A DNA stretch of 64,000 bases from an uncultured beta proteobacterium (GTDB taxonomy: Bacteria; Pseudomonadota; Gammaproteobacteria; Burkholderiales; Burkholderiaceae), in contig CAIKFU010000108.1 of assembly GCA_903826775.1 (NCBI GenBank), positions 62,001 to 126,000 on the forward strand, written 5' to 3'. This document shows, one piece after another, positions 1-64,000 of the stretch. Each line of letters opens with the position of its first letter. The stretch's first letter is position 1. The position numbers were made by a program, and so were the translations under genes. The notes beneath the pieces were generated by a model, which did no database searches, was not told the DNA's origin, and saw nothing but the letters and a program-made list of their open reading frames with translations.

Positions 1-1
1 A

Positions 2-640
2 GCTCGCGAAGTGTTGGCCAAAAAAGGCCAAGCACCTTCCATTTTGGAAATATTCAAACCTGGGTTATTGAAAACCACGGTCTGGGCCTCTTTGTTGACG
101 ATGGGTGCGCAGGGCGGTTACTACGCGATTACGACTTGGGTGCCAACCTTTCTCAAGACCGAGCGGCATTTAACCGTAGTGGGTTCCACCGGGTATTTGG
201 CGTTTCTAATTGTTGGCAGTTTCGTTGGCTATCTCTTTGGCGCATGGATGGCCGATCGGTTCGGTCGAAGAAAACTCTTTATGACTTTTTCCATCGGTGC
301 GATTGTTTTGGTGCTGTGCTACACGCAGTTCGAGATTACAAATGAAATGATGATGTGGTTGGGGTTCCCGTTGGGCTTTTTTGCTAGCGGATACTTTTCC
401 GGCATGGGCGCTTTTTTAACCGAGCTGTTTCCGACTCGCTTGCGTGGGTCTGGTCAAGGTTTTTGTTATAACTTCGGCCGCGGCATTGGCGCCTTGTTTC
501 CCGCGTTAGTAGGGTATTTTTCCAATCAGTACGGATTATCAATGGCGATTGCGATTTTTGCGGTGATTGCCTACGGCTTGTTTTTTGTAGCTGCCGTCGT
601 ATTGCCGGAAACTCGTGGAAGAGAGTTGCGGGCGGATTAA
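2..640 (+). CDS. MFS transporter, C-terminal part (cut by window edge)
   Basis: The reading frame is open to the left edge, so the N-terminal half of this inner-membrane carrier lies outside the window. What remains is about 210 residues with roughly five to six hydrophobic helices. Between two of them is the major facilitator loop motif ADRFGRRK, at about residue 82-89 of the visible part, which in this half of the protein is the loop 8-9 copy. The stretch LRGSGQGFCYNFGRGIGA resembles the sialate/aromatic-acid proton symporter branches, so an organic acid is the likely cargo. The stop codon is directly followed by the TTG start of an amidohydrolase, which suggests one transcript and uptake of that enzyme's substrate. 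The family is clear; the substrate is inferred. Confidence 0.85.
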   Translation, partial: AREVLAKKGQAPSILEIFKPGLLKTTVWASLLTMGAQGGYYAITTWVPTFLKTERHLTVVGSTGYLAFLIVGSFVGYLFGAWMADRFGRRKLFMTFSIGAIVLVLCYTQFEITNEMMMWLGFPLGFFASGYFSGMGAFLTELFPTRLRGSGQGFCYNFGRGIGALFPALVGYFSNQYGLSMAIAIFAVIAYGLFFVAAVVLPETRGRELRAD

Positions 641-1513
641 TTGGCTTGTTCTGAAATTCCGTTTTGCCCTGGACCGCCCGATCATCAAGGCGGTCCTTTA
701 CCATTTATCGTGCCGTATGGTGCAGTCGATACCCATGCCCATGTTATCAATCTAGAGAGTCTCGTTCCGAATCGCTCCTACACATCACCTGCGGCGACGG
801 AAGAGCAGTATTTGCGCATGCTTGACGAGGTGGGGATGACCTACGGAGTGCTCGTGCAAGTCAGTGTGAACGGGCAGGACAACGAGCCCATGCTGAAGGT
901 GCTGGCCAAGTACCCAAATCGTTTGCGTGGTGTGGCAGTTCCCTTGCTTAGTCAAGCGGATTCGTACTATCAGGACATGCGTGATCGAGGCGTTGTCGGC
1001 ATTCGCGTGAACGTGATGTTTTCCGGTGGGGGCTTGGATTTATCCAACCTCGAAGAGTGCGATGCCTTGGCGCGAGATTGGGGATGGCATATTCAGTTTT
1101 TATTGAACGCGAATGACCTGCCGGTACTGATGCCCCGAATGCAGAGCTTGCGATCCACTCTGGTGATCGACCATATGGGCTATCTCAGAACGGATGTGGG
1201 TTTGCTGTCTGCCGGGTTTCTAGCCCTATTGGATCTGGTGCAAGAAAGGGCCTGGGTTAAGGTGTCGGGCGCATATCGGTTGACGGATCAACCCCCGCCC
1301 TACATCGATACTGTGCCTTATGCCCAAGCGTTAATTGGGGCTGCTCCTAATCGCTGCATTTGGGGGTCCGATTGGCCGCATGTTGCGAACTGGGGCATCA
1401 TGCCAACCGTTGCCCAAATGCTGGAGTGTTTGGCTTTGTACGCGTCCGAGGAGGGTCAACGCAATGCCATCATGCGCGATAACCCAAAAACCTTGTATGG
1501 GTTTGGTGATTAG
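641..1513 (+). CDS. Amidohydrolase family 2 (2-pyrone-4,6-dicarboxylate lactonase-like)
   Basis: A 290-residue TIM-barrel hydrolase of the amidohydrolase-2 family, which opens lactones or decarboxylates aromatic and sugar-derived acids in the cytoplasm. The metal-binding motif DTHAH is at residues 30-34, and the typical IWGSDWPH motif with the catalytic Asp is near residue 243. The length fits LigI-type lactonases. The frame begins at a TTG one base after the stop of the transporter gene. A purine-rich stretch 13 bases upstream could act as a weak ribosome-binding site, and the conserved fold only begins near residue 24, so the true start could be slightly later. The pairing with an MFS carrier suggests a small uptake-and-hydrolysis unit. 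The exact substrate cannot be read from the sequence. Confidence 0.8.
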   Translation: MACSEIPFCPGPPDHQGGPLPFIVPYGAVDTHAHVINLESLVPNRSYTSPAATEEQYLRMLDEVGMTYGVLVQVSVNGQDNEPMLKVLAKYPNRLRGVAVPLLSQADSYYQDMRDRGVVGIRVNVMFSGGGLDLSNLEECDALARDWGWHIQFLLNANDLPVLMPRMQSLRSTLVIDHMGYLRTDVGLLSAGFLALLDLVQERAWVKVSGAYRLTDQPPPYIDTVPYAQALIGAAPNRCIWGSDWPHVANWGIMPTVAQMLECLALYASEEGQRNAIMRDNPKTLYGFGD

Positions 1514-1542
1514 TGTTTTTTGAGGCGTTGAAGTTTGCTTAA

Positions 1543-1559
1543 TTTTCACAATGTGAAAA
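1543..1559. repeat. Inverted repeat between amidohydrolase and aceA
   Basis: TTTTCAC and GTGAAAA form a perfect 7-base inverted repeat with a 3-base centre, 30 bases after the amidohydrolase stop. No run of T follows, so it is a poor intrinsic terminator and could equally be an operator half of the aceA control region. The other bases of this 287-base gap are strongly A+T rich and show no gene. Confidence 0.4.
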
Positions 1560-1714
1560 GGTATTTCCCCTCGTAAAATGCACTGCAGCATTTTCTCGAT
1601 TATGGCGTTCCAATGCATGGTTTTATATTTCACTATATAAAAAACGTTATTTAAGTTATTGAATTTAAATAATTATTTTGTATTAAATTTTTTTTAAATA
1701 GACCTTGTTTCCTT

Positions 1715-1751
1715 TTGATAAATCCCTACACTCTTATATAAGACATAAGAC
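1715..1751 (+). promoter_or_regulatory. aceA promoter with palindromic operator
   Basis: A TTGATA box (1715-1720) lies 16 bases before TATAAG (1737-1742). The -10 region is embedded in a perfect 12-base palindrome, TCTTATATAAGA (1732-1743). The 7-mer ATAAGAC is directly repeated at 1738-1744 and 1745-1751. A regulator bound here would block RNA polymerase. The palindrome and repeat are seen; that they form a repressor site for isocitrate lyase is inference. Confidence 0.5.
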
Positions 1752-1800
1752 ATCATTGTCCAATCAATTTTGGTGAATTGTTTAACTTAGGGAGAAGAAC

Positions 1801-3099
1801 ATGAGTAGTCGTAAAGAACAAATTGCAGCAATCCAAAAGGACTGGGATACCAATCCAAGATGGGAAGGTATTACACGTGGTTATACCGCTGAGGATGTTG
1901 TTCGCCTTCGCGGTTCATTGAATATTGAGCACACTTTGGCCAAGACTGGAGCTGAAAAGCTTTGGAATCAGGTGAACAACGAAGCCTATGTCAACTGCTT
2001 GGGGGCATTGACTGGCGGTCAAGCCATGCAGCAAGTTAAAGCAGGCATCAAGGCGATCTACTTATCCGGTTGGCAGGTTGCTGCCGATGGTAATTCCTAC
2101 GCTTCGATGTACCCCGATCAATCTTTGTATCCAGTTGATTCGGTTCCTAAGATGGTTGAGAGAATCAACAATTCCTTTGAGCGCGCAGACCAGATCCAGT
2201 GGGCCAAGGGAATCAATCCTGGCGACGCCGGCTACATTGATTACTATGCTCCGATCGTGGCCGATGCCGAAGCCGGTTTTGGCGGCGTGTTAAATGCGTT
2301 TGAACTTAGCAAAGCCTTGATCAAACAAGGGGCGGCAGGAGTTCACTTTGAGGATCAATTGTCATCCGTGAAGAAGTGCGGCCACTTGGGTGGTAAGGTT
2401 TTGTTGCCGACAGCCGAGTCAGTTCAGAAATTGATTTCTGCACGCTTGGCTGCAGACGTCATGGGTACCCCAACCATCATTTTGGCGCGTACCGATGCCG
2501 AGGCTGCCGATTTGTTGACTTCCGATTACGACGAAAACGACAAGCCATTCCTCACGGGTGAGCGCACCCCAGAAGGTTTTTACAAAACCCGCAAAGGGTT
2601 GGGTCAGGCTATTTCGCGCGGTTTGGCCTATGCTGCCTACGCTGATATGGTTTGGTGTGAAACTGGCACGCCAGATTTGGATTTTGCTAGAGAATTTGCG
2701 GAAGCGATTCGCTCGAAGTTCCCAGGCAAGATGCTTGCGTACAACTGTTCGCCTTCGTTCAACTGGAAGAAGAACTTGGATGATGCGACGATTGCGAAGT
2801 TCCAGCGCGAGTTGGGTGCAATGGGTTACAAGTATCAATTCATTACGCTCGCCGGCATCCACTCAATGTGGTACAACATGTTCGACTTGGCTCAAGACTA
2901 CTCCAAGCGCGGCATGACTGCCTATGTTGAAAAAGTTCAAGAGCCAGAATTTGCTGCGCGCGAACGCGGATACACATTCGTCTCGCATCAGCAAGAGGTT
3001 GGTACTGGATACTTTGATGACGTCACCACCGTGATTCAGGGTGGGAAGTCATCCGTAACGGCACTGACAGGCTCAACAGAGGAAGAGCAGTTCCACTAA
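1801..3099 (+). CDS. aceA: Isocitrate lyase
   Basis: Cytoplasmic enzyme that splits isocitrate into glyoxylate and succinate, the first step of the glyoxylate shunt needed for growth on acetate, fatty acids or C2 units. The 432-residue length matches bacterial AceA (E. coli 434). The signature active-site loop KKCGH is at residues 191-195 with the nucleophilic Cys at 193. The metal-binding DAEAGFGG stretch is near residues 155-162. The start has a good ribosome-binding site, AGGGAGAAG, 5 bases before ATG. Malate synthase is not in this window. The gene stands alone, with a palindromic promoter upstream and a hairpin downstream. Confidence 0.97.
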
Positions 3100-3128
3100 A
3101 TCGAATCCCTAAGTAGTTGCATTACCTC

Positions 3129-3175
3129 GGCGTCTAGGTTTCCCCACAAGGGTGACTTAGATGCCGTTTTCGTTT
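3129..3175 (+). terminator. Probable terminator of aceA
   Basis: GGCGTCTAGGT (3129-3139) can pair with ACTTAGATGCC (3155-3165) with two G-U pairs, and a short CCC/GGG stem sits inside the loop. A T-rich tail, GTTTTCGTTT, follows. It lies 29 bases after the aceA stop and ends just before the HIT gene. Confidence 0.6.
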
Positions 3176-3186
3176 ACATTTAAAGC

Positions 3187-3627
3187 ATGGCAAATTGCAT
3201 ACTGTGTGAAGAGGGCGCTCGTTACGAAGACGGAATATTAGTGTGGCGTGGCGATGACTGTCGGGTCGTGCTAGTGCATGACATGAATCTGCCGGGCTTT
3301 TCCCGGATTATCTGGAACCGGCATTTCAAGGAAATGACTGAGTTGAGTTTTGTAGAGCGCGAATTGCTCATGACGATTGTCTTTGCGGTGGAAGGCGCCG
3401 TTCGCGAAGTAATGAAGCCAGACAAGGTGAATCTGGCATCCCTCGGAAACCAAGCACCGCATTTGCATTGGCATGTGGTTCCCCGTTTTCTAGACGATGC
3501 ATTTTTTCCGGACTCGATTTGGTCAAATCGGGTCCGTGATACGGCTAACGATGTACTCGAGAGGCGCCGAACATTGGCGTTGGCATTGCCGGCGGCCATT
3601 CGTGCCGCCATTTCCCAACTGTATTAA
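3187..3627 (+). CDS. HIT family nucleotide hydrolase
   Basis: A 146-residue histidine-triad protein. Members cleave phosphoanhydride or phosphoramidate bonds of nucleotides such as diadenosine polyphosphates. The defining motif H-x-H-x-H is seen as HLHWHVV at residues 92-98, with the middle to last His forming the catalytic triad. The first residues hold two Cys (C4, C7) arranged as in HIT proteins with a small metal site, though the partner ligands are not obvious. It converges on the Bug gene downstream, with only 18 bases between the two stops. Exact substrate unknown. Confidence 0.9.
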   Translation: MANCILCEEGARYEDGILVWRGDDCRVVLVHDMNLPGFSRIIWNRHFKEMTELSFVERELLMTIVFAVEGAVREVMKPDKVNLASLGNQAPHLHWHVVPRFLDDAFFPDSIWSNRVRDTANDVLERRRTLALALPAAIRAAISQLY

Positions 3628-3645
3628 TGCTTGCGGATTTGCTGT

Positions 3646-4629
3646 TCAATCCGGTTTGATATTCCCGGCCTTGATCACGCGAGCCCATTTATCAATTTCC
3701 GATTTGATTTTCTGTGTTGTTTGCTCAGTTGAGTAGTAGTAGACGATATACCCCATTGAGAGCAGCTTTTCCTTCAATTCGGGTGACGCTAGGGCCTTGG
3801 AAATTTCGCTGTTGAGTTTTTGAACAATAGCGTTGGGTGTTCCCGCTGGCGCCAGGATAAATTGCAGGGTATCCCCTTCGAAATCCGTGATACCCGACTC
3901 GGCCAAGGTAGGTACATCTGGCAAGGCAGGAGATCGTACGTTGCTCGTTAATGCCAAGGCGATCAATTTGCCGCCTTTAACTTGCGGCACGGCTGGGGGA
4001 AGCGCTGAAAATCCAATGGGGACTTGGTCGCCAAGCACGGCTTGCAAGGCAGGCCCACCACCGTTGTAGGGGATATGCTTTATGTCCAGATTGGCTCTCA
4101 GTTTAAGGAGTTCGGCACTTAGATGTGGACCCGTTCCACCTCCGGGGGAGGCATAGTCAAATTTTCCAGGATTGGCTTTTACCAAACTTAAAAATTCCTT
4201 GATATCTTTGGCGGCAAATCCGGGATTCACGACCACGACATTGGGCGAACTTACTGGCAGGGCAATCGGAGCAAAATCCTTGGTTGCATCAAAACCCGGA
4301 TTGGAATACAAGGATGGGTTGATCACAAAGGCGCTACTGACCAGCAACAGGGTGTACCCATCGGGTGGGGATTTGGCTACTTGTTGAATGCCGATATTTG
4401 ATCCAGCCCCGGGTTTATTTTCGATGAAAAACGGTTTGCCAAGATTCTCGCTTAATTTCTGAACGAGTAGCCGTCCGATAATGTCGGAAGGGCCACCTGG
4501 CGCAAACGGAATCACAACCTTGATGGGTTTATTCGGATATTCTTGGGCGTAAGGCGTTTTAGAAAACCAAACCGCTTGAACACAAATTGATACGAGAAAT
4601 ATCAATTTGTAAAGATTGCGTGAGTGCAT
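3646..4629 (-). CDS. Bug/TctC-type periplasmic solute-binding protein (1 of 6)
   Basis: A 327-residue tripartite tricarboxylate transporter binding protein. It starts with a secretion signal (positive N-terminus, hydrophobic LIFLVSICVQAVWF, cleavage near PYAQE) and then the family opening YPNKPIKVVIPFAPGG, whose loop binds the carboxylate of the ligand. The inner motifs PYNGGGPALQAVLGDQV and LPDVPTLAES are also typical. The ATG has a strong Shine-Dalgarno CAGGAGGCG. It is divergent from the D-tartrate dehydratase gene across 97 bases, which suggests a tartrate-like ligand. No membrane subunits (TctA or TctB) are near, so it must borrow them or act as a sensor. Confidence 0.92.
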   Translation of the reverse strand: MHSRNLYKLIFLVSICVQAVWFSKTPYAQEYPNKPIKVVIPFAPGGPSDIIGRLLVQKLSENLGKPFFIENKPGAGSNIGIQQVAKSPPDGYTLLLVSSAFVINPSLYSNPGFDATKDFAPIALPVSSPNVVVVNPGFAAKDIKEFLSLVKANPGKFDYASPGGGTGPHLSAELLKLRANLDIKHIPYNGGGPALQAVLGDQVPIGFSALPPAVPQVKGGKLIALALTSNVRSPALPDVPTLAESGITDFEGDTLQFILAPAGTPNAIVQKLNSEISKALASPELKEKLLSMGYIVYYYSTEQTTQKIKSEIDKWARVIKAGNIKPD

Positions 4630-4726
4630 CTCGCCTCCTGTTTGTATTTAAGCTTTTGATTGATAATATAAGAACCAGAGCTAACCGGCAAAGAGTTAGT
4701 AAGATTTCAAACCATCAAGGAGATAA

Positions 4727-5890
4727 ATGAGGATTACCGAGATACGCGAGATCAGCGTGCCGCTGCGTTCGACGCTAAGAAATTCCGTTTTTGATTTCAG
4801 CGAAATGACCACATCCGTGGTAGCAGTAATTACCGATGTCATTCGGGATGGCAAGCCGATCATTGGATATTCGTTTAACTCGACCGGACGCTATGCCTGT
4901 GGAGAGCAGATGCGTTCGCGACTAATTCCCCGCATCTTGGAGGCCGATCCTGAATTGCTGCTTGATGAGACCGGAAATAATTTGGACCCAGAAAAAATTC
5001 TTGCGCGCATGATGATGCGTGAAAAACCCGGGGGGCATACAGAGCGGTCTGTGCCGATCGGCACAATTGAGGTGGCGGTATGGGATGCCGTTGCGAAAAT
5101 CGAGGACAAGCCTTTGCATATTGTTTTGGCCGAGCGATTTAATGATGGCGTGGTGCAAACGAAAATTCCTTGCTATGTTGGCGGTGGTTGGTATGCGCCA
5201 GGCAAAGGAATTTCTGAGTTGCAGGCAGAGATCCAGTCTCGTCTAGATGAGGGATATACCATCATGAAGGTGAAGGTGGGCGGGGCTCCTTTGTCCGAGG
5301 ATTTAGCAAGGCTGGATGCGGCGATCGACATCATTGGCAGTGCAAGCAATCTTGCGGTGGACGCCAATGCGGCCTGGAATCGGGATGGCGCCCTGTTATA
5401 TGCCAAGGCGCTTGCTCCTTATGGATTGCGGTGGATGGAAGAGCCGACCGATCCGCTGGACTATGCGTTGCTCGAAGAGTTGACGGGCTTTTATGAAGCG
5501 CCAATTGCTACCGGTGAAAATTTATTCTCTACTCAAGACATCAATAATTTATTGCAATTCGGAGGTCTGCGTTCCGATCGGGATATCGTGCAAATCGATG
5601 TTCCCCAGTCGTATGGAATTACCCAATTTTCACGGACCCTGAAATTGATGCAGGAGCGTGGTTGGGGGCGCCACTCGGTATTTCCCCACGGTGGCAATCA
5701 AATGACTTTGGCAATTGTTGCGGGTTTTGGACTTGGCGGCTGCGAGGCATACCCAGGAGTATTTGGTGTGTTTGCAGGATTTGCCGATGATGCACAAGTT
5801 GACGGGGGGATGATTACATTGTCCGATCGTCCGGGTATCGGTTTTGAAGGGCAAAAGGAATTGTGTGCAGTGATGCAGTCGATGATCTAA
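4727..5890 (+). CDS. tarD: D-tartrate dehydratase-like enolase superfamily enzyme
   Basis: A 387-residue enolase-superfamily protein that closely resembles the characterised Bradyrhizobium D-tartrate dehydratase, which converts D-tartrate to oxaloacetate. The key positions, recalled from that enzyme as K184, D213, E239, E265 and H322, appear here one residue earlier: K183 in MKVKVGG, the Mg ligands D212, E238 and E264, and the general acid H321 in FPHGGNQ. D291 provides the His partner. Other shared stretches are NSTGRY and the KPGGHTERS loop. The start is firm (AAGGAG, 5 bases before ATG). It is transcribed away from a Bug binding protein and converges on a decarboxylating dehydrogenase gene, forming a likely tartrate module. 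Assignment is strong for fold and chemistry, good for substrate. Confidence 0.85.
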   Translation: MRITEIREISVPLRSTLRNSVFDFSEMTTSVVAVITDVIRDGKPIIGYSFNSTGRYACGEQMRSRLIPRILEADPELLLDETGNNLDPEKILARMMMREKPGGHTERSVPIGTIEVAVWDAVAKIEDKPLHIVLAERFNDGVVQTKIPCYVGGGWYAPGKGISELQAEIQSRLDEGYTIMKVKVGGAPLSEDLARLDAAIDIIGSASNLAVDANAAWNRDGALLYAKALAPYGLRWMEEPTDPLDYALLEELTGFYEAPIATGENLFSTQDINNLLQFGGLRSDRDIVQIDVPQSYGITQFSRTLKLMQERGWGRHSVFPHGGNQMTLAIVAGFGLGGCEAYPGVFGVFAGFADDAQVDGGMITLSDRPGIGFEGQKELCAVMQSMI

Positions 5891-5953
5891 AAGGTCGCAT
5901 TACCTGTGCTGATGGTTCTCAAAACCGCATCATTTGCCAAATTTATACTCGAG

Positions 5954-7021
5954 CTAGTAGGACGAATTTAAAATTCTACTGGCAAAAGCATCGCCGGTTT
6001 CCTTGCAACCCAAAGTTCCGCCAATATCCTTGGTCGCTTCTTTAGCAAGGATTGCCTCGGTAGCAGCACGATCGATCGCTGCAGCTGCCTTTGCATAATT
6101 GGGTATGTCTGATCTTCGGGCATACCAATCGAGTAAAAGGCCCGATGAGAGGATCAGTGAGAACGGGTTGGCAATATTTTTGCCGGCAATGTCGGGCGCG
6201 GAACCGTGCGCAGCCTGAGCCATGGCATTGCTCTTTCCGGCGTTGACTGAGGCGGCCAAGCCAAGGCTGCCAGAAAGTTCGGCAGTGAGGTCGGAGAGGA
6301 TATCCCCAAACATGTTGGTGGTTACAATGACGTCGAAACGTTCCGGCGCACGGACCACGTGAGCCATCATGGCATCAACAATGAAGTCGTCAATCGCGAC
6401 ATCTGGAAACTCCTTGCCGATCTGATGGCAGATATCAATGAACATGCCATCGGCAATTTTGAGCACATTGGCCTTGTGAACGATGCTGACGTGTTTTTTT
6501 CTACCTTGGGCCAATTCAAAGGCGGCGCGCGCGATGCGCTCACAGCACTGGCGGGTAACCCTTCGCAATGAGATTGCAACATCCGGTGTCACCAAGATTT
6601 CACCATTACCCTGCTCCATATTTCGATCGGCGTAAAAGCCTTCCGTGTTCTCACGCACGACAATCAAATCAAAATCGTTTACCCGCGAAGCAAGCCCAGG
6701 ATACGTTTTTGCCGGACGGATGTTGGCGTACAGGTCCAGTGATTTTCTAAAAAATTTGGATGGATTAATTTCGCCTTTTGATTCATCCTTAAAATCGTAG
6801 GTCGACATTGGCCCAAGGATGAGGCCATCGGCCGCCTTGACTTTTTCAAGCAGGGCATCGGTGACGGTTGCGCCATGAAGTTTTAGACTGTCATGTCCTG
6901 CGATGTCGTCTTCCAATACAAGTCCGAGATTAAATTTGCTATCAACCGCCTGCATGACTTTCTTGCTTGCAGTGGTAATTTCAGGTCCGATTCCGTCTCC
7001 GGGGATAACAACAATCTTCAT
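5954..7021 (-). CDS. Isocitrate/isopropylmalate dehydrogenase family (beta-decarboxylating)
   Basis: A 355-residue NAD(P)-dependent hydroxy-acid oxidative decarboxylase of the IDH/IPMDH/tartrate dehydrogenase family. It begins MKIVVIPGDGIGPEI; the substrate loop ENTEGFYADRN is near residue 128-138 and the metal-binding NMFGDILSDL near 230. The substrate-discriminating segment around residues 85-100 (KSLDLYANIRPAKTYPG) does not match leucine-pathway LeuB, so this is a paralogue. It follows a Bug protein and a cupin in one operon and faces the D-tartrate dehydratase, so tartrate, D-malate or a related 2-hydroxy acid is the likely substrate. Specificity is inferred from context. Confidence 0.85.
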   Translation of the reverse strand: MKIVVIPGDGIGPEITTASKKVMQAVDSKFNLGLVLEDDIAGHDSLKLHGATVTDALLEKVKAADGLILGPMSTYDFKDESKGEINPSKFFRKSLDLYANIRPAKTYPGLASRVNDFDLIVVRENTEGFYADRNMEQGNGEILVTPDVAISLRRVTRQCCERIARAAFELAQGRKKHVSIVHKANVLKIADGMFIDICHQIGKEFPDVAIDDFIVDAMMAHVVRAPERFDVIVTTNMFGDILSDLTAELSGSLGLAASVNAGKSNAMAQAAHGSAPDIAGKNIANPFSLILSSGLLLDWYARRSDIPNYAKAAAAIDRAATEAILAKEATKDIGGTLGCKETGDAFASRILNSSY

Positions 7022-7042
7022 TTCTTTGCTTTCGGTTGGTAT

Positions 7043-8023
7043 TTATTCGATTTTAATGGCTGAGGCTTTAATGACGTTTTTCCAGGTCTTCAGTTCATCC
7101 GCAAGGAGTTTTTGAACCTCAATAGGAGAGAGGTTGTAGGGTTGCGCGCCTTCCTTGCTCAGTCTTGTTTTCAGGGGGTCTTTGGTCGAGGCGTAATTGA
7201 TTTGCTCATTGAGTTTTTTGACGATGACTTCGGGAGTGCCTGCCGGTGCAACCACGCCCCACCAAGTGCCGATATTAAAACCGGAAATGCCCGATTCAGC
7301 AACGGTGGGAACCTTAGGGAAGAGGGGGGAACGCTTATCGCTGGTCATGGCAATCAGACTCACTCGATCTGTTTCGACGTATTGCAAGATCGTCGGGATT
7401 GTTGCAAAAAATATCTGCACTCTTCCGGCAAGCAAATCAATGGTAGCCGGACCGCTTCCCTTGTAGGGTATGTGCGTTAGTTTGATACCCGTTTTTTGTT
7501 TGAATAATTCTCCGGCCAGATGGTTGATGCTGCCTTGTCCTGCGGAGCAGTAGTTCAGCCCATCTGGTGATTGGTTTGCATATTGAATCAATTCGGAAAT
7601 GGTTTTAATTCCCAGAGATTTATTGGCAACCACCATCAGGGGGCCTTTGCCAATCATCGCGATCGGAGCAAAGTCTTTTTCAATGTCGTAGCTTAGATTG
7701 GTTTCGGTAGCCGCATGCGTCACGAAGGTTGAGGTGACAAATAGCAAGGTATAGCCATCGGGTTCGGATTTGGACGTTACGGTTGCGCCGATCGCACCGC
7801 CACCGCCACCCTTATTGTCGATAATCACTGTTTGGCCAAGGCGCTCGCTGAGCGTTTTTGCCAGATCTCGGGCAATACTATCGGTCCCTCCGCCGGGAGC
7901 AAAAGGAACGATTAGGGTGATGGGTCGTTGCGGGTAGTCGGCAGCGTGAGCCCATCCGCAGCAAAGGCAGGCGATGGCCAGAAAAATATTTCGCATGTTC
8001 TGATTTAGTAGGTTGATTGACAT
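7043..8023 (-). CDS. Bug/TctC-type periplasmic solute-binding protein (2 of 6)
   Basis: A tripartite tricarboxylate transporter binding protein of about 326 residues. After the signal peptide (RNIFLAIACLCCGWAHA) comes YPQRPITLIVPFAPGGGTDS. Family motifs IPYKGSGPATIDLLAG and FPKVPTVAESG are present. The frame is open to 8155, but that would overlap the cupin gene; the ATG at 8023, or the next at 7996 which directly begins the signal peptide, is more likely. Neither has a clear Shine-Dalgarno. It sits between the cupin and the IDH-like gene, with 21-22 base gaps, so all three probably share one mRNA. Confidence 0.9.
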   Translation of the reverse strand: MSINLLNQNMRNIFLAIACLCCGWAHAADYPQRPITLIVPFAPGGGTDSIARDLAKTLSERLGQTVIIDNKGGGGGAIGATVTSKSEPDGYTLLFVTSTFVTHAATETNLSYDIEKDFAPIAMIGKGPLMVVANKSLGIKTISELIQYANQSPDGLNYCSAGQGSINHLAGELFKQKTGIKLTHIPYKGSGPATIDLLAGRVQIFFATIPTILQYVETDRVSLIAMTSDKRSPLFPKVPTVAESGISGFNIGTWWGVVAPAGTPEVIVKKLNEQINYASTKDPLKTRLSKEGAQPYNLSPIEVQKLLADELKTWKNVIKASAIKIE

Positions 8024-8045
8024 GTGAAAGATTGGGTAGGCGGTG

Positions 8046-8618
8046 TTATGTGCTCTGTTGAATGCTCGGATCGAACTTGCCATCGATGAGGACAAACAGT
8101 ACCCTACAAGGCTTGTCGGATCGGTTGGCCCAGGCATGATTCGTGCCGCGCTCAACCAAGAAATCGCCTTGCTTCATGAGGCGCTCCTCTTCGTCAAGCA
8201 CAAGGTAAATTTCGCCCTCCAGTATCAATGCGTAGTCGACGGTTTCCGTTCGATGCATCAGTGGATGACCACCCTCCTTAAACGTAGAGGCCTTTTCAGT
8301 GCCAAGGGCACCAAAGGCGGTTTTGGCATCTGCCGCGTGAAGGTTCTTGGTCCAGTCACCTTCGGGTCCAAACTCAATAATGCGAACTACCGATCCATTT
8401 TTTTCCGGAATTAGTTGCAACGGCCTTGATGTCGGGTCTGGGTTGTTGTTGATCTTCGCAGGGGATTCATCGATCATCCACAAATTGGTTAGATAGTAGC
8501 CAACCCGCTTTGGATTGGTGTGAATCGAGGGTGCCATGCCGTCATGGGTAAAAATCGCTTTCCCCTGTTCGTTATGGCCTGTGACCAATCTGCGGATTTC
8601 ACCTTTTTTTTTCTCCAT
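8046..8618 (-). CDS. Cupin-domain protein
   Basis: A 190-residue soluble protein with one cupin beta-barrel in its C-terminal half. There the stretch ILEGEIYLVLDEEE, a Gly-Asp turn (MKQGDFLVERG) and the HAWANRS strand show the two cupin motifs, although some of the usual metal-binding His are not evident. The N-terminal half (KGEIRRLVTGHNEQG) is typical of small cupins found next to catabolic genes. The ATG at 8618 has a strong AAGGAG site 6 bases upstream; the longer frame does not. First gene of the operon with the Bug protein and IDH-like dehydrogenase. A role as sugar- or hydroxy-acid-binding enzyme or sensor is inferred. Confidence 0.8.
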   Translation of the reverse strand: MEKKKGEIRRLVTGHNEQGKAIFTHDGMAPSIHTNPKRVGYYLTNLWMIDESPAKINNNPDPTSRPLQLIPEKNGSVVRIIEFGPEGDWTKNLHAADAKTAFGALGTEKASTFKEGGHPLMHRTETVDYALILEGEIYLVLDEEERLMKQGDFLVERGTNHAWANRSDKPCRVLFVLIDGKFDPSIQQST

Positions 8619-8632
8619 TGCCTGCTCCTTTT

Positions 8633-9064
8633 TTAGTTTAGTTTTTGTAATGCGTGAATGTATTTTTCCGGATTCAGTTGCCCGCCTTCGCGAGAGGCTT
8701 CCCAAAGCACTTGTCCAAGGCACTCCATGATTTGATGTTGAGCTTCGTGTTCCGAATCCAGTTTTTTCGTCAACTTGCTGGCAATACTCCGGATGCCGGG
8801 TGGTTGATCGATTGAAATCTGCTCGCTGATCGAAAGGTGCATGGATAAATGGAGAAAGGGATTGGTTTGGCCTTGCTCGGGGGTGAAGTCTTGTTGCAAT
8901 GCCTTCTCACCATCCTGCAAAAGCAAGTGGTATTCGGGGTGCTGTTCAATCCACTGCTTTGCAAGTGTTTCCAGCGGCGTCAGGATGCCGCCTTGATTGT
9001 TTTTTTTCCACGTATCGCAGAAGAAACGCCGCACTTCTTCACGGCTGGGGTTAAATATTGCCAC
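8633..9064 (-). CDS. DUF1841 family protein
   Basis: A 143-residue soluble protein that I recognise as the betaproteobacterial DUF1841 family from its opening MAIFNPSREEVRRFF and the segments PLETLAKQWIEQHPEY and HLSMHLSISEQISIDQPPG. Function unknown. Its start overlaps the end of nth by 14 bases, so it is translated from the rnfB-nth transcript. This linkage suggests a housekeeping role. Confidence 0.85.
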   Translation of the reverse strand: MAIFNPSREEVRRFFCDTWKKNNQGGILTPLETLAKQWIEQHPEYHLLLQDGEKALQQDFTPEQGQTNPFLHLSMHLSISEQISIDQPPGIRSIASKLTKKLDSEHEAQHQIMECLGQVLWEASREGGQLNPEKYIHALQKLN

Positions 9065-9707
9065 GGATTTTTCCTTTGCTAGTTTTATGTCGATAGCCGC
9101 ACAAAGGTTCTACGATGCATTGAGCGCAATCAGGAGTGCGGGCCTTGCAGGTGTATCTACCATGCAGAATCAGCCAGTGATGCGCATCCTGCAAAAATTC
9201 GGTCGGGACCCTTTTCAGCAACTGCCGCTCGACCTCATTGACATCCTTACCGGGTGCGAGACCCGTTCGGTTGGATACACGGAAGATGTGGGTATCAACG
9301 GCAATGGTCGGTTCGCCAAATGCGGTATTTAAAATGACGTTCGCAGTTTTTCTGCCGACTCCCGGTAATGCCTCAAGTTCTTCGCGTGTGCGCGGTACAG
9401 TTGAGTGGTGTTTGTTTACCAGGATGCGGCAAGCTTCCTGAAGGTGTTTTCCTTTGGTTCGATAAAGGCCGATATGCTGAATATAAGGACGAATACCCTC
9501 TTCTCCAAGTTTCAAGAATTCAGAAGGGGTGCGGGCAATTTTGAATAGTGAACGCGTGCCTTTGTTAACGGATACATCGGTTGCTTGTGCAGAAAGCAGT
9601 ACTGCAACCAGCAACTCAAAAGGCGAACTGTACTCAAGTTCGGTTTCGGGCGACGGGTTGTTTGCTTTTAGTTGGCTAAAGAATGTGTGACGTTGCTCAG
9701 AATTCAT
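9051..9707 (-). CDS. nth: Endonuclease III
   Basis: A DNA glycosylase/AP lyase of 218 residues that removes oxidised pyrimidines in base excision repair. The helix-hairpin-helix LPGVGRKTANV carries the catalytic Lys near residue 120. The catalytic Asp follows in VDTHIFRV near 138. The C-terminal [4Fe-4S] motif C-x6-C-x2-C-x5-C is intact in CKARTPDCAQCIVEPLC. Length matches E. coli Nth (211). Its start overlaps the stop of the rnfB-like gene by four bases (ATGA), the same rnfB-nth pairing seen in many proteobacteria, where nth follows the rnf genes. Confidence 0.96.
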   Translation of the reverse strand: MNSEQRHTFFSQLKANNPSPETELEYSSPFELLVAVLLSAQATDVSVNKGTRSLFKIARTPSEFLKLGEEGIRPYIQHIGLYRTKGKHLQEACRILVNKHHSTVPRTREELEALPGVGRKTANVILNTAFGEPTIAVDTHIFRVSNRTGLAPGKDVNEVERQLLKRVPTEFLQDAHHWLILHGRYTCKARTPDCAQCIVEPLCGYRHKTSKGKIRGNI

Positions 9708-10399
9708 GAAGAGGATTTTTGTTTTTGGGCTCTTGCCATGGCGGCAGCAATAATGGCGCGTTTTCTTTCGAGTTCAGCGTGTTCCGTATTTGAAGTGGGG
9801 TGGGTTTCATTTAAAGCCGCCAATTTCGCAACCGCTTTTTTAGCTAGGCGTTCGTTATTATCCTGCTCTTCACGTTTTAGGCGCTTTTCTCTGGAATGGT
9901 AGCGCTGCCTCGCTTCATTTGCCAAGTCCTCAGACCAGGCATTCCAGCCAGTTTTATTTTCCGTTACATTCACCATGGAGATGCAGTCAACCGGGCAAGG
10001 TGGCACGCAAAGATCGCATCCCGTACACCAATTGGGAAGGACAATATGCATTTGTTTTGAGGCTCCGACAATGGCATCCACCGGACAGGCTTGAATGCAA
10101 AGGGTGCAGCCGATGCAGGCCTTGGGATCGATTAGCGCAACGGGACGGGGCCGTTCTTCGCCGCACTCAGGATCAATTGTGTTGATGTTTGCTAGTTTGC
10201 TGGCGGGTGCAAGTATTGCAGCAAGCCTGGCAATGCCTTCATTACCGCCTGGTGGACAGCGATTGGGTTTTACCCCATCTCTGGCCATTGCCTCAGCGTA
10301 GCCTCTGCAATCGGGGTAGCCACACTTAGTGCATTGGGTTTGGGGAAGGGCGTTTTCCAGGCAACTGATGAGTTCAGTTAGTTTGGTTGCCTGGTTCAT
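9704..10399 (-). CDS. rnfB: RnfB-like iron-sulfur protein
   Basis: A 231-residue ferredoxin-like protein of the RnfB family. An N-terminal Fe-S domain has Cys at 23, 26, 31 and 48. Two [4Fe-4S] ferredoxin motifs follow: CIGCTLCIQACPVD and CTGCDLCVPPCPVD. The C-terminal 80 residues are charged and Lys/Arg/Glu rich, probably helical. Unlike RnfB of complete Rnf complexes it has no N-terminal membrane anchor, and no other rnf genes are nearby, so it is probably a stand-alone soluble electron carrier, as in other Burkholderiales. It is translationally coupled to nth, perhaps supplying electrons for Fe-S work, but this is inference. Confidence 0.9.
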   Translation of the reverse strand: MNQATKLTELISCLENALPQTQCTKCGYPDCRGYAEAMARDGVKPNRCPPGGNEGIARLAAILAPASKLANINTIDPECGEERPRPVALIDPKACIGCTLCIQACPVDAIVGASKQMHIVLPNWCTGCDLCVPPCPVDCISMVNVTENKTGWNAWSEDLANEARQRYHSREKRLKREEQDNNERLAKKAVAKLAALNETHPTSNTEHAELERKRAIIAAAMARAQKQKSSS

Positions 10400-10456
10400 C
10401 CGAATTTGGATTGCAAAGTCTAAAGTGCTTCAATTACTGATTGATGAACAATATGC

Positions 10457-11755
10457 TTAAGCTGGCTTTTTTGATTCCAACTTGGGGCGTCTTGCCTTGG
10501 AGACTTTGCGAACTTCCTGGTGGTCACGGATAAAGGATTTCAATTTTGGATAGACCTTTTCACGCCAACGTCTTCCAGCAAAGATGCCATAGTGACCGGC
10601 CCCCGCAACTTCGTAGTGATCCTTGTGCTCAGTGGGGATGTTTTTGCAAAGTTTATGGGCGGAACGCGTTTGACCGCTACCAGAAATATCATCCAACTCG
10701 CCTTCAATCGTCAACAAAGCAGTCTTTTGAATATCCTCGGGCTTTACCAATTCTCCAGCAACTTTCCAAGTTCCATTGGGTAATGCAAATTCCTGGAACA
10801 CGGTCTTAATGGTGTCTAGGTAGTACTTTGCATCCATGTCCAGAACCGCGTTGTATTCGTCGTAAAACTGGATGTGGGCCTTGGCATCCTCCTCGTCACC
10901 GCGGACAAGGTTTTGGAAATAATCCCAATGGGATTGCAAATGGTTTTGCGGATTCATCGCGATAAATCCGGTGTGTTGCAAAAAGCCTGGGTATACACGG
11001 CGACCAGCGCCTACATGAGGAGGCGGCACTTTATAAATCACATGGCTTTCAAACCAATCATAGGATTTTTGGTCAGCCAGGGAATTGACGGCGGTGGGCG
11101 ATTTGCGCGCATCGATTGGCCCACCCATCATGATCATGGAAGCAGGTGTTGCTTCTCCACGAGAAGCCATCAAGGAGACTGCGCCTAATGTTGGAACAGT
11201 CGGCTGACAAACGGAAATCACGTGAAGATTTTCAGCGCCAATGGTGCGAATAAAGTCTTGAATGTAATGGACATAATCGTCCAAACCAAACTCACCGTCA
11301 GCTAAAGGTACCGTGCGGGCATCAAGCCAGTCGGTGATGTAGACCTTGTGTTCTTGCAGCAAAGTTCGAACGGTATCTCGTAGTAAAGTCGAATGGTGAC
11401 CTGAAAGTGGAGCCACCAATAAAACTACGGGATCATCCTTGAGTTTTTTAATGACTTCAACATCGTCCGAGAAACGTTTAAAGCGGATGAGATTGCAAAA
11501 CGGTTTGCTCAAGGTCAGTTGTTCATGGATAGCCACTTCCCGACCATGTGCTTGAACGGATCGGATGCGAAATTCTGGTTTCTTGTAATCTTTACCTAAG
11601 CGGTAAAGCAGCTCATAGCTTGCAGCCAAGCGCTCGGAACCCGGTACTTTAGACATTGGGTTGGAAACGTTGATAAAGGACTCCGACGCAGCCCGAGCCC
11701 AAGAGCTTAAGGGTTGCAGCAAAGCTTTTTGAAATTCGTAAAGTTGATAGAGCAT
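10457..11755 (-). CDS. phaZ: Intracellular polyhydroxybutyrate depolymerase
   Basis: A 432-residue alpha/beta hydrolase that degrades stored PHB granules in the cytoplasm. The nucleophile is a Cys rather than Ser: C183 in ISVCQPTVP, the same residue number I recall for the Ralstonia PhaZ1 active site. The C-terminal PHB_depo_C domain contains the catalytic Asp region (EGELDDISGS) and His region (AGHYGIFAGRRW). The ATG at 11755 has a textbook AGGAGG site 5 bases upstream, so the longer open frame is not used. It implies that the cell makes PHB, although no synthase is in the window. It lies just downstream of the aminotransferase gene on the same strand. Confidence 0.94.
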   Translation of the reverse strand: MLYQLYEFQKALLQPLSSWARAASESFINVSNPMSKVPGSERLAASYELLYRLGKDYKKPEFRIRSVQAHGREVAIHEQLTLSKPFCNLIRFKRFSDDVEVIKKLKDDPVVLLVAPLSGHHSTLLRDTVRTLLQEHKVYITDWLDARTVPLADGEFGLDDYVHYIQDFIRTIGAENLHVISVCQPTVPTLGAVSLMASRGEATPASMIMMGGPIDARKSPTAVNSLADQKSYDWFESHVIYKVPPPHVGAGRRVYPGFLQHTGFIAMNPQNHLQSHWDYFQNLVRGDEEDAKAHIQFYDEYNAVLDMDAKYYLDTIKTVFQEFALPNGTWKVAGELVKPEDIQKTALLTIEGELDDISGSGQTRSAHKLCKNIPTEHKDHYEVAGAGHYGIFAGRRWREKVYPKLKSFIRDHQEVRKVSKARRPKLESKKPA

Positions 11756-11786
11756 GGTACCTCCTAAAGACCAGTGTAATCCCTTG

Positions 11787-12986
11787 TCAAGCCAGCACTC
11801 GGGCAATTGCTTTGGCTACCTTGTCAATATTTTTGGTATTGAGGGCAGCAACGCATATACGACCAGTCGATAAGGCATAAATCCCATCTTCTTTTTGTAG
11901 GCGTTCTACTTGTTCAACAGTTAAGCCAGAATACGAAAACATACCGCGTTGGGCTTGAATGAAAGAAAAATCTTGCTGAACACCTGCGGCTGCCAACTTG
12001 GCAACCAAATCATGGCGCATCGCCTTAATGCGATCGCGCATCTGCGCCAACTCATCTTCCCAAAGTTTGCGCAGTTCCGGGGAATTTAATACCGCAGCAA
12101 CGATTGCGCCACCATGGGTTGGCGGATTGGAATAGTTGGTACGAATCACGCGTTTTAATTGCGACAGGACACGATTGGATTCATCGCGATTTTGCGTCAC
12201 GATTGACAGGGCGCCAACGCGTTCACCGTAAAGGGAAAACGATTTGGAGAAAGAGCTGGATACGAAAAACGATAAGCCGGAATCAGAGAATAAGCGTACG
12301 GCCAAACCGTCCTGTTCAATACCCTCGGCAAAACCTTGGTAAGCCATATCCAGGAAGGGAATGAGATCGCGTGCCTTGCAGATTTCAACCACTTGCTGCC
12401 ATTGTTCTTTGTTCAGGTCTGCACCGGTGGGATTGTGACAGCAGGCATGCAATATTACGGCTGTGCGTTTTGGAAGGGATTCTAACGACTTCACCATGCC
12501 GGCAAAATCAACGCCGCGGGTTTTCCCGTCAAAATAGGTGTATTCCAACACTTGAAAATTTGCCGACTCAAAAATGCCGCGGTGATTTTCCCAGGTGGGA
12601 CTACTAATGGCCGCTGGAACATTCGGTTCAAGGCGTTTAATAAAGTCGGCTCCCACGCGCAGTGCGCCGGTACCGCCAAGGCACTCTGCAGTGACTACGC
12701 GACCATCCTTGATTAAGGCTGAATCGGCACCAAACAGCAGGTTTTGGACGCTGGAGTTATAGGGGGTTGGGCCATCTATAGGGATATAGCTGCGGGGCGA
12801 TTCCTTAGCCACGATTTCACGCTCAGCTTGAATCACCGCTTTGAGTAATGGCACTTTGCCTGCATCGGTGTAATACACGCCCACACCGAGGTTTACCTTA
12901 TCGGGGCGTTGGTCGGCTACATACGCTTCGGTAAGGCCAAAAATAGGATCTTTAGGGGCAAGTTGGACTGAGGCAAACAGAGTCAT
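11787..12986 (-). CDS. tyrB: Aspartate/aromatic amino acid aminotransferase (class I)
   Basis: A PLP-dependent aminotransferase of 399 residues, the usual length for AspC/TyrB. The cofactor-binding Lys is in SSSFSKSFSLYGERVG. The conserved HNPTG (HACCHNPTGADL) and the Arg that binds the substrate carboxylate near the C-terminus (STGRICVAALN) are present. It exchanges amino groups between aspartate, tyrosine or phenylalanine and 2-oxoglutarate. AspC and TyrB cannot be told apart by eye; the placement beside uvrB resembles other Burkholderiales where it is annotated as an aromatic aminotransferase. Divergent from uvrB across about 130 bases. Confidence 0.9.
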   Translation of the reverse strand: MTLFASVQLAPKDPIFGLTEAYVADQRPDKVNLGVGVYYTDAGKVPLLKAVIQAEREIVAKESPRSYIPIDGPTPYNSSVQNLLFGADSALIKDGRVVTAECLGGTGALRVGADFIKRLEPNVPAAISSPTWENHRGIFESANFQVLEYTYFDGKTRGVDFAGMVKSLESLPKRTAVILHACCHNPTGADLNKEQWQQVVEICKARDLIPFLDMAYQGFAEGIEQDGLAVRLFSDSGLSFFVSSSFSKSFSLYGERVGALSIVTQNRDESNRVLSQLKRVIRTNYSNPPTHGGAIVAAVLNSPELRKLWEDELAQMRDRIKAMRHDLVAKLAAAGVQQDFSFIQAQRGMFSYSGLTVEQVERLQKEDGIYALSTGRICVAALNTKNIDKVAKAIARVLA

Positions 12987-13127
12987 CGGGATTGGAAAAG
13001 TGATTAAAAGTGGTTTTGAGGGTCAGATTTCAAATTTTGCTTAATTTTGGCTAATTGAACGGTTTTTAGGCTGGATTCAACTATCTTTGAATAAAAACGG
13101 CAAAATCACTGCTTAAGTGAAATTCGC

Positions 13128-13143
13128 TGTGAATTTACTCACA
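13128..13143. promoter_or_regulatory. CRP/FNR-type palindrome before uvrB
   Basis: TGTGA and TCACA are separated by six bases, the exact consensus arrangement of an enteric CRP site. The repeat extends by one further pair on each side (CTGTGA/TCACAG). It ends 7-19 bases before the likely uvrB start codons. An SOS-type LexA box would need different spacing, so it is not one. Binding is unproven. Confidence 0.4.
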
Positions 13144-13161
13144 GGTGAAATGATATCCGAG

Positions 13162-15324
13162 ATGCCCCCTAAAAACCCAAAAACGTCGACCGCGACTCCC
13201 TCCAAAAACAGGAATAAAAGTCCGGTTGCCCCTGCACCCCTGATTGTCACAGGGTCAATGGGGGAGGATGGGCATGAGGGTGATCCTGCGAAGTTCATCA
13301 GCTTTCCGGATTCTCCTTATCAGTTGTATCAACCGTTTCCCCCTGCAGGAGATCAGCCTCAGGCAATTGAGGGGCTTGTTTCAGGTATTCAGGACGGTTT
13401 GTCCTATCAAACCCTTCTTGGCGTTACCGGCTCCGGCAAGACTTTTACGATGGCGAATGTCATTGCGAGGATGGGACGACCGGCCATTGTGTTTGCGCCG
13501 AATAAGACTTTGGCTGCTCAACTGTATAGCGAATTTCGGGAGTTTTTCCCACGCAATGCAGTGGAATACTTTGTCAGCTACTACGATTATTACCAGCCTG
13601 AGGCATATGTTCCCCAGCGGGATTTGTTTATTGAGAAGGACTCTTCAATAAACGAACATATTGAGCAGATGCGATTGTCTGCAACGAAAAGTTTGCTTGA
13701 AAGGCGCGATGTCATTATTGTGGCAACCGTATCCGCAATCTATGGCATTGGCAATCCAGGCGATTACCACAGCATGGTGATGACATTGCGACCGGGCGAC
13801 AAGATGAGTCAGAGGGAAATTTTGTTGCGACTGATTTCGATGCAATACGAGCGTAATGAATTGGATTTTCATCGCGGGGTGTTTCGTGTGCGTGGCGATA
13901 CGATCGATATTTTTCCTGCCGAACATAATGAGCTGGCTGTACGCGTTGAATTATTTGATGATGCGGTGGAGAGCCTTCAGTTTTTCGATCCGTTGACTGG
14001 TCGCATCAAGCAAAAGATTCCTCGCTTTACGGTTTACCCAAGCTCGCATTACGTCACACCGCGCGAGACGGTTTTAAAAGCGATTGAAACCATTAAAGTG
14101 GAGTTGCGGGATCGACTCGATGAATTTGTGAAGGACGGTAAATTGGTCGAAGCTCAACGTCTTGAGCAGCGCACACGCTTTGATTTAGAAATGCTCAATG
14201 AGTTGGGATTTTGCAAGGGCATCGAAAATTATTCGCGCCACCTCTCCGGCGCTATGCCAGGAGAGGCGCCCCCAACGCTTGTGGATTACCTACCTCAGGA
14301 TGCCCTCATGTTTCTCGATGAGAGCCACGTGTTGATCGGTCAACTCAACGCGATGTACAACGGTGACAAATCGCGCAAACACACCCTGGTGGAGTTTGGT
14401 TTTCGTCTGCCTTCCGCGATGGATAACCGCCCCCTCAAGTTTTCTGAATTTGAAACGAAGATGCGTCAGGCGATTTTCGTTTCTGCCACCCCGGCGGATT
14501 ATGAAAATACCCATACAGGTCAAGTCGTAGAGCAGGTCGCTAGACCTACCGGATTGGTCGATCCGGAAATCGAAGTATTGCCAGCGAGTTCTCAAGTTGA
14601 TGATCTGCTTGGTCAGATTGACCTTCGTGTAAAAGTCGGTGAGCGTGTACTCGTAACCGTCTTAACGAAAAGGATGGCTGAGCAGTTAACGGACTATCTT
14701 TCGGATAACGGAGTGAAGGTACGCTACGTACATTCCGATATCGATACGGTTGAACGGGTTGAGATTATTCGCGATTTGCGCTTAGGCGCATTCGATGTCT
14801 TGGTTGGCATTAACTTGTTGCGCGAGGGTTTGGATATTCCCGAGGTCTCGCTGGTGGCCATTTTGGATGCGGATAAGGAGGGCTTTTTGCGCTCAGAGCG
14901 CAGCTTGATTCAAACCATTGGGCGCGCCGCCCGTAACGTGCACGGTAAGGCAATTTTGTATGCTGACCGCATTACCGATTCAATGCGTCGCGCTATGGGT
15001 GAGACCCAACGTCGTCGCGATAAGCAGATCGCGTTTAATAAAATAAATGGAATCGAACCCAGGGGCGTTACCAAACGCATTAAGGACATCATTGATGGTG
15101 TTTATGACGTCAAGGAAAAGCGTTCCGAATTGGAAGTGGCTCAGGAAAAAGCGCATTACGAAAGTTTGAGCGAAAGGGATTTGGCCGGGGAAATCAAGCG
15201 GCTTGAGAAGCAAATGAATGCCGAAGCGAAGAATTTGGAGTTTGAGAAGGCAGCAGCGACCCGGGATCGACTGTCCAAGGTTAAGGAAATGGCTTTTGGG
15301 GCGCTTCCTCACGATTCCACCTAA
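13162..15324 (+). CDS. uvrB: Excinuclease ABC subunit B
   Basis: Damage-verification helicase of nucleotide excision repair; it receives DNA from UvrA and recruits UvrC. Walker A (GVTGSGKTF) follows the family opening [12 protein letters not shown]; the beta-hairpin region ([12 protein letters not shown]), the DEAD-like DESHV box and the C-terminal helicase motifs ([22 protein letters not shown]) are all present. A C-terminal UVR motif ([20 protein letters not shown] region) contacts UvrC. Three starts are possible: GTG 13117, ATG 13150 and ATG 13162. The palindrome at 13128-13143 and the lack of conservation before residue 60 favour 13150 or 13162. About 45 low-complexity residues precede the fold. 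Spacing of AGGTGA to either ATG is not ideal. Confidence 0.95.
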
Positions 15325-15340
15325 TTTTTTGGGATAATTG

Positions 15341-15391
15341 TTGATCTTGATACTGGGATATCTGGTATACTTGAGTGAAATTGTCGGGTAT
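15341..15391 (+). promoter_or_regulatory. iscR promoter with IscR-type operator
   Basis: The bases 15367-15391 read ATACTTGA-GTGAAAT-TGTCGGGTAT, very close to the type 1 IscR box that holo-IscR uses to repress its own operon (ATAsTTGACT...GTCGGGTAT from memory). The -10 box TATACT (15366-15371) lies at its left edge. TTGATC (15341-15346, 19-base spacer) or TTGATA (15347-15352, 13-base spacer) could be the -35; both are off the ideal 17, which suits a regulated promoter. The box is seen; autoregulation follows from family knowledge. Confidence 0.75.
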
Positions 15392-15394
15392 TAT

Positions 15395-15434
15395 CCAATT
15401 GACCAATTGACCAATTGACCATTTGACCATTTGC
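15395..15434. repeat. Five tandem 8-base repeats in the iscR leader
   Basis: Three copies of CCAATTGA are followed by CCATTTGA and CCATTTGC with no gaps. They begin four bases after the IscR-type box and end 31 bases before the iscR start, so they would lie in the 5' leader of the isc mRNA. The unit length is not a multiple of three and the stretch is not translated. Copy-number variation here could shift leader length. Confidence 0.85.
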
Positions 15435-15465
15435 TGTCCATAACAATCCATTATCAAGGTGCCAT

Positions 15466-16029
15466 ATGAGACTTACCACTAAAGGCCGTTTTGCAGTAAC
15501 TGCAATGATTGATTTAGCGCTGCGTGAATCGCACGGGCCGGTTACGTTGGCGGGAATCAGCCAACGGCAAAAAATTTCCCTGTCGTATCTAGAGCAGTTA
15601 TTCGGCAAACTGAGGCGATTTAGCATTGTCGACAGTACAAGGGGGCCAGGAGGCGGCTATACGCTTGCCCGCAAGTCCGATGCGATCAGTGTGGCCGACA
15701 TCATTGTGGCTGTTGATGAACCTTTGGATGCTACCCAATGCGGTGGTCTTGGGAATTGCCTGAGCGACGATGAGTCGAATGGCCATTGCATGACACATGA
15801 TTTATGGACCAATTTGAATTCTAGGATGGTTGAGTACCTTAGCTCCGTTTCTTTGCGCGATTTGGTTTTGCAACAAGAAAGTCGTGGAGTGGTTATTCAG
15901 GATCTGCGTGAGAAGAAGATTAAGGTGGAGGGTCTCAAACAGGATAAAACGGTTATTGCCACCGTTGCAAAAAAAGAAATTGTTCCAAAACCCCACTTGG
16001 TGAATTCCGTATTTAACTTAGCCAGGTAA
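15466..16029 (+). CDS. iscR: Fe-S cluster assembly regulator IscR (Rrf2 family)
   Basis: A 187-residue Rrf2-type winged-helix repressor; in the [2Fe-2S] form it represses the isc operon, so the operon is induced when clusters are scarce. The N-terminus [19 protein letters not shown] is characteristic. Ligands C92 and C98 match E. coli numbering, but the third Cys is C108 and the His H111 (GHCMTH), so the cluster loop is four residues longer than in E. coli (C104, H107). The C-terminal 40 residues are Lys rich and not conserved. First gene of iscR-iscS-iscU-iscA-hscB-hscA-fdx. Confidence 0.95.
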
Positions 16030-16067
16030 AACCGAGTTCCCATTCAAATTATTTGACAAGCACTGCC

Positions 16068-17327
16068 ATGAACGCACCAGAAAATTTCCCATCCCAACCA
16101 GTGCCGATGTTTAGCCCGAAGCATTTTCCTGTTTACATGGATTATTCGGCTACAACGCCTATTGATCCACGCGTCGTCGACAAAATGCTGCCGTATTTGC
16201 GTGAACAATTCGGCAATGCTGCATCGCGTAGCCATGCATATGGATGGGCTGCAGAAGAGGCGGTCGAGGAAGCTCGTGTTGAGGTGGCGAAGCTGGTTCA
16301 TGCCGACCCTCGGGAAATTGTTTGGACTAGCGGCGCTACCGAAAGCATCAACTTGGCTTTAAAAGGTGCGGCCCATTTCTACAAAGATAAGGGCAAGCAC
16401 ATCATCACTGTGAAAACCGAGCATAAGGCAACGCTTGATACTTGTCGTGAACTGGAGCGCGAAGGGTATGAAGTAACTTATCTTGATGTGCTGGATAACG
16501 GACTGATTGATTTTTCAGTACTGGAGGCCGCCATTCGCCCCGATACAATTTTGGTTTCCGTGATGTTTGTGAACAATGAAATCGGTGTGATTCAGGATAT
16601 TGCTCGGATTGGAGAGTTGTGTCGTTCACGCGGCATTATTTTTCATGTCGATTCCGCTCAGGCCACCGGAAAAGTCGAGATTGATTTGGAAAAGCTGAAA
16701 GTGGATTTGATGAGCTTTTCCGCGCACAAGACTTATGGCCCAAAGGGCGTAGGTGCACTGTATGTGCGTCGCAAGCCCCGGGTTCGGATTGAGGCTCAAA
16801 TACATGGCGGGGGTCATGAGCGCGGTATGCGATCAGGGACTTTGGCGGTTCATCAAATTGTTGGTATGGGAGAAGCCTTCCGGCTTGCCCGTGAGGAAAT
16901 GATTGAAGAGAACAGGCGCATAAGGCACTTGCGCGATCGCTTGTTGGCAGGCCTTCAGGACATTGAGGAGGTCTATGTCAATGGCGATATGGAGCAACGT
17001 GTTGCGCATAATCTGAATATCAGCTTTAACTATGTTGAGGGCGAGTCGATGTTGATGGCTCTAAAGGATTTGGCAATATCTTCCGGATCGGCTTGTACTT
17101 CGGCATCCTTGGAGCCATCCTATGTGTTGCGCGCCTTGGGTCGCAATGACGAATTGGCCCATAGCTCCATTCGTTTTACGATCGGGCGCTTTACCACCGA
17201 GGAGGAAGTTGATTTCACTATTGGGTTGGTAAAAAGCAAGATTGCCAAATTGCGTGAGTTGTCACCACTTTGGGAAATGTTTAAAGACGGCGTTGATTTG
17301 AACTCAATTCAATGGGCTGCGCACTAA
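16068..17327 (+). CDS. iscS: Cysteine desulfurase IscS
   Basis: PLP enzyme that takes sulfur from cysteine to supply IscU and other acceptors. The PLP-binding Lys is in [12 protein letters not shown]. The mobile catalytic Cys loop is [13 protein letters not shown] with Cys at about residue 343 (E. coli C328; the shift is due to an N-terminal extension of about 15 residues). The protein is 419 residues from the ATG at 16068; a TTG at 16053 is also in frame and has no better ribosome site. The C-terminus ends LNSIQWAAH, as in the family. Located 38 bases after iscR. Confidence 0.96.
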
Positions 17328-17347
17328 GAGATTAAAGAGGAAATACC

Positions 17348-17734
17348 ATGGCTTATAGCGATAAAGTAATTGACCATTATGAAAACCCCCGCAATGTGGG
17401 TTCGTTTTCGAAGACTGACGACCATGTTGGAACCGGTATGGTTGGAGCCCCAGCATGCGGTGATGTGATGAAGTTGCAAATCCGCGTGAATGAGCACGGC
17501 ATCATTGAAGATGCTAAATTCAAGACGTATGGTTGTGGATCTGCGATTGCCTCCTCTTCATTGGTTACTGAATGGGTGAAGGGCAAGACGCTCGATCAGG
17601 CGCTGGAAATAAAAAACTCCCTTATTGCTGAAGAGTTGGCTTTGCCACCTGTAAAGATTCACTGCTCAATACTTGCCGAAGATGCGATTAAAGCGGCCGT
17701 TCAGGATTACAAAGAAAAACACTTAGCCAAATAA
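17348..17734 (+). CDS. iscU: Fe-S cluster scaffold IscU
   Basis: A 128-residue scaffold on which new [2Fe-2S] and [4Fe-4S] clusters are built. The three cluster Cys are at 37 (GAPACGD), 63 (YGCGS) and 106 (KIHCS), with the conserved Asp at 39, the same numbers as in E. coli. The HscA recognition motif LPPVK is at residues 99-103. A strong AGAGGAAA site precedes the ATG. It follows iscS by 20 bases. Confidence 0.98.
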
Positions 17735-17741
17735 ATTCGTT

Positions 17742-18065
17742 ATGTCGATTACCTTAACTGAAAAAGCCGCTTTGCACGTCAACCGCAATTTAGAAAAACG
17801 CGGAAAAGGTTGCGGTCTACGCTTAGGCGTTCGCACAACTGGATGTTCTGGTTTGGCATATCAATTGGAATATGTTGATGAAGCCGCTCCCGAAGACCAA
17901 ATGTTTGAATCAAACGGCATCAAAATTTATGTCGACCCAAAGAGCATGGCCTATTTAGATGGAACGCAATTGGATTTTGTGCGCGAAGGCTTAAATGAGG
18001 GATTCAAATTCTCCAATCCGAATGTAAAGGATGAGTGTGGTTGTGGCGAATCTTTCCGCGTCTGA
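17742..18065 (+). CDS. iscA: A-type Fe-S carrier IscA
   Basis: A 107-residue carrier that receives clusters or iron from the scaffold and passes them on. The three family Cys are at 35 (TTGCSG) and 99 and 101 (CGCGESF), matching E. coli IscA. Seven bases separate it from iscU. Its last 35 bases overlap the start of hscB, pointing to translational coupling. Confidence 0.97.
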
Positions 18066-18570
18066 TAATTTCTTTGGTTTTTTTGGCATCAATCAGCAAT
18101 TCAATATAGATCTTGCAGAATTGGATCGAGCCTACATGGCGATTCAAAAGGAGGTCCATCCTGATCGCCATGCACGAGGCAGCGATACCGAACAGCGCAT
18201 TGCAATGCAAATGTCCACCTTTGCGAATACGGCATTTCAAACCCTTAAAAACCCGATTCAACGGGGACTTTATATCTGCCAGCTCCATGGGGTCGATGCG
18301 CGTTTAGAGAGCAATACAGCGATGCCCGCTGCATTCCTGTTGCAGCAAATGGCTTGGCGTGAAAATTTGGATGAGTATGCAGAGGATTTGCCTGCTTTGG
18401 AGTCTATGGCCGTGGATGTTGGTAGTGCCTACAAGGAAACAGTCAAAGAGGTTGCTCAGGCAATTGATCGGCTGGGGAATTATGAACGCGCTACCGAATT
18501 ACTAAGGGGTTTATTATTCATCGATAAGTTTTCCGTGGAACTCGATGACGCTATCGAAGCCTTGATCTAA
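18031..18570 (+). CDS. hscB: Co-chaperone HscB
   Basis: A 179-residue J-protein that delivers IscU to HscA. The J-domain tripeptide HPD is at residues 43-45 ([10 protein letters not shown]). The C-terminal three-helix HSCB domain (about residues 95-175, [14 protein letters not shown]) binds IscU. The first ATG at 18031 lies inside iscA; the GTG codons at 18037 and 18043 are alternatives that would shorten the overlap, since family conservation starts near DNFFGFFG. Confidence 0.94.
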
Positions 18571-18582
18571 CTAAATTCTTTT

Positions 18583-20448
18583 ATGGCTTTATTGCAAATT
18601 TCCGAACCAGGCATGTCCCTTGCTCCGCATCAGCGGAGGATTGCAATTGGCATTGATCTTGGCACAACGAATTCTTTGGTTGCCTTGGTTCGAGATTCGA
18701 TGCCTAAAGTGCTGGCCGATGCACAAGGGCGAGAGTTGTTGCCTTCGGTAATACGGTATCTGCCAAATGGCAGAACGCAGGCCGGGTTTGAGGCCCTTGA
18801 AAGCGTGGTAACCGATCCAAAAAATACAATTGTTTCGGTTAAGCGTTTCATGGGGCGAGGCTTGAACGACGTAGTGCATATTGAGAGCACTCCCTACGAT
18901 TTTGTGGATGAGCCAGGAATGGTGAAATTGCGTACCATTGCCGGAGACAAGAGCCCGATCGAAGTTTCTGCTGAAATTTTGGCGCGTTTACGTCAGTTGG
19001 CTGAAGATTCAGTTGCCGATGAAATCGTCGGTGCCGTCATAACCGTACCCGCATACTTTGATGATGCGCAACGCCAGGCAACCAAGGATGCGGCGAGATT
19101 GGCTGGAATAGAGGTGCTGCGGCTGTTGAATGAGCCTACTGCTGCTGCGATAGCGTATGGACTGGATAACGCCTCAGAAGGCGTCTACGCGGTTTATGAC
19201 CTTGGCGGAGGCACATTTGATATTTCGATATTGCGAATGAGCAAGGGTGTTTTCGAGGTTCTTTCCACCGGTGGAGATTCGGTTTTGGGTGGCGATGATT
19301 TTGACCATCGATTGTATTGTTGGGTAATTGAGCAGGCCAAGTTGCCGCCATTGTCTATCCGGGATCACCGTGCACTGTTGCTAGCTTGTAAAAATGCTAA
19401 GGAGCATTTAAGTCATAGTCCATTGGTAAGGGTGCATCAAGTTCTTGGTGATGGGGCTGTAGTCAATGTCGGCGTTAGCCAGGCGCAATTTTTTGAAATC
19501 ACCCTGAATTTAGTTAATAAAACGTTGGCCTCAGTTCGCAAGGCAGTAAAAGATGCAGGGATGAAGGCCGAAGAGATTAAAGGCGTAGTGATGGTGGGGG
19601 GCGCCACCCGCATGCCCCACGTTCAACGTGCGGTAGGGGAGTTGTTTGGAACCAAGCCGCTGAATAACCTGAATCCCGATCAGGTGGTTGCACTAGGAGC
19701 TGCGATGCAGGCCGATTTGCTTGCGGGCAATCAGAGCAAGGGTAATGAATGGCTCCTGCTCGATGTGATTCCGCTTTCCCTTGGGATTGAAACTATGGGA
19801 GGATTGGTCGAAAAAATCATTCCAAGAAACACCCCAATCCCAGTTGCACGTGCCCAAGACTTCACCACATTCAAGGACGGACAGACTGCTCTGGCTTTGC
19901 ATGTTGTTCAGGGAGAGCGCGAGTTGGTCCAGGATTGCCGTTCCCTTGGTAAGTTTGAGCTGCGAGGTATTCCCTCAATGGCTGCCGGTGCAGCCCGCAT
20001 TCGCGTTACATTCCAGGTTGATGCCGATGGATTGCTGTCCGTTCGCGCAATTGAGCAAAGTTCGGGGGTTGCTGCTTCGATTGACATCAAGCCGTCCTAT
20101 GGTCTAACGGATAGCGAAATCACACGCATGCTGCAGGATGGATTTGCTTCCGCACATGTTGATTTGCTTGCTCGGTCACTAAGGGAAGAGCAGGTCAGCG
20201 CCCAGCGTCTTCTAGATGCGGTACAAGTCGCGCTTGAAGCCGATCCATATTTGTTGAATGCTAATGAGCGCACAGCGATTGCCTTGGAAATGGGCGATTT
20301 GCAGAAATTGCTTGAGACGGAAACGGATAGTGCGGTATTGCGCAAGGCGGTAGACCATGCTGCCAAGGCAACCGATGACTTTGCGCAAAAACGGATGAAT
20401 GCAAGTATTCAAAAAGCCCTTACAGGGAAAAAAGTAGCTGAAATTTAA
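18583..20448 (+). CDS. hscA: Fe-S assembly chaperone HscA
   Basis: Specialised Hsp70 ATPase that, with HscB, binds the LPPVK motif of IscU to promote cluster transfer. The 621-residue length fits E. coli HscA (616). Nucleotide-binding motifs are [11 protein letters not shown] near residue 22, [12 protein letters not shown] near 203 and [11 protein letters not shown] near 335. The linker and substrate-binding domain follow from about residue 390. It starts 12 bases after hscB. The linker/substrate domain lacks the acidic C-terminal tail typical of DnaK, as expected for HscA. Confidence 0.97.
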
Positions 20449-20458
20449 GGGCTGATTA

Positions 20459-20797
20459 ATGACACAAATTGTAATTTTGCCTCATAGTGAATACTGCCCT
20501 GAAGGTTCAGTGATCGAGGTGGTTCCGGGGACGAGTATTTGCGAGGCATTGCTGGAAAACAACATCGAGATTGAGCATGCATGCGATATGGTTTGCGCTT
20601 GCACAACTTGCCATGTCATTGTGCGCGAAGGCATCAATAGTCTGAATGAACCGGATGAAAATGAAGAGGATATGCTGGATCGTGCTTGGGGTTTAAGCCC
20701 ACAATCTAGGTTGTCTTGCCAGGCAATTGTGGCTCGTGAGGATTTAGTGATTGAGATTCCCAAGTACTCAATTAATCACGCGAAAGAAAATCACTAA
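20459..20797 (+). CDS. fdx: [2Fe-2S] ferredoxin of the isc system
   Basis: A 112-residue adrenodoxin-type ferredoxin that supplies electrons for cluster assembly. Ligands C42, C48, C51 and C87 match the E. coli Fdx numbering (ACDMVCACTTC and RLSCQA). The acidic segment NEPDENEEDMLDRAWG is the surface that binds the IscS/reductase partners. It is the last gene of the cluster, 10 bases after hscA. No iscX-like frame follows in the next 168 bases. Confidence 0.97.
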   Translation: MTQIVILPHSEYCPEGSVIEVVPGTSICEALLENNIEIEHACDMVCACTTCHVIVREGINSLNEPDENEEDMLDRAWGLSPQSRLSCQAIVAREDLVIEIPKYSINHAKENH

Positions 20798-20833
20798 AAC
20801 CTATCGCTGGGGTGTATTGATCTGAAATCTCAA

Positions 20834-20894
20834 ATCACAAATAATATTGGTCTTCACTATTCTTTGTAAGTTAATCATGCCGTTGATTTGTGAT
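20834..20894. repeat. Long-range inverted repeat after fdx
   Basis: ATCACAAAT (20834-20842) and ATTTGTGAT (20886-20894) are perfect 9-base inverted arms 43 bases apart. A second pair, ATGCCGT and ACGGCAT, overlaps this region. It lies between the convergent fdx and LysR genes. No T-run follows, so a classical terminator is not clear. The rest of this 168-base gap shows no gene. Confidence 0.4.
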
Positions 20895-20965
20895 ATCAAA
20901 TGGTTAACTGCTTGATGACGGCATCTAATTGAATAGCGGAAAGTTTGTCTTTGCAAAGATATTGC

Positions 20966-21853
20966 TTAAACCCTTTTAGGCAAATTGGATAGGAAGTGCT
21001 GTTTAATGGCTTGGGTAATGTTTTGACGACCATGCTTGCGACGCTCTAGTAGACCGACTTTTCGATATATTGTTTTGCCTGGCAATTCCTGAATTTGTAA
21101 CTGCCGATCACTGGCCCATGCGATGTTTGCAAGCTTAGGAACAATTGAGTATCCAAGCCCTTGGCGAACTAATTCGATAATGGCTTCTACTGAGTTCAGC
21201 TCCATGCCTTCTTTAATCGTAAGTTTATTAACTCGAATGGTTTGGTTGACGAGATGGCCTGTCCAAGTATTTCGTTCAAATCGAATAAACGGAAGGCTAT
21301 TTATCGCATTCTTATTGATGAATTTACCTTTTGCATGCGTACCAGGGTAAATCAAAATCATCGGCTCTGAGTAGAGCTCGGTCCATTGGACATTTTGTGG
21401 AAGAGTGTATGGGGATTCGGTAACAATTGCTGCATCAATATTGCTCTCGATCACTTGATCCAAGAAATTGCTGGATAGACCAGCAATAAGTTTAATTTCG
21501 AGCTCAGGATACCTTTGTTTAAGTTCATTAAGTGTTTTTCCAAAGGCTCCCATAAGCGTAGACACCAGCGCTCCTAAAATAATCGTGCCGCTTAATTCCG
21601 AATTGATGTTGGAACTTAAAGATTCATAGCGGGCAATAATTTCCTGTATGGGTTCAATTAGAGTCCGGCCTTGATTATTCAAAACCAACGACCGTTTTGT
21701 CCGGTCAAATAATTCAACCCCAATGTCACTTTCTAATTGTTGCAATTGATGGCCTGCAGCGGCAGCAGTTAGTCCAATCTCCCGAGCTGCTGCGGCAACA
21801 CTTTTATGCCTAGTAATGGCAATAAAATTCTTGAGGATTCGAATACTGGGCAT
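20966..21853 (-). CDS. LysR-family transcriptional regulator
   Basis: A 295-residue LysR regulator. The N-terminal helix-turn-helix spans residues 5-60 (ARRHKSVAAAAREIGL-like pattern, TAAAAGHQLQQLESDIGVELFDRTKR). The rest is the effector-binding domain. It is transcribed away from the reductase/hydro-lyase operon across 79 very A+T-rich bases, the standard arrangement for LysR activation of the divergent operon by a pathway compound. The effector is unknown; a C4 or sulfonated acid would fit the context. Confidence 0.93.
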   Translation of the reverse strand: MPSIRILKNFIAITRHKSVAAAAREIGLTAAAAGHQLQQLESDIGVELFDRTKRSLVLNNQGRTLIEPIQEIIARYESLSSNINSELSGTIILGALVSTLMGAFGKTLNELKQRYPELEIKLIAGLSSNFLDQVIESNIDAAIVTESPYTLPQNVQWTELYSEPMILIYPGTHAKGKFINKNAINSLPFIRFERNTWTGHLVNQTIRVNKLTIKEGMELNSVEAIIELVRQGLGYSIVPKLANIAWASDRQLQIQELPGKTIYRKVGLLERRKHGRQNITQAIKQHFLSNLPKRV

Positions 21854-21919
21854 TTTTTAATAAAATATATTTTTATCTCGATGAAAATTATATTCGATTT
21901 ATTTTTTATTATTTATAGA

Positions 21920-21933
21920 TATAATTTCGCAAA
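21920..21933 (+). promoter_or_regulatory. Perfect -10 box implying a leaderless mRNA
   Basis: TATAAT (21920-21925) is followed by only seven bases before the ATG of the iron-sulfur subunit gene. A transcript starting at the normal distance would begin at or next to the A of that ATG, with no leader and no Shine-Dalgarno. No good -35 is seen 17 bases upstream (ATTTAT), as expected for an activator-dependent LysR target. Confidence 0.5.
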
Positions 21934-22664
21934 TGACTAGCGACACTCTAAAAGTAAAGGTATGGCGAGGTACTCATGAAGGAGAGTTTGTTGAGTATTT
22001 GGTGCCCAGAAATGCTAATCAGACCGTCTTGGACGTAGTGACCTATATTCAGAGAAAACTGGATCCTACCTTAAGCTATCGTTTTGCTTGTAGAGTGGGG
22101 ATGTGTGGTTCTTGTGCAATGACGGTCAACGGAGTTGCACGATGGACTTGCCGAACCCATGTTTCAAAAATAGTGGTCGGTGATACCCTGGAAATTGCAC
22201 CCCTCACTAATCTACCTGTCATTAAAGATCTTGCTACAGATATGCGCGAATTCTTTAATAAATGGCGTGGGGCGGTGGGGTTTTTCAAAGGCGATAAAAC
22301 CCGTCATGATGATTTTGCGCTTGTTGAGCCAGACTCCAAAGAGAGGCGGCTTGCCAACGCCGGAATTGAATGCATAGGCTGCGGGGTTTGCTATGCATCG
22401 TGCGATGTCGTGTCGAGCAGGTCGGATTTTCTGGGTCCTGCTGCCTTAAATAGGGCATGGACGCTTGCAAACGATGTTCGGGATGTGCAACAAATGGAGC
22501 GTTTTGAGGCTGTAGCTGGAGACGCAGGCTGCCATGCTTGCCATACTCAAGGGTCTTGCACCGAATATTGCCCCAAACAAATAGAGCCAACCGGAAGCAT
22601 TGCGGGTCTAAAGAGGTTGGTCGGCCGATTGTCCATTAAGGGAATTGGGCGGGGCAAATTATGA
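21933..22664 (+). CDS. Fumarate reductase/succinate dehydrogenase-type iron-sulfur subunit
   Basis: A 243-residue electron-transfer subunit linking a flavoprotein to the membrane quinone site. The [2Fe-2S] ligands are in CRVGMCGSC and the later Cys of VARWTC. The [4Fe-4S] motif is CIGCGVCYASCD, with Asp instead of the usual Pro after the last Cys. The [3Fe-4S]-type motif is CHTQGSCTEYCPK. All clusters of the SdhB/FrdB family are thus present. It is the first gene of an operon in the unusual order B-C-D-hydrolyase alpha-beta-A, unlike the housekeeping sdhCDAB. It overlaps the next gene by four bases (ATGA). Confidence 0.92.
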   Translation: MTSDTLKVKVWRGTHEGEFVEYLVPRNANQTVLDVVTYIQRKLDPTLSYRFACRVGMCGSCAMTVNGVARWTCRTHVSKIVVGDTLEIAPLTNLPVIKDLATDMREFFNKWRGAVGFFKGDKTRHDDFALVEPDSKERRLANAGIECIGCGVCYASCDVVSSRSDFLGPAALNRAWTLANDVRDVQQMERFEAVAGDAGCHACHTQGSCTEYCPKQIEPTGSIAGLKRLVGRLSIKGIGRGKL

Positions 22665-23029
22665 AATGGGAGGCTGAATCACAAAGAACCCAGCAGGCGA
22701 GGCTTTGGTATATCCAAAGAATTAGCGGCATGATTTTGGGTATCTGTGTCTTCATACATTTATTGATTATTTTTTATGCGATTCGTGGTGGATTGACTGC
22801 GGTAGAGATCCTGGGTAGAACACAGGGCAACTGGATGTTCGCCATTTTTTACGAGGTCTTTGTGCTAGCCTGTTTTGCCCATGCCCCTATTGGGGTGGCC
22901 AACATCCTCAGGGAGGTTTGTCCTACAAGCAGCGTGACTAAGATTTTTCCTGCGGCTTTGGCAATTTTGATTATATTTTTAGGAAGTACGGCAGTGTTTG
23001 GGGTATTTACTGGAGGAGTGGCGCCATGA
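22661..23029 (+). CDS. Reductase membrane anchor subunit 1 (SdhC/FrdC-like)
   Basis: A 122-residue protein with three predicted membrane helices (about residues 20-42, 62-85 and 97-118). His residues at the ends of helices (FIHLLI in the first, CFAHAP in the second) could ligate haem b or line a quinone site. It overlaps both neighbours by four bases. With the next gene it forms the membrane anchor of the complex. Sequence similarity to known anchors is weak, so the assignment leans on gene order. Confidence 0.8.
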   Translation: MKWEAESQRTQQARLWYIQRISGMILGICVFIHLLIIFYAIRGGLTAVEILGRTQGNWMFAIFYEVFVLACFAHAPIGVANILREVCPTSSVTKIFPAALAILIIFLGSTAVFGVFTGGVAP

Positions 23030-23385
23030 AGTCCAGACCGCATTTAGATTTGCGTGCCAAAAAGCATCTTTCTTACTTTGCCTATTTGTGTCATCGCGTT
23101 TCTGGATTGTTATTGGCGTGTTTCATTCCGATTCATTTTTTCTTCTTGTCCCAAACGTTAAATGGGGTTGATGGACTGGATCGTTTTTTGCGTTTAACGG
23201 ACTTTTGGGTTTTTAAGCTGGGAGAATGTGTTTTGGTAATGCTGTTGGCAATTCATCTGGGAGGGGGGGTACGTCTTCTGGTAATTGAATTTGGAGCATG
23301 GCGAGGTCTTCGTAAAAGTTGGATTGAAATTGTGATTATTTTTACTATTGCTTGCGGAATTTTATTTTTATTTTTAGCAAACTGA
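23026..23385 (+). CDS. Reductase membrane anchor subunit 2 (SdhD/SdhC-like)
   Basis: A 119-residue protein with three membrane helices. The start of the first helix, CHRVSGLLLACFIPIHFFF, resembles the SdhC motif H-R-x-T/S-G that shapes the quinone site, and two His (H26-like and H38-like) could bind haem. The second helix contains AIHLGGGVRLL, a pattern seen in cytochrome b556 anchors. Coupled to the previous gene by an ATGA overlap. Confidence 0.82.
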   Translation: MKSRPHLDLRAKKHLSYFAYLCHRVSGLLLACFIPIHFFFLSQTLNGVDGLDRFLRLTDFWVFKLGECVLVMLLAIHLGGGVRLLVIEFGAWRGLRKSWIEIVIIFTIACGILFLFLAN

Positions 23386-23395
23386 TTGGATCATT

Positions 23396-24271
23396 ATGCA
23401 GTTACAAACGAGTTTGGTGGAAGAGGCTTGCAAAAATCTGTACATTCAAGCTCTTAAGGTCCTGCCTGATGATATCAAGCAGGGGATTGCCCGATTAAAT
23501 TCAGTGGAAACGGACTCTAGGGCTCAGGTGGTTTTGCAAACCATGGTTACTAATATTGCCGTTGCGGAGCGTGAAAATAATTTACTTTGTCAAGATACCG
23601 GTCTGCCGATTTACAACGTCAAAATTGGCCGTAATGTGCAGTTTGATGGCGTAGCTTTAAAAGATGCGATTCGCAAGGGTTGTGAGCGCGCTACCTTGGA
23701 GTACCCACTACGGTCGTCTGTAGTGCATCCCATAACCCGCAAAAATAACCATACTTCCTGTGGCATCGATATGCCAGCTATTCATATTGATTTTTGTGCA
23801 GATGCGGATTATGTAGAGATTGAGATGATTCCCAAGGGAAGCGGATCGGAAAACAATTCATTTTTGAAAATGGCTATTCCGGCCGAAGGTATCAATGGCG
23901 TAAAGGCCTTTGTGATAGAAAGTGTAGTCTCTGCCGGTGGAAAAACCTGTCCGCCAACGATCGTTGGCGTTGGTATTGGTGGAACTTCGGACCAATGCGT
24001 TGCCCTGGCTAAAAAGGCTGCCACCAGACCGCTTGGAAGCATATGCAGCGATCAAGAAGGTGCCAAGTTGGAGGTTGAGCTAAGTGCTGCGGTAAACAAA
24101 TTAGGCATTGGCCCTCAAGGGCTGGGTGGTGATGCGACGGCATTTGCAGTACAGGTTGAATTGGCTGCAACGCATATCACTATGAATCCAGTGGCTGTGA
24201 ATATGCAGTGCCATTCAGCCCGTCGTGCTCGTGCAATTTTTACGCCTGCGGGCGTGACCTACGGATTTTAG
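23396..24271 (+). CDS. Class I fumarase / L-tartrate dehydratase, alpha subunit
   Basis: A 291-residue [4Fe-4S] hydro-lyase subunit, the counterpart of TtdA (303 residues) or of the N-terminal half of FumA. The candidate cluster Cys are in CQDTGLPIY, NHTSCGID and GKTCPPT. The gene lies inside the reductase operon, 10 bases after the anchor gene. The enzyme adds or removes water at a C4 dicarboxylate (fumarate/malate, tartrate, mesaconate or an analogue). Substrate cannot be settled by eye because the family is promiscuous. Confidence 0.9.
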   Translation: MQLQTSLVEEACKNLYIQALKVLPDDIKQGIARLNSVETDSRAQVVLQTMVTNIAVAERENNLLCQDTGLPIYNVKIGRNVQFDGVALKDAIRKGCERATLEYPLRSSVVHPITRKNNHTSCGIDMPAIHIDFCADADYVEIEMIPKGSGSENNSFLKMAIPAEGINGVKAFVIESVVSAGGKTCPPTIVGVGIGGTSDQCVALAKKAATRPLGSICSDQEGAKLEVELSAAVNKLGIGPQGLGGDATAFAVQVELAATHITMNPVAVNMQCHSARRARAIFTPAGVTYGF

Positions 24272-24279
24272 GAGTAGAC

Positions 24280-24891
24280 GTGGCCCATTACTTTTTACCT
24301 ACCCCAGTAAGTGAAGCGGATGTCCGTCGTTTGAGGATTAACGATACAGTGACATTGCAAAATACCCTGTTTGGTATTCGTGATGCTACTCAGATCCATA
24401 TGTTTGATCGTGGTAGAAAAACCAAGTTCGATCTAAGTGGGCATGCAGTGATTCATACTGCTCCCAATGTGCGCAAGGTTCCGGTGAGCACAGAGTATCC
24501 CGTAGGGTATCAGCCGGTATGCATCGGCACGACTACTTCAGATCGGATGGAGCGGTTTACTCGACCGTTAATGCAACAAAATGGCGTTCGCATCATTGTT
24601 GGCAAGGGGGGAATGCGAGCGGATTCGATTGCGGCATTTCAGGAAATGGGGGGTGTATATCTTGCCATTATTGGCGGTACCGCCGCTCTTGAAACCACCT
24701 GGATAGAAAAGATTGAAGATGTGGATATGGACGATTTAAATCCTGAGTCACTGTGGCGGTTCAAGATTCGCGATTTTGGCCCACTTTTGGTTGCAATGGA
24801 CAGCCATGGGGGCAGTATTTATGAAGATGTAAAGGAAGAGGTCGCTCGGAATAGGGTTGCAGTGTTAAAAAGTCTGGGTGTGGGTTTATGA
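24280..24891 (+). CDS. Class I fumarase / L-tartrate dehydratase, beta subunit
   Basis: A 203-residue swivelling-domain subunit, matching TtdB (201 residues) in length. Family stretches include MERFTRPLM, the glycine-rich VGKGGM, and the C-terminal KIRDFGPLLVAMDSHGGS. The GTG at 24280 has a strong AGGAG 6 bases upstream; the longer frame from 24208 runs into the alpha gene and is unlikely. The stop overlaps the start of the flavoprotein gene by four bases. A separate beta subunit supports a TtdAB-like enzyme rather than single-chain FumA. Confidence 0.9.
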   Translation: MAHYFLPTPVSEADVRRLRINDTVTLQNTLFGIRDATQIHMFDRGRKTKFDLSGHAVIHTAPNVRKVPVSTEYPVGYQPVCIGTTTSDRMERFTRPLMQQNGVRIIVGKGGMRADSIAAFQEMGGVYLAIIGGTAALETTWIEKIEDVDMDDLNPESLWRFKIRDFGPLLVAMDSHGGSIYEDVKEEVARNRVAVLKSLGVGL

Positions 24892-26603
24892 TTTCCGTCG
24901 AAACAAAAGAAACCGATATATTGATATTGGGTTCGGGTGGGGCAGGTTTGTTTGCCGCGCTTCACGCCCATCAGGAAAATCCAGATTTACATATCACGAT
25001 TGCCGTCAAGGGGTTGCTTGGCAAATGCGGTTGTACCAGGATGGTGCAGGGTGGCTATAACGTTGCTCTTGCCGAGGGCGATTCGATTGAACGCCATTTC
25101 ATGGATACCATCGAGGGCGGCAAATGGCTATCAAATCAACAGCTTGCTTGGACTTTGGTCAATAAAGCTGTTGAGCGTATTCACGAATTGGAAAATGAAC
25201 TCGGCTGCTTTTTTGATCGCAATGCAGACGGGACTATTCATCAAAAGGCATTTGCTGGTCAAACATTTGATCGGACAGTTCATAAGGGTGATTTAACGGG
25301 CATCGAAATCATTAATAGGCTTTCTGAACAGGTTTGGGCGAGGGGGATTCATCGCCTTGAAGAGCATCGCGCAGTCGATTTAATTCACAGTTCGGATGGC
25401 GCATCCCTGGCCGGCGTTCTGATGATTAACATGCAAACGGGCAAGTTCGTCTTGGTGAAAGCAAAAGCCGTCTTGCTGGCTACCGGTGGTGGGCCGACAA
25501 TGTATAAATATCACACGCCCTCTGGCGATAAAAGCTGCGACGGTTTGGCGATGGCGCTTCGTGCAGGGCTTGTTCTACGCGACATGGAAATGGTTCAGTT
25601 TCACCCAACAGGGCTATTGGCTGGACCCGGGACGCGCATGACTGGTACAGTGCTTGAGGAAGGTCTGCGCGGTTCAGGCGGTTACCTATTAAACGGTGAA
25701 AACAAACGCTTCATGGGTAATTACGATTCCCGCAATGAGCGGGCTACACGCGATATTGTTTCCAGGGCAATTAATTCCGAAATCAGGGCTGGCCGTGCGA
25801 CGCCTAATGGTGGTGTTTATATTCAAATGAGCCATCTAGGTCCGGAGAATGTGCGCAAACAATTCAAAGGGATGGTTGAGAGGTGTGCCGATAGCGGCTT
25901 TGATCTTGCCGGTAGTCTGGTTGAGGTTGTACCTACTGCACACTATATGATGGGGGGGTTACTCTTTAAATCGGATTGCAGTACCGACCTAACTGGCCTT
26001 TTTGCCGCCGGTGAAGATACGGGTGGCGTTCATGGCGCCAATAGGTTGGGTGGAAATGGCGTGGCGAATTCCACCGTATTTGGCGGAATCGCAGGTCAAG
26101 AAATGGCCAAGTGGGTTGTAGGGAAATCACTCAAAGAATGCGATATGAATGAAGTTGAAGCGAGCATTCAAGCGCATGAAGCGCCATTTCTAAAACCTCA
26201 GGGTGATATTGAGGCGATTCGCGAATCGCTTGCCGAGTGCATGTGGGACGAAGTGGGTATTTCAAGAACAAAAGAAAACCTAGAGCAAGCAACCATTCAA
26301 TTGGATAAGTTGGAAAAGGATCTAGCCTCTATAGGCGTGGGAAATTTCCAACGCGAATACAGCATAACTTGGCAGGATTGGATTAATCTGCGCAATTTAA
26401 TCTTGGTTAGCAAGGTGATTACCGCGTCCGCTTTGGCGCGAGAAAATTCTCGCGGCGCGCATTACCGCGATGACTTTCCTGATCCGGGGTCAATGGAAGG
26501 TTCGTACTTTACGGCAGTCAGCATTAATCAAAACGGACTACAAGTTGAAAACAGACCGGTTGTTTTTAGCTTAGTTAAGCCCGGCGAATCGCTTTTAAGT
26601 TGA
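24888..26603 (+). CDS. Fumarate reductase/succinate dehydrogenase-type flavoprotein with altered FAD site
   Basis: A 571-residue flavoprotein of the SdhA/FrdA family. The FAD-binding GSGGAG is at residues 15-20. Catalytic elements include QFHPTG, the ERATRDIV stretch with its Arg, and HYMMGG. The segment that normally carries the covalently FAD-linked His (SHTVAAEGG in FrdA) reads GCTRMVQGG here, so the His is replaced by Cys49. This predicts non-covalent FAD. In E. coli FrdA, His44 replacements kept fumarate reduction and lost succinate oxidation. The gene is separated from the iron-sulfur and anchor subunits by the two hydro-lyase genes, but shares their operon. Likely works on a C4 dicarboxylate or analogue. 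Confidence 0.9.
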   Translation: MISVETKETDILILGSGGAGLFAALHAHQENPDLHITIAVKGLLGKCGCTRMVQGGYNVALAEGDSIERHFMDTIEGGKWLSNQQLAWTLVNKAVERIHELENELGCFFDRNADGTIHQKAFAGQTFDRTVHKGDLTGIEIINRLSEQVWARGIHRLEEHRAVDLIHSSDGASLAGVLMINMQTGKFVLVKAKAVLLATGGGPTMYKYHTPSGDKSCDGLAMALRAGLVLRDMEMVQFHPTGLLAGPGTRMTGTVLEEGLRGSGGYLLNGENKRFMGNYDSRNERATRDIVSRAINSEIRAGRATPNGGVYIQMSHLGPENVRKQFKGMVERCADSGFDLAGSLVEVVPTAHYMMGGLLFKSDCSTDLTGLFAAGEDTGGVHGANRLGGNGVANSTVFGGIAGQEMAKWVVGKSLKECDMNEVEASIQAHEAPFLKPQGDIEAIRESLAECMWDEVGISRTKENLEQATIQLDKLEKDLASIGVGNFQREYSITWQDWINLRNLILVSKVITASALARENSRGAHYRDDFPDPGSMEGSYFTAVSINQNGLQVENRPVVFSLVKPGESLLS

Positions 26604-26636
26604 GGTTCATTTTCAATCCCCAATTCCTTTTTAAGG

Positions 26637-27398
26637 ATGCACGCTATTTTTGAATTCATTGAGCCGACAACATTTGCGTTGGCTTTGCTGACTATCCTTT
26701 GCGCTTATTTCATCTTTGGCATTTCGGGATTTGGATCATCAATTGTTGCCGTTCCCTTGTTGGTTCAAATTTACCCGTTAAAAATCGTTGTGCCGATGAT
26801 GGTGTTGATTGATCTTTCAGCATCATTTTATCTGGGGAGAAAATTTTCCAATACGGCAAATAAGCAAGAGTTAAAGTGGTTGTTTCCTTTTACTTTGGCA
26901 GGTATGGCAGCGGGAATTTTCTTGTTGGTGAATGCGCCTAGCAAACCGTTGCTGGTTACTTTAGGGATTTTTGCAGTTGCCAATGGAGCTCGTACGTTGT
27001 TGCAAAAAGGAACAATGAAGCAAAAACCGATTAATAAATGGTGGGCAGTGCCATTTGGGGTTTGTGGCGGAATGTTTACGGCTTTGTTTGCAACTGGAGG
27101 CCCGATTTATGCTTCGTACTTAAACTTTCGATTAAGTGATCCGAGGGTTATTAGGGCAACCATGGCCTTCGCCATTTTTATGCTGACCTTTTTAAGGTTG
27201 CTATTCATGTTGATTTCTGGCCTGATCTTAAGCTGGCCAATTTTCGGATTGGCTCTATGCTTAATCCCAGCGATGATTGCGGGTGTTGGGTTGGGTTCGC
27301 ACGTGCACTCAAAAATGACCCATACGGCAATGCGCGTTACCTATGGATCAATTTTGTTATTTTCGGGGATATCGCTTTTAGTAAAGCAATGGTTGTAA
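26637..27398 (+). CDS. TauE/SafE family permease
   Basis: A 253-residue membrane protein with about seven to eight hydrophobic helices and the family patterns GISGFGSS near residue 28 and FATGGP near 145. TauE/SafE proteins move sulfite, sulfoacetate or other small anions, often outwards. It starts 33 bases after the flavoprotein gene on the same strand and is probably the last gene of that operon. A sulfite or sulfonate role fits the neighbouring sulfolactate genes, but export of an organic acid is equally open. Confidence 0.85.
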   Translation: MHAIFEFIEPTTFALALLTILCAYFIFGISGFGSSIVAVPLLVQIYPLKIVVPMMVLIDLSASFYLGRKFSNTANKQELKWLFPFTLAGMAAGIFLLVNAPSKPLLVTLGIFAVANGARTLLQKGTMKQKPINKWWAVPFGVCGGMFTALFATGGPIYASYLNFRLSDPRVIRATMAFAIFMLTFLRLLFMLISGLILSWPIFGLALCLIPAMIAGVGLGSHVHSKMTHTAMRVTYGSILLFSGISLLVKQWL

Positions 27399-27400
27399 AG

Positions 27401-27422
27401 CTGTGAAGTCTAGACTTCACAG
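27401..27422. terminator. 22-base perfect palindrome between convergent genes
   Basis: CTGTGAAGTCT is followed directly by its reverse complement AGACTTCACAG. As RNA it would form a 9-base stem with a CTAG loop. It starts two bases after the TauE/SafE stop and lies 18 bases beyond the stop of the convergent Bug gene. There is no U-tract on either strand, so it may stall polymerases from both sides or bind a dimeric protein rather than act as a standard terminator. Confidence 0.55.
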
Positions 27423-27439
27423 GGTATCAACTAACACCG

Positions 27440-28429
27440 TTATTGCGCAGTAATATTGCGCCCTTTAATCACCTTCTCCCAGATTTCCGATTCTGCTTTA
27501 ACTTGGTCGTTAAATTCTTTGGGAGTGTTAACAATTGCGGTTAAGCCATTTAGTTCCAGACTGGTTTTCATGGCGTCTGAATTGACGGCTTTAATGGTCG
27601 CAGCATATAGTCTTTGAACAATGGCATTCGGTGTTCCGACAGGAACAACCAATCCAAACCAGCCGGTGTTTTCAAATCCAGTGATCCCCGATTCTGCAAC
27701 CGTGGGAACATTGGGGAGTTGTTTAATGCGTTTGAGGCTTGTAACGGCTATGGGTTTAATTTGCCCTGCTTTAGCAAAGCCGACAGCGGCGGTTAGATTT
27801 CCAACCATGAAGTCAATCTGACCGGCGACCAAATCGTTGAGCGCTGCAGATTCACCTTTATACGGCACATGGGTGGCGGTAATGTCAGCAGAAAAAATGA
27901 GGTTTTCTGCTGCCATATGAACCTGGCTGCCGATACCTGCCGAGCCAAAATTTAAATCCTTTGATTTTGCCAAGGAAATTAATTCAGCTAGATTTGTAAC
28001 GGGCAGTTTAGTGCTCACGGAAAGCAGCATGGGGCCACTTGCCACGTTGGTAATGTAGGTAAAATCCTTGCTGTAGCTAAAAGGCAATTTTTTATAGAGG
28101 AACGGGTTTACGGTCAGCATGCTTCCAGACGCAAGCATGATGGTGTATCCGTCAGCCGGTGATTTTGCTACCGCTTCGGCCGCGATATTTCCGCCGGCCC
28201 CGGCCTTGTTTTCGACTATTACATTTTGTCCTAGGTTGGCCGTAAGTTGTTGAGCCAGTATCCTTCCAAGGATGTCAGTAGTTCCTCCCGCTGCGAAGGG
28301 GATGATTAGTTTTACCGGCTTATCAGGCCAGTTTTGGGCCTGAGTTGTTAATGGCGCTGATGCGAATGCAAGCAACCCCATAAACAAGGTTAAATATTTA
28401 GTTAAGGGGTATGTTTTTTTTAATATCAC
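27440..28429 (-). CDS. Bug/TctC-type periplasmic solute-binding protein (3 of 6)
   Basis: A tripartite tricarboxylate binding protein of about 329 residues. Signal peptide (KYLTLFMGLLAFASAPLTTQAQ) is followed by WPDKPVKLIIPFAAGGTTDIL. The longest frame starts at a TTG (28450), but the GTG at 28429 has AAAGGAAA 6 bases upstream and is preferred. It is divergent from slcC across about 210 bases. In Chromohalobacter a complete tripartite system (slcHFG) sits with slcC, so this protein may bind sulfolactate, although the membrane subunits are missing here. The gap contains an ATAAGCTTAT palindrome (28515-28524) but no gene. Confidence 0.9.
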   Translation of the reverse strand: MILKKTYPLTKYLTLFMGLLAFASAPLTTQAQNWPDKPVKLIIPFAAGGTTDILGRILAQQLTANLGQNVIVENKAGAGGNIAAEAVAKSPADGYTIMLASGSMLTVNPFLYKKLPFSYSKDFTYITNVASGPMLLSVSTKLPVTNLAELISLAKSKDLNFGSAGIGSQVHMAAENLIFSADITATHVPYKGESAALNDLVAGQIDFMVGNLTAAVGFAKAGQIKPIAVTSLKRIKQLPNVPTVAESGITGFENTGWFGLVVPVGTPNAIVQRLYAATIKAVNSDAMKTSLELNGLTAIVNTPKEFNDQVKAESEIWEKVIKGRNITAQ

Positions 28430-28604
28430 TGGCTTTCCTTTTTTGGGCAATGTAACAGTAGATCTTAGTTATTTATTTGAGTCTTGGTAATATTTTTTTT
28501 TCAATTTTATTGTTATAAGCTTATGCCCATAATTTACTGCGGTTTTTCAAATTAGAATCTTATCGATCGAAACTTATTTTTTTAGGTTTCCATAGTAATG
28601 GGTG

Positions 28605-28639
28605 TTGCAGAACATCTAAATCATCTATATGATATAGAT
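28605..28639 (+). promoter_or_regulatory. slcC promoter and palindromic operator
   Basis: TTGCAG (28605-28610) and TATGAT (28628-28633) are spaced exactly 17 bases. The -10 box sits inside the perfect palindrome ATCTATAT-G-ATATAGAT (28623-28639), which ends directly against the ATG of slcC. Transcription would start at the A of that ATG, giving a leaderless mRNA, and a bound dimer would block the promoter. The GntR/HutC regulator encoded in the same cluster is the natural candidate. Sequence pattern seen; function inferred. Confidence 0.55.
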
Positions 28640-29575
28640 ATGTCTTCTATTTTGATCTCTGAGTTCATCACAAGTCAAGCCCTAGAAACCCTGCGTTCTA
28701 AACACCACGTTGTATATGAGCCGGAGTTGTATAAGGAGCGGGCTGCATTAATTGCTGCGCTGCAAAATTCTGAAGCATTGATTGTGCGCAATTTAACTCA
28801 AGTGAATCAAGAGTTATTGTCTGGAGCTCACGGTTTAAGGGTTGTGGGGCGCTTGGGCGTGGGTTTGGAAAATATTGACGTGCCAGCATGTGCTGCACGC
28901 AATATCAAAGTCATTCCCGCAACAGGGGCGAATGCTGAATCCGTAGCGGAATATGTGGTTGGTTCGGCGGTAGCTTTGGTGAGGGGTTTTTTGCCGGCAA
29001 CCACTGAAACTTTAAGTGGCGGTTGGCCTAGACCGCACTTTTCCGGATACCACGAATGCCTTGGTAAGACCTTGGGGATAGTGGGTTTTGGGAGTATTGG
29101 GCGCATTGTTGCTAAAAAAGCGGCTGCTTTTGGATTGCGGTGCATTGCCCATGATCCCATGATCTCAAGTTCATCTGTAGAGGTTCATGGCGCATTACTA
29201 AATTTGCTTCCATTGGCTGATTTGCTGACTCAAAGCGATGTTGTTACTTTGCATTTACCCTTGTTGGCAGCTACGAAGAATCTATTTAACGCGTCCGTTT
29301 TGGATCAAATGAAAAAAGGCGCATGCCTTATTAATACGGCACGTGGCGGCATTGTCGATGAGCTGGCTTTAGCTGATCGACTGCGTTCCGGTGTATTGGG
29401 CGGTGCCGCCATTGATGTTTTTGATGTTGAGCCTGCAAAAGATTTAAGCCACTTTGTTGGCATAGGAAATCTGATTTTGACTCCACATATTGCCGGGGTA
29501 ACATTTGAGAGCAACGAGCGGGTAAGCCAGATGATTGCTGATGAAGTAAACCGCGTTTTGGAAGGGCAAGCATGA
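28640..29575 (+). CDS. slcC: (S)-sulfolactate dehydrogenase
   Basis: A 311-residue NAD-dependent D-2-hydroxyacid dehydrogenase family protein. It oxidises (S)-3-sulfolactate to 3-sulfopyruvate in the cytoplasm. The opening SSILISEFITSQALETL and the segment ALIVRNLTQVN resemble Chromohalobacter SlcC. The Rossmann motif is VGFGSIG; catalytic residues are the Arg in NTARGGIVDE, the Glu in FDVEP and the His in TPHIAGV. The frame is open from 28598, but homologues begin at the second Met (28640), where the promoter also predicts the RNA start. It overlaps the next gene by four bases. Phosphoglycerate-dehydrogenase-like function is the alternative, made unlikely by the cluster. Confidence 0.82.
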   Translation: MSSILISEFITSQALETLRSKHHVVYEPELYKERAALIAALQNSEALIVRNLTQVNQELLSGAHGLRVVGRLGVGLENIDVPACAARNIKVIPATGANAESVAEYVVGSAVALVRGFLPATTETLSGGWPRPHFSGYHECLGKTLGIVGFGSIGRIVAKKAAAFGLRCIAHDPMISSSSVEVHGALLNLLPLADLLTQSDVVTLHLPLLAATKNLFNASVLDQMKKGACLINTARGGIVDELALADRLRSGVLGGAAIDVFDVEPAKDLSHFVGIGNLILTPHIAGVTFESNERVSQMIADEVNRVLEGQA

Positions 29576-30573
29576 TATTGTCATACGAAGAAATGGTTAA
29601 GTTGGCGTCATCGGGATTGCAAGCTGCCGGCATTAATCAGCAGGCTGCATATGAAACAGCGCAGTTCCTAGCGCTTGCAGAACTTGATGGCCTTGCCTCC
29701 CATGGCCTAGCAAGGGTAAATCAATATGCTGAGCATGCAAAGAATAATCGCGTGGATGGGAAGGCAAAAATTAAAGTTCAGGCGTTTAAGCAATCGGCTG
29801 CATTGGTTGATGCTAGCGATGGATTGGCATTTCCAGCATTGCGATTTGCAACCGACTTGTCGGTTAATTTAGCATCAGCGACTGGCATCGGATTGGTTGC
29901 CGTAACCAATAGCCATCATTTTGGGGTGGCTGGTCATTTCACAGAAGCGGCAGCTCGCGCTGGTTATATTTCATTGCTGTTTGGTAACACGCCAGCGGCG
30001 ATGCCCATGGTAGGGGGTACTAAAGCTATTTTTGGAACAAATCCATTGGCTGCAGCTTTTCCTGTAAAAGGGTCGAATCCAGTGGTGATCGACATGTCCC
30101 TTTCGGCGGTTGCTCGAGGGAAGCTGTTGGTAGCGGCGAAAAAAGGGGAAGTCATCCCTGAAGGTTGGGCGTTAACAGCGCTTGGAGAGCCAACTACCGA
30201 TCCAAATGAAGGGCTTAAAGGATTAATGGTTCCGTTGGGGGGCGATAAAGGCGCATTGCTTGCATTGATTATTGAGTTGTTGGTTGTTGGCCTTTCCGGT
30301 AGCCGCTTTTCTTATGAGGCGGATTCCTTTTTTAACTCGAAGGGCAATCGACCCAGGATCGGGCAATTGTTGATCACGATTGATCCAAATTTATCAGGCA
30401 GGGGTATTTTTGCAAAAAGGATGCAAGACTTTTTAGGTGTTTTGGGCAAGGAAGAAGGGATTCGCCTTCCTGGCCAGCGTCGTTTTAAGCAACGTGCCCT
30501 TGGGTTTGGCAATGGTGTGAATGTGGTTGATCAAGTTGTAGAGGAAATTCAAGCTGGCATCCGCCAGTCTTGA
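29572..30573 (+). CDS. comC: (R)-sulfolactate dehydrogenase (Ldh2/MDH2 family)
   Basis: A 333-residue NAD(P)-dependent dehydrogenase of the malate/L-lactate (YiaK/ComC) family, unrelated in fold to SlcC. It reduces sulfopyruvate to (R)-3-sulfolactate. The catalytic SHHFG motif is near residue 113, and ASHGLARV near 43-50 is also a family mark. Together with SlcC it would act as a two-enzyme racemase, feeding both enantiomers to the lyase, as shown for Chromohalobacter. Coupled to slcC by an ATGA overlap; 37 bases before suyA. Alone the sequence could be ureidoglycolate or malate dehydrogenase; the neighbours decide. Confidence 0.82.
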   Translation: MILSYEEMVKLASSGLQAAGINQQAAYETAQFLALAELDGLASHGLARVNQYAEHAKNNRVDGKAKIKVQAFKQSAALVDASDGLAFPALRFATDLSVNLASATGIGLVAVTNSHHFGVAGHFTEAAARAGYISLLFGNTPAAMPMVGGTKAIFGTNPLAAAFPVKGSNPVVIDMSLSAVARGKLLVAAKKGEVIPEGWALTALGEPTTDPNEGLKGLMVPLGGDKGALLALIIELLVVGLSGSRFSYEADSFFNSKGNRPRIGQLLITIDPNLSGRGIFAKRMQDFLGVLGKEEGIRLPGQRRFKQRALGFGNGVNVVDQVVEEIQAGIRQS

Positions 30574-30610
30574 CCAATATATTTAAATAGAAGCGAATAA
30601 GGAGAGCGGA

Positions 30611-30892
30611 ATGATTCATTTTGTCGTGCATGAACCAGGAGATGGGGTAGGTGTCGTCGTCGTTGAAGGTGTAAAAGCGGGGGCGGATTTAATTGGTTGG
30701 GTGATGGACGGAGACCTGACTTTGAATATGAAATCCGAAAGTGATATTCCGATTGGTCACAAAATTTCATTGAATGAATTTAAACCTGGCGATACGGTGA
30801 TGAAGTATGGCGTTGATATTGGTAAGGTAGTAGCCCCTATTAAAAAGGGTGAGCACCTCCACGTTCAAAACGTAAAAACTAAGCGCTGGTAA
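30611..30892 (+). CDS. suyA: (R)-sulfolactate sulfo-lyase, alpha subunit
   Basis: A 93-residue SAF-domain protein, the small subunit of the enzyme that splits (R)-3-sulfolactate into pyruvate and sulfite. The size fits the roughly 8-10 kDa reported for SuyA. Its C-terminal part DTVMKYGVDIGKVVAPIKKGEHLHVQNV is the UxaA/altronate dehydratase small-domain pattern. AAGGAGAG stands just before the ATG. A small separate SAF subunit followed by a UxaA-like subunit is the suyAB arrangement. Confidence 0.88.
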   Translation: MIHFVVHEPGDGVGVVVVEGVKAGADLIGWVMDGDLTLNMKSESDIPIGHKISLNEFKPGDTVMKYGVDIGKVVAPIKKGEHLHVQNVKTKRW

Positions 30893-30931
30893 CCCAGCCC
30901 TTAATTCACCTATTCATTGAGAAAGAAAAAA

Positions 30932-32104
30932 ATGATTAATTTGAAAGACACAACCTTTATGGGTTACCGCCGTGAAAACGGTCGCATGGGTATTCGTAAC
31001 CACGTACTGATTTTGCCTTTAGATGATTTGTCCAATGCAGCTTGTGAGGCTGTTGCAAATAACATCAAAGGTGCAATGGCGATTCCTCACTCTTATGGAC
31101 GTTTGCAATTCGGCGCTGATTTGGACTTGCATTTCCGTACCTTAATTGGGACAGGAACTAATCCGAACGTAGCTGCAGTGGTGGTAATTGGTATTGAGCC
31201 ACAGTGGACCAAGATTGTTGTTGATGGTATTAAAGCATCTGGCAAGCCTGTTGAAGGTTTCTGGATTGAAGGCAATGGCGATACCGCTACGATTGCATCA
31301 GCAAGTAAGGCTGCTTACAAAATGATGAAACATGCTTCTAAACAACAACGTGTAAAAGCGCCGTTGTCAGAGCTCTGGGTTTCTACAAAGTGCGGTGAAT
31401 CTGATACAACATCTGGTTGTGGTGCAAACCCAACCGTTGGCGATGCTTTCGACAAGTTATATGGTATTGGTTCAACTTTGGTATTCGGTGAAACTACTGA
31501 ATTAACTGGCGGTGAGCATTTGGTTGAAGCTCGTTGCCGTACCCCCGAAGTGAAGAAAAAGTTCCGCGAAATGTTTGATCGTTACCAAGATGTAATCGAA
31601 CGTCATAAAACAAGCGACTTATCGGATTCTCAGCCTACCAAAGGCAATATTGCAGGTGGCTTGACTACCATCGAAGAAAAAGCATTGGGCAATATTCAGA
31701 AAATTGGTAAGAAATGTATTGTTGATAGCGTACTAGATAAAGGTGAAGAGCCAACCTTTCCTGGTTTGCACTTCATGGACTCGTCTTCAGCTGCTGCCGA
31801 GATGGTGACTTTATGTGCTGCTGCTGGTTTTGCTGCGCATTTTTTTCCAACAGGTCAAGGTAACGTAATCGGCAATGCCATTCTTCCGGTAATCAAGATT
31901 TGCGCTAACCCAAAGACAGTTCGTACGATGGGTGAGCATATTGACGTGGACGTATCAGGTATTTTGCGTCGCGAAGAGAACATGGATCAGGCTGGCGATA
32001 AGTTGTTGGAATGCCTCTTGCGCACTGCCGATGGCGAGCTTACTGCATCTGAAATTCTCGGCCATCGCGAATTCGTATTAACTCGTTTGTACGAATCAGC
32101 ATAA
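30932..32104 (+). CDS. suyB: (R)-sulfolactate sulfo-lyase, beta subunit
   Basis: A 390-residue UxaA-family lyase subunit that desulfonates (R)-3-sulfolactate to pyruvate plus sulfite, probably with an iron centre. The opening [18 protein letters not shown] and the stretch VRNH-like [19 protein letters not shown] match SuyB as I remember it. [14 protein letters not shown] and [17 protein letters not shown] hold conserved Cys and Gly. Length equals SuyB (about 42 kDa) and is much shorter than altronate or galactarate dehydratases. The ATG at 30932 is preferred to the upstream TTG (30917). Codon choice looks more optimised than in neighbours, suggesting high expression. Confidence 0.9.
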
Positions 32105-32114
32105 GCTCTAGAGC

Positions 32115-32834
32115 ATGAAATCCCTGACCGCTTATCAAGAAGTAAAGCAGAAGATTACCGAAGATCTGGTCAGGGGTCGCTATCCTATGGGGCAGGCATT
32201 GCCTGCTGAAAAGGATTTGTCAAAAGAGTTAGATGTATCGATAGGAACCCTGCGTAAAGCGGTGGATGAGTTGGTAGCCGAAGGCATTGTTATTCGTCGT
32301 CAAGGCAGGGGAACCTATGTTGCCGAGCATGATCTCAAACGATTGCTGTATTACTTTTTCCATGTGGTAAAGCATGATGCCGATAAAAAAGTGAATCCTC
32401 GAGTTGAGCTCATTTCCTTAAATAGTGCTATCGCTAATAAAGAAGAGGCCTATAAACTTCAAATCAAAGAAGGTGCCCCAGTTTGGCGAATACTAAATTG
32501 TCTTTATATAAGTGATCAATGCGTCATGATTGACCAGATCACTCTAGATAAGAAGCGGTTTAAGAGTTTGACACGAGCCGACTTTATTAATCGAAAGGGC
32601 AGTATTTATCAGTTGTATCAGATGCACTTTGGGCAAACAGTGGTGCGCAGCAGTGAGCGCCTGCGTGCTGGTTTGGCTGGAAAACAGTATGCTGAATGGT
32701 TGGGATTAAAGCCAACATCACCTGTCTTGGTGATTAGACGAGTCGCATTGGGCATGCAGGATGAGCCCCTAGAGTGGCGAGTTTCTACTCTCAATACCGA
32801 GCAACACGAATACTTTAGTGAGTTAGTTGTTTAG
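32115..32834 (+). CDS. suyR: GntR/HutC-family regulator of the sulfolactate genes
   Basis: A 239-residue repressor-type protein. The winged helix spans residues 5-72 (GRYPMGQALPAEKDLSKELDVS, then the wing RRQGRGTYV). The C-terminal UTRA ligand-binding domain spans about 80-235. It starts 10 bases after suyB, and that gap is the small palindrome GCTCTAGAGC (32105-32114), which might give it its own control. A regulator of this family accompanies suyAB in other bacteria. The probable operator is at slcC. Confidence 0.85.
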   Translation: MKSLTAYQEVKQKITEDLVRGRYPMGQALPAEKDLSKELDVSIGTLRKAVDELVAEGIVIRRQGRGTYVAEHDLKRLLYYFFHVVKHDADKKVNPRVELISLNSAIANKEEAYKLQIKEGAPVWRILNCLYISDQCVMIDQITLDKKRFKSLTRADFINRKGSIYQLYQMHFGQTVVRSSERLRAGLAGKQYAEWLGLKPTSPVLVIRRVALGMQDEPLEWRVSTLNTEQHEYFSELVV

Positions 32835-32853
32835 TCAAAACTAACTCCCATTA

Positions 32854-33921
32854 ATGAACTTTTATAAAAATATTCCAGGCATTTTATTTGCCACCATCGT
32901 TGCCTTGGTGGCAATGGAGATGTCGAGCAGATATCCCGCGTTGGGAAAAAATGGTCTTAGTATTTTGACTATGGCAATATTGATAGGAATTGCCATAGGA
33001 AATATGCCAATTTATAAATTCTTGATTGCATCCTGTGGGTCTGGAATCAATTTCTCTAAACAGAAAGTCTTGCGCCTAGGGATTATTCTGTACGGCTTCA
33101 GGCTTACCTTTCAGGATATTGGCATCGTAGGCCTTAATGGCATCATTATTGATGTCCTCACTTTGGCGTCTACGTTTTTATTGGCAGCTTATTTGGGTGT
33201 CAAATTTTTTAAGTTAGATCGAGATACCTCAATTCTGATTGGGGCGGGTAATTCAATTTGTGGTGCCGCCGCAATCTTGGCCACAGAGCCCATATTAGAA
33301 GCATCAAATGAACGGGTGGCGGTCGCTATCTCAACGATAGTCATCTTTGGCACATTCGCTATATTTCTTTATCCAGTAATATATTCCTATGCAATTTTGA
33401 ACTACCCCGAGTACTTAACCCCAAGTCAATTTGGCGTATACATTGGTTCAACAGTTCATGAAGTTGCTCAAGTGGTGGCTACCGCAAACGCAATCGGTGA
33501 TGAGGTAACCAATACGGCTGTCATTGCAAAAATGGTTCGAGTCATTATGCTGGCTCCATTCTTGATTGCTTTATCTGCCTATGTGTCGATCTCTGAGAAA
33601 GTAATAAACTCTTCTTCTAGCGGGTCTACGGGGTCTAGTAAAAAATCTTTGCTTGCTAAATTTTTCCCTGTATTTGCAATTTTCTTTTTATTTGCAATTG
33701 GCGTAAATTCTTCGGGGATTGTAAGTCAGTCTGTACGAGAGATGCTCATTACTATTGATAACTTTTTATTAGCTTTGGCTATGGGTGCCTTGGGCTTAAC
33801 TACCCATCTTTCGGCTATTGCAAAAGCAGGAATAAAGCCCATTCAATTGGCTGCAATTCTATTTATTTGGCTGATTTTTGGTGGCGGTTTAATCAATATG
33901 GCAGTCGATTATTTAATGTAG
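32854..33921 (+). CDS. YeiH/UPF0324-type putative sulfate or sulfite exporter
   Basis: A 355-residue membrane protein with about ten hydrophobic helices. It is recognised as the YeiH family from GAGNSICGAAAILA near residue 130 and GSTVHEVAQVVA near 205. Proteins of such families accompany desulfonation genes and are thought to remove the sulfite released, or sulfate formed from it. It is the last gene on this strand, 19 bases after suyR, and converges on cysN. Direction and cargo are inferred from context. Confidence 0.85.
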   Translation: MNFYKNIPGILFATIVALVAMEMSSRYPALGKNGLSILTMAILIGIAIGNMPIYKFLIASCGSGINFSKQKVLRLGIILYGFRLTFQDIGIVGLNGIIIDVLTLASTFLLAAYLGVKFFKLDRDTSILIGAGNSICGAAAILATEPILEASNERVAVAISTIVIFGTFAIFLYPVIYSYAILNYPEYLTPSQFGVYIGSTVHEVAQVVATANAIGDEVTNTAVIAKMVRVIMLAPFLIALSAYVSISEKVINSSSSGSTGSSKKSLLAKFFPVFAIFFLFAIGVNSSGIVSQSVREMLITIDNFLLALAMGALGLTTHLSAIAKAGIKPIQLAAILFIWLIFGGGLINMAVDYLM

Positions 33922-33962
33922 ATTAATTTTTTTTTAGTCAGTTCACTAAGGTGGCTTTTCTA

Positions 33963-35312
33963 TTACTGAGCCAAGGCCTCACGTATCATTCCTGCCGCAA
34001 CTGTATGGTTGGTGGCTTCATCAATCAGGATGAACGCGCCTGTACGCTGAGATTGATCAAATAAGTCAGCTACGATGGGTTTTTGCAACACAAAGTCTAT
34101 GCGACCAATTTCATTCGTAGTTAAAGGATGAGATTTGTCCGCATGTGACAGAGTTTGAACATCTAAAACATGCCTAATCTCTTTCACTTTTGCGCCAACA
34201 GTATTAGTGGTGTGGCGTAAAGCATATTTACGGCTCAGAGAAAGAGGCTCGCTATCTAACCAGCAAAGGTCGGCAGAAATTTGTTTGCTCAGTGTAGGTG
34301 GCGTTGCATCATCTGCGCCTACAAATAAGCAGCCACGTGATACATCAATATCTTCCACTAGACGAATTGCCAAAGCTTGGCCAGTTTGCGCTGATTCCAC
34401 CTCGTTATTGGTATTGGTTTGATCACGATTAAAACGGTTGCCTAAATAGATCTCTGCAACAGTGGCTTCAGTATTGCCTGGAAGTACTTTAACCTTCTGA
34501 CCTTTGCGAATGCTGCCAGATTCAATTTCACCGAGGTAGCCACGGAAATCATCTGAGGCACTACCGTCTTGGCGTGCAACATATTGAACAGGGAAGCGTA
34601 AGGCTAGCTTCTCAGACTCTGGGCTTGTATCTAAGCCTTCTAACCACTCGAGTAGGGTGGGGCCCTTGAACCAAGGGGTGTCCTTGCTCGCCGTAACGAC
34701 ATTAGCACCAAGGAGCGCAGAAATTGGGATCAAGATGGGTTTTGCTAAACCAATTTTCTGGGTTAAGTCTTCAATAGCAGATTTGATCGTATTGAATACT
34801 TTCTCATCAAAATTAAATAAATCCATTTTGTTGACAGCAAATACAACGTGGCGCAATCCTAAGAGATGAACAATTGCAGCATGACGTTTAGTTTGCACTA
34901 ACAAAGTAGCTGTTGAAGTATTGAGGTCAACACGACTAGCGTCAACCAGAATGACAGCTACATCCGATTGGGATGCGCCAGTAACCAGGTTTCGTGTGTA
35001 CTGCTCGTGTCCTGGAGCATCAGCAACAATGAACTTGCGTTTAGGAGTCGAGAAATAGCGGTAGGCCACATCAATCGTAATTCCTTGCTCGCGCTCAGCT
35101 TCTAGTCCGTCAGTTAAAAGCGCAAGGTCTACGCCAGCATCTGAAGAGGTAACGCGGGCATGCTTGGTTTTGGAGAGGGACTCCAGTTGATCAACCAAAA
35201 TAGATTTAGTGTCATAAAGCAGGCGACCGATCAAGGTGCTCTTGCCATCATCAACGCTGCCAGCTGTAATGAAGCGAACGACGTTTTGGTACGGATTTTG
35301 ATGAGTAGTCAT
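33963..35312 (-). CDS. cysN: Sulfate adenylyltransferase GTPase subunit
   Basis: A 449-residue translational-GTPase-like subunit that couples GTP hydrolysis to activation of sulfate to APS by CysD. GTPase motifs: GSVDDGKSTLIGR near residue 16, DAPGHEQY near 96 and NKMD near 150. There is no C-terminal APS kinase domain, so it is CysN alone rather than CysNC, which fits the APS-reductase type CysH next door. It overlaps cysD (TGATG). Last gene of the cys operon. Confidence 0.96.
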   Translation of the reverse strand: MTTHQNPYQNVVRFITAGSVDDGKSTLIGRLLYDTKSILVDQLESLSKTKHARVTSSDAGVDLALLTDGLEAEREQGITIDVAYRYFSTPKRKFIVADAPGHEQYTRNLVTGASQSDVAVILVDASRVDLNTSTATLLVQTKRHAAIVHLLGLRHVVFAVNKMDLFNFDEKVFNTIKSAIEDLTQKIGLAKPILIPISALLGANVVTASKDTPWFKGPTLLEWLEGLDTSPESEKLALRFPVQYVARQDGSASDDFRGYLGEIESGSIRKGQKVKVLPGNTEATVAEIYLGNRFNRDQTNTNNEVESAQTGQALAIRLVEDIDVSRGCLFVGADDATPPTLSKQISADLCWLDSEPLSLSRKYALRHTTNTVGAKVKEIRHVLDVQTLSHADKSHPLTTNEIGRIDFVLQKPIVADLFDQSQRTGAFILIDEATNHTVAAGMIREALAQ

Positions 35313-36235
35313 CAGAAGTAACCTTCTTTCTTGCGACGCTCCATAGAGGCCTCATTAGTTTGGTCATCCATGCGAGTTGCTCCACGTTCGGTAATTTCAG
35401 TAATGGCCGTCTCAGCAATGATGTCGAGGGGATTGGATGCAGTGCTTAATACAGGGCAGGTGCAGCTGATGTCACCCACAGTACGAAAGCGTACATCTAA
35501 TACTTCACTGACGTCGCTAGGTGCTTTTGGGGTGATATTTGTCACTGGAACCAATAAGCTATTTTTTCTCACCACTTCACGTTGGTGGGTGTAGTAAATG
35601 CTTGGAAGTGTTAATTTCTCACGGGAAATGTATTGCCAGATATCAAGTTCGGTCCAGTTGGAAATCGGGAACACGCGCATATTCTCGCCTTTGGCGATCC
35701 GGGCGTTATATAAGTTCCAGAGTTCTGGACGTTGAGCCTTTGGATCCCATTGGCCAAAGTCGTCTCGAAAGGAGAAGATGCGTTCCTTAGCGCGTGCTTT
35801 TTCTTCATCGCGACGAGCGCCACCCATTAGGGCGTCGAATTCATGTTCTGTAATTGCCTCTAACAAAGTTACGGCCTGCGCGGCATTGCGCGAATCGGTT
35901 TCTTTGCGTAAACGCACAGTTCCTTTTTTGATGGAGTCTTCTACAAGACCCACAATCAACTTCACACCCGTTTTTTCCACCACAGCGTCACGATAGGAAA
36001 TGACTTCTGGATAGTTGTGGCCGGTATCAATATGCAAAATTGGGAAAGGCAGTTTCACAGGACGATCACCAAACTGAAATGCTTTACGAGCCAAGTGGAA
36101 CATAACAATAGAGTCTTTACCGCCCGAGAACAGCATGGCTGGGTTAGAGCACTGCGCTACCACTTCACGAATGATGTAAATAGATTCAGCTTCAAGCCAA
36201 TCCAAATGGTCGTCCAATAATTTATTTTCTTGCAT
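35312..36235 (-). CDS. cysD: Sulfate adenylyltransferase small subunit
   Basis: The 307-residue catalytic subunit that makes adenosine 5'-phosphosulfate from ATP and sulfate. It belongs to the PP-loop ATPase fold, with the P-loop FSGGKDS at residues 37-43. Further family stretches are HIDTGHNYPEV and GGARRDEEKARAKER. The C-terminal EASMERRKKEGYF is typical. Length fits E. coli CysD (302). It lies 27 bases after cysH on the same strand. Confidence 0.97.
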   Translation of the reverse strand: MQENKLLDDHLDWLEAESIYIIREVVAQCSNPAMLFSGGKDSIVMFHLARKAFQFGDRPVKLPFPILHIDTGHNYPEVISYRDAVVEKTGVKLIVGLVEDSIKKGTVRLRKETDSRNAAQAVTLLEAITEHEFDALMGGARRDEEKARAKERIFSFRDDFGQWDPKAQRPELWNLYNARIAKGENMRVFPISNWTELDIWQYISREKLTLPSIYYTHQREVVRKNSLLVPVTNITPKAPSDVSEVLDVRFRTVGDISCTCPVLSTASNPLDIIAETAITEITERGATRMDDQTNEASMERRKKEGYF

Positions 36236-36262
36236 TCGTTACTTCATTCTTATTGAGATTAA

Positions 36263-36991
36263 TTACTTATTAATATGAAGACCACATTCTTTGCTGTCGC
36301 TTTGTAGCCACCACCAGCGACCGGCACGAATGTCTTCACCTTTTTTCACTTGACGTGTACAGGGATCGCAGCCAATGCTGGGGTAGCCTTTGAGGTGCAA
36401 AGGATGAATAGGGACTTTCTCTTGTTGAATATAAGCCCAGATATCGGCTTCAGTCCAATCAAACAAGGGATTGAACTTGGCGATGCCTCTTACGTCATCT
36501 AATTCTTCTAAATTGAGTTCAGTGCGCGTAGTAGATTGTTCACGTCTTTGGCCAGTGATCCAGGCGTTTGCACCAAGCAGTGCAGTATTTAAGGGTTTGA
36601 TTTTGCGCGCGCCACAGCAAGCATTTTTTGACTCTTCGCCATCGTAAAAACCGTTCATGCCGTATTGATCAATAAAGGCCTGAACATCATCTTCATTTGG
36701 ATAAGCCTTTTCGATCACTACGTCATAACGATCTTCAGTGGTCTTCACCATGTCTTCAGTTTCTTGATGCAATCGTCCTGTAGCAAGGGTAAATAATTTC
36801 ATCTTTGCATGGGCTTTGACAAGTGCATCAGTAATCACCATATCTTCAGCTGCTAGGCTAGTGGCAAAACGAACATCAGAAAAACGACTCGAAATATCTA
36901 GTAAACGCTGCTTCAGGGCGGCAGATTTCTCCGCAAGTTCAGTGGGGGTGAGGTTGCTGGCTGGTATTGACCAAAATTCTGGAGCGATCAT
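36263..36991 (-). CDS. cysH: Assimilatory adenylylsulfate (APS) reductase
   Basis: A 242-residue reductase converting APS (rather than PAPS) to sulfite. The [4Fe-4S] ligands that mark APS reductases are all present: CC at 125-126 and C208 and C211 (GCDPC). The catalytic Cys is C236 in the C-terminal ECGLH. Since it uses APS directly, no CysC kinase is needed, and none is present. It overlaps the TauE/SafE gene upstream by four bases. Sulfite reductase (CysI) is not in the window. Confidence 0.95.
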   Translation of the reverse strand: MIAPEFWSIPASNLTPTELAEKSAALKQRLLDISSRFSDVRFATSLAAEDMVITDALVKAHAKMKLFTLATGRLHQETEDMVKTTEDRYDVVIEKAYPNEDDVQAFIDQYGMNGFYDGEESKNACCGARKIKPLNTALLGANAWITGQRREQSTTRTELNLEELDDVRGIAKFNPLFDWTEADIWAYIQQEKVPIHPLHLKGYPSIGCDPCTRQVKKGEDIRAGRWWWLQSDSKECGLHINK

Positions 36992-37782
36992 GAAGAGACG
37001 AGTTTAATTCCAACCAAAAATAGAGTTGCTGCAAGCGTAATTCTTGTTGCGCGTTCAGATAGGGTGCTGGCAAGTTTAGCACCTATCCATATAGCAGGGA
37101 CCGAGCCAATTAAGAGACCAAAAAGCAAGTCAAAGTGGACATTTCCAAGCCACCAGTGCCCAATTCCCGCCAAGGCAGTAAGGGGGACAGCATAAGCTAT
37201 GTCGGTGCCTGCAACCTGTGCAGGCTTCAGGTATGGATAGAGGACCAATATCAAGGTGGCGCCAATTGCACCGGCGCCAATTGATGAAATGGTTACTAAC
37301 ACGCCAATTACAGCCCCAACTGAAACGGTAGCTATCTTGAGGTTGTTGCCGCTCGGTAAAGCACTGGGATTGCGTTGAACCCAATTTAAAATTTTAGCTC
37401 TAAATAAAAGTGATCCCGCAGTAAGCAGCACAGAAATCCCTATTGAAATGCTGATGAAGTGGTTAAAGTTTTTAGAAACTGGCCCAATAAATTTTAGAGT
37501 TAGGATGGAAAGGATGGCGGTGGTGAGGCTACCAATACAGAGAAGCCGAACAATGTCCCATCTTACGTTGCCATGAAGTTTATGAGCGGCTGTGCCAAAT
37601 CCTTTGGTGATTGCTGCAAATGCCAAATCTGTTCCAACCGCTGTAGTTGGTGCAACTCCAAAAATAATAGTAAGAAGAGGCGTCATGAGAGAACCGCCGC
37701 CAACCCCTGTCATTCCTACTAGAAGACCGACAAGCGCACCAGAAATAATAAATTGAGAGGAGTCTAGAAAAAATTGGATCAT
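36988..37782 (-). CDS. TauE/SafE family permease of the cys operon
   Basis: A 264-residue membrane protein with about eight helices. The N-terminal GMTGVGGGSLMTP (near residue 25) and the middle ISSIGAGAIGATL (near 165) are the two repeated family motifs. Its stop overlaps the start of cysH, so it is co-expressed with sulfate reduction. In such operons these proteins are proposed to import sulfate or to export excess sulfite; neither can be told by sequence. It is the second TauE/SafE protein in the window and is not closely similar to the one at 26.6 kb. Confidence 0.88.
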   Translation of the reverse strand: MIQFFLDSSQFIISGALVGLLVGMTGVGGGSLMTPLLTIIFGVAPTTAVGTDLAFAAITKGFGTAAHKLHGNVRWDIVRLLCIGSLTTAILSILTLKFIGPVSKNFNHFISISIGISVLLTAGSLLFRAKILNWVQRNPSALPSGNNLKIATVSVGAVIGVLVTISSIGAGAIGATLILVLYPYLKPAQVAGTDIAYAVPLTALAGIGHWWLGNVHFDLLFGLLIGSVPAIWIGAKLASTLSERATRITLAATLFLVGIKLVSS

Positions 37783-37805
37783 ATTAAGTGGGTAAAAACT
37801 CTGTA

Positions 37806-37970
37806 CTAAGAGAAAGATTGCTCAAACTCTTCCAGTTTGATGGCATTCATGAGAAACAGAATTTGGCGCTGAAAACTTTTGCGCTCATCAATTTTGTCCA
37901 GAGGCACACGATCGTGTTCACGTAGCAAACCCGTAATAACTGGATTGAAGTGCTCTCTGACTGGTGACAT
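37806..37970 (-). CDS. Small conserved-looking protein at head of cys operon
   Basis: A 54-residue soluble protein beginning MSPVREHFNPVITGLL. The ATG at 37970 has a good AAGGAA site 6 bases upstream, while the longer frame to 38030 would run into the inverted repeats of the promoter region. It is charged, with a likely helical C-terminal half (RKSFQRQILFLMNAIKLEEFEQSF), and has no membrane segment. It is 23 bases before the TauE/SafE gene, so it is probably the first gene of the cys operon. I do not recognise a family. Confidence 0.65.
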   Translation of the reverse strand: MSPVREHFNPVITGLLREHDRVPLDKIDERKSFQRQILFLMNAIKLEEFEQSFS

Positions 37971-38015
37971 CGTAATTCCTTGGTAAAGACTCGTTAGGCA
38001 GAATTTACCAAGTTG

Positions 38016-38070
38016 GCTATATATCCACAAGGAATATATAGCGATATCTAAATTACTTTTAGCTATATAG
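38016..38070. promoter_or_regulatory. Inverted repeats upstream of the cys operon
   Basis: GCTATATAT (38016-38024) and ATATATAGC (38034-38042) are perfect 9-base arms with a 9-base spacer. A third related element, AGCTATATAG, is at 38061-38070. They lie between the small cys gene and fpr, 46 bases upstream of the small gene's ATG. This is the expected place for a CysB-type LysR activator, whose sites are loose dyads, but that identity is inference. Confidence 0.55.
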
Positions 38071-38080
38071 GTGGTTTTGT

Positions 38081-38857
38081 TTACTTCTCTACAAACGCGC
38101 GTTCGTAGACATAGTCACCCATCTGACCAAGACTAGGGGAAACTTTAAAGCCCCGGGCATCAAGCATGTCAGCGGTTTCTTTAAGCATGGATGGACTGCC
38201 GCAAATCATGGCCCGATCAACGACGGGATCCAAAGGAGGTAGGCCGATATCATTAAACAGCTGGCCCGATTCAATTGCAGTTGTAAGGCGTCCCGTTTGT
38301 TTGAATGCTTCCCGTGTTACGGTCGGGTAATAAATCAGTTTTTCTCGAACTATTTCGCCAAGAAATTCATCTTGGGGCAATTCATTTTTTAGGTAATTTT
38401 CATAGGCTAGCTCACTCACAAGGCGTACGCCATGAACCAACACTACCTTTTCAAACTTGTCATACGTTTCAGGGTCGCGAATAATGCTCATAAAGGGGGC
38501 CATTCCCGTCCCGGTGCTGAATAAATATAAATTCTTGCCTGGATTCAAATCGTCTATCACCAAGGTCCCGACGGATTTTTCACTTACCAGGATTGGATCG
38601 CCAACCTTGATCAACTGGAGTCGCGAAGTGAGGGGACCATCCTGAACTTTGATGCTCAGAAATTCTAAGTGCTCCTCATAGTTGGGGCTTGCTACGCTAT
38701 AGGCTCTTACCAACGGCTTACCGTTTACCTCAAGGCCGATCATTAGAAAATGACCGCTACGAAAGCGCAAACCTTTATTTCTGGTGGTAGTAAAGCTAAA
38801 AAGGGTGTCATTCCAATGGTGAACAGTGAGTACGGTTTCGGTGTTATATGCGGCCAT
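38081..38857 (-). CDS. fpr: Ferredoxin/flavodoxin-NADP reductase
   Basis: A 258-residue flavoprotein exchanging electrons between NADPH and ferredoxin or flavodoxin; it may feed sulfite reductase and the isc ferredoxin. The FAD motif RAYSVASP is near residue 51. The NADP-binding STGTGMAPFMSI is near 113. The C-terminus YVYERAFVEK is a family mark. Length matches E. coli Fpr (248). It is upstream of the cys operon on the same strand, separated by the repeated operator region, so it may have its own promoter. Confidence 0.94.
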   Translation of the reverse strand: MAAYNTETVLTVHHWNDTLFSFTTTRNKGLRFRSGHFLMIGLEVNGKPLVRAYSVASPNYEEHLEFLSIKVQDGPLTSRLQLIKVGDPILVSEKSVGTLVIDDLNPGKNLYLFSTGTGMAPFMSIIRDPETYDKFEKVVLVHGVRLVSELAYENYLKNELPQDEFLGEIVREKLIYYPTVTREAFKQTGRLTTAIESGQLFNDIGLPPLDPVVDRAMICGSPSMLKETADMLDARGFKVSPSLGQMGDYVYERAFVEK

Positions 38858-38901
38858 AAATGCTTACGTATTGAGGATTTTTTAGTGGAGAATAGCTTCA
38901 A

Positions 38902-38929
38902 TTATCCCCATTTTTAAAAACGGGGATAA
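38902..38929 (-). terminator. 28-base hairpin between a Bug gene and fpr
   Basis: TTATCCCC and GGGGATAA flank a TTTTTAAAAA core; the whole is a palindrome with only one mismatched pair. It starts directly after the stop of the Bug gene (38931) and lies 45 bases before fpr on the same strand. A U-tract is lacking, so it may be an attenuator or transcript stabiliser instead of a full terminator. Confidence 0.55.
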
Positions 38930-38930
38930 A

Positions 38931-39899
38931 TCATTCAGCCTGAATGCCGATGGATTTAACCAGTTGAGAGTATTTCGTAGATTCGCGTCTAATGAATTCA
39001 TCGAAATCAGTTCGAGAGTTGGCGCGTATCAAAATACCATCTTTTTCAAGCGGATTTTTGAAGGCGGGATCCTCTAGGACGCTGTTTACGGCTGCATTGA
39101 GGAAATTGACTACTGCATCTGGAGTGCCGACTGGAGCAAATAGTCCTCCCCAAAGCGTAAAGTTAAAACCCTTTAGCTCATCTTCTGCTACGGTATGGAC
39201 GTCCGGCAAGACAGGCATTCTTTTAACGGACGAAACGGCTAAGGCGGTTAAATTTTTAGTTTGAATTTGGGGGATTACCGAGGGAGCGCTCGAGAAGAAG
39301 GCATCAACATGCCCACCCAAAACATCGGTCATTGCAGGTCCGGCACCTTTATATGGGGCGTGAATCAAATCAATTCCAACTCCCTGACAAAGGGCCGCCG
39401 CTGCCAAGTGCCCCGGCGTTGCTGAACCAGAAGATGCATAAGTCATTCCACCCGGCTTGGCTTTTGCAGCCTTAATAAAATCAGGAAGGTTTTTAAATGG
39501 TGAATTGATGGAGGTAACCATGATTAGTGGTACTTCGCCAATGAGGGCGACCGGTTTAAAATCCTTTATGGGGTTATATCCCAAATCCTTCGATACGGAA
39601 GGGTTGATTGCCATTTCCCCGGTTTGACCGAGAAGCAATGTGTAGCCATCGGGGTTAGCTTTTGCAACGTAGCGACTTCCTAGCGCGCCGGTTGCTCCGG
39701 GTTTATTTTCTACAATGAATGATTGTTTGGTTTTGACGCTGAGTTTTTCGGCCACTTGCCTTGCAAGAAGATCGCCAAGTCCGCCCGGAGCATAGGTGAC
39801 TACAATCGTAACGGGTTTATTTGGGTAAGGAACCTGAGCATGGGTTGTGCCAAATGAAATGATGCTAAGTGCAATGAGGGCGAGGGTGTTTTTAACCAT
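38931..39899 (-). CDS. Bug/TctC-type periplasmic solute-binding protein (4 of 6)
   Basis: A binding protein of about 322 residues. The signal peptide (VKNTLALIALSIISFGTTHAQ) precedes YPNKPVTIVVTYAPGGLGDLL; note Thr-Tyr where the family usually has Pro-Phe before APGG, which may alter ligand choice. Other family motifs (APYKGAGPAMTDVLGGHV) are intact. ATG 39899 is chosen; a TTG at 39908 has AAAGGA three bases upstream and may be used instead. Isolated from other transport genes and divergent from dsbB. Confidence 0.9.
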   Translation of the reverse strand: MVKNTLALIALSIISFGTTHAQVPYPNKPVTIVVTYAPGGLGDLLARQVAEKLSVKTKQSFIVENKPGATGALGSRYVAKANPDGYTLLLGQTGEMAINPSVSKDLGYNPIKDFKPVALIGEVPLIMVTSINSPFKNLPDFIKAAKAKPGGMTYASSGSATPGHLAAAALCQGVGIDLIHAPYKGAGPAMTDVLGGHVDAFFSSAPSVIPQIQTKNLTALAVSSVKRMPVLPDVHTVAEDELKGFNFTLWGGLFAPVGTPDAVVNFLNAAVNSVLEDPAFKNPLEKDGILIRANSRTDFDEFIRRESTKYSQLVKSIGIQAE

Positions 39900-39981
39900 T
39901 TTGTGCAATATTCCTTTAAGGCTCAATTTTAACCCTTGCTAGGGTATGGGGTATGCCATGCTGCCCTAGTATCATTGGGGT

Positions 39982-40461
39982 ATGAAGCCGATCCAATTTT
40001 TATTTCTTGCCTTTTTTAGCCTGGCGCTGATTGCGGTGGCCGTCACACTGCAATACGTGGGATATCAAGAGGTTTTATACGCCCCTTGCCCTTTATGTAT
40101 TTTGCAAAGACTGGGTTATCTTGGCATCGCCTTGTCTTGCTTTTTGGCGATTTCCTTTAAATCCCTTGCCAAATGGTTTCATGCATTGGCATTTATTTTT
40201 GCAAGTTATGGCCTTGGGGTTGCGATTCGACATGTCTGGGTGTTATCGCACCCGGATTCTTCTTGTGGAATTGACCCGCTGGAAACATGGATCAATCAAT
40301 TTCAACTAACCAATTATTTTTCCTGGATATTCAAGGCCGACGGTTTTTGTACTGCGAAGTTGCCTACTATATTGGGTTTGCAGGTGCCCGAATGGTCTTT
40401 GGTATGGTTTTCCATTTTCTGGATAGCATTGTTGCTGACTTTTTTTAGAAGGGTCAAATAG
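39982..40461 (+). CDS. dsbB: Disulfide bond formation protein DsbB
   Basis: A 159-residue inner-membrane protein with four helices that reoxidises DsbA and passes electrons to quinone. The first periplasmic pair is C36-C39 in CPLC; the second pair is C95 and C123 in the second periplasmic loop. The quinone-site Arg follows in ILQRLGY. Length fits short betaproteobacterial DsbB. The gene stands alone, with the inverted pair CTAGGG/CCCTAG in the 82 bases before it. Confidence 0.93.
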   Translation: MKPIQFLFLAFFSLALIAVAVTLQYVGYQEVLYAPCPLCILQRLGYLGIALSCFLAISFKSLAKWFHALAFIFASYGLGVAIRHVWVLSHPDSSCGIDPLETWINQFQLTNYFSWIFKADGFCTAKLPTILGLQVPEWSLVWFSIFWIALLLTFFRRVK

Positions 40462-40498
40462 TCCCCATTTTGTTTTATAGAATTTAAAGTGCTTAACT

Positions 40499-40539
40499 TA
40501 TGAAAATTGCTTCTTTTACAGGCAAGCAGAATTTTCATA
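40499..40539. promoter_or_regulatory. Inverted repeat upstream of cysK
   Basis: TATGAAAATT (40499-40508) and AATTTTCATA (40530-40539) are perfect 10-base arms with a 20-base spacer-plus-one, ending 36 bases before the cysK start. The spacing of nearly three helical turns centre to centre suits a LysR-type regulator such as CysB. It differs in sequence from the cys-operon repeats, which weakens the idea of a shared regulator. Confidence 0.45.
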
Positions 40540-40575
40540 TGATCGTTCTACATATTTTCATTTCAAGGAATCTGC

Positions 40576-41547
40576 ATGACTTATTTTAAAGACAACTCTG
40601 AAACGATTGGACGTACCCCGCTGGTACGGTTGAATCGCGTGACTGATGGTGCAAAGGCCATCGTGTTGGCAAAGATTGAAGGCAGAAATCCTGCCTATTC
40701 GGTAAAGTGCCGTATCGGCGTATCGATGGTCAACGATGCTCAGAAAAAAGGCTTGCTGGGTCCTGGCAAGGAATTGGTTGAGCCAACGAGTGGAAATACC
40801 GGCATTGCCTTGGCATTTGTGGCGGCAGCACGTGGTATCCCCTTAACGTTGACGATGCCAGAGACTATGAGCCTGGAACGTCGCAAGCTATTAACAGCGC
40901 TGGGAGCAAAAATCGTGTTGACTGAAGGCCCTAAGGGTATGAATGGCGCAATTGCAAAGGCGAAAGAGATTGCCGAATCCGACCCCAAATATATTTTGCT
41001 ACAGCAATTTAGCAATCCATCGAATCCTGCAATTCATGAAACTACGACAGGCCCTGAAATTTGGGAGGATACCGATGGCAAGATTGATGTATTTGTTGCA
41101 GGTGTTGGAACTGGCGGTACCCTCACAGGCGTTAGTCGTTATATCAAAAAGATTAAGAACAAAACGATAACATCGGTTGCAGTAGAACCCACCAGTAGTC
41201 CTGTAATTACTCAAAAACTCAATGGGGAGGAGATTAAGCCGGCCCCCCATAAAATTCAGGGTATCGGCGCAGGTTTCATTCCGGACAACTTGGACCTCTC
41301 TCTGGTCGATTTGGTGGAACAGGTCAGCAATGAAGAGGCAATTGAATTTGCCCGACGCCTTGCCAAAGAAGAAGGTATTTTGGCTGGCATCTCCTGCGGA
41401 GCTGCAGCAGCTGTCGCAGTGCGTTTGGCAAAAAAACCAGAGTATGAGGGAAAGACGATCGTTGTGGTTCTTCCGGACTCCGCTGAGCGTTACCTGAGTT
41501 CAGCCCTCTTTGAAGGCGTATTTGATGAGAAGGGCTTGCCTGCCTGA
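40576..41547 (+). CDS. cysK: Cysteine synthase A (O-acetylserine sulfhydrylase)
   Basis: A 323-residue PLP enzyme, the same length as E. coli CysK, that makes cysteine from O-acetylserine and sulfide. The PLP Lys is K44 in [11 protein letters not shown], a sequence that marks CysK rather than CysM. The substrate loop is PTSGNTG and the phosphate-binding loop [10 protein letters not shown]. The gene ends the sulfur-assimilation stretch of the window and is followed by a strong bidirectional terminator. Confidence 0.96.
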
Positions 41548-41580
41548 GATTGTTAAGACTTGCTGTAAAAGTTGCCCAAT

Positions 41581-41606
41581 AAAAAGCCGCAATACAGCGG
41601 CTTTTT
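41581..41606. terminator. Bidirectional intrinsic terminator between cysK and lysS
   Basis: AAAAAGCCGC and GCGGCTTTTT are perfect 10-base arms with a 6-base loop. The five-base G+C core is flanked by an A-run on one side and a T-run on the other, so it works as a Rho-independent terminator for both the cysK transcript and the opposing recJ-prfB-lysS transcript. Confidence 0.93.
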
Positions 41607-41630
41607 ATTTCACCCGTTTTTCTTGCAGGC

Positions 41631-43178
41631 TTATTCTTCTTCGCGACGTAGATGCGGGAAGAGAATAACATCCCGAATATTGGGAACATCCGTTAATAAC
41701 ATGACCAAACGATCGATGCCAATTCCACACCCTCCGGTAGGTGGCATGCCGTACTCGAGCGCGCGGATAAAGTCATGGTCAAAATACATTGCTTCTTCAT
41801 TGCCAGCTTCTTTTTGCTCGACCTGCTTGCGAAAACGTTCGGCCTGATCTTCGGCATCGTTTAACTCAGAGAAGCCGTTGGCAATTTCTCTGCCGGTAAT
41901 AAACAACTCAAAGCGTTCAGTTATGCCGGGGCGAGTATCCGATTCGCGAGCAAGCGGACTAACTTCGATTGGATAATCAATAATGTAGGTCGGGTCCCAA
42001 AGGTGTTCTTCCGCAACCAATTCAAAAAGAGCCAGCTGAAGAGCGCCTAAGCCAGCACCTTTAAGCATGGGGCTATTAGGATCTTCCCCGCCTTTTTTCA
42101 ATTCGGAGCGAATAAATTCGGTGTCCTCTAGCTGTTTCGCAGCATATTGTTTATTGGATTGCGGAGCGAATTTCAGGATTGCTTCAGTAATGGTGAGGCG
42201 TTGAAACGGTTTGCTGAGATCGAGCTCACGTCCTTGATGACTTAAGACGGCGGTGCCTTGGGCGTCAATCGCGGCCGAGCGAATCAGGTTTTCAGTAAAG
42301 TCCATTAGCCAGCGATAGTCGGTGTACGCGGCATAAAACTCCATCATTGTGAATTCGGGATTGTGGCGAGGGCTAACACCCTCGTTGCGGAAATTGCGGT
42401 TAATTTCAAAGACGCGCTCAAAGCCACCAACAACCAACCGTTTTAAATACAGTTCAGGCGCAATCCGCAAATACATTTGCATATCAAGTGCATTGTGGTG
42501 GGTGATGAACGGTTTCGCCGTTGCTCCTCCCGGTATGGGATGGAGCATCGGCGTTTCCACTTCCATAAAATTCGCATCCAACATATGGTGGCGCAGCGAG
42601 GCAATGGCCTTACTGCGTGCCAAGAAAGTCGCTCTTGTATCAGGGCTGACAATCAAATCCACATACCTCTGACGGTACTTTGTCTCCAGGTCGGATAGGC
42701 CGTGAAACTTGTCTGGTAGAGGGCGCAATGACTTACTTAATAGTCGCAAATTGGAACACTCGACCGATAGTTCACCTTTGTTAGTCTTAAAGATCAATCC
42801 TTCAGCGGCAATAAAGTCACCCAAATCCCAATGCTTGAAAGCTGCGTGGGTTTCCGTGCCGCTAATATCGTCGCTGATAAAAAATTGGATTTGGCCGCTA
42901 CGATCTTGAATGGTTGCAAAACTCGCTTTGCCCATGACACGCTTGAGCACCATGCGACCAGCTACTTTGACGTGTATTTTCTTGGTGGCTAATTCTTCCT
43001 TATTGAAGCTGTCGTAATGCGCATGCAGATCTGCGGCTAGGTGCGTTGGCGAGAAATCATTTGGAAAGGCAACGCCTGCCGCACGCAGTTTGGCTAGTTT
43101 TTCACGACGTTCCGCGATGATGTGGTTTTCATCAACCGGGTCGGTGTTAACGGAATTTTTTGGTGTGTTCTGGTTCAT
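41631..43178 (-). CDS. lysS: Lysyl-tRNA synthetase, class II
   Basis: A 515-residue synthetase charging tRNA-Lys. The N-terminal anticodon-binding OB fold occupies about residues 60-165. Class II motif 2 is [20 protein letters not shown] and motif 3 is [13 protein letters not shown] near the C-terminus. Length matches E. coli LysS (505). It follows prfB by 12 bases, the same prfB-lysS order as in E. coli. Confidence 0.98.
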
Positions 43179-43190
43179 ATCAGTAGGTAA

Positions 43191-44295
43191 TTAAATGCCT
43201 TGTTTCAGGCTGGCCTCAATAAAAGCATCCAAGTCGCCATCCAGCACTTTTTGAGTGTTGGAAATTTCAACATTGGTACGTAAATCTTTAATACGGCTTT
43301 GATCTAGAACATAAGAGCGGATCTGGTGACCCCAGCCTACATCGGTTTTCGTGGCTTCAAGCTTGTCCTGTTCTACACGCCGTTTTTGCATTTCATGCTC
43401 ATATAGACGTGATTTCAACATGGTCATCGCTTCGGCGCGGTTGCGGTGTTGACTGCGATCATTTTGGCATTGGACAACGATGCCGGTAGGGATGTGCGTA
43501 AGGCGAACAGCCGAATCGGTTTTATTGATATGCTGACCACCAGCTCCTGATGCGCGGTAAGTATCCGTCCGTATATCTGCGGGATTGACTTCGATCTCGA
43601 TGGAGTCATCGATCTCAGGGTAAACATAAATACTGGCAAAAGAAGTGTGGCGACCATTTGAGGAGTCGAACGGCGACTTTCTCACTAGGCGGTGTACTCC
43701 TGTTTCCGAGCGAAGATGGCCATAGGCATATTCGCCATCGACTCTGATCGTTGCGCTTTTGATTCCAGCAACATCGCCATCGGACTCCTCGAGGATTTCT
43801 GTCTTGTAACCCTTGCGCTCACAGTATTTCAGATATTGGCGATAGAGCATGCTAGCCCAGTCGCAGGCTTCGGTTCCACCTGCGCCAGCTTGAATATCGA
43901 TAAAGCAATTGCAAGGATCCATTTCGTTGTGGAACATGCGACGAAACTCTAGATCGGCAATGACCTTACCGTAGGACTCAGTATCCTTTTCAATTGAGGT
44001 AATAGTCTCAAAGTCGCTCTCGTCTTTGGCCATCTCGAACAACTCAAGGGCGCTGGTGATGTTGGTGTTTAAATTGGATAGGGTTGACACAACTCCATCG
44101 AGCAATTTTTTTTCTTTTCCAAGAGATTGAGCCTTTTTTTGATCATCCCAGATTTTTGGATCTTCGAGTATTGAATTGACCTCAGTCAGGCGGCGTGACT
44201 TTACATCGAAGTCAAAGATACCCCCGAAGGGCTTGTTCGCGTGCGAGTAGATCGGAGAGTGTGTTTGAGATGAGGTTTAATTGTTCGGCTTCCAT
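43191..44295 (-). CDS. prfB: Peptide chain release factor 2 (programmed +1 frameshift)
   Basis: RF2 terminates translation at UGA and UAA. A 27-codon first frame (ATG at 44295) ends at an in-frame TGA (44212-44214); reading then slips +1 and continues from 44213 to 43191, giving 367 residues, close to E. coli RF2 (365). The stop-codon recognition motif SPF (RKSPFDSS) and the catalytic GGQ (GAGGQHINK) are both present. The shift is autoregulatory: low RF2 lets ribosomes pause at UGA and slip. It lies between recJ and lysS. This is an intact gene, not a pseudogene. Confidence 0.97.
44211..44226 (-). promoter_or_regulatory. prfB: prfB recoding signal
   Basis: On the coding strand the site reads CGG-GGG-TAT-CTT-TGA-C. 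The GGGGG run is the internal Shine-Dalgarno three bases before the CTT slip codon, TGA is the poor stop and C the weakening base after it. These match the E. coli prfB signal (AGG-GGG-TAT-CTT-TGA-C) except for the first base. Confidence 0.95.
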
Positions 44296-44316
44296 CCCGA
44301 CATTATAGAGGGGATA

Positions 44317-46098
44317 TTAGCAAGCCCCATGTACGGGACTTGTATCGTGAGCCTCAATCATGAGTTGAATGCGGGCCTGACCTTGGTATCGATCGGTGAC
44401 AAGGCGGTACGCAAATGAAGCTTTTGCTGGCAGGGACTGCGTATGGTTGAACCATACCCCGGTCAATGGTTTGGTTATCGAGCCCTTGCCATTTGCTTGT
44501 ATTGGTCGAAGTTGCAATCGAAGGTGTTTTTCCTTCATGAGGCCTTGTTGCAATATTTCAAATTCGCCATAAAAAATTGGCTGAGGAAATCCCTGCCCCC
44601 AAATTTCTTCACTTAGTAGGTCGCCAATTTCTGGGGTGAACTCGGAGTCAAGAAGGGTTCCATCGTGTATATGACGCCGCTCTAATAATTCATCATTGAG
44701 AAGGTTGTCGACAATTTTCTGGAAGCTAGCATCAAACCTCTCAAAGTCGGATTTTTTTATGCTTAGGCCGGCGGCCATTGCATGCCCGCCGAATTTTAGG
44801 ATAAGGCCTGGCTCTTGTTTTGATACGAGATCGAGCGCATCTCGCAGATGAAAACCAACAATTGATCTTCCCGACCCTCTCAATTCAGTATTTTCTGAGT
44901 CAAAATCATTTTCATTCGCTGGGGCAAATACGATTGCCGGGCGATTAAATCGTTCTTTTAATCGCGAGGCTACGATACCAACAACGCCTTGGTGCCATGC
45001 GGGGTTCCATAGGCAAATGCTAGATCGGTTTGCTAGTGTTCCAGATAAGTGTTCTTCGCTTAAATATGCCAATGCCGTTTCTTGCATGCCAGATTCAATA
45101 TTTCGACGCTCGCGATTGATGTTATCAAGTTCTTGAGCAATGGCTATTGCTTGATCCGGTTGGTCCGTCAGTAGGAGTTGTATTCCTAAGGTCATATCGG
45201 ATAGGCGTCCGGCAGCATTTAGCCTTGGTCCGATGGCAAAACCCAGATCAAATGAATTGGCTTTTTGAGTATCCCTTCCTGCAACCTTAAAGAGCGCCTG
45301 AATGCCAGCTTGGGAAACATTATTCCGTATGCGCTTTAAGCCATTTGAAACCAGGATGCGATTGTTTCGATCAAGCTGGGCTACATCGGCAATGGTACCA
45401 AGCGCCACAAGATCCAAGAGATTTTCGATTTTTGGTTGGGTTTCGATTGTAAAAAGACCGCGGGTGCGCAGTTCTGCTCGCAGGGCGACAAGCAGATAAA
45501 ACATCACGCCAACACCAGCCAAAGCCTTGCTTGGAAAAGGGCAGCCCGGTTGGTTTGGATTAACGATGAATTTCGCATTTGGCAGGCAATCGCCCGGTAA
45601 ATGGTGATCGGTAATGATGACCTCCATGCCTAGTTCACGCGCACGTTCAACCCCGGATTCGCTGGCAATGCCGTTGTCGACAGTAATTAAAAATTCAGGT
45701 TTGGGATATTGTTGAGCAGCCAGTTCAACAACTTCCGGCGTGAGTCCATAACCCATGGTGAAGCGATTTGGCACTAAAAATTGGATTGGTGTTTCCGACC
45801 CGCCTAGCATCTTTAAGCCTCGTACAGCGACTGCGCATGCTGTCGCCCCATCGCAATCGTAGTCGGCAATAACCATAAGCTGGCGTTTTTCTTGAAGTAG
45901 ATCTGCTAAAAACTTTGCAGTGCTGATGCAGTTTTTCAGTTCTATTGGAGAAAGCAGTTTTTTTAAATCCAGCGACAGTTCGTCAGGTGATTGAACCCCT
46001 CTTGAAGCAAACAGCCTAGCCAACAAAGGGTGGAGACCGCTCTGTTCAAGCCATGATGCTGTTCGATCGGAAAAGGGGCGTGATGAAAATAGGCTCAT
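44317..46098 (-). CDS. recJ: Single-strand DNA exonuclease RecJ
   Basis: A 593-residue 5'-3' exonuclease of the DHH family, used in recombination and mismatch repair. The metal motifs are IADYDCDGATA near residue 78, the DHH signature ITDHHLPGD near 160 and DLVALGTIADV near 230. DHHA1 (GGHAMAAGLS) and OB domains follow. Length fits E. coli RecJ (577). Order recJ-prfB-lysS is conserved with E. coli. Confidence 0.97.
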   Translation of the reverse strand: MSLFSSRPFSDRTASWLEQSGLHPLLARLFASRGVQSPDELSLDLKKLLSPIELKNCISTAKFLADLLQEKRQLMVIADYDCDGATACAVAVRGLKMLGGSETPIQFLVPNRFTMGYGLTPEVVELAAQQYPKPEFLITVDNGIASESGVERARELGMEVIITDHHLPGDCLPNAKFIVNPNQPGCPFPSKALAGVGVMFYLLVALRAELRTRGLFTIETQPKIENLLDLVALGTIADVAQLDRNNRILVSNGLKRIRNNVSQAGIQALFKVAGRDTQKANSFDLGFAIGPRLNAAGRLSDMTLGIQLLLTDQPDQAIAIAQELDNINRERRNIESGMQETALAYLSEEHLSGTLANRSSICLWNPAWHQGVVGIVASRLKERFNRPAIVFAPANENDFDSENTELRGSGRSIVGFHLRDALDLVSKQEPGLILKFGGHAMAAGLSIKKSDFERFDASFQKIVDNLLNDELLERRHIHDGTLLDSEFTPEIGDLLSEEIWGQGFPQPIFYGEFEILQQGLMKEKHLRLQLRPIQANGKGSITKPLTGVWFNHTQSLPAKASFAYRLVTDRYQGQARIQLMIEAHDTSPVHGAC

Positions 46099-46108
46099 GT
46101 AGATCGAT

Positions 46109-47122
46109 TCATTTATTAATGAGTTCTTGCCAGGAAGGAGTTAGGGATTTTTGCCAAAAAAGCAATCCGAATAGGGGTTTGCGTTTTTGTAAATCGCCGA
46201 CAGTGTAGATTCGATGGCGTTCTTTCCCGCCAGGGAAATCGATCACCTCCAATTCATCCAGTTGGCCTTCGAGCAGGGATTTGCTGATCAATGGCCATAG
46301 ATCCTCCGGTTGATCAGGCCAGACAAAAGCGCCCGCAAGTTCTTGAACGGTGGGTGGCTTATCCTTTAGATTCAGGTAGGGTTTTTCAAGATAATTTGCC
46401 AAACCCTTTAATAGGGGATGGTAGCCAAATAGGGTTTTGATGTGGTTAAAGAGTGTGGGCGTTTGGACATCATCTAGCTTGCCAATGCCGCTAATCCAAA
46501 CGGAATTGATTGTTGGTATTCCGCGTTCCTCACGCGATTCGTTTACAAAATGAATATGCCAGAGCATCTGTATTTCGTTTTGTAATTTTCTCCAGAGCTT
46601 GGCAATGCCATTTTCATCTGTATCCCTAGGGAGCCACCAATCGATATTACGACCATGAGACTGTTCGACGCTGTGGGTTTCCAAGCTGGTAAAGGGGCCG
46701 GCAGAGATGAACCAGTAGTGTGTGCCGGCATAAATGATGTTTTGCTTAAAGTCTTCCGTAATAAACTCTTGGGCTGCCTTGAGCAGGTTAACCGACTCTT
46801 CAGGTGTGATATCAATGAGATTTTGATGGAGTAAGACAAGATGGTCTCGGGTTGCGTGCAGGTGGATGGGTTGTAGGCAAGCAATAACATCTTGTGGATT
46901 GGGTTTGATGGTTTCCCCGTTTTGTCCCATTAGGAGAAGGGGAGCTGCAGGTACTTTTTCACCAATTAAAAACCGTTCATGAGGCAAGCCCATTAAAGGT
47001 TTGATTTCAAGCGTTTCTTGAGTTTGGTTGCCGGCCTTGTCATCCAGAAGTTCCTCGTCGATAAAGTCTTCTCCGGAAAGCATCAAGGTTAGGCGACGTG
47101 AAATGGGTAAATTGGCGTTCAT
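46109..47122 (-). CDS. RpfE-like conserved protein upstream of recJ
   Basis: A 337-residue soluble protein, 10 bases before recJ in the same operon. I recognise it as the protein often labelled RpfE-type regulatory protein or phosphoglycerate-mutase-like in Burkholderiales; in Xanthomonas an rpfE gene also neighbours recJ. Visible conserved-looking stretches are LHATRDHLVLLHQ, HSVEQSHGRNIDWWLPRD, QNEIQMLWHIH and NSVWISGIG. No catalytic metal site of a true phosphoglycerate mutase can be made out. Function unknown. Confidence 0.7.
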   Translation of the reverse strand: MNANLPISRRLTLMLSGEDFIDEELLDDKAGNQTQETLEIKPLMGLPHERFLIGEKVPAAPLLLMGQNGETIKPNPQDVIACLQPIHLHATRDHLVLLHQNLIDITPEESVNLLKAAQEFITEDFKQNIIYAGTHYWFISAGPFTSLETHSVEQSHGRNIDWWLPRDTDENGIAKLWRKLQNEIQMLWHIHFVNESREERGIPTINSVWISGIGKLDDVQTPTLFNHIKTLFGYHPLLKGLANYLEKPYLNLKDKPPTVQELAGAFVWPDQPEDLWPLISKSLLEGQLDELEVIDFPGGKERHRIYTVGDLQKRKPLFGLLFWQKSLTPSWQELINK

Positions 47123-47188
47123 CCATTGATTTTAGGTGGCATTTGACTAATCCATACACACTATCGCGCGATTCACTAAACTGTGGGG

Positions 47189-48451
47189 ATGTTAAGACTT
47201 CCTATTGAATTTGAGATTGGCCTCAGATACACCCGTTCCAAGCGCCGCAAGGCCGTAGGGCGCCGTGATGGTTTTTTGTCATTTATATCCGGTATTTCTA
47301 CGGCGGGGATTGCGCTTGGCGTAGCCGCGCTGATTGTGGTGCTATCGGTGATGAATGGATTTCAGAAAGAGGTTCGTGATCGAATGCTGTCGGTTTTATC
47401 TCATATTGAAATTACCGCACCTGATGGTTTGGCCAACTGGGAGCCTCTTGCAGTGCGCGTAGCAGAGCAGCCGCATATTCTTGGTGTAGCGCCTATGGTG
47501 AGTTCTCAGGGTTTATTGAGTCGAGGCGGCGCGATGCGCGGGGTTGCATTAAGAGGGGTATTGCCAAGCGATGAAGGAAGGGTCTCTGAATTGCCCCGCC
47601 AATTTACCGTTGGGAGCATTGATGATTTAAAGCCCGGAGAATTTGGTGTGGCTTTGGGCTCTCAATTGGCTAGCATGTTAGGCGCTCGCGTAGGGGAAAG
47701 GGTGAATTTAATTGTTCCTGAAACCGATCTCACTCCTGCAGGAGCAATGCCAAGGGTACGTACTTTATCGGTTATCGGCATTATTGATACCGGGCATTAC
47801 GAATACGACAGTTCTTTGGCGGTGATGCACTGGCAAGATGCGGCGGCATTGCTGAGGCTGCACGATCCATCCGGCCTTAGGGTTAAGGTCGATAACATGC
47901 AGCGTGCTCCGGAAATTGCCGCCAACCTTTCCTTGATGATTCCGCAAGCATTGTGGATAACCGACTGGTCAAGAACCAATCGAAATTGGTTTACCGCCGT
48001 TCAGACTGAAAAGAAGATGATGTTCATTATTCTCACGCTCATTATTGCTGTGGCTGCATTTAATTTAGTGTCAACCTTAGTAATGACGGTAAATGAAAAA
48101 CAGGCAGACATCGCGATATTGAGAACTATGGGAGCGAGTCCCGGACTGATTCAGCGTATTTTCTTGGTGCAGGGACTAGCAATCGGTTTACTGGGATCGT
48201 TGGCAGGGGTGGCATTGGGCTTGTTGATTGCACTCAATATCGATGTGATCGTTCCTGCTATAGAGGCAATTTTCCGCGTGCGGTTTTTACCGAGGGATGT
48301 GTACTTCATTAGCGAGCTTCCTTCAGATGTTCGCTCTGCCGATGTCGTCACTGTAGGACTGATGTCCTTCGGTTTGTCCATCTTGGCAACTTTGTATCCA
48401 AGCCGGAGGGCTGCGAATATTCAGCCTGCGGAGGCATTGCGCTATGAATAA
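47189..48451 (+). CDS. lolC: Lipoprotein-releasing ABC permease LolC/LolE-type
   Basis: A 420-residue inner-membrane protein that extracts lipoproteins for transfer to LolA. One helix near residues 25-50 ([19 protein letters not shown]) is followed by a large periplasmic domain (about 50-265) and three C-terminal helices of the FtsX domain (about 275-410). A single such gene next to lolD suggests that this protein plays both LolC and LolE roles (LolF type). The ATG at 47189 is used here; the GTG at 47183 is in frame. Overlaps lolD by eight bases. Confidence 0.93.
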
Positions 48452-49148
48452 CATTGCAATTTCGCCAAGCATTGTTTTGAGCGCCCGAGGGCTTGCTAAA
48501 ACCTATGGCGTTGGGGTGACTGCAGTGGAGGTTCTTAAATCCATCGACCTGGATATTGCTCCGTCCGAAAAGGTTGCGATTGTGGGGTCTTCTGGATCTG
48601 GAAAAAGCACGTTGCTGCACCTTTTGGGTGGGCTTGATTCGCCAACAGCCGGCTCGGTTACGCTCGCAGGATCCCCTTTAAAGGGATTGTCCACGGCAAA
48701 ACTGGATCGATTGCGAAATCAAAGCTTGGGTTTCATTTACCAATTCCACCATTTGCTGGATGAGTTTAGCGCCCTTGAGAATGTCGCTTTGCCGTTAAGG
48801 ATCCGCGGCTTACTTAGGGAAGAGGCTATGGAACGGGCTGCCAGAATGCTGGCGGCCGTGGGGTTATCGGCAAGGATACAACATACCCCTGGCGAGCTTT
48901 CTGGTGGGGAACGTCAACGGGTTGCCGTAGCGCGCGCATTGGTTGGCGATCCAGCTTGCGTATTAGCAGATGAGCCCACGGGAAATCTTGATACCGAAAC
49001 TGCCGATACGGTTTTTGAATTGATGCTGGAAGTGGCTCGCGAACAAGGAACCGCTTTTGTGATCGTAACCCATGATCCGATCCGCGCTCGACGGTGCGAT
49101 CGAATCATGCGTTTAGATCGCGGAACATTAAAACCCTTTTCTGAATGA
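48444..49148 (+). CDS. lolD: Lipoprotein-releasing ABC ATPase LolD
   Basis: A 234-residue ATPase that drives lipoprotein release by LolC/E. Walker A is GSSGSGKST near residue 48, the ABC signature [15 protein letters not shown] near 150, and Walker [11 protein letters not shown] just after. The Q-loop ([16 protein letters not shown]) has the LolD sequence. Overlaps lolC upstream and tatD downstream (ATGA). Confidence 0.97.
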
Positions 49149-50017
49149 GTTTGGGTATGCGGGGAAATCGTGGTTGGATTGATACCCATTGCCATTTAGA
49201 CGCTGCAGAATTTAATAATCAATTGCCGCAAATCATTCAGTCGGCCGTTAGCCAGGATGTGCGAGCTATTTTGCTGCCAGCGGTTTGCGCCGAAGGATTT
49301 ACAGGAGTGAAAAAACTGGCTACCGAATTTTCTGATCGGGTTCCAGGCCTCGTGTATACATTGGGAATTCACCCGTTGTACGTCCATCAAGCGAAAGAGG
49401 ACGATTTGCAATTTTTGGCCGCACAAATTCAGGAGGCTCTTTCCGACAGTCGGTTTGTTGGAATTGGCGAAATTGGCCTGGATTATTTTGTCGAAGGCCT
49501 AGATCAAAATCGTCAGGAAATGTTTTTTCATAAGCAGTTGGATTTGGCGCAAGAATTTAATTTGCCCGTTGTTTTGCATGTTCGACGCTCACAGGACGCA
49601 GTTTTGAAGGCATTGCGACAACGCCGTGTTTGCGGTGGAATTGCCCATGCATTCAATGGGAGTTTTCAACAGGCAGAGCAATTTATCAAATTGGGTTTTA
49701 AGTTGGGTTTTGGCGGCGCAGCAACTTACACCAGAGCTTTACAAATTCGACGGTTGCTAACGGAGTTGCCGATTGAGAGTATCGTCACCGAGACCGACTC
49801 CCCGGATATTCCGCCAGCTTGGTTATGGGATTTGCAGGTAAAAGGCGATATTAAAAAGAACCCGCGAAACGAACCCGCATTTTTGCCAAAAATTGCACTT
49901 GAATTGGCGCAGATGCGCGGATTGACTGAATTGGATTTTTCCTCGGCGGTTTGGCGTAATGCCATGGAAGCGTTTCCTCGCTGGAGGGGATTATTGGCAA
50001 ACGGCGTTGCGCAATAG
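49145..50017 (+). CDS. tatD: TatD-family metal-dependent deoxyribonuclease
   Basis: A 290-residue TIM-barrel hydrolase. The first metal motif is DTHCHLD near residue 13-19, then GEIGLDYF near 100, a His-rich [10 protein letters not shown] and the final ETDSPDIPP with the conserved Asp. TatD proteins are 3'-5' exonucleases in DNA repair or degradation. It is coupled to lolD by an ATGA overlap, which is mere co-transcription. Could be a YcfH/YjjV-type paralogue. Confidence 0.92.
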
Positions 50018-50076
50018 GGATGTAGCAGGGGTTTTCGGTGATGTCTAGGTGGCAATTAATTTTTGAGGGAATGAAT

Positions 50077-50856
50077 ATGAAGCAGATTGTTTTGGTAACC
50101 GGTGCTACAGCGGGATTTGGTGAAGCCACCGCTCGTCGTTTTTTGGCGAATGGTCATCAGGTGATTGCAACGGGTCGTCGGGTTGAGCGCCTCGAAAAAC
50201 TGCGTTCTTCCTTGACCAAGGAACAGCAATGCCGATTGCTTACCCTCGCATTGGATGTGTGCGATAGCGCTCAAGTTGAAACGCTATGCACCAGGCTTCC
50301 TGCTGAATTTTCTGGTGTCACGGTTTTGGTGAACAATGCTGGTTTAGCGCTCGGCTTGGAGCCAGCCCATCAGGCCCATTTATCCGATTGGGATCAGATG
50401 ATTGATACCAATATCAAAGGGCTGGTGCATATGACCCGCGCAATATTGCCTGGCATGGTTGAGCGTAAACGGGGCCATGTAATTAATCTCGGTTCTGTTG
50501 CTGGCACCTATCCTTATCCGGGCGGCAATGTATATGGCGGCACCAAAGCCTTTGTCCAACAATTTAGTTTAAATTTGCGCGCCGATTTAATTGGAACGCC
50601 CATTCGTGTAACTTCGATTGAACCCGGGATGTGTGCTGGAACAGAATTTTCGGACGTTCGCTTTAAAGGCGATGGGGTTAAAGTTGACCAGGTATATTCT
50701 GGCGTGGATGCTTTAAGCGCGGATGATGTAGCAGAAGCCATTTACTGGTCCGCGATGTTGCCTAGTCGTGTCAACATCAATGTTCTTGAGTTGATGCCAG
50801 TGCAGCAGGCATTTGCCCCTTTTAAGATTCACCGCGGAACCTTCGAGCCCAATTAA
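50077..50856 (+). CDS. ydfG: Short-chain dehydrogenase (YdfG-like)
   Basis: A 259-residue SDR enzyme similar to E. coli YdfG, an NADP-dependent 3-hydroxy acid (serine, allo-threonine, malonic semialdehyde) dehydrogenase. The cofactor motif is TGATAGFG at residues 9-16. NNAGLAL and the catalytic Ser (NLGSVAGTYPYPG) and Y-x-x-x-K (YGGTK) follow. The ATG at 50077 is preferred because GAGGGA stands 7 bases upstream. Its stop shares the four bases TTAA with the stop of the convergent gene. Confidence 0.88.
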   Translation: MKQIVLVTGATAGFGEATARRFLANGHQVIATGRRVERLEKLRSSLTKEQQCRLLTLALDVCDSAQVETLCTRLPAEFSGVTVLVNNAGLALGLEPAHQAHLSDWDQMIDTNIKGLVHMTRAILPGMVERKRGHVINLGSVAGTYPYPGGNVYGGTKAFVQQFSLNLRADLIGTPIRVTSIEPGMCAGTEFSDVRFKGDGVKVDQVYSGVDALSADDVAEAIYWSAMLPSRVNINVLELMPVQQAFAPFKIHRGTFEPN

Positions 50857-51158
50857 TATGGAACGAATTGCCAGGGCATGGGGCAGCCTTGTATCTGTGG
50901 AAAATACAGGCCGTTTGCAGGACAAAAGTAAGTGCCTTGAGGACCGTATGCCCGATAGGTGTTGTAGTAGGGTCGATATGCGTTAACAGCAACGGCACCA
51001 ACAATTGCCCCCGCCGCAATTGGAGCCCATCTGCTGCCTTGGTTATATCCACCTCCGCGCCATCCGCCGTGCCAACCACCATATCCATGTGCGTTGGCTG
51101 CAAGCGGCAGCGCTACCATGCTGACGATGAGTGCTACGCTTAAAAAGGTCTTTTTCAT
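50853..51158 (-). CDS. Small secreted Gly/Tyr-rich protein
   Basis: A 101-residue exported protein. A clear signal peptide (KKTFLSVALIVSMVALPLAANA) is followed by a Gly/Trp/His-rich segment (HGYGGWHGGWRGGG), a short hydrophobic Gly/Ala patch (PIAAGAIVGAVAV) that may be membrane-inserting, and a Tyr/Pro-rich tail with two Cys (YFCPANG, QGCPMPW). This tail pattern occurs in many small betaproteobacterial envelope proteins of unknown function. AGGAGG lies seven bases before the ATG. Confidence 0.82.
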   Translation of the reverse strand: MKKTFLSVALIVSMVALPLAANAHGYGGWHGGWRGGGYNQGSRWAPIAAGAIVGAVAVNAYRPYYNTYRAYGPQGTYFCPANGLYFPQIQGCPMPWQFVPY

Positions 51159-51320
51159 ATTAGCCTCCTATTGATTAAGGCTTGGGTACGTTGTGAACTC
51201 TGGGCGTTTCTTGGTATCTCTTATGCCCCTTACCCCAATAACGCTGTCGGAAGTTGGCTGGTTGACGTAGGAAATGAATTTAAAATCGCTTGATTGAATA
51301 AAATCCCTTTAGTATGCCTA

Positions 51321-51833
51321 TTAAGGCATTGTTGGACTGATGTATTTGCCTTGCCAGAAAAAAAGCGGACTTAAGTCGTTGTGGTGTCGGTAATTGAGGA
51401 CCTTGGCAAGAAAAATGAGATGATCTCCGCCTTCAATTTGCCTTTCTGTTTCGCATTCAAAATGGCCTGATGTGCCGGGGAGGATTGCTATGCCGTCTTC
51501 CGTGTACGCGCACTGCAAACCCGCGAACTTATCCGAACTGGGACGTGCAAATTGTTCGGAGATGTCCGATTGATCTGCTGCCAGTACATTAACGACAAAA
51601 CGGGGATTCTCTTTAAAGACCTTATGGCTTGGTGCGTTGCGACCTTGAGACCATAAGATCATGGGTGGATTAAGGGATACGGAATTAAATGAGCTAATTG
51701 TGACCCCAAAATTTGTTCCCGACTGGTCGCGCGTGGTGATGACCGTTATTCCCGTACCAAAAACCCCCAAAGCGTTTCTAAAATCCCGCTCGTCATAGTC
51801 GATCGATGTCGACTTAACTTTTCGAGTGTTCAT
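51321..51833 (-). CDS. Flavin reductase-domain protein (HpaC/DIM6-NTAB family)
   Basis: A 170-residue FMN-binding split-barrel protein. The pattern ALGVFGTGITVITTRD, the SFNSVSLNPPMILWS strand and FVVNVLAADQ are typical of flavin reductases supplying FMNH2 or FADH2 to a monooxygenase. GDHLIFLAKV near residue 140 ends the fold. No monooxygenase is adjacent. It is divergent from an enol-lactonase-like hydrolase, suggesting an aromatic or cyclic substrate. The intergenic gap is 91 bases and contains TTGATCAA (51885-51892). Confidence 0.88.
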   Translation of the reverse strand: MNTRKVKSTSIDYDERDFRNALGVFGTGITVITTRDQSGTNFGVTISSFNSVSLNPPMILWSQGRNAPSHKVFKENPRFVVNVLAADQSDISEQFARPSSDKFAGLQCAYTEDGIAILPGTSGHFECETERQIEGGDHLIFLAKVLNYRHHNDLSPLFFWQGKYISPTMP

Positions 51834-51924
51834 AAATATCTGTCCGGGACGTGAAAATCATTTGGGTATAAGTAGGCTATATTATTGATCAAGTGATTAA
51901 TTTATTCCTTTAGGGGGTCTTTAC

Positions 51925-52716
51925 ATGCATTTAGTTTCGAATGATCTGGCAAATACCTCCTTTATTCTCGAAGGCAAACAGAATGCGCCAGTTTTGGTGA
52001 TAGCCAATTCCATGGCGGCTACCCCGGAAATGTGGGATGCCCAGATCAAGTCCTGGGCTCAAGATTTTCAATTGCTGCGGTATAGCTACAGGGGACATGG
52101 AAAAACCCCGGCGCTTGGTGAGGATCTTTCCGTAGCCGATTTAGCTAATGATTTGTTTAGTTTATTGGATCAATTGAATATTCATCAGTTTCATTATGTT
52201 GGCCTTTCCTTGGGCGCCATGCTGGGTTTATATGTTGCCGCCAAATATCCCCAGCGGATTAAATCGTTGGTAGCGGCAAACTTTAAGTCATTCCAAACTG
52301 AGGCAACTTGCGAAATTTGGGAACAGCGCATTTCCCTCGTGAGGGAGAAAGGGGTAGATGCAATTGCAGATGGTACGGTCGATCGATGGTTAACCGCTTC
52401 GTTTCGTCAGTCGCACCCTGAAGTTGATGATCAGATTCGCGCCATGGTTCGCTCTACGTCAACGGAGGGATACATCGCCTGCTGTAAGGCTGTAAGGGAT
52501 TACGATGCGAGATTGTTTATGGCACAAATCGAGTGCCCCGTGTTGTTGATAAGCGGCTTGGAGGATGTAGCTGCTCCTGCAGCTGAATTTGCAGAGATTC
52601 AAGCTGCTATTAAAAACAGCGTATATCTTCCGTTAAATGCCGCCCACCTTTCCAATGTGGAGTGCCCCGATCAATTCTCCAGTGCGGTATTGGGTTTTAT
52701 AAAAAAGAATTCTTGA
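51925..52716 (+). CDS. Alpha/beta hydrolase (3-oxoadipate enol-lactonase-like)
   Basis: A 263-residue serine hydrolase. The nucleophile elbow is GLSLGAM near residue 94, the acid lies in SGLEDVAAP near 213, and the His in NAAHLSNVECP near 243. The SYRGHGKTP oxyanion region and overall length fit PcaD, which opens the lactone before 3-oxoadipate formation. No other pca genes are near, so the substrate may be another lactone or ester. AGGGGG lies 7 bases before the ATG. Confidence 0.82.
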   Translation: MHLVSNDLANTSFILEGKQNAPVLVIANSMAATPEMWDAQIKSWAQDFQLLRYSYRGHGKTPALGEDLSVADLANDLFSLLDQLNIHQFHYVGLSLGAMLGLYVAAKYPQRIKSLVAANFKSFQTEATCEIWEQRISLVREKGVDAIADGTVDRWLTASFRQSHPEVDDQIRAMVRSTSTEGYIACCKAVRDYDARLFMAQIECPVLLISGLEDVAAPAAEFAEIQAAIKNSVYLPLNAAHLSNVECPDQFSSAVLGFIKKNS

Positions 52717-52831
52717 ATGGTCAAAAGAAAGTGCATCTCAATTATTTGATAAGGCTCTGTGACATTGTGATGGGTTGCGCTAATTTTGCAAAACAAAGAG
52801 TCAAGCCACTTTTGGAAAGCGGGGATTTTGA

Positions 52832-52853
52832 CCCATTGGTTTTCACCAATGGG
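52832..52853. repeat. Perfect hairpin after the hydrolase gene
   Basis: CCCATTGGT and ACCAATGGG are 9-base arms around a TTTC loop. It lies in the 211-base gap between the hydrolase and the TetR gene. GTGTTTG follows, a weak T-rich tail. It is probably the end of the hydrolase transcript. No protein I recognise is encoded in this gap. Confidence 0.5.
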
Positions 52854-52927
52854 GTGTTTGGCAGGGCTGCATTAGAATCAATCCACTCATTGAGGTAACC
52901 CGTCGATTTCCGTTGGTAGACATGTAA

Positions 52928-53608
52928 ATGATTTCAATAGCAAAAAATACCTCTAAAACAGTCAAGCCCAGAAGACGTTTAAAACGCGAAGATCGCGAAT
53001 TGGAGATAGCCAAAGAGGCTGTTCAATTTTTTGCGGAATTGGGTTTTGATGGCGATACCAGGGAGTTGGCTCGCCGCTTGGGGGTTACCCAATCCTTAAT
53101 ATTTCGGTATTTCCCAACCAAAGCAGCGTTAATTGAGCGTGTATATCAAGAGGTGTATGTTGGTCGTTGGGACCCAAGCTGGGAATCCATTATTTCGGAT
53201 AGAGCCATATCGTTACAAGATCGATTAACCCGACTTTATAAGGATTATGCACGCACCGCCCTTACCTACGATTGGGTCCGCATCTTCATGTTTTCGGGGT
53301 TAAAGGGTGAGGATATCAACACCAGGTACTTGAAGTTTTTAAGAAGCAGGGTGCTTGAACCTGTTGTGGCAGAAATGCGTGCGGATTTTGGTTTGCCAGG
53401 ATTTGAACAAAGTCCGCTTACCGAAGAGGAGGTTGAATTGGTCTGGGGAATTAATGCCCGAATCTTCTATCTTGGGCAAAGAATCTGGATATTTAACATG
53501 CCTTTGACCATGGATTCCGACAAGATTATCGAGGACACGATTATTTCGTTTTTAGCTGGTGCAAGGCAGCTATTGCCTGAATTGGTAGTGCAACCATCCA
53601 GTCTTTAA
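52928..53608 (+). CDS. TetR-family transcriptional regulator
   Basis: A 226-residue repressor. The helix-turn-helix lies at residues 30-72 (AVQFFAELGFDG, then ARRLGVTQSLIFRYFPTKAAL). The C-terminal ligand domain is helical. The N-terminal 20 residues are basic (KPRRRLKREDRE). It may control the adjacent hydrolase, secreted protein and dehydrogenase genes. A palindrome typical of TetR operators lies 61 bases after its stop. Confidence 0.92.
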   Translation: MISIAKNTSKTVKPRRRLKREDRELEIAKEAVQFFAELGFDGDTRELARRLGVTQSLIFRYFPTKAALIERVYQEVYVGRWDPSWESIISDRAISLQDRLTRLYKDYARTALTYDWVRIFMFSGLKGEDINTRYLKFLRSRVLEPVVAEMRADFGLPGFEQSPLTEEEVELVWGINARIFYLGQRIWIFNMPLTMDSDKIIEDTIISFLAGARQLLPELVVQPSSL

Positions 53609-53668
53609 GGTCGGATTTCTCCGGAGTTATCCCCCCTCTTTAGGGTAAGCACTTATTTATATAGATCG

Positions 53669-53678
53669 AATGATCATT
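53669..53678. promoter_or_regulatory. Possible TetR operator
   Basis: AATGATCATT is a perfect 10-base palindrome in the gap between the TetR gene and the secreted-protein gene. The partly related TTGATCAA occurs before the hydrolase at 51885. TGATCA cores are common in TetR-family sites, but a 10-base match alone is weak evidence. Confidence 0.35.
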
Positions 53679-53791
53679 TAGATTCAAGAACCACTTAAAA
53701 TTAGGCGATTAAGGGTTTAGATCCCATTGTGGCTATTGGTACTGCAGTAGTTCAAATTTTTCCAACAACTTCTTATGTCTGGACTGCGCTT

Positions 53792-54823
53792 ATGAGCTTC
53801 GCAAATTCAAAAACCAACTTGACTCAACTGGTGTTGTTTTCAGTTGCAACAGGGCTAATGCAAAACGCTATAGCGGCCACCGATCCTGGATTGGATCCGG
53901 ATAACACGGTCTATAAACGCATGGTGACTCAAGGCCCTGCGACAAAAATTATCGAAACGTTATACAAGTGTCCTGTTACGGTTGCAAATCACCGTTTAAG
54001 TTCTGTTGGCCAAATCACTGCTACCGACGGAACGGTGATAACGATGCCTGCAGAAACCGCACTTCAAAAAGGCTTGGGACCCAAGAGCGCGGACCTGTAT
54101 AGCGAGTGCGCACAGATAACGCCAAAAAATACCGCTGAAGTGTCTGCTGCGGGCGTTAATGTTGTCGAGGTTGATAAAGATGGCGAGGTTATTACCGGAT
54201 ATATCGTTGCGGATAACTATTATGAAATGTGGGTGAACGGAAAGCTGGTATCGGTTGATAACACGCCCTATACGCCGTTTAATTCAGCCATTGTGAAATT
54301 CAAGGTAAAAAGGCCGTATACGGTGACCTTTTTATTAGTCGACTGGGATGAGCATCTGGGGCTGGGCATGGAACAATTTCCAGTGCCGGTTACCGAAAAG
54401 ACAAGCCAATGGTATCCGGGGGATGGGGGTTTGATTGCTAAATTTAGCGATGGAACCGTTACGGACAGTTCATGGAAGGCGCAGACTTTTTATATTGCAC
54501 CGTTAAATAGTCCGGATGAGGTGGTTGAAAAAGGGAATGTTCACGATACTCCGTTAAAGGGCAGGGTTCATCCATTTGCCAAAAAGCCAGATTGCCAGGA
54601 TAAGTGCTTTGCTGTGCATTACCCAATTCCGAGCAATTGGCAGTCAAGGAGATTTAATGACTTGAATTGGCCACGCGCTTGGGAATACACAGATGAGGAT
54701 ATTGGTGTAAATGCACTTCCCGCATACACGCGCTATCCAGAGTTATTTGCTGGCGCTAGATGGATCTGGACGCAAAACTTGGTTTTAGACAATGTTGTTA
54801 TTGCTCGAAAGACTGTCCGCTAG
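53792..54823 (+). CDS. Secreted protein of unknown family
   Basis: About 343 residues. A signal peptide (NLTQLVLFSVATGLMQNAIAA) ends before TDPGLDPD when the ATG at 53792 is used; a GTG at 53729 is in frame but hides this. The mature part looks beta-rich: YYEMWVNGKLV, a core FKVKRPYTVTFLLVDWDEHLGLG, the turn YPGDGGLIAKFSDGTVT, then a Cys pair region (KKPDCQDKC) and a C-terminal WIWTQNLVLDNVVI strand. The arrangement resembles a ligand- or carbohydrate-binding sandwich, and I remember similar stretches in uncharacterised secreted proteins. It precedes two Gfo/Idh/MocA genes and may act on their substrate. No function can be given. Confidence 0.78.
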   Translation: MSFANSKTNLTQLVLFSVATGLMQNAIAATDPGLDPDNTVYKRMVTQGPATKIIETLYKCPVTVANHRLSSVGQITATDGTVITMPAETALQKGLGPKSADLYSECAQITPKNTAEVSAAGVNVVEVDKDGEVITGYIVADNYYEMWVNGKLVSVDNTPYTPFNSAIVKFKVKRPYTVTFLLVDWDEHLGLGMEQFPVPVTEKTSQWYPGDGGLIAKFSDGTVTDSSWKAQTFYIAPLNSPDEVVEKGNVHDTPLKGRVHPFAKKPDCQDKCFAVHYPIPSNWQSRRFNDLNWPRAWEYTDEDIGVNALPAYTRYPELFAGARWIWTQNLVLDNVVIARKTVR

Positions 54824-54875
54824 TGGGTGGTCGCATGATCGATAGAAGATACAAATAGAAATATATGGAGAAAAA

Positions 54876-55940
54876 ATGAAGCAAATTAATCTTGGAATTA
54901 TCGGTACGGGTTGGTGTGGGGGCATTCGCGCTGAAACAGCGGGGCGCAATGCGTTGGTCAAGGATATTCACATTTCCGAAACCAATGAGGTGCGTCTAAA
55001 AGAGATGGCCAAGCTTGTGAATGCGAAGACGGCAACGACAAATTACCAAGATCTTTTGAAGATTGAGGATATCGATGCCATCATCATTTCCGCGACCCCA
55101 GAAACGACCCATTATCCAATGGCACGCGACGCGCTTCTTGCCGGTAAGCATGTTTTTCTTGAAAAGCCAATCGCATTGGAATTGGCAGAAGCTGATGAGT
55201 TGATTGCCTTAGCAAAAAAATCGAATCTTAAATTTACGATTGGTTATTCTCAGCGATTTAATCCGAAATTTGCCTATGTAAAAAAATCAATTACGACTGG
55301 GCAGATCGGTAAGCCGGTCAGTATTTTGGTTAGTCGCCACATTACCCGCAGTTTGGGCAAGAAAATTAGTGGCCGGGTAAAACTTTCTCCTGCTGCTATG
55401 GAGTCTACACATGATTTGGACTTCGTTTTTTGGTGTTTGGAGCCCGCAAAACCGGTTAAGGTTTATTCGCAAGTGAACTATGGCGCGATGCGCGAATCTA
55501 CTGGGGCCGATATTCCTGATACCCAATGGATTACGGTCACTATGGATAGCGGCTTGTCGTTTGTGGTGGGTGGTGGTTGGAGTTTACCTCCAGGCTACCC
55601 CAATTTTTCCAGCACCTGGATAGAGTTTATTGGTACTGAAGGTGCTTTGTTGGTTGATGACAGTCATAAGGATGTTGTCCTCAATACCATGGAAAAGGGG
55701 ATGCAGTTGCCGATGTCCACCATGCCAGGGGAGCAAGTTGATCATGTGTATGCAGGACCAATGGCTTATGAAACCATTCATTTCATCGAAGCGGTAGCGC
55801 TTGATCGTCCTGTGTTGGTTACTGGCGAACAGGCGCGGCAGGTCATGGAGGTTTATATGGCGGCCGATATTTCTGCTGAAACGGGCAATCCTGTGCATTT
55901 GCCTTTGCCTCAGGAAATGCTGAAAGTGGTAGCGGGTTAA
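54876..55940 (+). CDS. Gfo/Idh/MocA family oxidoreductase A
   Basis: A 354-residue NAD(P)-dependent dehydrogenase for sugars, inositols or related polyols. The Rossmann motif is GIIGTGWCG near residue 5-13; the catalytic EKP is in VFLEKPIAL near residue 99. The C-terminal substrate domain includes FVVGGGWSLPPGYP. AGAAAAA precedes the ATG, a modest ribosome site. Six bases separate it from a second gene of the same family, and the pair precedes a Bug binding protein, indicating uptake and oxidation of one compound. Confidence 0.9.
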   Translation: MKQINLGIIGTGWCGGIRAETAGRNALVKDIHISETNEVRLKEMAKLVNAKTATTNYQDLLKIEDIDAIIISATPETTHYPMARDALLAGKHVFLEKPIALELAEADELIALAKKSNLKFTIGYSQRFNPKFAYVKKSITTGQIGKPVSILVSRHITRSLGKKISGRVKLSPAAMESTHDLDFVFWCLEPAKPVKVYSQVNYGAMRESTGADIPDTQWITVTMDSGLSFVVGGGWSLPPGYPNFSSTWIEFIGTEGALLVDDSHKDVVLNTMEKGMQLPMSTMPGEQVDHVYAGPMAYETIHFIEAVALDRPVLVTGEQARQVMEVYMAADISAETGNPVHLPLPQEMLKVVAG

Positions 55941-55946
55941 TCGAGA

Positions 55947-57059
55947 ATGAGGGATCGCCAAGCAAAAAATATTGGGCTGGCAATTGTTGGTGCGGGTAGA
56001 GTAGGGTTGTTTCGGGGGGAAGTAGCCGCAAGGCATCCCCAAGTTAGTTGGATTGGAATTGCAGAAAAGAATCCAGAGAGAGCGAAGTTTGTCGCCGAAA
56101 AACTCAAAGCCGATTTTGTTACTGATGACTATCTTGAGTTACTCAATCGCCCCGAGGTCAATGCGACGATAATTTCCACGGATGAGCATCTGCATGTCGC
56201 CCCCGTCCTTGCAGCGGTTGAGCGTAAGCATTCGTTGATGATCGAAAAACCGCTTGCAACCGATTTGGGTGACTCGGCGAAGGTTCTTGCTGCCATTGAG
56301 GCGGCGGGAGTGGATGCGGTGGTGGGTTATACGCAGCGCTTTCGCCGGCGTTGGTTGGCTGCAAAAGAAAAAGTTAGAACAGGCCAGCTTGGGGATGTCA
56401 CTTTGGTTTCTTCGCGCGCATTTATGAATCGCTTGGTGGCGATCGATAACTATAAGCGTACGGATCATCCTGAAAAAATATCACCCATGGTTATTTCTGG
56501 AACCCATGCGCTTGATATCGTTATGTGGATGATGGAGGGGAAAACCCCTGTCGAGATTTATGCGCGTTCTATAAGCAAGGCACTTGGACCAGAGTGGAAT
56601 GGAATTGATGCAACGTCTGGAGTTATTACCTTTTCGGATGGAACAATTTACCAGTCAACCATTTCATGGGCTCTTCCAGTAGTTTGGCCAGGCGCAGTCT
56701 ATAGTCTAGATGTGGGAATTGTTGGTACGGAAGGTGTGCTGACGATCGATGACACTCATAGGGATATTGTGTTGGCTACGAGTAAATCTCAGGGTGAGGG
56801 GTACGCTCCAGATGCAGCACGTCGAGTCGATTTTATGGGAAGCTATCCCCCGGGAGATATGGCAATGGGAGAATTGCGCGGACCCATGCGTGAAGAAACT
56901 GAGTCGTGGCTTAATCGTGTTTCATTGAACTTACCGACACCAGCAGCAACCGCTGCTGAGGCGCATCGAAATCTCATGCTGACCAAAGCATTCGATTTAT
57001 CAGCAAGATTAAAAAAACCGATCAAACTCCCAATTGGTCCCGAGGACGATATTTATTGA
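55947..57059 (+). CDS. Gfo/Idh/MocA family oxidoreductase B
   Basis: A 370-residue relative of the previous protein. The Rossmann motif is IVGAGRVGLF near residue 14, the catalytic EKP in MIEKPLATD near 96, and the substrate domain contains SGTHALDIVMWMM with its conserved His. Differences from protein A throughout suggest a distinct substrate or heteromer partner rather than a recent duplicate. A third member lies on the other strand at 58.2 kb. Confidence 0.9.
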   Translation: MRDRQAKNIGLAIVGAGRVGLFRGEVAARHPQVSWIGIAEKNPERAKFVAEKLKADFVTDDYLELLNRPEVNATIISTDEHLHVAPVLAAVERKHSLMIEKPLATDLGDSAKVLAAIEAAGVDAVVGYTQRFRRRWLAAKEKVRTGQLGDVTLVSSRAFMNRLVAIDNYKRTDHPEKISPMVISGTHALDIVMWMMEGKTPVEIYARSISKALGPEWNGIDATSGVITFSDGTIYQSTISWALPVVWPGAVYSLDVGIVGTEGVLTIDDTHRDIVLATSKSQGEGYAPDAARRVDFMGSYPPGDMAMGELRGPMREETESWLNRVSLNLPTPAATAAEAHRNLMLTKAFDLSARLKKPIKLPIGPEDDIY

Positions 57060-57089
57060 ATTCATTAATTGAATGTGTGGAAGAGACAA

Positions 57090-58088
57090 GTGAAGACTAA
57101 AAATTCTAGAAATCGAATCACAGTAATATTTGCAGCCTTAGTGATGGGGTTAGGTTTTACGATGGGCGTTATGGCGCAATCCGCCTACCCCAATAAGCCA
57201 ATTAAGATGATTATTCCGTTTGCTCCTGGTGGCGCATCTGATTTTATTGGGAGAATCCTTGCCGTCAAGATGGGGGAGATTTTAGGCCAGCAAATCGTGG
57301 TTGATAACCGATCAGGCGCAGCGGGAAATATCGGAATGGAGATTGCCGCTAAATCTGCTGCAGATGGGTATACGATATTTTTAGGCAATATTGGAACGGC
57401 GGCTATTAATCCAGCGCTCTTTCCGAGTTTAAATATCAACCCCCTAAGGGATTTTGATGTGGTGACAGAAGTTGCCGATGTTCCTAGTGCATTAATCGGA
57501 AATTTGGATTTCCCGCCCAACAATGTGCATGAGTTGGTAACTTACTTGAAAGAGAATCCCGGAAAGTTTAATTTTGCTACTCCTGGAGGTGGTAGCGCAA
57601 ATCGTCTTGAGATGGAGATCTTCATGAAGACGGTGGGTGCGAAAATGGTTCATGTGCCTTATAAAGGTGGCGGCGGACCGGCAGCGATTGGTGTCATTGG
57701 TGGTGAAACCCAGTTGATGTTTAATACCCTGCCTTCAGTAAAGCAATTTATGATTGCCAATAAGGTAAAAAGTTACGCGGTTACCAGTGCAACAAGACAA
57801 CCCGGATTGCCCAACGTTCCGACGATGTTGGAGTTGGGTTATCCGGATTTGGTTACCGGATCCTGGCAGTGTATTTTTGTACCGATAGGTACATCGAGCG
57901 CTATCGTGAAGACGTTATTTGCAGCAATTACCAAAGCGCTTGATACGCCAGAAATGAAAGAACGCATTTCTAACGGCGGAGCTAACGTTGTTCTGAGTAA
58001 ATCTCCTGAGGCAGCAAAAGGTTTTGTTAGTGCAGAAATTCAGCGTTGGGGAAAAGTCGTCAAGGAGTCGGGCACTACCCCTGATTAG
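57090..58088 (+). CDS. Bug/TctC-type periplasmic solute-binding protein (5 of 6)
   Basis: A binding protein of 332 residues. The signal peptide (VIFAALVMGLGFTMGVMAQ) precedes YPNKPIKMIIPFAPGGASDFI. The motif VPYKGGGGPAAIGVIGGE has an extra Gly. GTG at 57090 is preferred because GGAAGAG is 5 bases upstream; the longest frame starts at a TTG at 57069. It is the third gene of the operon with the two Gfo/Idh/MocA genes, so it likely binds a sugar acid or polyol-derived acid. No TctA/TctB genes follow. Confidence 0.9.
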   Translation: MKTKNSRNRITVIFAALVMGLGFTMGVMAQSAYPNKPIKMIIPFAPGGASDFIGRILAVKMGEILGQQIVVDNRSGAAGNIGMEIAAKSAADGYTIFLGNIGTAAINPALFPSLNINPLRDFDVVTEVADVPSALIGNLDFPPNNVHELVTYLKENPGKFNFATPGGGSANRLEMEIFMKTVGAKMVHVPYKGGGGPAAIGVIGGETQLMFNTLPSVKQFMIANKVKSYAVTSATRQPGLPNVPTMLELGYPDLVTGSWQCIFVPIGTSSAIVKTLFAAITKALDTPEMKERISNGGANVVLSKSPEAAKGFVSAEIQRWGKVVKESGTTPD

Positions 58089-58101
58089 TTTTTGACGAAG
58101 T

Positions 58102-58132
58102 GAAAAGTGGGCGGACGATTGATCCACTTTTC
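58102..58132 (+). terminator. Hairpin after the dehydrogenase-Bug operon
   Basis: GAAAAGTGG and CCACTTTTC are perfect 9-base arms around a 13-base loop, 13 bases after the Bug stop. No U-tract follows, so termination would be incomplete. The following 108 bases before the convergent gene hold nothing recognisable. Confidence 0.5.
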
Positions 58133-58240
58133 CAATTGGCTGCACAACCTTCATTATTTACAGGGTTTCCTTTACGGCAAATCATTTGAATTTGGGCTCG
58201 TCCTTGTTTAAGCGGAAAGCCACACAAAGAAATGGTTTGA

Positions 58241-59224
58241 TTATTTAACCGCAACCATTTTTTGTGAGTTTACGGACGTAACGATTGCCTCGAACAGGGA
58301 AATGGCATGCCCCATCTCCTTGGGGCTGATCGGGTATGGTATTGCTGCGCGGTCAGGAGTGGGTATTGCTTTTGCGAACGCTTCAAGTTCTGCGCATACG
58401 GAATCCATCGCGGGGTTGATGAACCGCTCTGTTCTTCCTCCTCGGAATCGAACCACCACTTCATTTTCCCCAAGCGCCTCGACAGAGGCTTCATCCCCAA
58501 ATACATGGACTCTCCAAAATATGGGTGTAGCCCTGACCATTGCAAAGTATCCGCTGATGCCATTTTTAAATCGAACGGAGACGGATGTTGCATCCCTTGG
58601 GTCTTTTCCAGTTCTCATGCTGCTCACCATGGCCGTTACTTCTTGCGCAGGTCCGGCGATATTGACAAAAGCGTCGATGATGTGAATGCCCGTTCCGGTT
58701 AGTCCGCCCGCAGGGGATTCCTCGGGAAGATCTCTCCATTGTGAGAAAAATTTCGTTGAATGCTCATTGCTGTAGTGGCCTTCTACATGGAGAATTTCTC
58801 CGAGCGCTTTGCTTTGAACGATTTCCCTAAGCTTAACCATGGAAGGCCAAAATCGTTTATTTTGGCCAACGGCTAAAGTAACGCCATTCTCTTGGCAAGC
58901 AGCTATTGCTTGTTGAGCGTCCTCATGGGTTAGCGCTAAAGGTTTCTCGCAAAAGACGTGCTTGCCAGCTTTTGCAGCCGCAATGATTTGCTCTGCATGA
59001 AGGGTGTGTGGCGTTGCCAAAACAACCGCCTGAATGCTTTTGTCTTGAAGCGCGTCTTCAAATTCGCTCGCTAATTGCATGCCTTGAATATTTGCAAACT
59101 CCAAAGTAGCTGGATCAATCTCCTTCGTTACACCAAGGCTAAAGCGAATTTCAGTGTTGCCTTGAACAGATTTAGCCAGATTTTTACCCCACCAGCCAAG
59201 TCCAATTATTGCTGCGTTAATCAT
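58241..59224 (-). CDS. Gfo/Idh/MocA family oxidoreductase C
   Basis: A 327-residue dehydrogenase of the same family. The Rossmann motif is IIGLGWWGKN near residue 6, and the catalytic EKP in VFCEKPLALT near 94. The stretch GGLTGTGIHIID has the His of the substrate pocket. It is the last gene of a five-gene operon on this strand and lacks the SLPPGYP-type region of protein A. Substrate unknown. Confidence 0.9.
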   Translation of the reverse strand: MINAAIIGLGWWGKNLAKSVQGNTEIRFSLGVTKEIDPATLEFANIQGMQLASEFEDALQDKSIQAVVLATPHTLHAEQIIAAAKAGKHVFCEKPLALTHEDAQQAIAACQENGVTLAVGQNKRFWPSMVKLREIVQSKALGEILHVEGHYSNEHSTKFFSQWRDLPEESPAGGLTGTGIHIIDAFVNIAGPAQEVTAMVSSMRTGKDPRDATSVSVRFKNGISGYFAMVRATPIFWRVHVFGDEASVEALGENEVVVRFRGGRTERFINPAMDSVCAELEAFAKAIPTPDRAAIPYPISPKEMGHAISLFEAIVTSVNSQKMVAVK

Positions 59225-59256
59225 CGTGATCAGTCTTTATTAAGTGAAATGAAAAA

Positions 59257-60402
59257 TTAAATCAACAGCCTATTTACTGCAAGTTCATCAACCTCAATCC
59301 CAAGTCCTGGGGATTTAGAGATTGTATAGACCCCATTTTTTGGGGTGGGTGGGGTTTTTACTACATCCTCTGCAAGATATAAGTGACTTGGACTGACGCC
59401 CCAATTGACATTATTCAGTACGGCACTTAATTGCAGAAGAGCAGCAGATGCAATGCCTGTTTCGGCAATTTTTCCCGAAAGGTTAATTTGCAAGTTGAGC
59501 GATTCGCAAATATTTCCGGCGGCAATCACACCGCTGATACCGCCTAGTTTTAATGTTTTCAGAGATACCCCTGAAATTTTTTCCGCGGCGTATTTCAAGA
59601 TATCCTGGGAGGAAGTGATTGATTCGTCAAGTCCGACTTGAACGATATTTAATTTGATGAGCTGCCTTAATCCATCAAGGTCATCTTTTGCCAGAGGTTG
59701 TTCTAGAAACTCAAAATCGGCGGGTGCAACCGCTTCAGAGTAATCAATAGCTTGTTTGCAGGTATAGCCTGTGTTTGCGTCGCCACAAAGACGTACTTCT
59801 CCCCCTAGCGCCGAACGCAGAGCCAAAGTTGATTCGATATCTTCTTGGAGTGATTTGACGCCCAATTTGATTTTGAAGAATCGATATCCTTGATCGTAGC
59901 GAATTTTTGCTTCCTCAATATCGGATTTAATGGATTGGGTTCCAATAAGCCAAAGTGGTGCAACTGATTCTCTTCGCATTCCGCCAATGAGCATGTGGGT
60001 TGGAACTCCAAGATGTTGCCCTGCTAGGTCGTATAAAGCCACGTCAACCGCACCTATCGCACTTTTTCCTTTTTTTGCGATTCGAAATAGTGCTGAGGTG
60101 ATGCCGGATAAATCCAGCGCATTTTTTCTTAATAGATATGGGGCGATTTCCGAATTAAAAATCCCAACCATATCTTGCAAAGTAGCGCCACCATGACTTG
60201 GTGCAGCAGGCGCTTCGCCCCAGCCTACCAACCCGCTATCCGATTCAATGCGTATAAGCAAATTGTCTGAATGGCGAATCTCAATTCCGGACATGAGCAT
60301 GGGTTTAATCAGAGGAAGCCTGACACCAAAGGCGTCTACGCGCTTAATCAACAGCGGCGCAATTTCATTTTTTTTAATCATATTTAATTCGTTGCCATAC
60401 AT
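59257..60402 (-). CDS. Muconate-lactonizing-type enolase superfamily enzyme
   Basis: A 381-residue TIM-barrel enzyme of the muconate lactonizing subgroup, which includes cycloisomerases and dipeptide epimerases. It has the double-Lys arrangement: K-x-K in FFKIKLG near residue 173, metal ligands in GDANTGY, EQPLA and LDES, and the second catalytic Lys in LKTLKLGGIS. That separates it from the tartrate-dehydratase-like enzyme at 4.7 kb, which uses His. ATG 60402 is used; ATG 60381 is also possible, neither with a clear ribosome site. In an operon with dehydrogenases and binding proteins, so it likely isomerises or lactonises a sugar acid. Confidence 0.88.
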   Translation of the reverse strand: MYGNELNMIKKNEIAPLLIKRVDAFGVRLPLIKPMLMSGIEIRHSDNLLIRIESDSGLVGWGEAPAAPSHGGATLQDMVGIFNSEIAPYLLRKNALDLSGITSALFRIAKKGKSAIGAVDVALYDLAGQHLGVPTHMLIGGMRRESVAPLWLIGTQSIKSDIEEAKIRYDQGYRFFKIKLGVKSLQEDIESTLALRSALGGEVRLCGDANTGYTCKQAIDYSEAVAPADFEFLEQPLAKDDLDGLRQLIKLNIVQVGLDESITSSQDILKYAAEKISGVSLKTLKLGGISGVIAAGNICESLNLQINLSGKIAETGIASAALLQLSAVLNNVNWGVSPSHLYLAEDVVKTPPTPKNGVYTISKSPGLGIEVDELAVNRLLI

Positions 60403-60430
60403 GGAAATTGGGAGGCGGTGTTATTGGTTT

Positions 60431-61306
60431 TTAAATTGCATTGCGACGAATCGCTTCATAAATGATTGCGTTATCCATTTTTTCTTCCCCTTGTTCAACG
60501 CAGGATTTAAGCAATCGGATATACATATTTGCTAAAGGGAGGTGTTGGTTGGAATTTTTAGCTAAGTCCTGAATGAGGCTGAAATCCTTGAGGCTTTGGT
60601 CTACACGACTTTGCGGCTTTTGGTAATTACGTTGAATCATTAGGGGTCCCTTGATTTTCATTACGCTTGAAGCAGCAGCTGAGTGTTGAAATATATTCAG
60701 TAGCTTTTCCGGGTCAAGGCCAATGCTGTTTCCAAAACTCAAGCCCTCGGCTAGAGAGGCACGGTGAAGTCCTAGAACCAAATTAATGGCAAGCTTGGCT
60801 TTGCTTGCATCGCCAACATTGCCTATGTAGTGCCGATTTGGGCACAGCAAGTCCAAGAGATTGGACAATTCATTGCATAAATCGATGGATCCGCCCATTA
60901 GGCCTAAGCAATCACCTTTTGTTACCTGCATGCTAGTTCCTGAAATGGGTAGCTCGAGAAATGGGAGGTGGGCGTTGGCGCAACGTAGTGAGATTCTTAA
61001 AAGCTGCTCGGGGTCGCAAGTGCTTGTACAGATGATTTTAGGGGGTGATGCAGTTTGGCAACCATCAGCCAATCCATTCGGCGAAAAGATGGCTTCTTCA
61101 ACTTGATTGGTATCAAAAACGCAAAGCAATATTACCGAGCATGCTTGAGCCAATTCAGATAGGCTGTTGGCTATCCGATTGGTGCCGAACTCTGCACAGC
61201 GATCCGGATTTGGATCGTATCCCATCAAGCGGTATTGAGGATCTTTTATCCTGCTGGCAAATGCCTGACCCATTAGCCCCAAGCCAACGATTCCAATTGT
61301 TTCCAT
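60431..61306 (-). CDS. 3-hydroxyisobutyrate dehydrogenase-like protein
   Basis: A 291-residue beta-hydroxyacid dehydrogenase. The Rossmann motif is GIVGLGLMGQAF near residue 5. The substrate loop is ELPISGTSMQVTKGD near 118, and the catalytic Lys in GDASKAKLAINLV near 167. Relatives oxidise 3-hydroxyisobutyrate, tartronate semialdehyde, or short beta-hydroxy acids. It lies 28 bases before the muconate-type gene and 40 after the DctP-like gene on one operon. Confidence 0.9.
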   Translation of the reverse strand: METIGIVGLGLMGQAFASRIKDPQYRLMGYDPNPDRCAEFGTNRIANSLSELAQACSVILLCVFDTNQVEEAIFSPNGLADGCQTASPPKIICTSTCDPEQLLRISLRCANAHLPFLELPISGTSMQVTKGDCLGLMGGSIDLCNELSNLLDLLCPNRHYIGNVGDASKAKLAINLVLGLHRASLAEGLSFGNSIGLDPEKLLNIFQHSAAASSVMKIKGPLMIQRNYQKPQSRVDQSLKDFSLIQDLAKNSNQHLPLANMYIRLLKSCVEQGEEKMDNAIIYEAIRRNAI

Positions 61307-61346
61307 AGTTGATGCCAGATTTAAGGTAAAGGTTGAAGTCTATGCA

Positions 61347-62465
61347 TCAAGGTAATAGGTCAGTAAAAGGACTGTCTATCGTTTCTTGCATCAGTTGATC
61401 TGCTGTCCAGGATTCGTATTTTTGCGTTTGAGAGCGAATCACTGAAACCATTTCCTTGGCTGGGTAGTTTCCTTTTTCAAGTCGTGCGATCAGGCTTGAT
61501 TCAACGCCCCCCACTTTTTCCTTCCAGCGGATTTGTTCTGCATTGCTCAGGGAGATAAATTGCATTCCCGATTTTTTAAACTCTTCACGGGCTTTTGCTC
61601 CAGCAAGCCCATAAAATAATTGCGCTCCGGCTTGAGCCAAACTTCTGAGCCATTGGTTGAATATCGGTTTTAGTTCAGGCGTTAGGCGATTAAAGAAATC
61701 TCTGGATAGCCCATATTCAAGATTTACCCTAACCAGATTTGCCGAGGTTCGGAATTTGGCGCTTCGATAGATGCCGACGGTATGGGCGGCACTATCGGAG
61801 ATCGACATTGCGAAAACTGTATCTGATTCAAATTGCTGTTTTGCTTCTGGGGTGCTGCATCCAATGGGTATGGCTCCTAAGGCTGCAAACACTTCGGATT
61901 CAACGCCATTGCTGCACGCTATCTTTTTTCCAGCGATATCTTCAAGGGACCGAATGGGCTCCTTGCTAAATAGGTTGTATTCGCTGGTTGCCACCATGCG
62001 GCCCATGAGGACGCCTTGACGTTCAAAATCGGGTCGAAAGTACTGTTGATACAGCGCTTCAGAAACTGCCGTAGCTACTTCAGCAGACGGGAATATAAAT
62101 GGCAAACTTAACGTCTGCGCGGCTGGAAACGCCTTGTCATCCCATGCGGAATATACGGGGCACATGTCGGTGAGGCCATTTTTAAGCGCTTCAATGCCAT
62201 CCCTTTCCTTGTGCAAGGAACCACTCCAGTGGCCCTCTACCTTAATTGCGCCGCCGGTCATGATTTCAAGGCGTTTAAATGCTGGCTCAAATACGTCTTT
62301 TACTGCAGGTGATGATCCTGGAATGTGGGCGCTGATTCGTAACGTAAGTTCAGTATTCCTGTTGCCGTGAATTTCGGATGCACAGTCGAGCCATTTTCGC
62401 GCAACGGTAGTTTTGCTAAGAACCTCCTCAACCGAATCATCCGAACCAATTTGTAAGCCATCCAT
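61347..62465 (-). CDS. DctP-like TRAP substrate-binding protein without signal peptide
   Basis: A 372-residue protein with the DctP fold from about residue 42: LTLRISAHIPGSSPAVKD, then FEPAFKRLEIMTGGAIKVEGH, and the ligand-Arg region GRMVATSEYNLFSKEPIRSLEDIAGKKI. The first 40 residues (MDGLQIGSDDSVEEVLSKTT) are polar and hold no signal peptide, and no earlier start codon is in frame. Membrane subunits (DctQ, DctM) are absent. Its ATG lies one base after the Bug stop, with no clear Shine-Dalgarno, so it depends on translation of that gene. It may be a cytoplasmic sensor, or a binding protein that has lost its export signal. Confidence 0.82.
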   Translation of the reverse strand: MDGLQIGSDDSVEEVLSKTTVARKWLDCASEIHGNRNTELTLRISAHIPGSSPAVKDVFEPAFKRLEIMTGGAIKVEGHWSGSLHKERDGIEALKNGLTDMCPVYSAWDDKAFPAAQTLSLPFIFPSAEVATAVSEALYQQYFRPDFERQGVLMGRMVATSEYNLFSKEPIRSLEDIAGKKIACSNGVESEVFAALGAIPIGCSTPEAKQQFESDTVFAMSISDSAAHTVGIYRSAKFRTSANLVRVNLEYGLSRDFFNRLTPELKPIFNQWLRSLAQAGAQLFYGLAGAKAREEFKKSGMQFISLSNAEQIRWKEKVGGVESSLIARLEKGNYPAKEMVSVIRSQTQKYESWTADQLMQETIDSPFTDLLP

Positions 62466-62466
62466 G

Positions 62467-63441
62467 TTAATCGTCCGCTTTTAAGTTTGCTTCTTTGACA
62501 ATGCGTCCATATCGATTTATTTCGTTCATATAGAACTTGGAAAACTCAGCCGAAGTACCGCCAATCACTTTAAAGCCTTGGCTTTCTAGGCGGGAACGGT
62601 ATTCTGGTTGAGAAAGAATGGCTCCAGTAACTTCATTGATTTTTTTCACAATAGCGGCCGGGGTTTTTGCCGGCAAGAAGATGCCAAACCAGGTTTCCAC
62701 CTCAACACCGGGAACGCCAACTTCGGCAAGGGTTGGAATATCGGGCGCCATAGGCGATCGGGTGGCGGAAGCTAATCCTAATGCACGGATTTTTCCACCG
62801 TTTAGGTGTTGAATGGCGAGTGGGAGAGTCGGAAACATCGCGTCAACTTGTCCCGCTACGGTATCGCTTAAGGCTTGAGCAGTGGATTTATAGGGTATGT
62901 GGGTGATATTGGTCTTCGTTGCGATTTTAAAGGTCTCGCCGCCAAAATGCCCGATGCCGCCATTACCCCAAGAGGCGTAGTTCAATTGCCCCGGTTGTTT
63001 TTTTGCAAGAGCAATGAATTCTTGCGCCGTTTGGGCGTTGACCTGAGAATTGACGATTAGGACCAGGGGGACGGATGCGATTTGTATGGCGGGGATAAAT
63101 GCTGTTCGGGCATCGTATGAAGGCTTGCTATTCATCCAGGGGTTTGTTGCAATCGATGTCGACTCGATCATGATGGTGTAACCATCCGGTTTGGCCCTGG
63201 AAAATAGTTCTTCTCCAATGGATCCATTGGCTCCAACCCGATTATCAATCACAATGCTTTGTCCCAATTGTGTGCCTAGGGCGGGGGCAAGCATGCGGGC
63301 AAGCAGATCCGCTGTTCCTCCTGCGGACATTGGAACAATAATGGTGATTGGTCGATCGGGATAGGTTGAAGTTGATTGAGCCTGTGCTGAGTGGCATAAG
63401 ACAACAGCAACGGCGGTAATAAGTGTCTTATAGAGGTGCAC
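62467..63441 (-). CDS. Bug/TctC-type periplasmic solute-binding protein (6 of 6)
   Basis: A 324-residue binding protein and first gene of the operon on this strand. GTG start at 63441 has GGGGGAGA 7-8 bases upstream. The signal peptide (KTLITAVAVVLCHSAQAQ) precedes YPDRPITIIVPMSAGG, where Met-Ser replaces the usual Phe-Ala before GG, so the ligand contacts may differ. Divergent from a LysR gene across 139 bases. Confidence 0.9.
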   Translation of the reverse strand: MHLYKTLITAVAVVLCHSAQAQSTSTYPDRPITIIVPMSAGGTADLLARMLAPALGTQLGQSIVIDNRVGANGSIGEELFSRAKPDGYTIMIESTSIATNPWMNSKPSYDARTAFIPAIQIASVPLVLIVNSQVNAQTAQEFIALAKKQPGQLNYASWGNGGIGHFGGETFKIATKTNITHIPYKSTAQALSDTVAGQVDAMFPTLPLAIQHLNGGKIRALGLASATRSPMAPDIPTLAEVGVPGVEVETWFGIFLPAKTPAAIVKKINEVTGAILSQPEYRSRLESQGFKVIGGTSAEFSKFYMNEINRYGRIVKEANLKADD

Positions 63442-63580
63442 TTTTTTGTCTCCCCCACCATTGATTGGTGATTTCTTTTTGTGTAGAGATAGATCCTATT
63501 ACCGTTGTGCGAAAGTGACCAATACTTTTTAAATCGTCGACCTATCACAATTTGTTATGGCAGATTTCTATCGGAGTAAG

Positions 63581-64000
63581 ATGCCAAATATGGAGCTAAG
63601 AAGCATTAAATATTTCATTGGGGTTGCCGAGTTAGGGAGCATTTCCAGGGCGGCCGAAGAGTTGGGCGTTGTTCAGCCCGCCTTGACCCGTCATATTAAG
63701 CAACTCGAGGAGGAGCTTGGCGTAACGTTGTTAAACCGCTTACCAAGGGGGGTTCAGTTAACTGCCGCTGGTAGGGAGTTTTTAGAATATTGCCAACGCA
63801 TTACCGATGAAGTGTCTCGTGCTAAGCACGAGATGACGACTTTGGGAAGTAAGCCCAAGGGAAGTCTGGTATTTGGCGCTTCACCGACACTTGGACAGGT
63901 CCTGATGCCGGCAATTATTGAACAGTGCCTATTGGAATTTCCCGGAATATTTCTGAGGGTGATTGAGGCCCGCAGTATTCGATTGCATGAATTACTGCTA
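63581..64000 (+). CDS. LysR-family regulator (cut by window edge)
   Basis: The first 140 residues of a LysR regulator; the frame is open to the end of the window. The helix-turn-helix spans residues 4-62 (SISRAAEELGVVQPALTRHIKQLEEELG). The effector domain begins near residue 92. The ATG at 63581 has GGAG 5 bases upstream; the ATG at 63590 is an alternative matching the common MELR start. It is divergent from the Bug-DctP-dehydrogenase operon and probably regulates it. The pattern is close to the CatR/NahR-like group that responds to muconate-type acids, consistent with the enolase-superfamily gene in the operon. Confidence 0.9.
   Translation, partial: MPNMELRSIKYFIGVAELGSISRAAEELGVVQPALTRHIKQLEEELGVTLLNRLPRGVQLTAAGREFLEYCQRITDEVSRAKHEMTTLGSKPKGSLVFGASPTLGQVLMPAIIEQCLLEFPGIFLRVIEARSIRLHELLL

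Follow-up and report, generated by a model that had tools for sequence, protein, structure and literature searches.

The degradation of sulfolactate by SlcC, ComC and SuyAB is known from Chromohalobacter salexigens and Paracoccus, and SuyAB also from Cupriavidus pinatubonensis JMP134, for which PMC11382572 gives the gene order hpsRNOUPsuyAB; the presence of SuyAB in Burkholderiales was already known before this analysis. For 3-sulfopropionate, published passages name as sources homotaurine and, in some gut bacteria during sulfoquinovose breakdown, DHPS. A 2024 paper (PMC11489063) cites the thesis of J. Mayer, in which homotaurine degradation runs through 3-sulfopropionate, sulfoacrylate and sulfolactate and the degradation of 3-sulfopropionate is proposed for Roseovarius nubinhibens; the paper states that bacteria had not previously been reported to degrade 3-sulfopropionate, and a thesis is all that it cites on this. 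A January 2026 review states that how Bilophila degrades 3-sulfopropionate remains unclear. In the literature searched, no genes are described for the steps from 3-sulfopropionate through sulfoacrylate to sulfolactate, and no paper treats Polynucleobacter together with sulfolactate.

The window, by which we mean the whole stretch of 64,000 nt that was analysed, is from a Polynucleobacter; an earlier note on this DNA had taken the host for what looked like a small freshwater-type betaproteobacterium. Host assignment and synteny are based on a set of 75 loci, 21 of which entered one further comparison; the gene-order listing leaves aside L001, L002 and L019-L021. There was no Rfam match and no tRNA within the window. 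The earlier note had described a complete chiral sulfolactate degradation module, but we suggest that this module is not self-standing: it would be the second part (the lower half) of a larger pathway, the first part of which (the upper half, at 21933-27398) had gone unnoticed. From sequence and gene order we consider it probable that 20966-33921 encodes one two-part pathway, leading from 3-sulfopropionate through 3-sulfoacrylate and (R)-sulfolactate to pyruvate and sulfite. The genes are as follows.

20966-21853, minus strand: regulator of the LysR type, transcribed away from the upper operon (PF00126/PF03466)
21933-22664, plus strand: iron-sulfur subunit, complex II-like (Fer2_3, Fer4_8)
22661-23029, plus strand: membrane anchor 1, SdhC/D-like (PF01127, E 2.3e-4, 21.7 bits, under the curated cut-off)
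23026-23385, plus strand: membrane anchor 2, SdhC/D-like (PF01127, E 3.6e-9, over the cut-off)
23396-24271, plus strand: fumarase-like hydratase alpha, type A, FumA (NF004885 fumarate hydratase, over the cut-off)
24208-24891, plus strand: fumarase-like hydratase beta, start uncertain (PF05683 Fumerase_C)
24888-26603, plus strand: flavoprotein of a specialised subfamily, proposed 3-sulfopropionate dehydrogenase (FAD_binding_2, Succ_DH_flav_C)
26637-27398, plus strand: upper-operon sulfite exporter of the TauE/SafE type (PF01925)
27440-28450, minus strand: TctC-type periplasmic binding protein between the halves, candidate substrate receptor (PF03401)
28598-29575, plus strand: SlcC, (S)-sulfolactate dehydrogenase candidate (2-Hacid_dh, 2-Hacid_dh_C)
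29572-30573, plus strand: ComC, (R)-sulfolactate dehydrogenase candidate (Ldh_2)
30611-30892, plus strand: SuyA, small subunit (93 aa, in small-subunit position)
30917-32104, plus strand: SuyB, predicted sulfolactate sulfo-lyase large subunit (395 aa, GD_AH domains)
32115-32834, plus strand: GntR/UTRA regulator (PF00392, PF07702)
32854-33921, plus strand: YeiH-type sulfite or sulfate exporter (TIGR00698, over the cut-off)

The lower half is, as the earlier note had it, one tight operon of six genes: ORF calling on the window gives six plus-strand reading frames from SlcC to YeiH with intergenic gaps of -4 to 37 nt, and their names are upheld by locus and orthology. The order SlcC-ComC-SuyA-SuyB-GntR is repeated in dozens of Polynucleobacter-like loci, which rules out a chance assembly; YeiH adjoins this run less constantly. 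Synteny and the high identity of SuyB to its C. pinatubonensis counterpart (see below) support the earlier reading of the operon. The two dehydrogenases do come from unrelated families, D-2-hydroxyacid dehydrogenases and Ldh_2. SlcC, with a further in-frame ATG 42 nt downstream of its start, is 44-54% identical to 2-HADH genes that adjoin SuyAB outside Polynucleobacter. For ComC, which matches Ldh_2 strongly, the top NCBIfam model is L-sulfolactate dehydrogenase NF040650 (215 bits, under its cut-off of 500), and the L-sulfolactate dehydrogenase 2x06 ranks second among solved relatives.

SuyA and SuyB are separate ORFs, the split of small and large subunit within the UxaA/GarD superfamily that is expected of SuyAB, and in nearly all loci listed the gene immediately before SuyB is a SuyA match, the exceptions being contig edges and L102. 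SuyA gave no Pfam match; it matches galactarate dehydratase weakly, and among solved structures an altronate hydrolase chain comes nearest to it. SuyB, which starts at a TTG with an ATG 15 nt further on, has the second and C-terminal domains of galactarate/altronate dehydratases. The earlier note had named a best match to altronate or galactarate dehydratases as evidence against its reading, and the top named match of SuyB is indeed galactarate dehydratase in both NCBIfam (154 bits against a cut-off of 731) and the PDB (6u7l); we do not count this against the lyase, since no SuyB model or chain was seen among the matches and SuyB shares only 31% identity with the full-length UxaA/GarD-like protein of this genome. 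SuyB is, in turn, 75.9% identical to the SuyB of the C. pinatubonensis HN-2 hps-suy locus, which served as protein comparator in place of JMP134 and agrees with it in gene order, and 62-64% identical to Paracoccus SuyB. According to PMC6336799, SuyAB lack cysteines conserved in other superfamily enzymes, four of them named. Of the cysteines found in 4/4 full-length GarD/UxaA-like sequences, the first is L or I in 116/118 members of the SuyB group (with 2 gaps), the second is deleted in 118/118, and a third is kept on both sides. This loss does not settle the identity by itself, because the split-type outgroups L102 and L123 also lack the same two cysteines. In the SuyB tree the Polynucleobacter-like L057 groups with an outgroup (support 0.42). 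We reject an altronate or galactarate dehydratase identity on the strength of the orthology with the Cupriavidus locus and the low identity to the full-length relative, and predict that SuyAB is a sulfolactate sulfo-lyase releasing sulfite and pyruvate from (R)-sulfolactate.

The upper half is likewise a tight operon, and comprises a second succinate-dehydrogenase-like complex, a two-subunit class I fumarase and the TauE exporter. All the parts of a complex II are present, that is, an FAD protein, an iron-sulfur protein and two anchors (anchor 1 scoring under the curated cut-off); elsewhere, orthologues of the iron-sulfur subunit are annotated as succinate dehydrogenase/fumarate reductase iron-sulfur subunit, and the gene at the position of anchor 1 as succinate dehydrogenase. 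The genome's three other flavoproteins, two SdhA-like and one NadB-like by motif, are located on other contigs, which makes the complex II-like set in the window an extra copy. These three keep the Thr of the TEG motif of E. coli FrdA, while all 71 aligned members of the window subfamily (71/71) have Glu in its place and Cys at the position of the FAD-linking His; the alignment counts identical proteins once and omits the duplicates L103 and L113-L116 and fragments shorter than 500 aa. In FrdA the His is the covalent FAD link and the Thr a substrate contact. With both hallmarks of succinate dehydrogenase absent from every aligned member, the enzyme is like complex II, yet we do not file it as a succinate dehydrogenase. 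It counts against the proposed substrate that a Glu in the pocket is no obvious sulfonate ligand. A residue in an inserted loop, Arg in 68 and Lys in 3 of the 71, was considered as sulfonate anchor and dropped: it is missing in Solidesulfovibrio, and the loop has a partial counterpart in a solved Sdh, 7d6v.

The hydratase alpha subunit belongs to a group of 58 sequences that we call type A. C65, C185 and C272 are invariant in 79/79 FumA sequences, the motif PKGSGSEN is kept in type A, and solved fumarase beta proteins are among the relatives of the beta subunit. That FumA passes the cut-off of the ordinary fumarate hydratase model counts against a special substrate, and together with the retained class I cysteines and motif it would suit isoenzymes of succinate dehydrogenase and fumarase that are resistant to inhibition by sulfite or sulfonates, and so sustain the Krebs cycle during sulfolactate degradation. 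We regard this as unlikely, as the invariant change at the substrate-contact residue points to a different substrate, the set is missing in 7/35 SuyB genomes of the order sample described below, and in the phylum sample six genomes carry the flavoprotein but lack SuyB.

The exchange of His for Cys also bears on direction. E. coli FrdA without covalent FAD still reduces fumarate and no longer oxidises succinate, so that the exchange could argue for a reductive enzyme, and in NCBIfam the flavoprotein matches fumarate reductase TfrA best (530 bits, cut-off 718). Sulfolactate would then lose water to give sulfoacrylate, and reduction of this to 3-sulfopropionate would serve as an electron sink. 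SuyAB in the cluster, the sulfite exporters and the sulfite dehydrogenases found elsewhere point instead to desulfonation, and the named hosts are largely aerobes; we thus think the reverse direction quite improbable.

Gene content and clustering are conserved, and the two halves are inherited together. Among 200 Burkholderiales genomes (the order sample), the flavoprotein subfamily occurs in 28, type A FumA in 26 and SuyB in 35; SuyB is present in 28/28 flavoprotein genomes, and the flavoprotein in 0/165 genomes without SuyB (Fisher 6e-28, not corrected for kinship; 17/17 flavoprotein genera have SuyB). Against the proposed pathway, SuyB occurs without the flavoprotein in 7/35. The two lie no more than 20 kb apart in 21/28 genomes, and 1.9 Mb apart in G514. 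Strands were compared in 28 non-Polynucleobacter and 54 Polynucleobacter-like loci, with type B loci (see below) set aside. Both halves are seen in 22/28 of the former, and in 20 of these 22 all labelled genes between them are on one strand, although in L101 and L126, two of these 20, a TauE is annotated on the opposite strand. It also counts against the proposed pathway that in Polynucleobacter strands are mixed in 35/35 loci with both halves, with the opposite-strand tctC between. This tctC is at the same place in the Polynucleobacter loci, TctC homologues lie within the operon in other genomes, and of the Polynucleobacter loci with a long enough flank many but not all have the LysR gene where it is here. 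Two apparent exceptions within the genus, G001 and G022, are caused by contig ends (just after SlcC, and a 4.4-kb contig, respectively). Outside Burkholderiales, the set recurs in Methylobacterium with type A fumarase, SuyAB, SlcC and ComC. That the window holds two unrelated sulfonate modules on a shared genomic island, as might be read from the separate exporter and regulator of each half and from the distance in G514, seems to us improbable in the face of recurrent same-strand clusters in other genera and a joint presence of 28/28. In the phylum sample, SuyB is missing at the threshold used in 6/11 flavoprotein genomes; thus the product of the flavoprotein does not go to SuyAB in every genome.

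Clusters elsewhere add sulfite dehydrogenases, sulfite exporters and dicarboxylate-type transporters, and by eye the other recurrent operon genes in 14 loci are mainly transporter-like, with some sulfatase-like reading frames. The clusters of NT-25/26 include a sulfolactaldehyde-reductase-like gene (324 bits, cut-off 348) and a succinate-semialdehyde-dehydrogenase-like gene, which fits with 3-sulfopropionate being made from 3-hydroxypropanesulfonate. The C4-dicarboxylate-type transporters (TTT, DctA-like, SDF) beside many clusters, and, in several, a ThDP enzyme that could decarboxylate an oxoacid, would also suit sulfosuccinate as substrate. It would be converted via sulfofumarate to sulfomalate, then by oxidation and decarboxylation to sulfopyruvate and by ComC to sulfolactate for SuyAB; alternatively, hydration at the sulfonated carbon would release sulfite directly and leave oxaloacetate. 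We consider this doubtful: no decarboxylase was identified in either window operon, the oxaloacetate route needs no SuyAB, yet SuyAB co-occurs in 28/28 order genomes, and sulfosuccinate is mainly a man-made surfactant unit.

For the favoured substrate, 3-sulfopropionate, we infer direction, regiochemistry and stereochemistry of the upper half as follows. The substrate of the membrane-bound complex II paralogue would be a sulfonated analogue of succinate, with 3-sulfopropionate the most likely one; its oxidation would give 3-sulfoacrylate, the electrons going to quinone; the class I fumarase paralogue would add water at C2, giving (R)-sulfolactate, as the geometry of L-malate is R for sulfolactate by CIP rules; and TauE would remove sulfite. 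In the lower half, SlcC and ComC would convert external (S)-sulfolactate to the R form through sulfopyruvate, SuyAB would cleave (R)-sulfolactate to pyruvate and sulfite, YeiH would export sulfite and GntR would regulate. DHPS was considered as a source of sulfolactate by way of HpsN, but HpsN is absent from this genome (best match only 35%), and sulfolactate is therefore not supplied from DHPS by that route here. In another Polynucleobacter, G001, HpsN/O adjoin the operon.

A second, divergent hydratase, type B, of which Pseudomonas sp. MPC6 has an example, often occurs without SuyAB on the fetched stretch, with methylmalonate-semialdehyde dehydrogenase in or near the cluster in three cases, and the Solidesulfovibrio version of the set has Rieske and cytochrome b parts. 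We tentatively propose, as one possible generalisation, a sulfonate counterpart of the succinate-fumarate-malate segment, consisting of a 3-sulfopropionate:quinone oxidoreductase and a 3-sulfoacrylate hydratase: type A would provide (R)-sulfolactate for SuyAB, type B would add water at the sulfonated carbon and yield sulfite and malonate semialdehyde without a dedicated C-S lyase, and the Rieske/cytochrome b version would serve in Desulfovibrionaceae. Solidesulfovibrio and Bilophila both belong to this family, and the Solidesulfovibrio version thereby bears on how Bilophila uses 3-sulfopropionate; if true, the Rieske/cytochrome b version would explain such use by Desulfovibrionaceae. In Bilophila a pair of proteins with FAD and SDH domains, WCP94_000741-742, is annotated as AprAB although its similarity to known AprAB is low (PMC11610557), which makes it a candidate for the Glu and Cys signature. 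The operon points to specific genes as candidates in Polynucleobacter, Methylobacterium, Paracoccus and many Burkholderiales, making the question directly testable, and would link the freshwater genus Polynucleobacter to organosulfonate turnover. It suggests that complex II and fumarase were recruited as a pair to a sulfonate.

Compared with known systems, the proposal for Roseovarius nubinhibens has the same intermediates, sulfoacrylate and sulfolactate, and the passage citing it names no genes. With respiratory complex II the set shares a flavoprotein, a 2Fe-2S/4Fe-4S-type subunit and two Sdh_cyt-like anchors, and the flavoprotein subfamily keeps the HPT, RD, HY and GANRLG motif residues; it differs by Thr to Glu, FAD-linking His to Cys, a longer loop and the linkage to SuyAB, and is 33-38% identical to the ordinary relatives found, with one further homologue in G028 at 51%. 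Two-subunit class I fumarases and L-tartrate dehydratases share the three cysteines and a KG.GSEN-type motif, whereas type A is a separate group with 64-74% identity across genera and 31-39% to the other matches of the phylum sample outside the genus, Rhodococcus (49%) and Solidesulfovibrio (51%) being intermediate. Finally, the lower half resembles the described SlcC/ComC/SuyAB pathway in its two dehydrogenases of unrelated families, its SuyAB lyase and its exporter, but in the window this module is linked with an operon for a complex II-like and a fumarase-like enzyme, and a GntR gene stands inside its own operon.

Beside the sulfolactate operon the window holds a second operon, resembling complex II and fumarase, to which a plasmid search with SuyB led us: on Methylobacterium radiotolerans pMRAD01, suyAB and genes for 2-HADH, Ldh and GntR are adjoined by fumarase subunits, a flavoprotein and TauE, and domain searches find the same set in the window. 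The genes of this upper operon overlap or lie at most 33 nt apart, and four TctC-type binding proteins are encoded in the window:

starts at 21933, forward strand, FeS protein
start at 22661 and 23026, forward strand, two membrane anchors
starts at 23396, forward strand, fumarase alpha, followed by fumarase beta
starts at 24888, forward strand, flavoprotein
starts at 26637, forward strand, TauE
3646-4629, 7043-8155, 27440-28450 and 38931-39926, TctC-type binding proteins

No TctA or TctB was found among the window genes searched (those up to 57059), and the ORFs at 46109-47122 (337 aa) and 53729-54823 (364 aa) had no Pfam match at E 0.01. The host genome, of which the window is positions 62001-126000 of contig C108, measures 2.56 Mb; its other contigs encode three more flavoproteins of the same Pfam family, whose motifs mark two as SdhA-like and one as NadB-like. 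In another genome of the genus Polynucleobacter (G028, C15:10888-12558), a second flavoprotein, 51% identical to that of the window, falls between the subfamily of the latter and ordinary SdhA.

The earlier note had placed six sulfolactate genes in one tight run; the ORF positions agree, and domain searches bear out its family names (2-hydroxyacid dehydrogenase, Ldh_2, GD_AH domains, GntR/UTRA and YeiH). Its naming of SuyB fared less simply: in NCBIfam (154 bits, cut-off 731) and PDB, galactarate dehydratases rank first among the named matches, with no SuyB entry seen there, whereas orthology and locus support SuyB. The protein is 76% identical to SuyB on the Cupriavidus pinatubonensis HN-2 plasmid, where the order is hpsN-hpsO-MFS-dehydrogenase-suyA-suyB, in agreement with the cluster hpsRNOUPsuyAB of strain JMP134 as given in PMC11382572; the full-length relative in its own genome shares just 31% identity. 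Members of the UxaA/GarD superfamily have four conserved cysteines, SuyAB excepted, according to PMC6336799. Our alignment (n=124) has three conserved cysteine columns, two of which are occupied in 4/4 full-length GarD/UxaA-like sequences; in the SuyB group (62-100% identity to the window) one of these is Leu/Ile in 116/118, with 2 gaps, and the other is deleted in 118/118; the remaining column is retained in both groups. The same two cysteines are missing from L102 and L123, both split-type outgroups, so that the signature agrees with SuyB without being diagnostic of it. On orthology and locus, we assign SuyAB of the window to the family, with a predicted activity. The closest SuyB proteins with named records (97%) are from Polynucleobacter, order Burkholderiales. 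A Polynucleobacter-like suy operon (SuyB 89%) also occurs on a contig titled Thermoflexus hugenholtzii MAG (L046), probably a mislabelled or mixed bin. Past the window operon, the opposite strand (33963-37782) carries a second TauE, identified by Pfam, together with CysN, CysD and CysH-type genes that were recognised by sight.

3-Sulfopropionate is succinate with a sulfonate in place of one carboxylate. By the logic of succinate, fumarate and malate it would be dehydrogenated and then hydrated to sulfolactate, and the geometry of L-malate, as derived in this analysis, would make the product (R)-sulfolactate. This is the enantiomer cleaved by SuyAB according to PMC12421959. SlcC and ComC would serve external (S)-sulfolactate; no HpsN was found in the window genome. 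Among the papers listed from the literature searched, mostly outside subscription papers and theses, none was seen to give genes for 3-sulfopropionate oxidation, which does not prove their absence, and none was seen to join sulfolactate to succinate dehydrogenase; the papers compared were PMC11489063, PMC12890257, PMC11659671, PMC12330013, PMC13372026, PMC5320631, PMC11610557 and PMC2627906.

The flavoprotein retains the HPT, RD, HY and GANRLG motif residues across its subfamily. In a phmmer alignment with E. coli FrdA, Glu257 of the window protein falls on the TEG-motif Thr, Thr244 in mature numbering, a substrate contact. Glu is found in 71/71 subfamily sequences, including members at 60-63% from Paracoccus, Sulfitobacter, NT-25 and Pseudomonas, and also in a haloarchaeal member at 49%. 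Because the motif residues are kept while the contact Thr is replaced by Glu, the flavoprotein looks competent for SdhA/FrdA-type chemistry on a different substrate. The His that carries FAD in SdhA/FrdA is Cys in 71/71, so that FAD may be unbound or bound by Cys. Oxidation by E. coli FrdA is disfavoured when its FAD is not covalently attached, which speaks against the oxidative direction we propose.

SuyB and the flavoprotein occur together in 22/28 loci from outside Polynucleobacter, and in 20 of these 22 the intervening genes lie on one strand, counting labelled genes and leaving out unlabelled ones; in the two Methylobacterium loci an annotated TauE occupies the opposite strand. In other Burkholderiales a recurrent order, seen with variants, is suyA-suyB-(ThDP enzyme or sulfite oxidase-like)-FeS-anchor-anchor-tctC-fumA-fumB-flavoprotein-comC. 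Polynucleobacter-like loci hold both genes in 35/54, with mixed strands in 35/35, the opposite gene being tctC. Where at least 9 kb 5' of SuyB is available, 32/36 such loci have the flavoprotein; among the other four, L069 carries one elsewhere in its genome, and none was found in the genomes of L040, L048 and L049. A sulfatase-like gene, judged by its sequence start, lies inside the suy/complex II cluster at L222:10336-11712, L224:14119-15519, L225:8352-9782, L227:5513-6892 and L233:10903-12276.

Co-inheritance extends to genome samples. Among 61 relatives, the 37 in the genus have SuyB orthologues in 12, the flavoprotein subfamily in 12 and both in 10; the two with the flavoprotein and no SuyB stop at contig breaks, and G003 and G025 have SuyB without the flavoprotein. 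The 24 relatives outside the genus have both in five and neither in 19. Across 200 genomes of the order, SuyB (35 genomes) is present in 28/28 flavoprotein genomes and in 26/26 with type A FumA, all inside those 28; seven have SuyB alone and 165 neither gene (Fisher p 6e-28 by genome; 4e-17 by genus, with 17 flavoprotein and 20 SuyB genera among 108; kinship uncorrected). The two genes lie <20 kb apart in 21/28, on different contigs in six and 1.9 Mb apart in one. The phylum sample (n=398) has the flavoprotein in 11, SuyB in 15 and both in 5; outside the genus the association is weaker, with SuyB in 3/9 flavoprotein genomes (p 0.002). All six flavoprotein genomes without SuyB have a fumarase just 31-33% identical to that of the window, of type B.

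There are two fumarase types: type A, whose 58 sequences are 65-100% identical to that of the window, retains the motif PKGSGSEN, whereas type B (18 sequences, 31-37%) lacks some of its residues and forms a long branch. In Sulfitobacter, Pseudomonas sp. MPC6, Methylobacterium nodulans and NT-25/NT-26 the fetched stretch shows type B sets accompanied by exporters or transporters but not by SuyAB; in Paracoccus one island bears both type B and SuyAB. The MPC6 operon includes a methylmalonate-semialdehyde dehydrogenase (TIGR01722, above cut-off), and Cupriavidus P-10 and G202 have homologues (61-64%) close to their type B sets. The presence of this dehydrogenase in or near type B sets suggests, without proving it, that type B hydrates the other carbon, whereupon sulfite would be lost spontaneously and direct desulfonation to malonate semialdehyde would be possible. 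The type B sets with the dehydrogenase in or near the operon are those at L119, L121 and L161.

From the 75 named loci, 21 were followed into their genomes in search of the flavoprotein: L077, whose fetched flank contains it, and 20 whose flank does not. Subfamily-like flavoproteins were found in the genomes of L077 (70%), L069 (82%), L088 (63%) and L087 (46%); in the other 17, any match that passed the threshold reached 37% at most. On the actinobacterial plasmid pRHL1 of Rhodococcus jostii RHA1 (NC_008269.1, 793453-817035), SuyB (59%), a flavoprotein (51%) and FumA (49%) lie within ~24 kb. On a Natribaculum luteum plasmid (L123:4587-11555) the haloarchaeal flavoprotein (49%, Glu and Cys signature) and an FeS protein stand next to TauE, to a UxaA pair of the split kind (SuyB 37%) and to a gene annotated argH; class I fumarase may here be replaced by an enzyme of the ArgH/fumarase superfamily. 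The L087 genome, a Solidesulfovibrio MAG, has a flavoprotein with the same Glu and Cys. Its gene stands in one region (L240:3058-16078) with those for FumA/FumB (51%), an FeS-Rieske fusion and a cytochrome b/c protein, together with a dicarboxylate symporter, a sigma-54 regulator, Ldh_2 and a TauE-like gene. We regard this region as a candidate cluster for 3-sulfopropionate respiration; Solidesulfovibrio and Bilophila both belong to the Desulfovibrionaceae.
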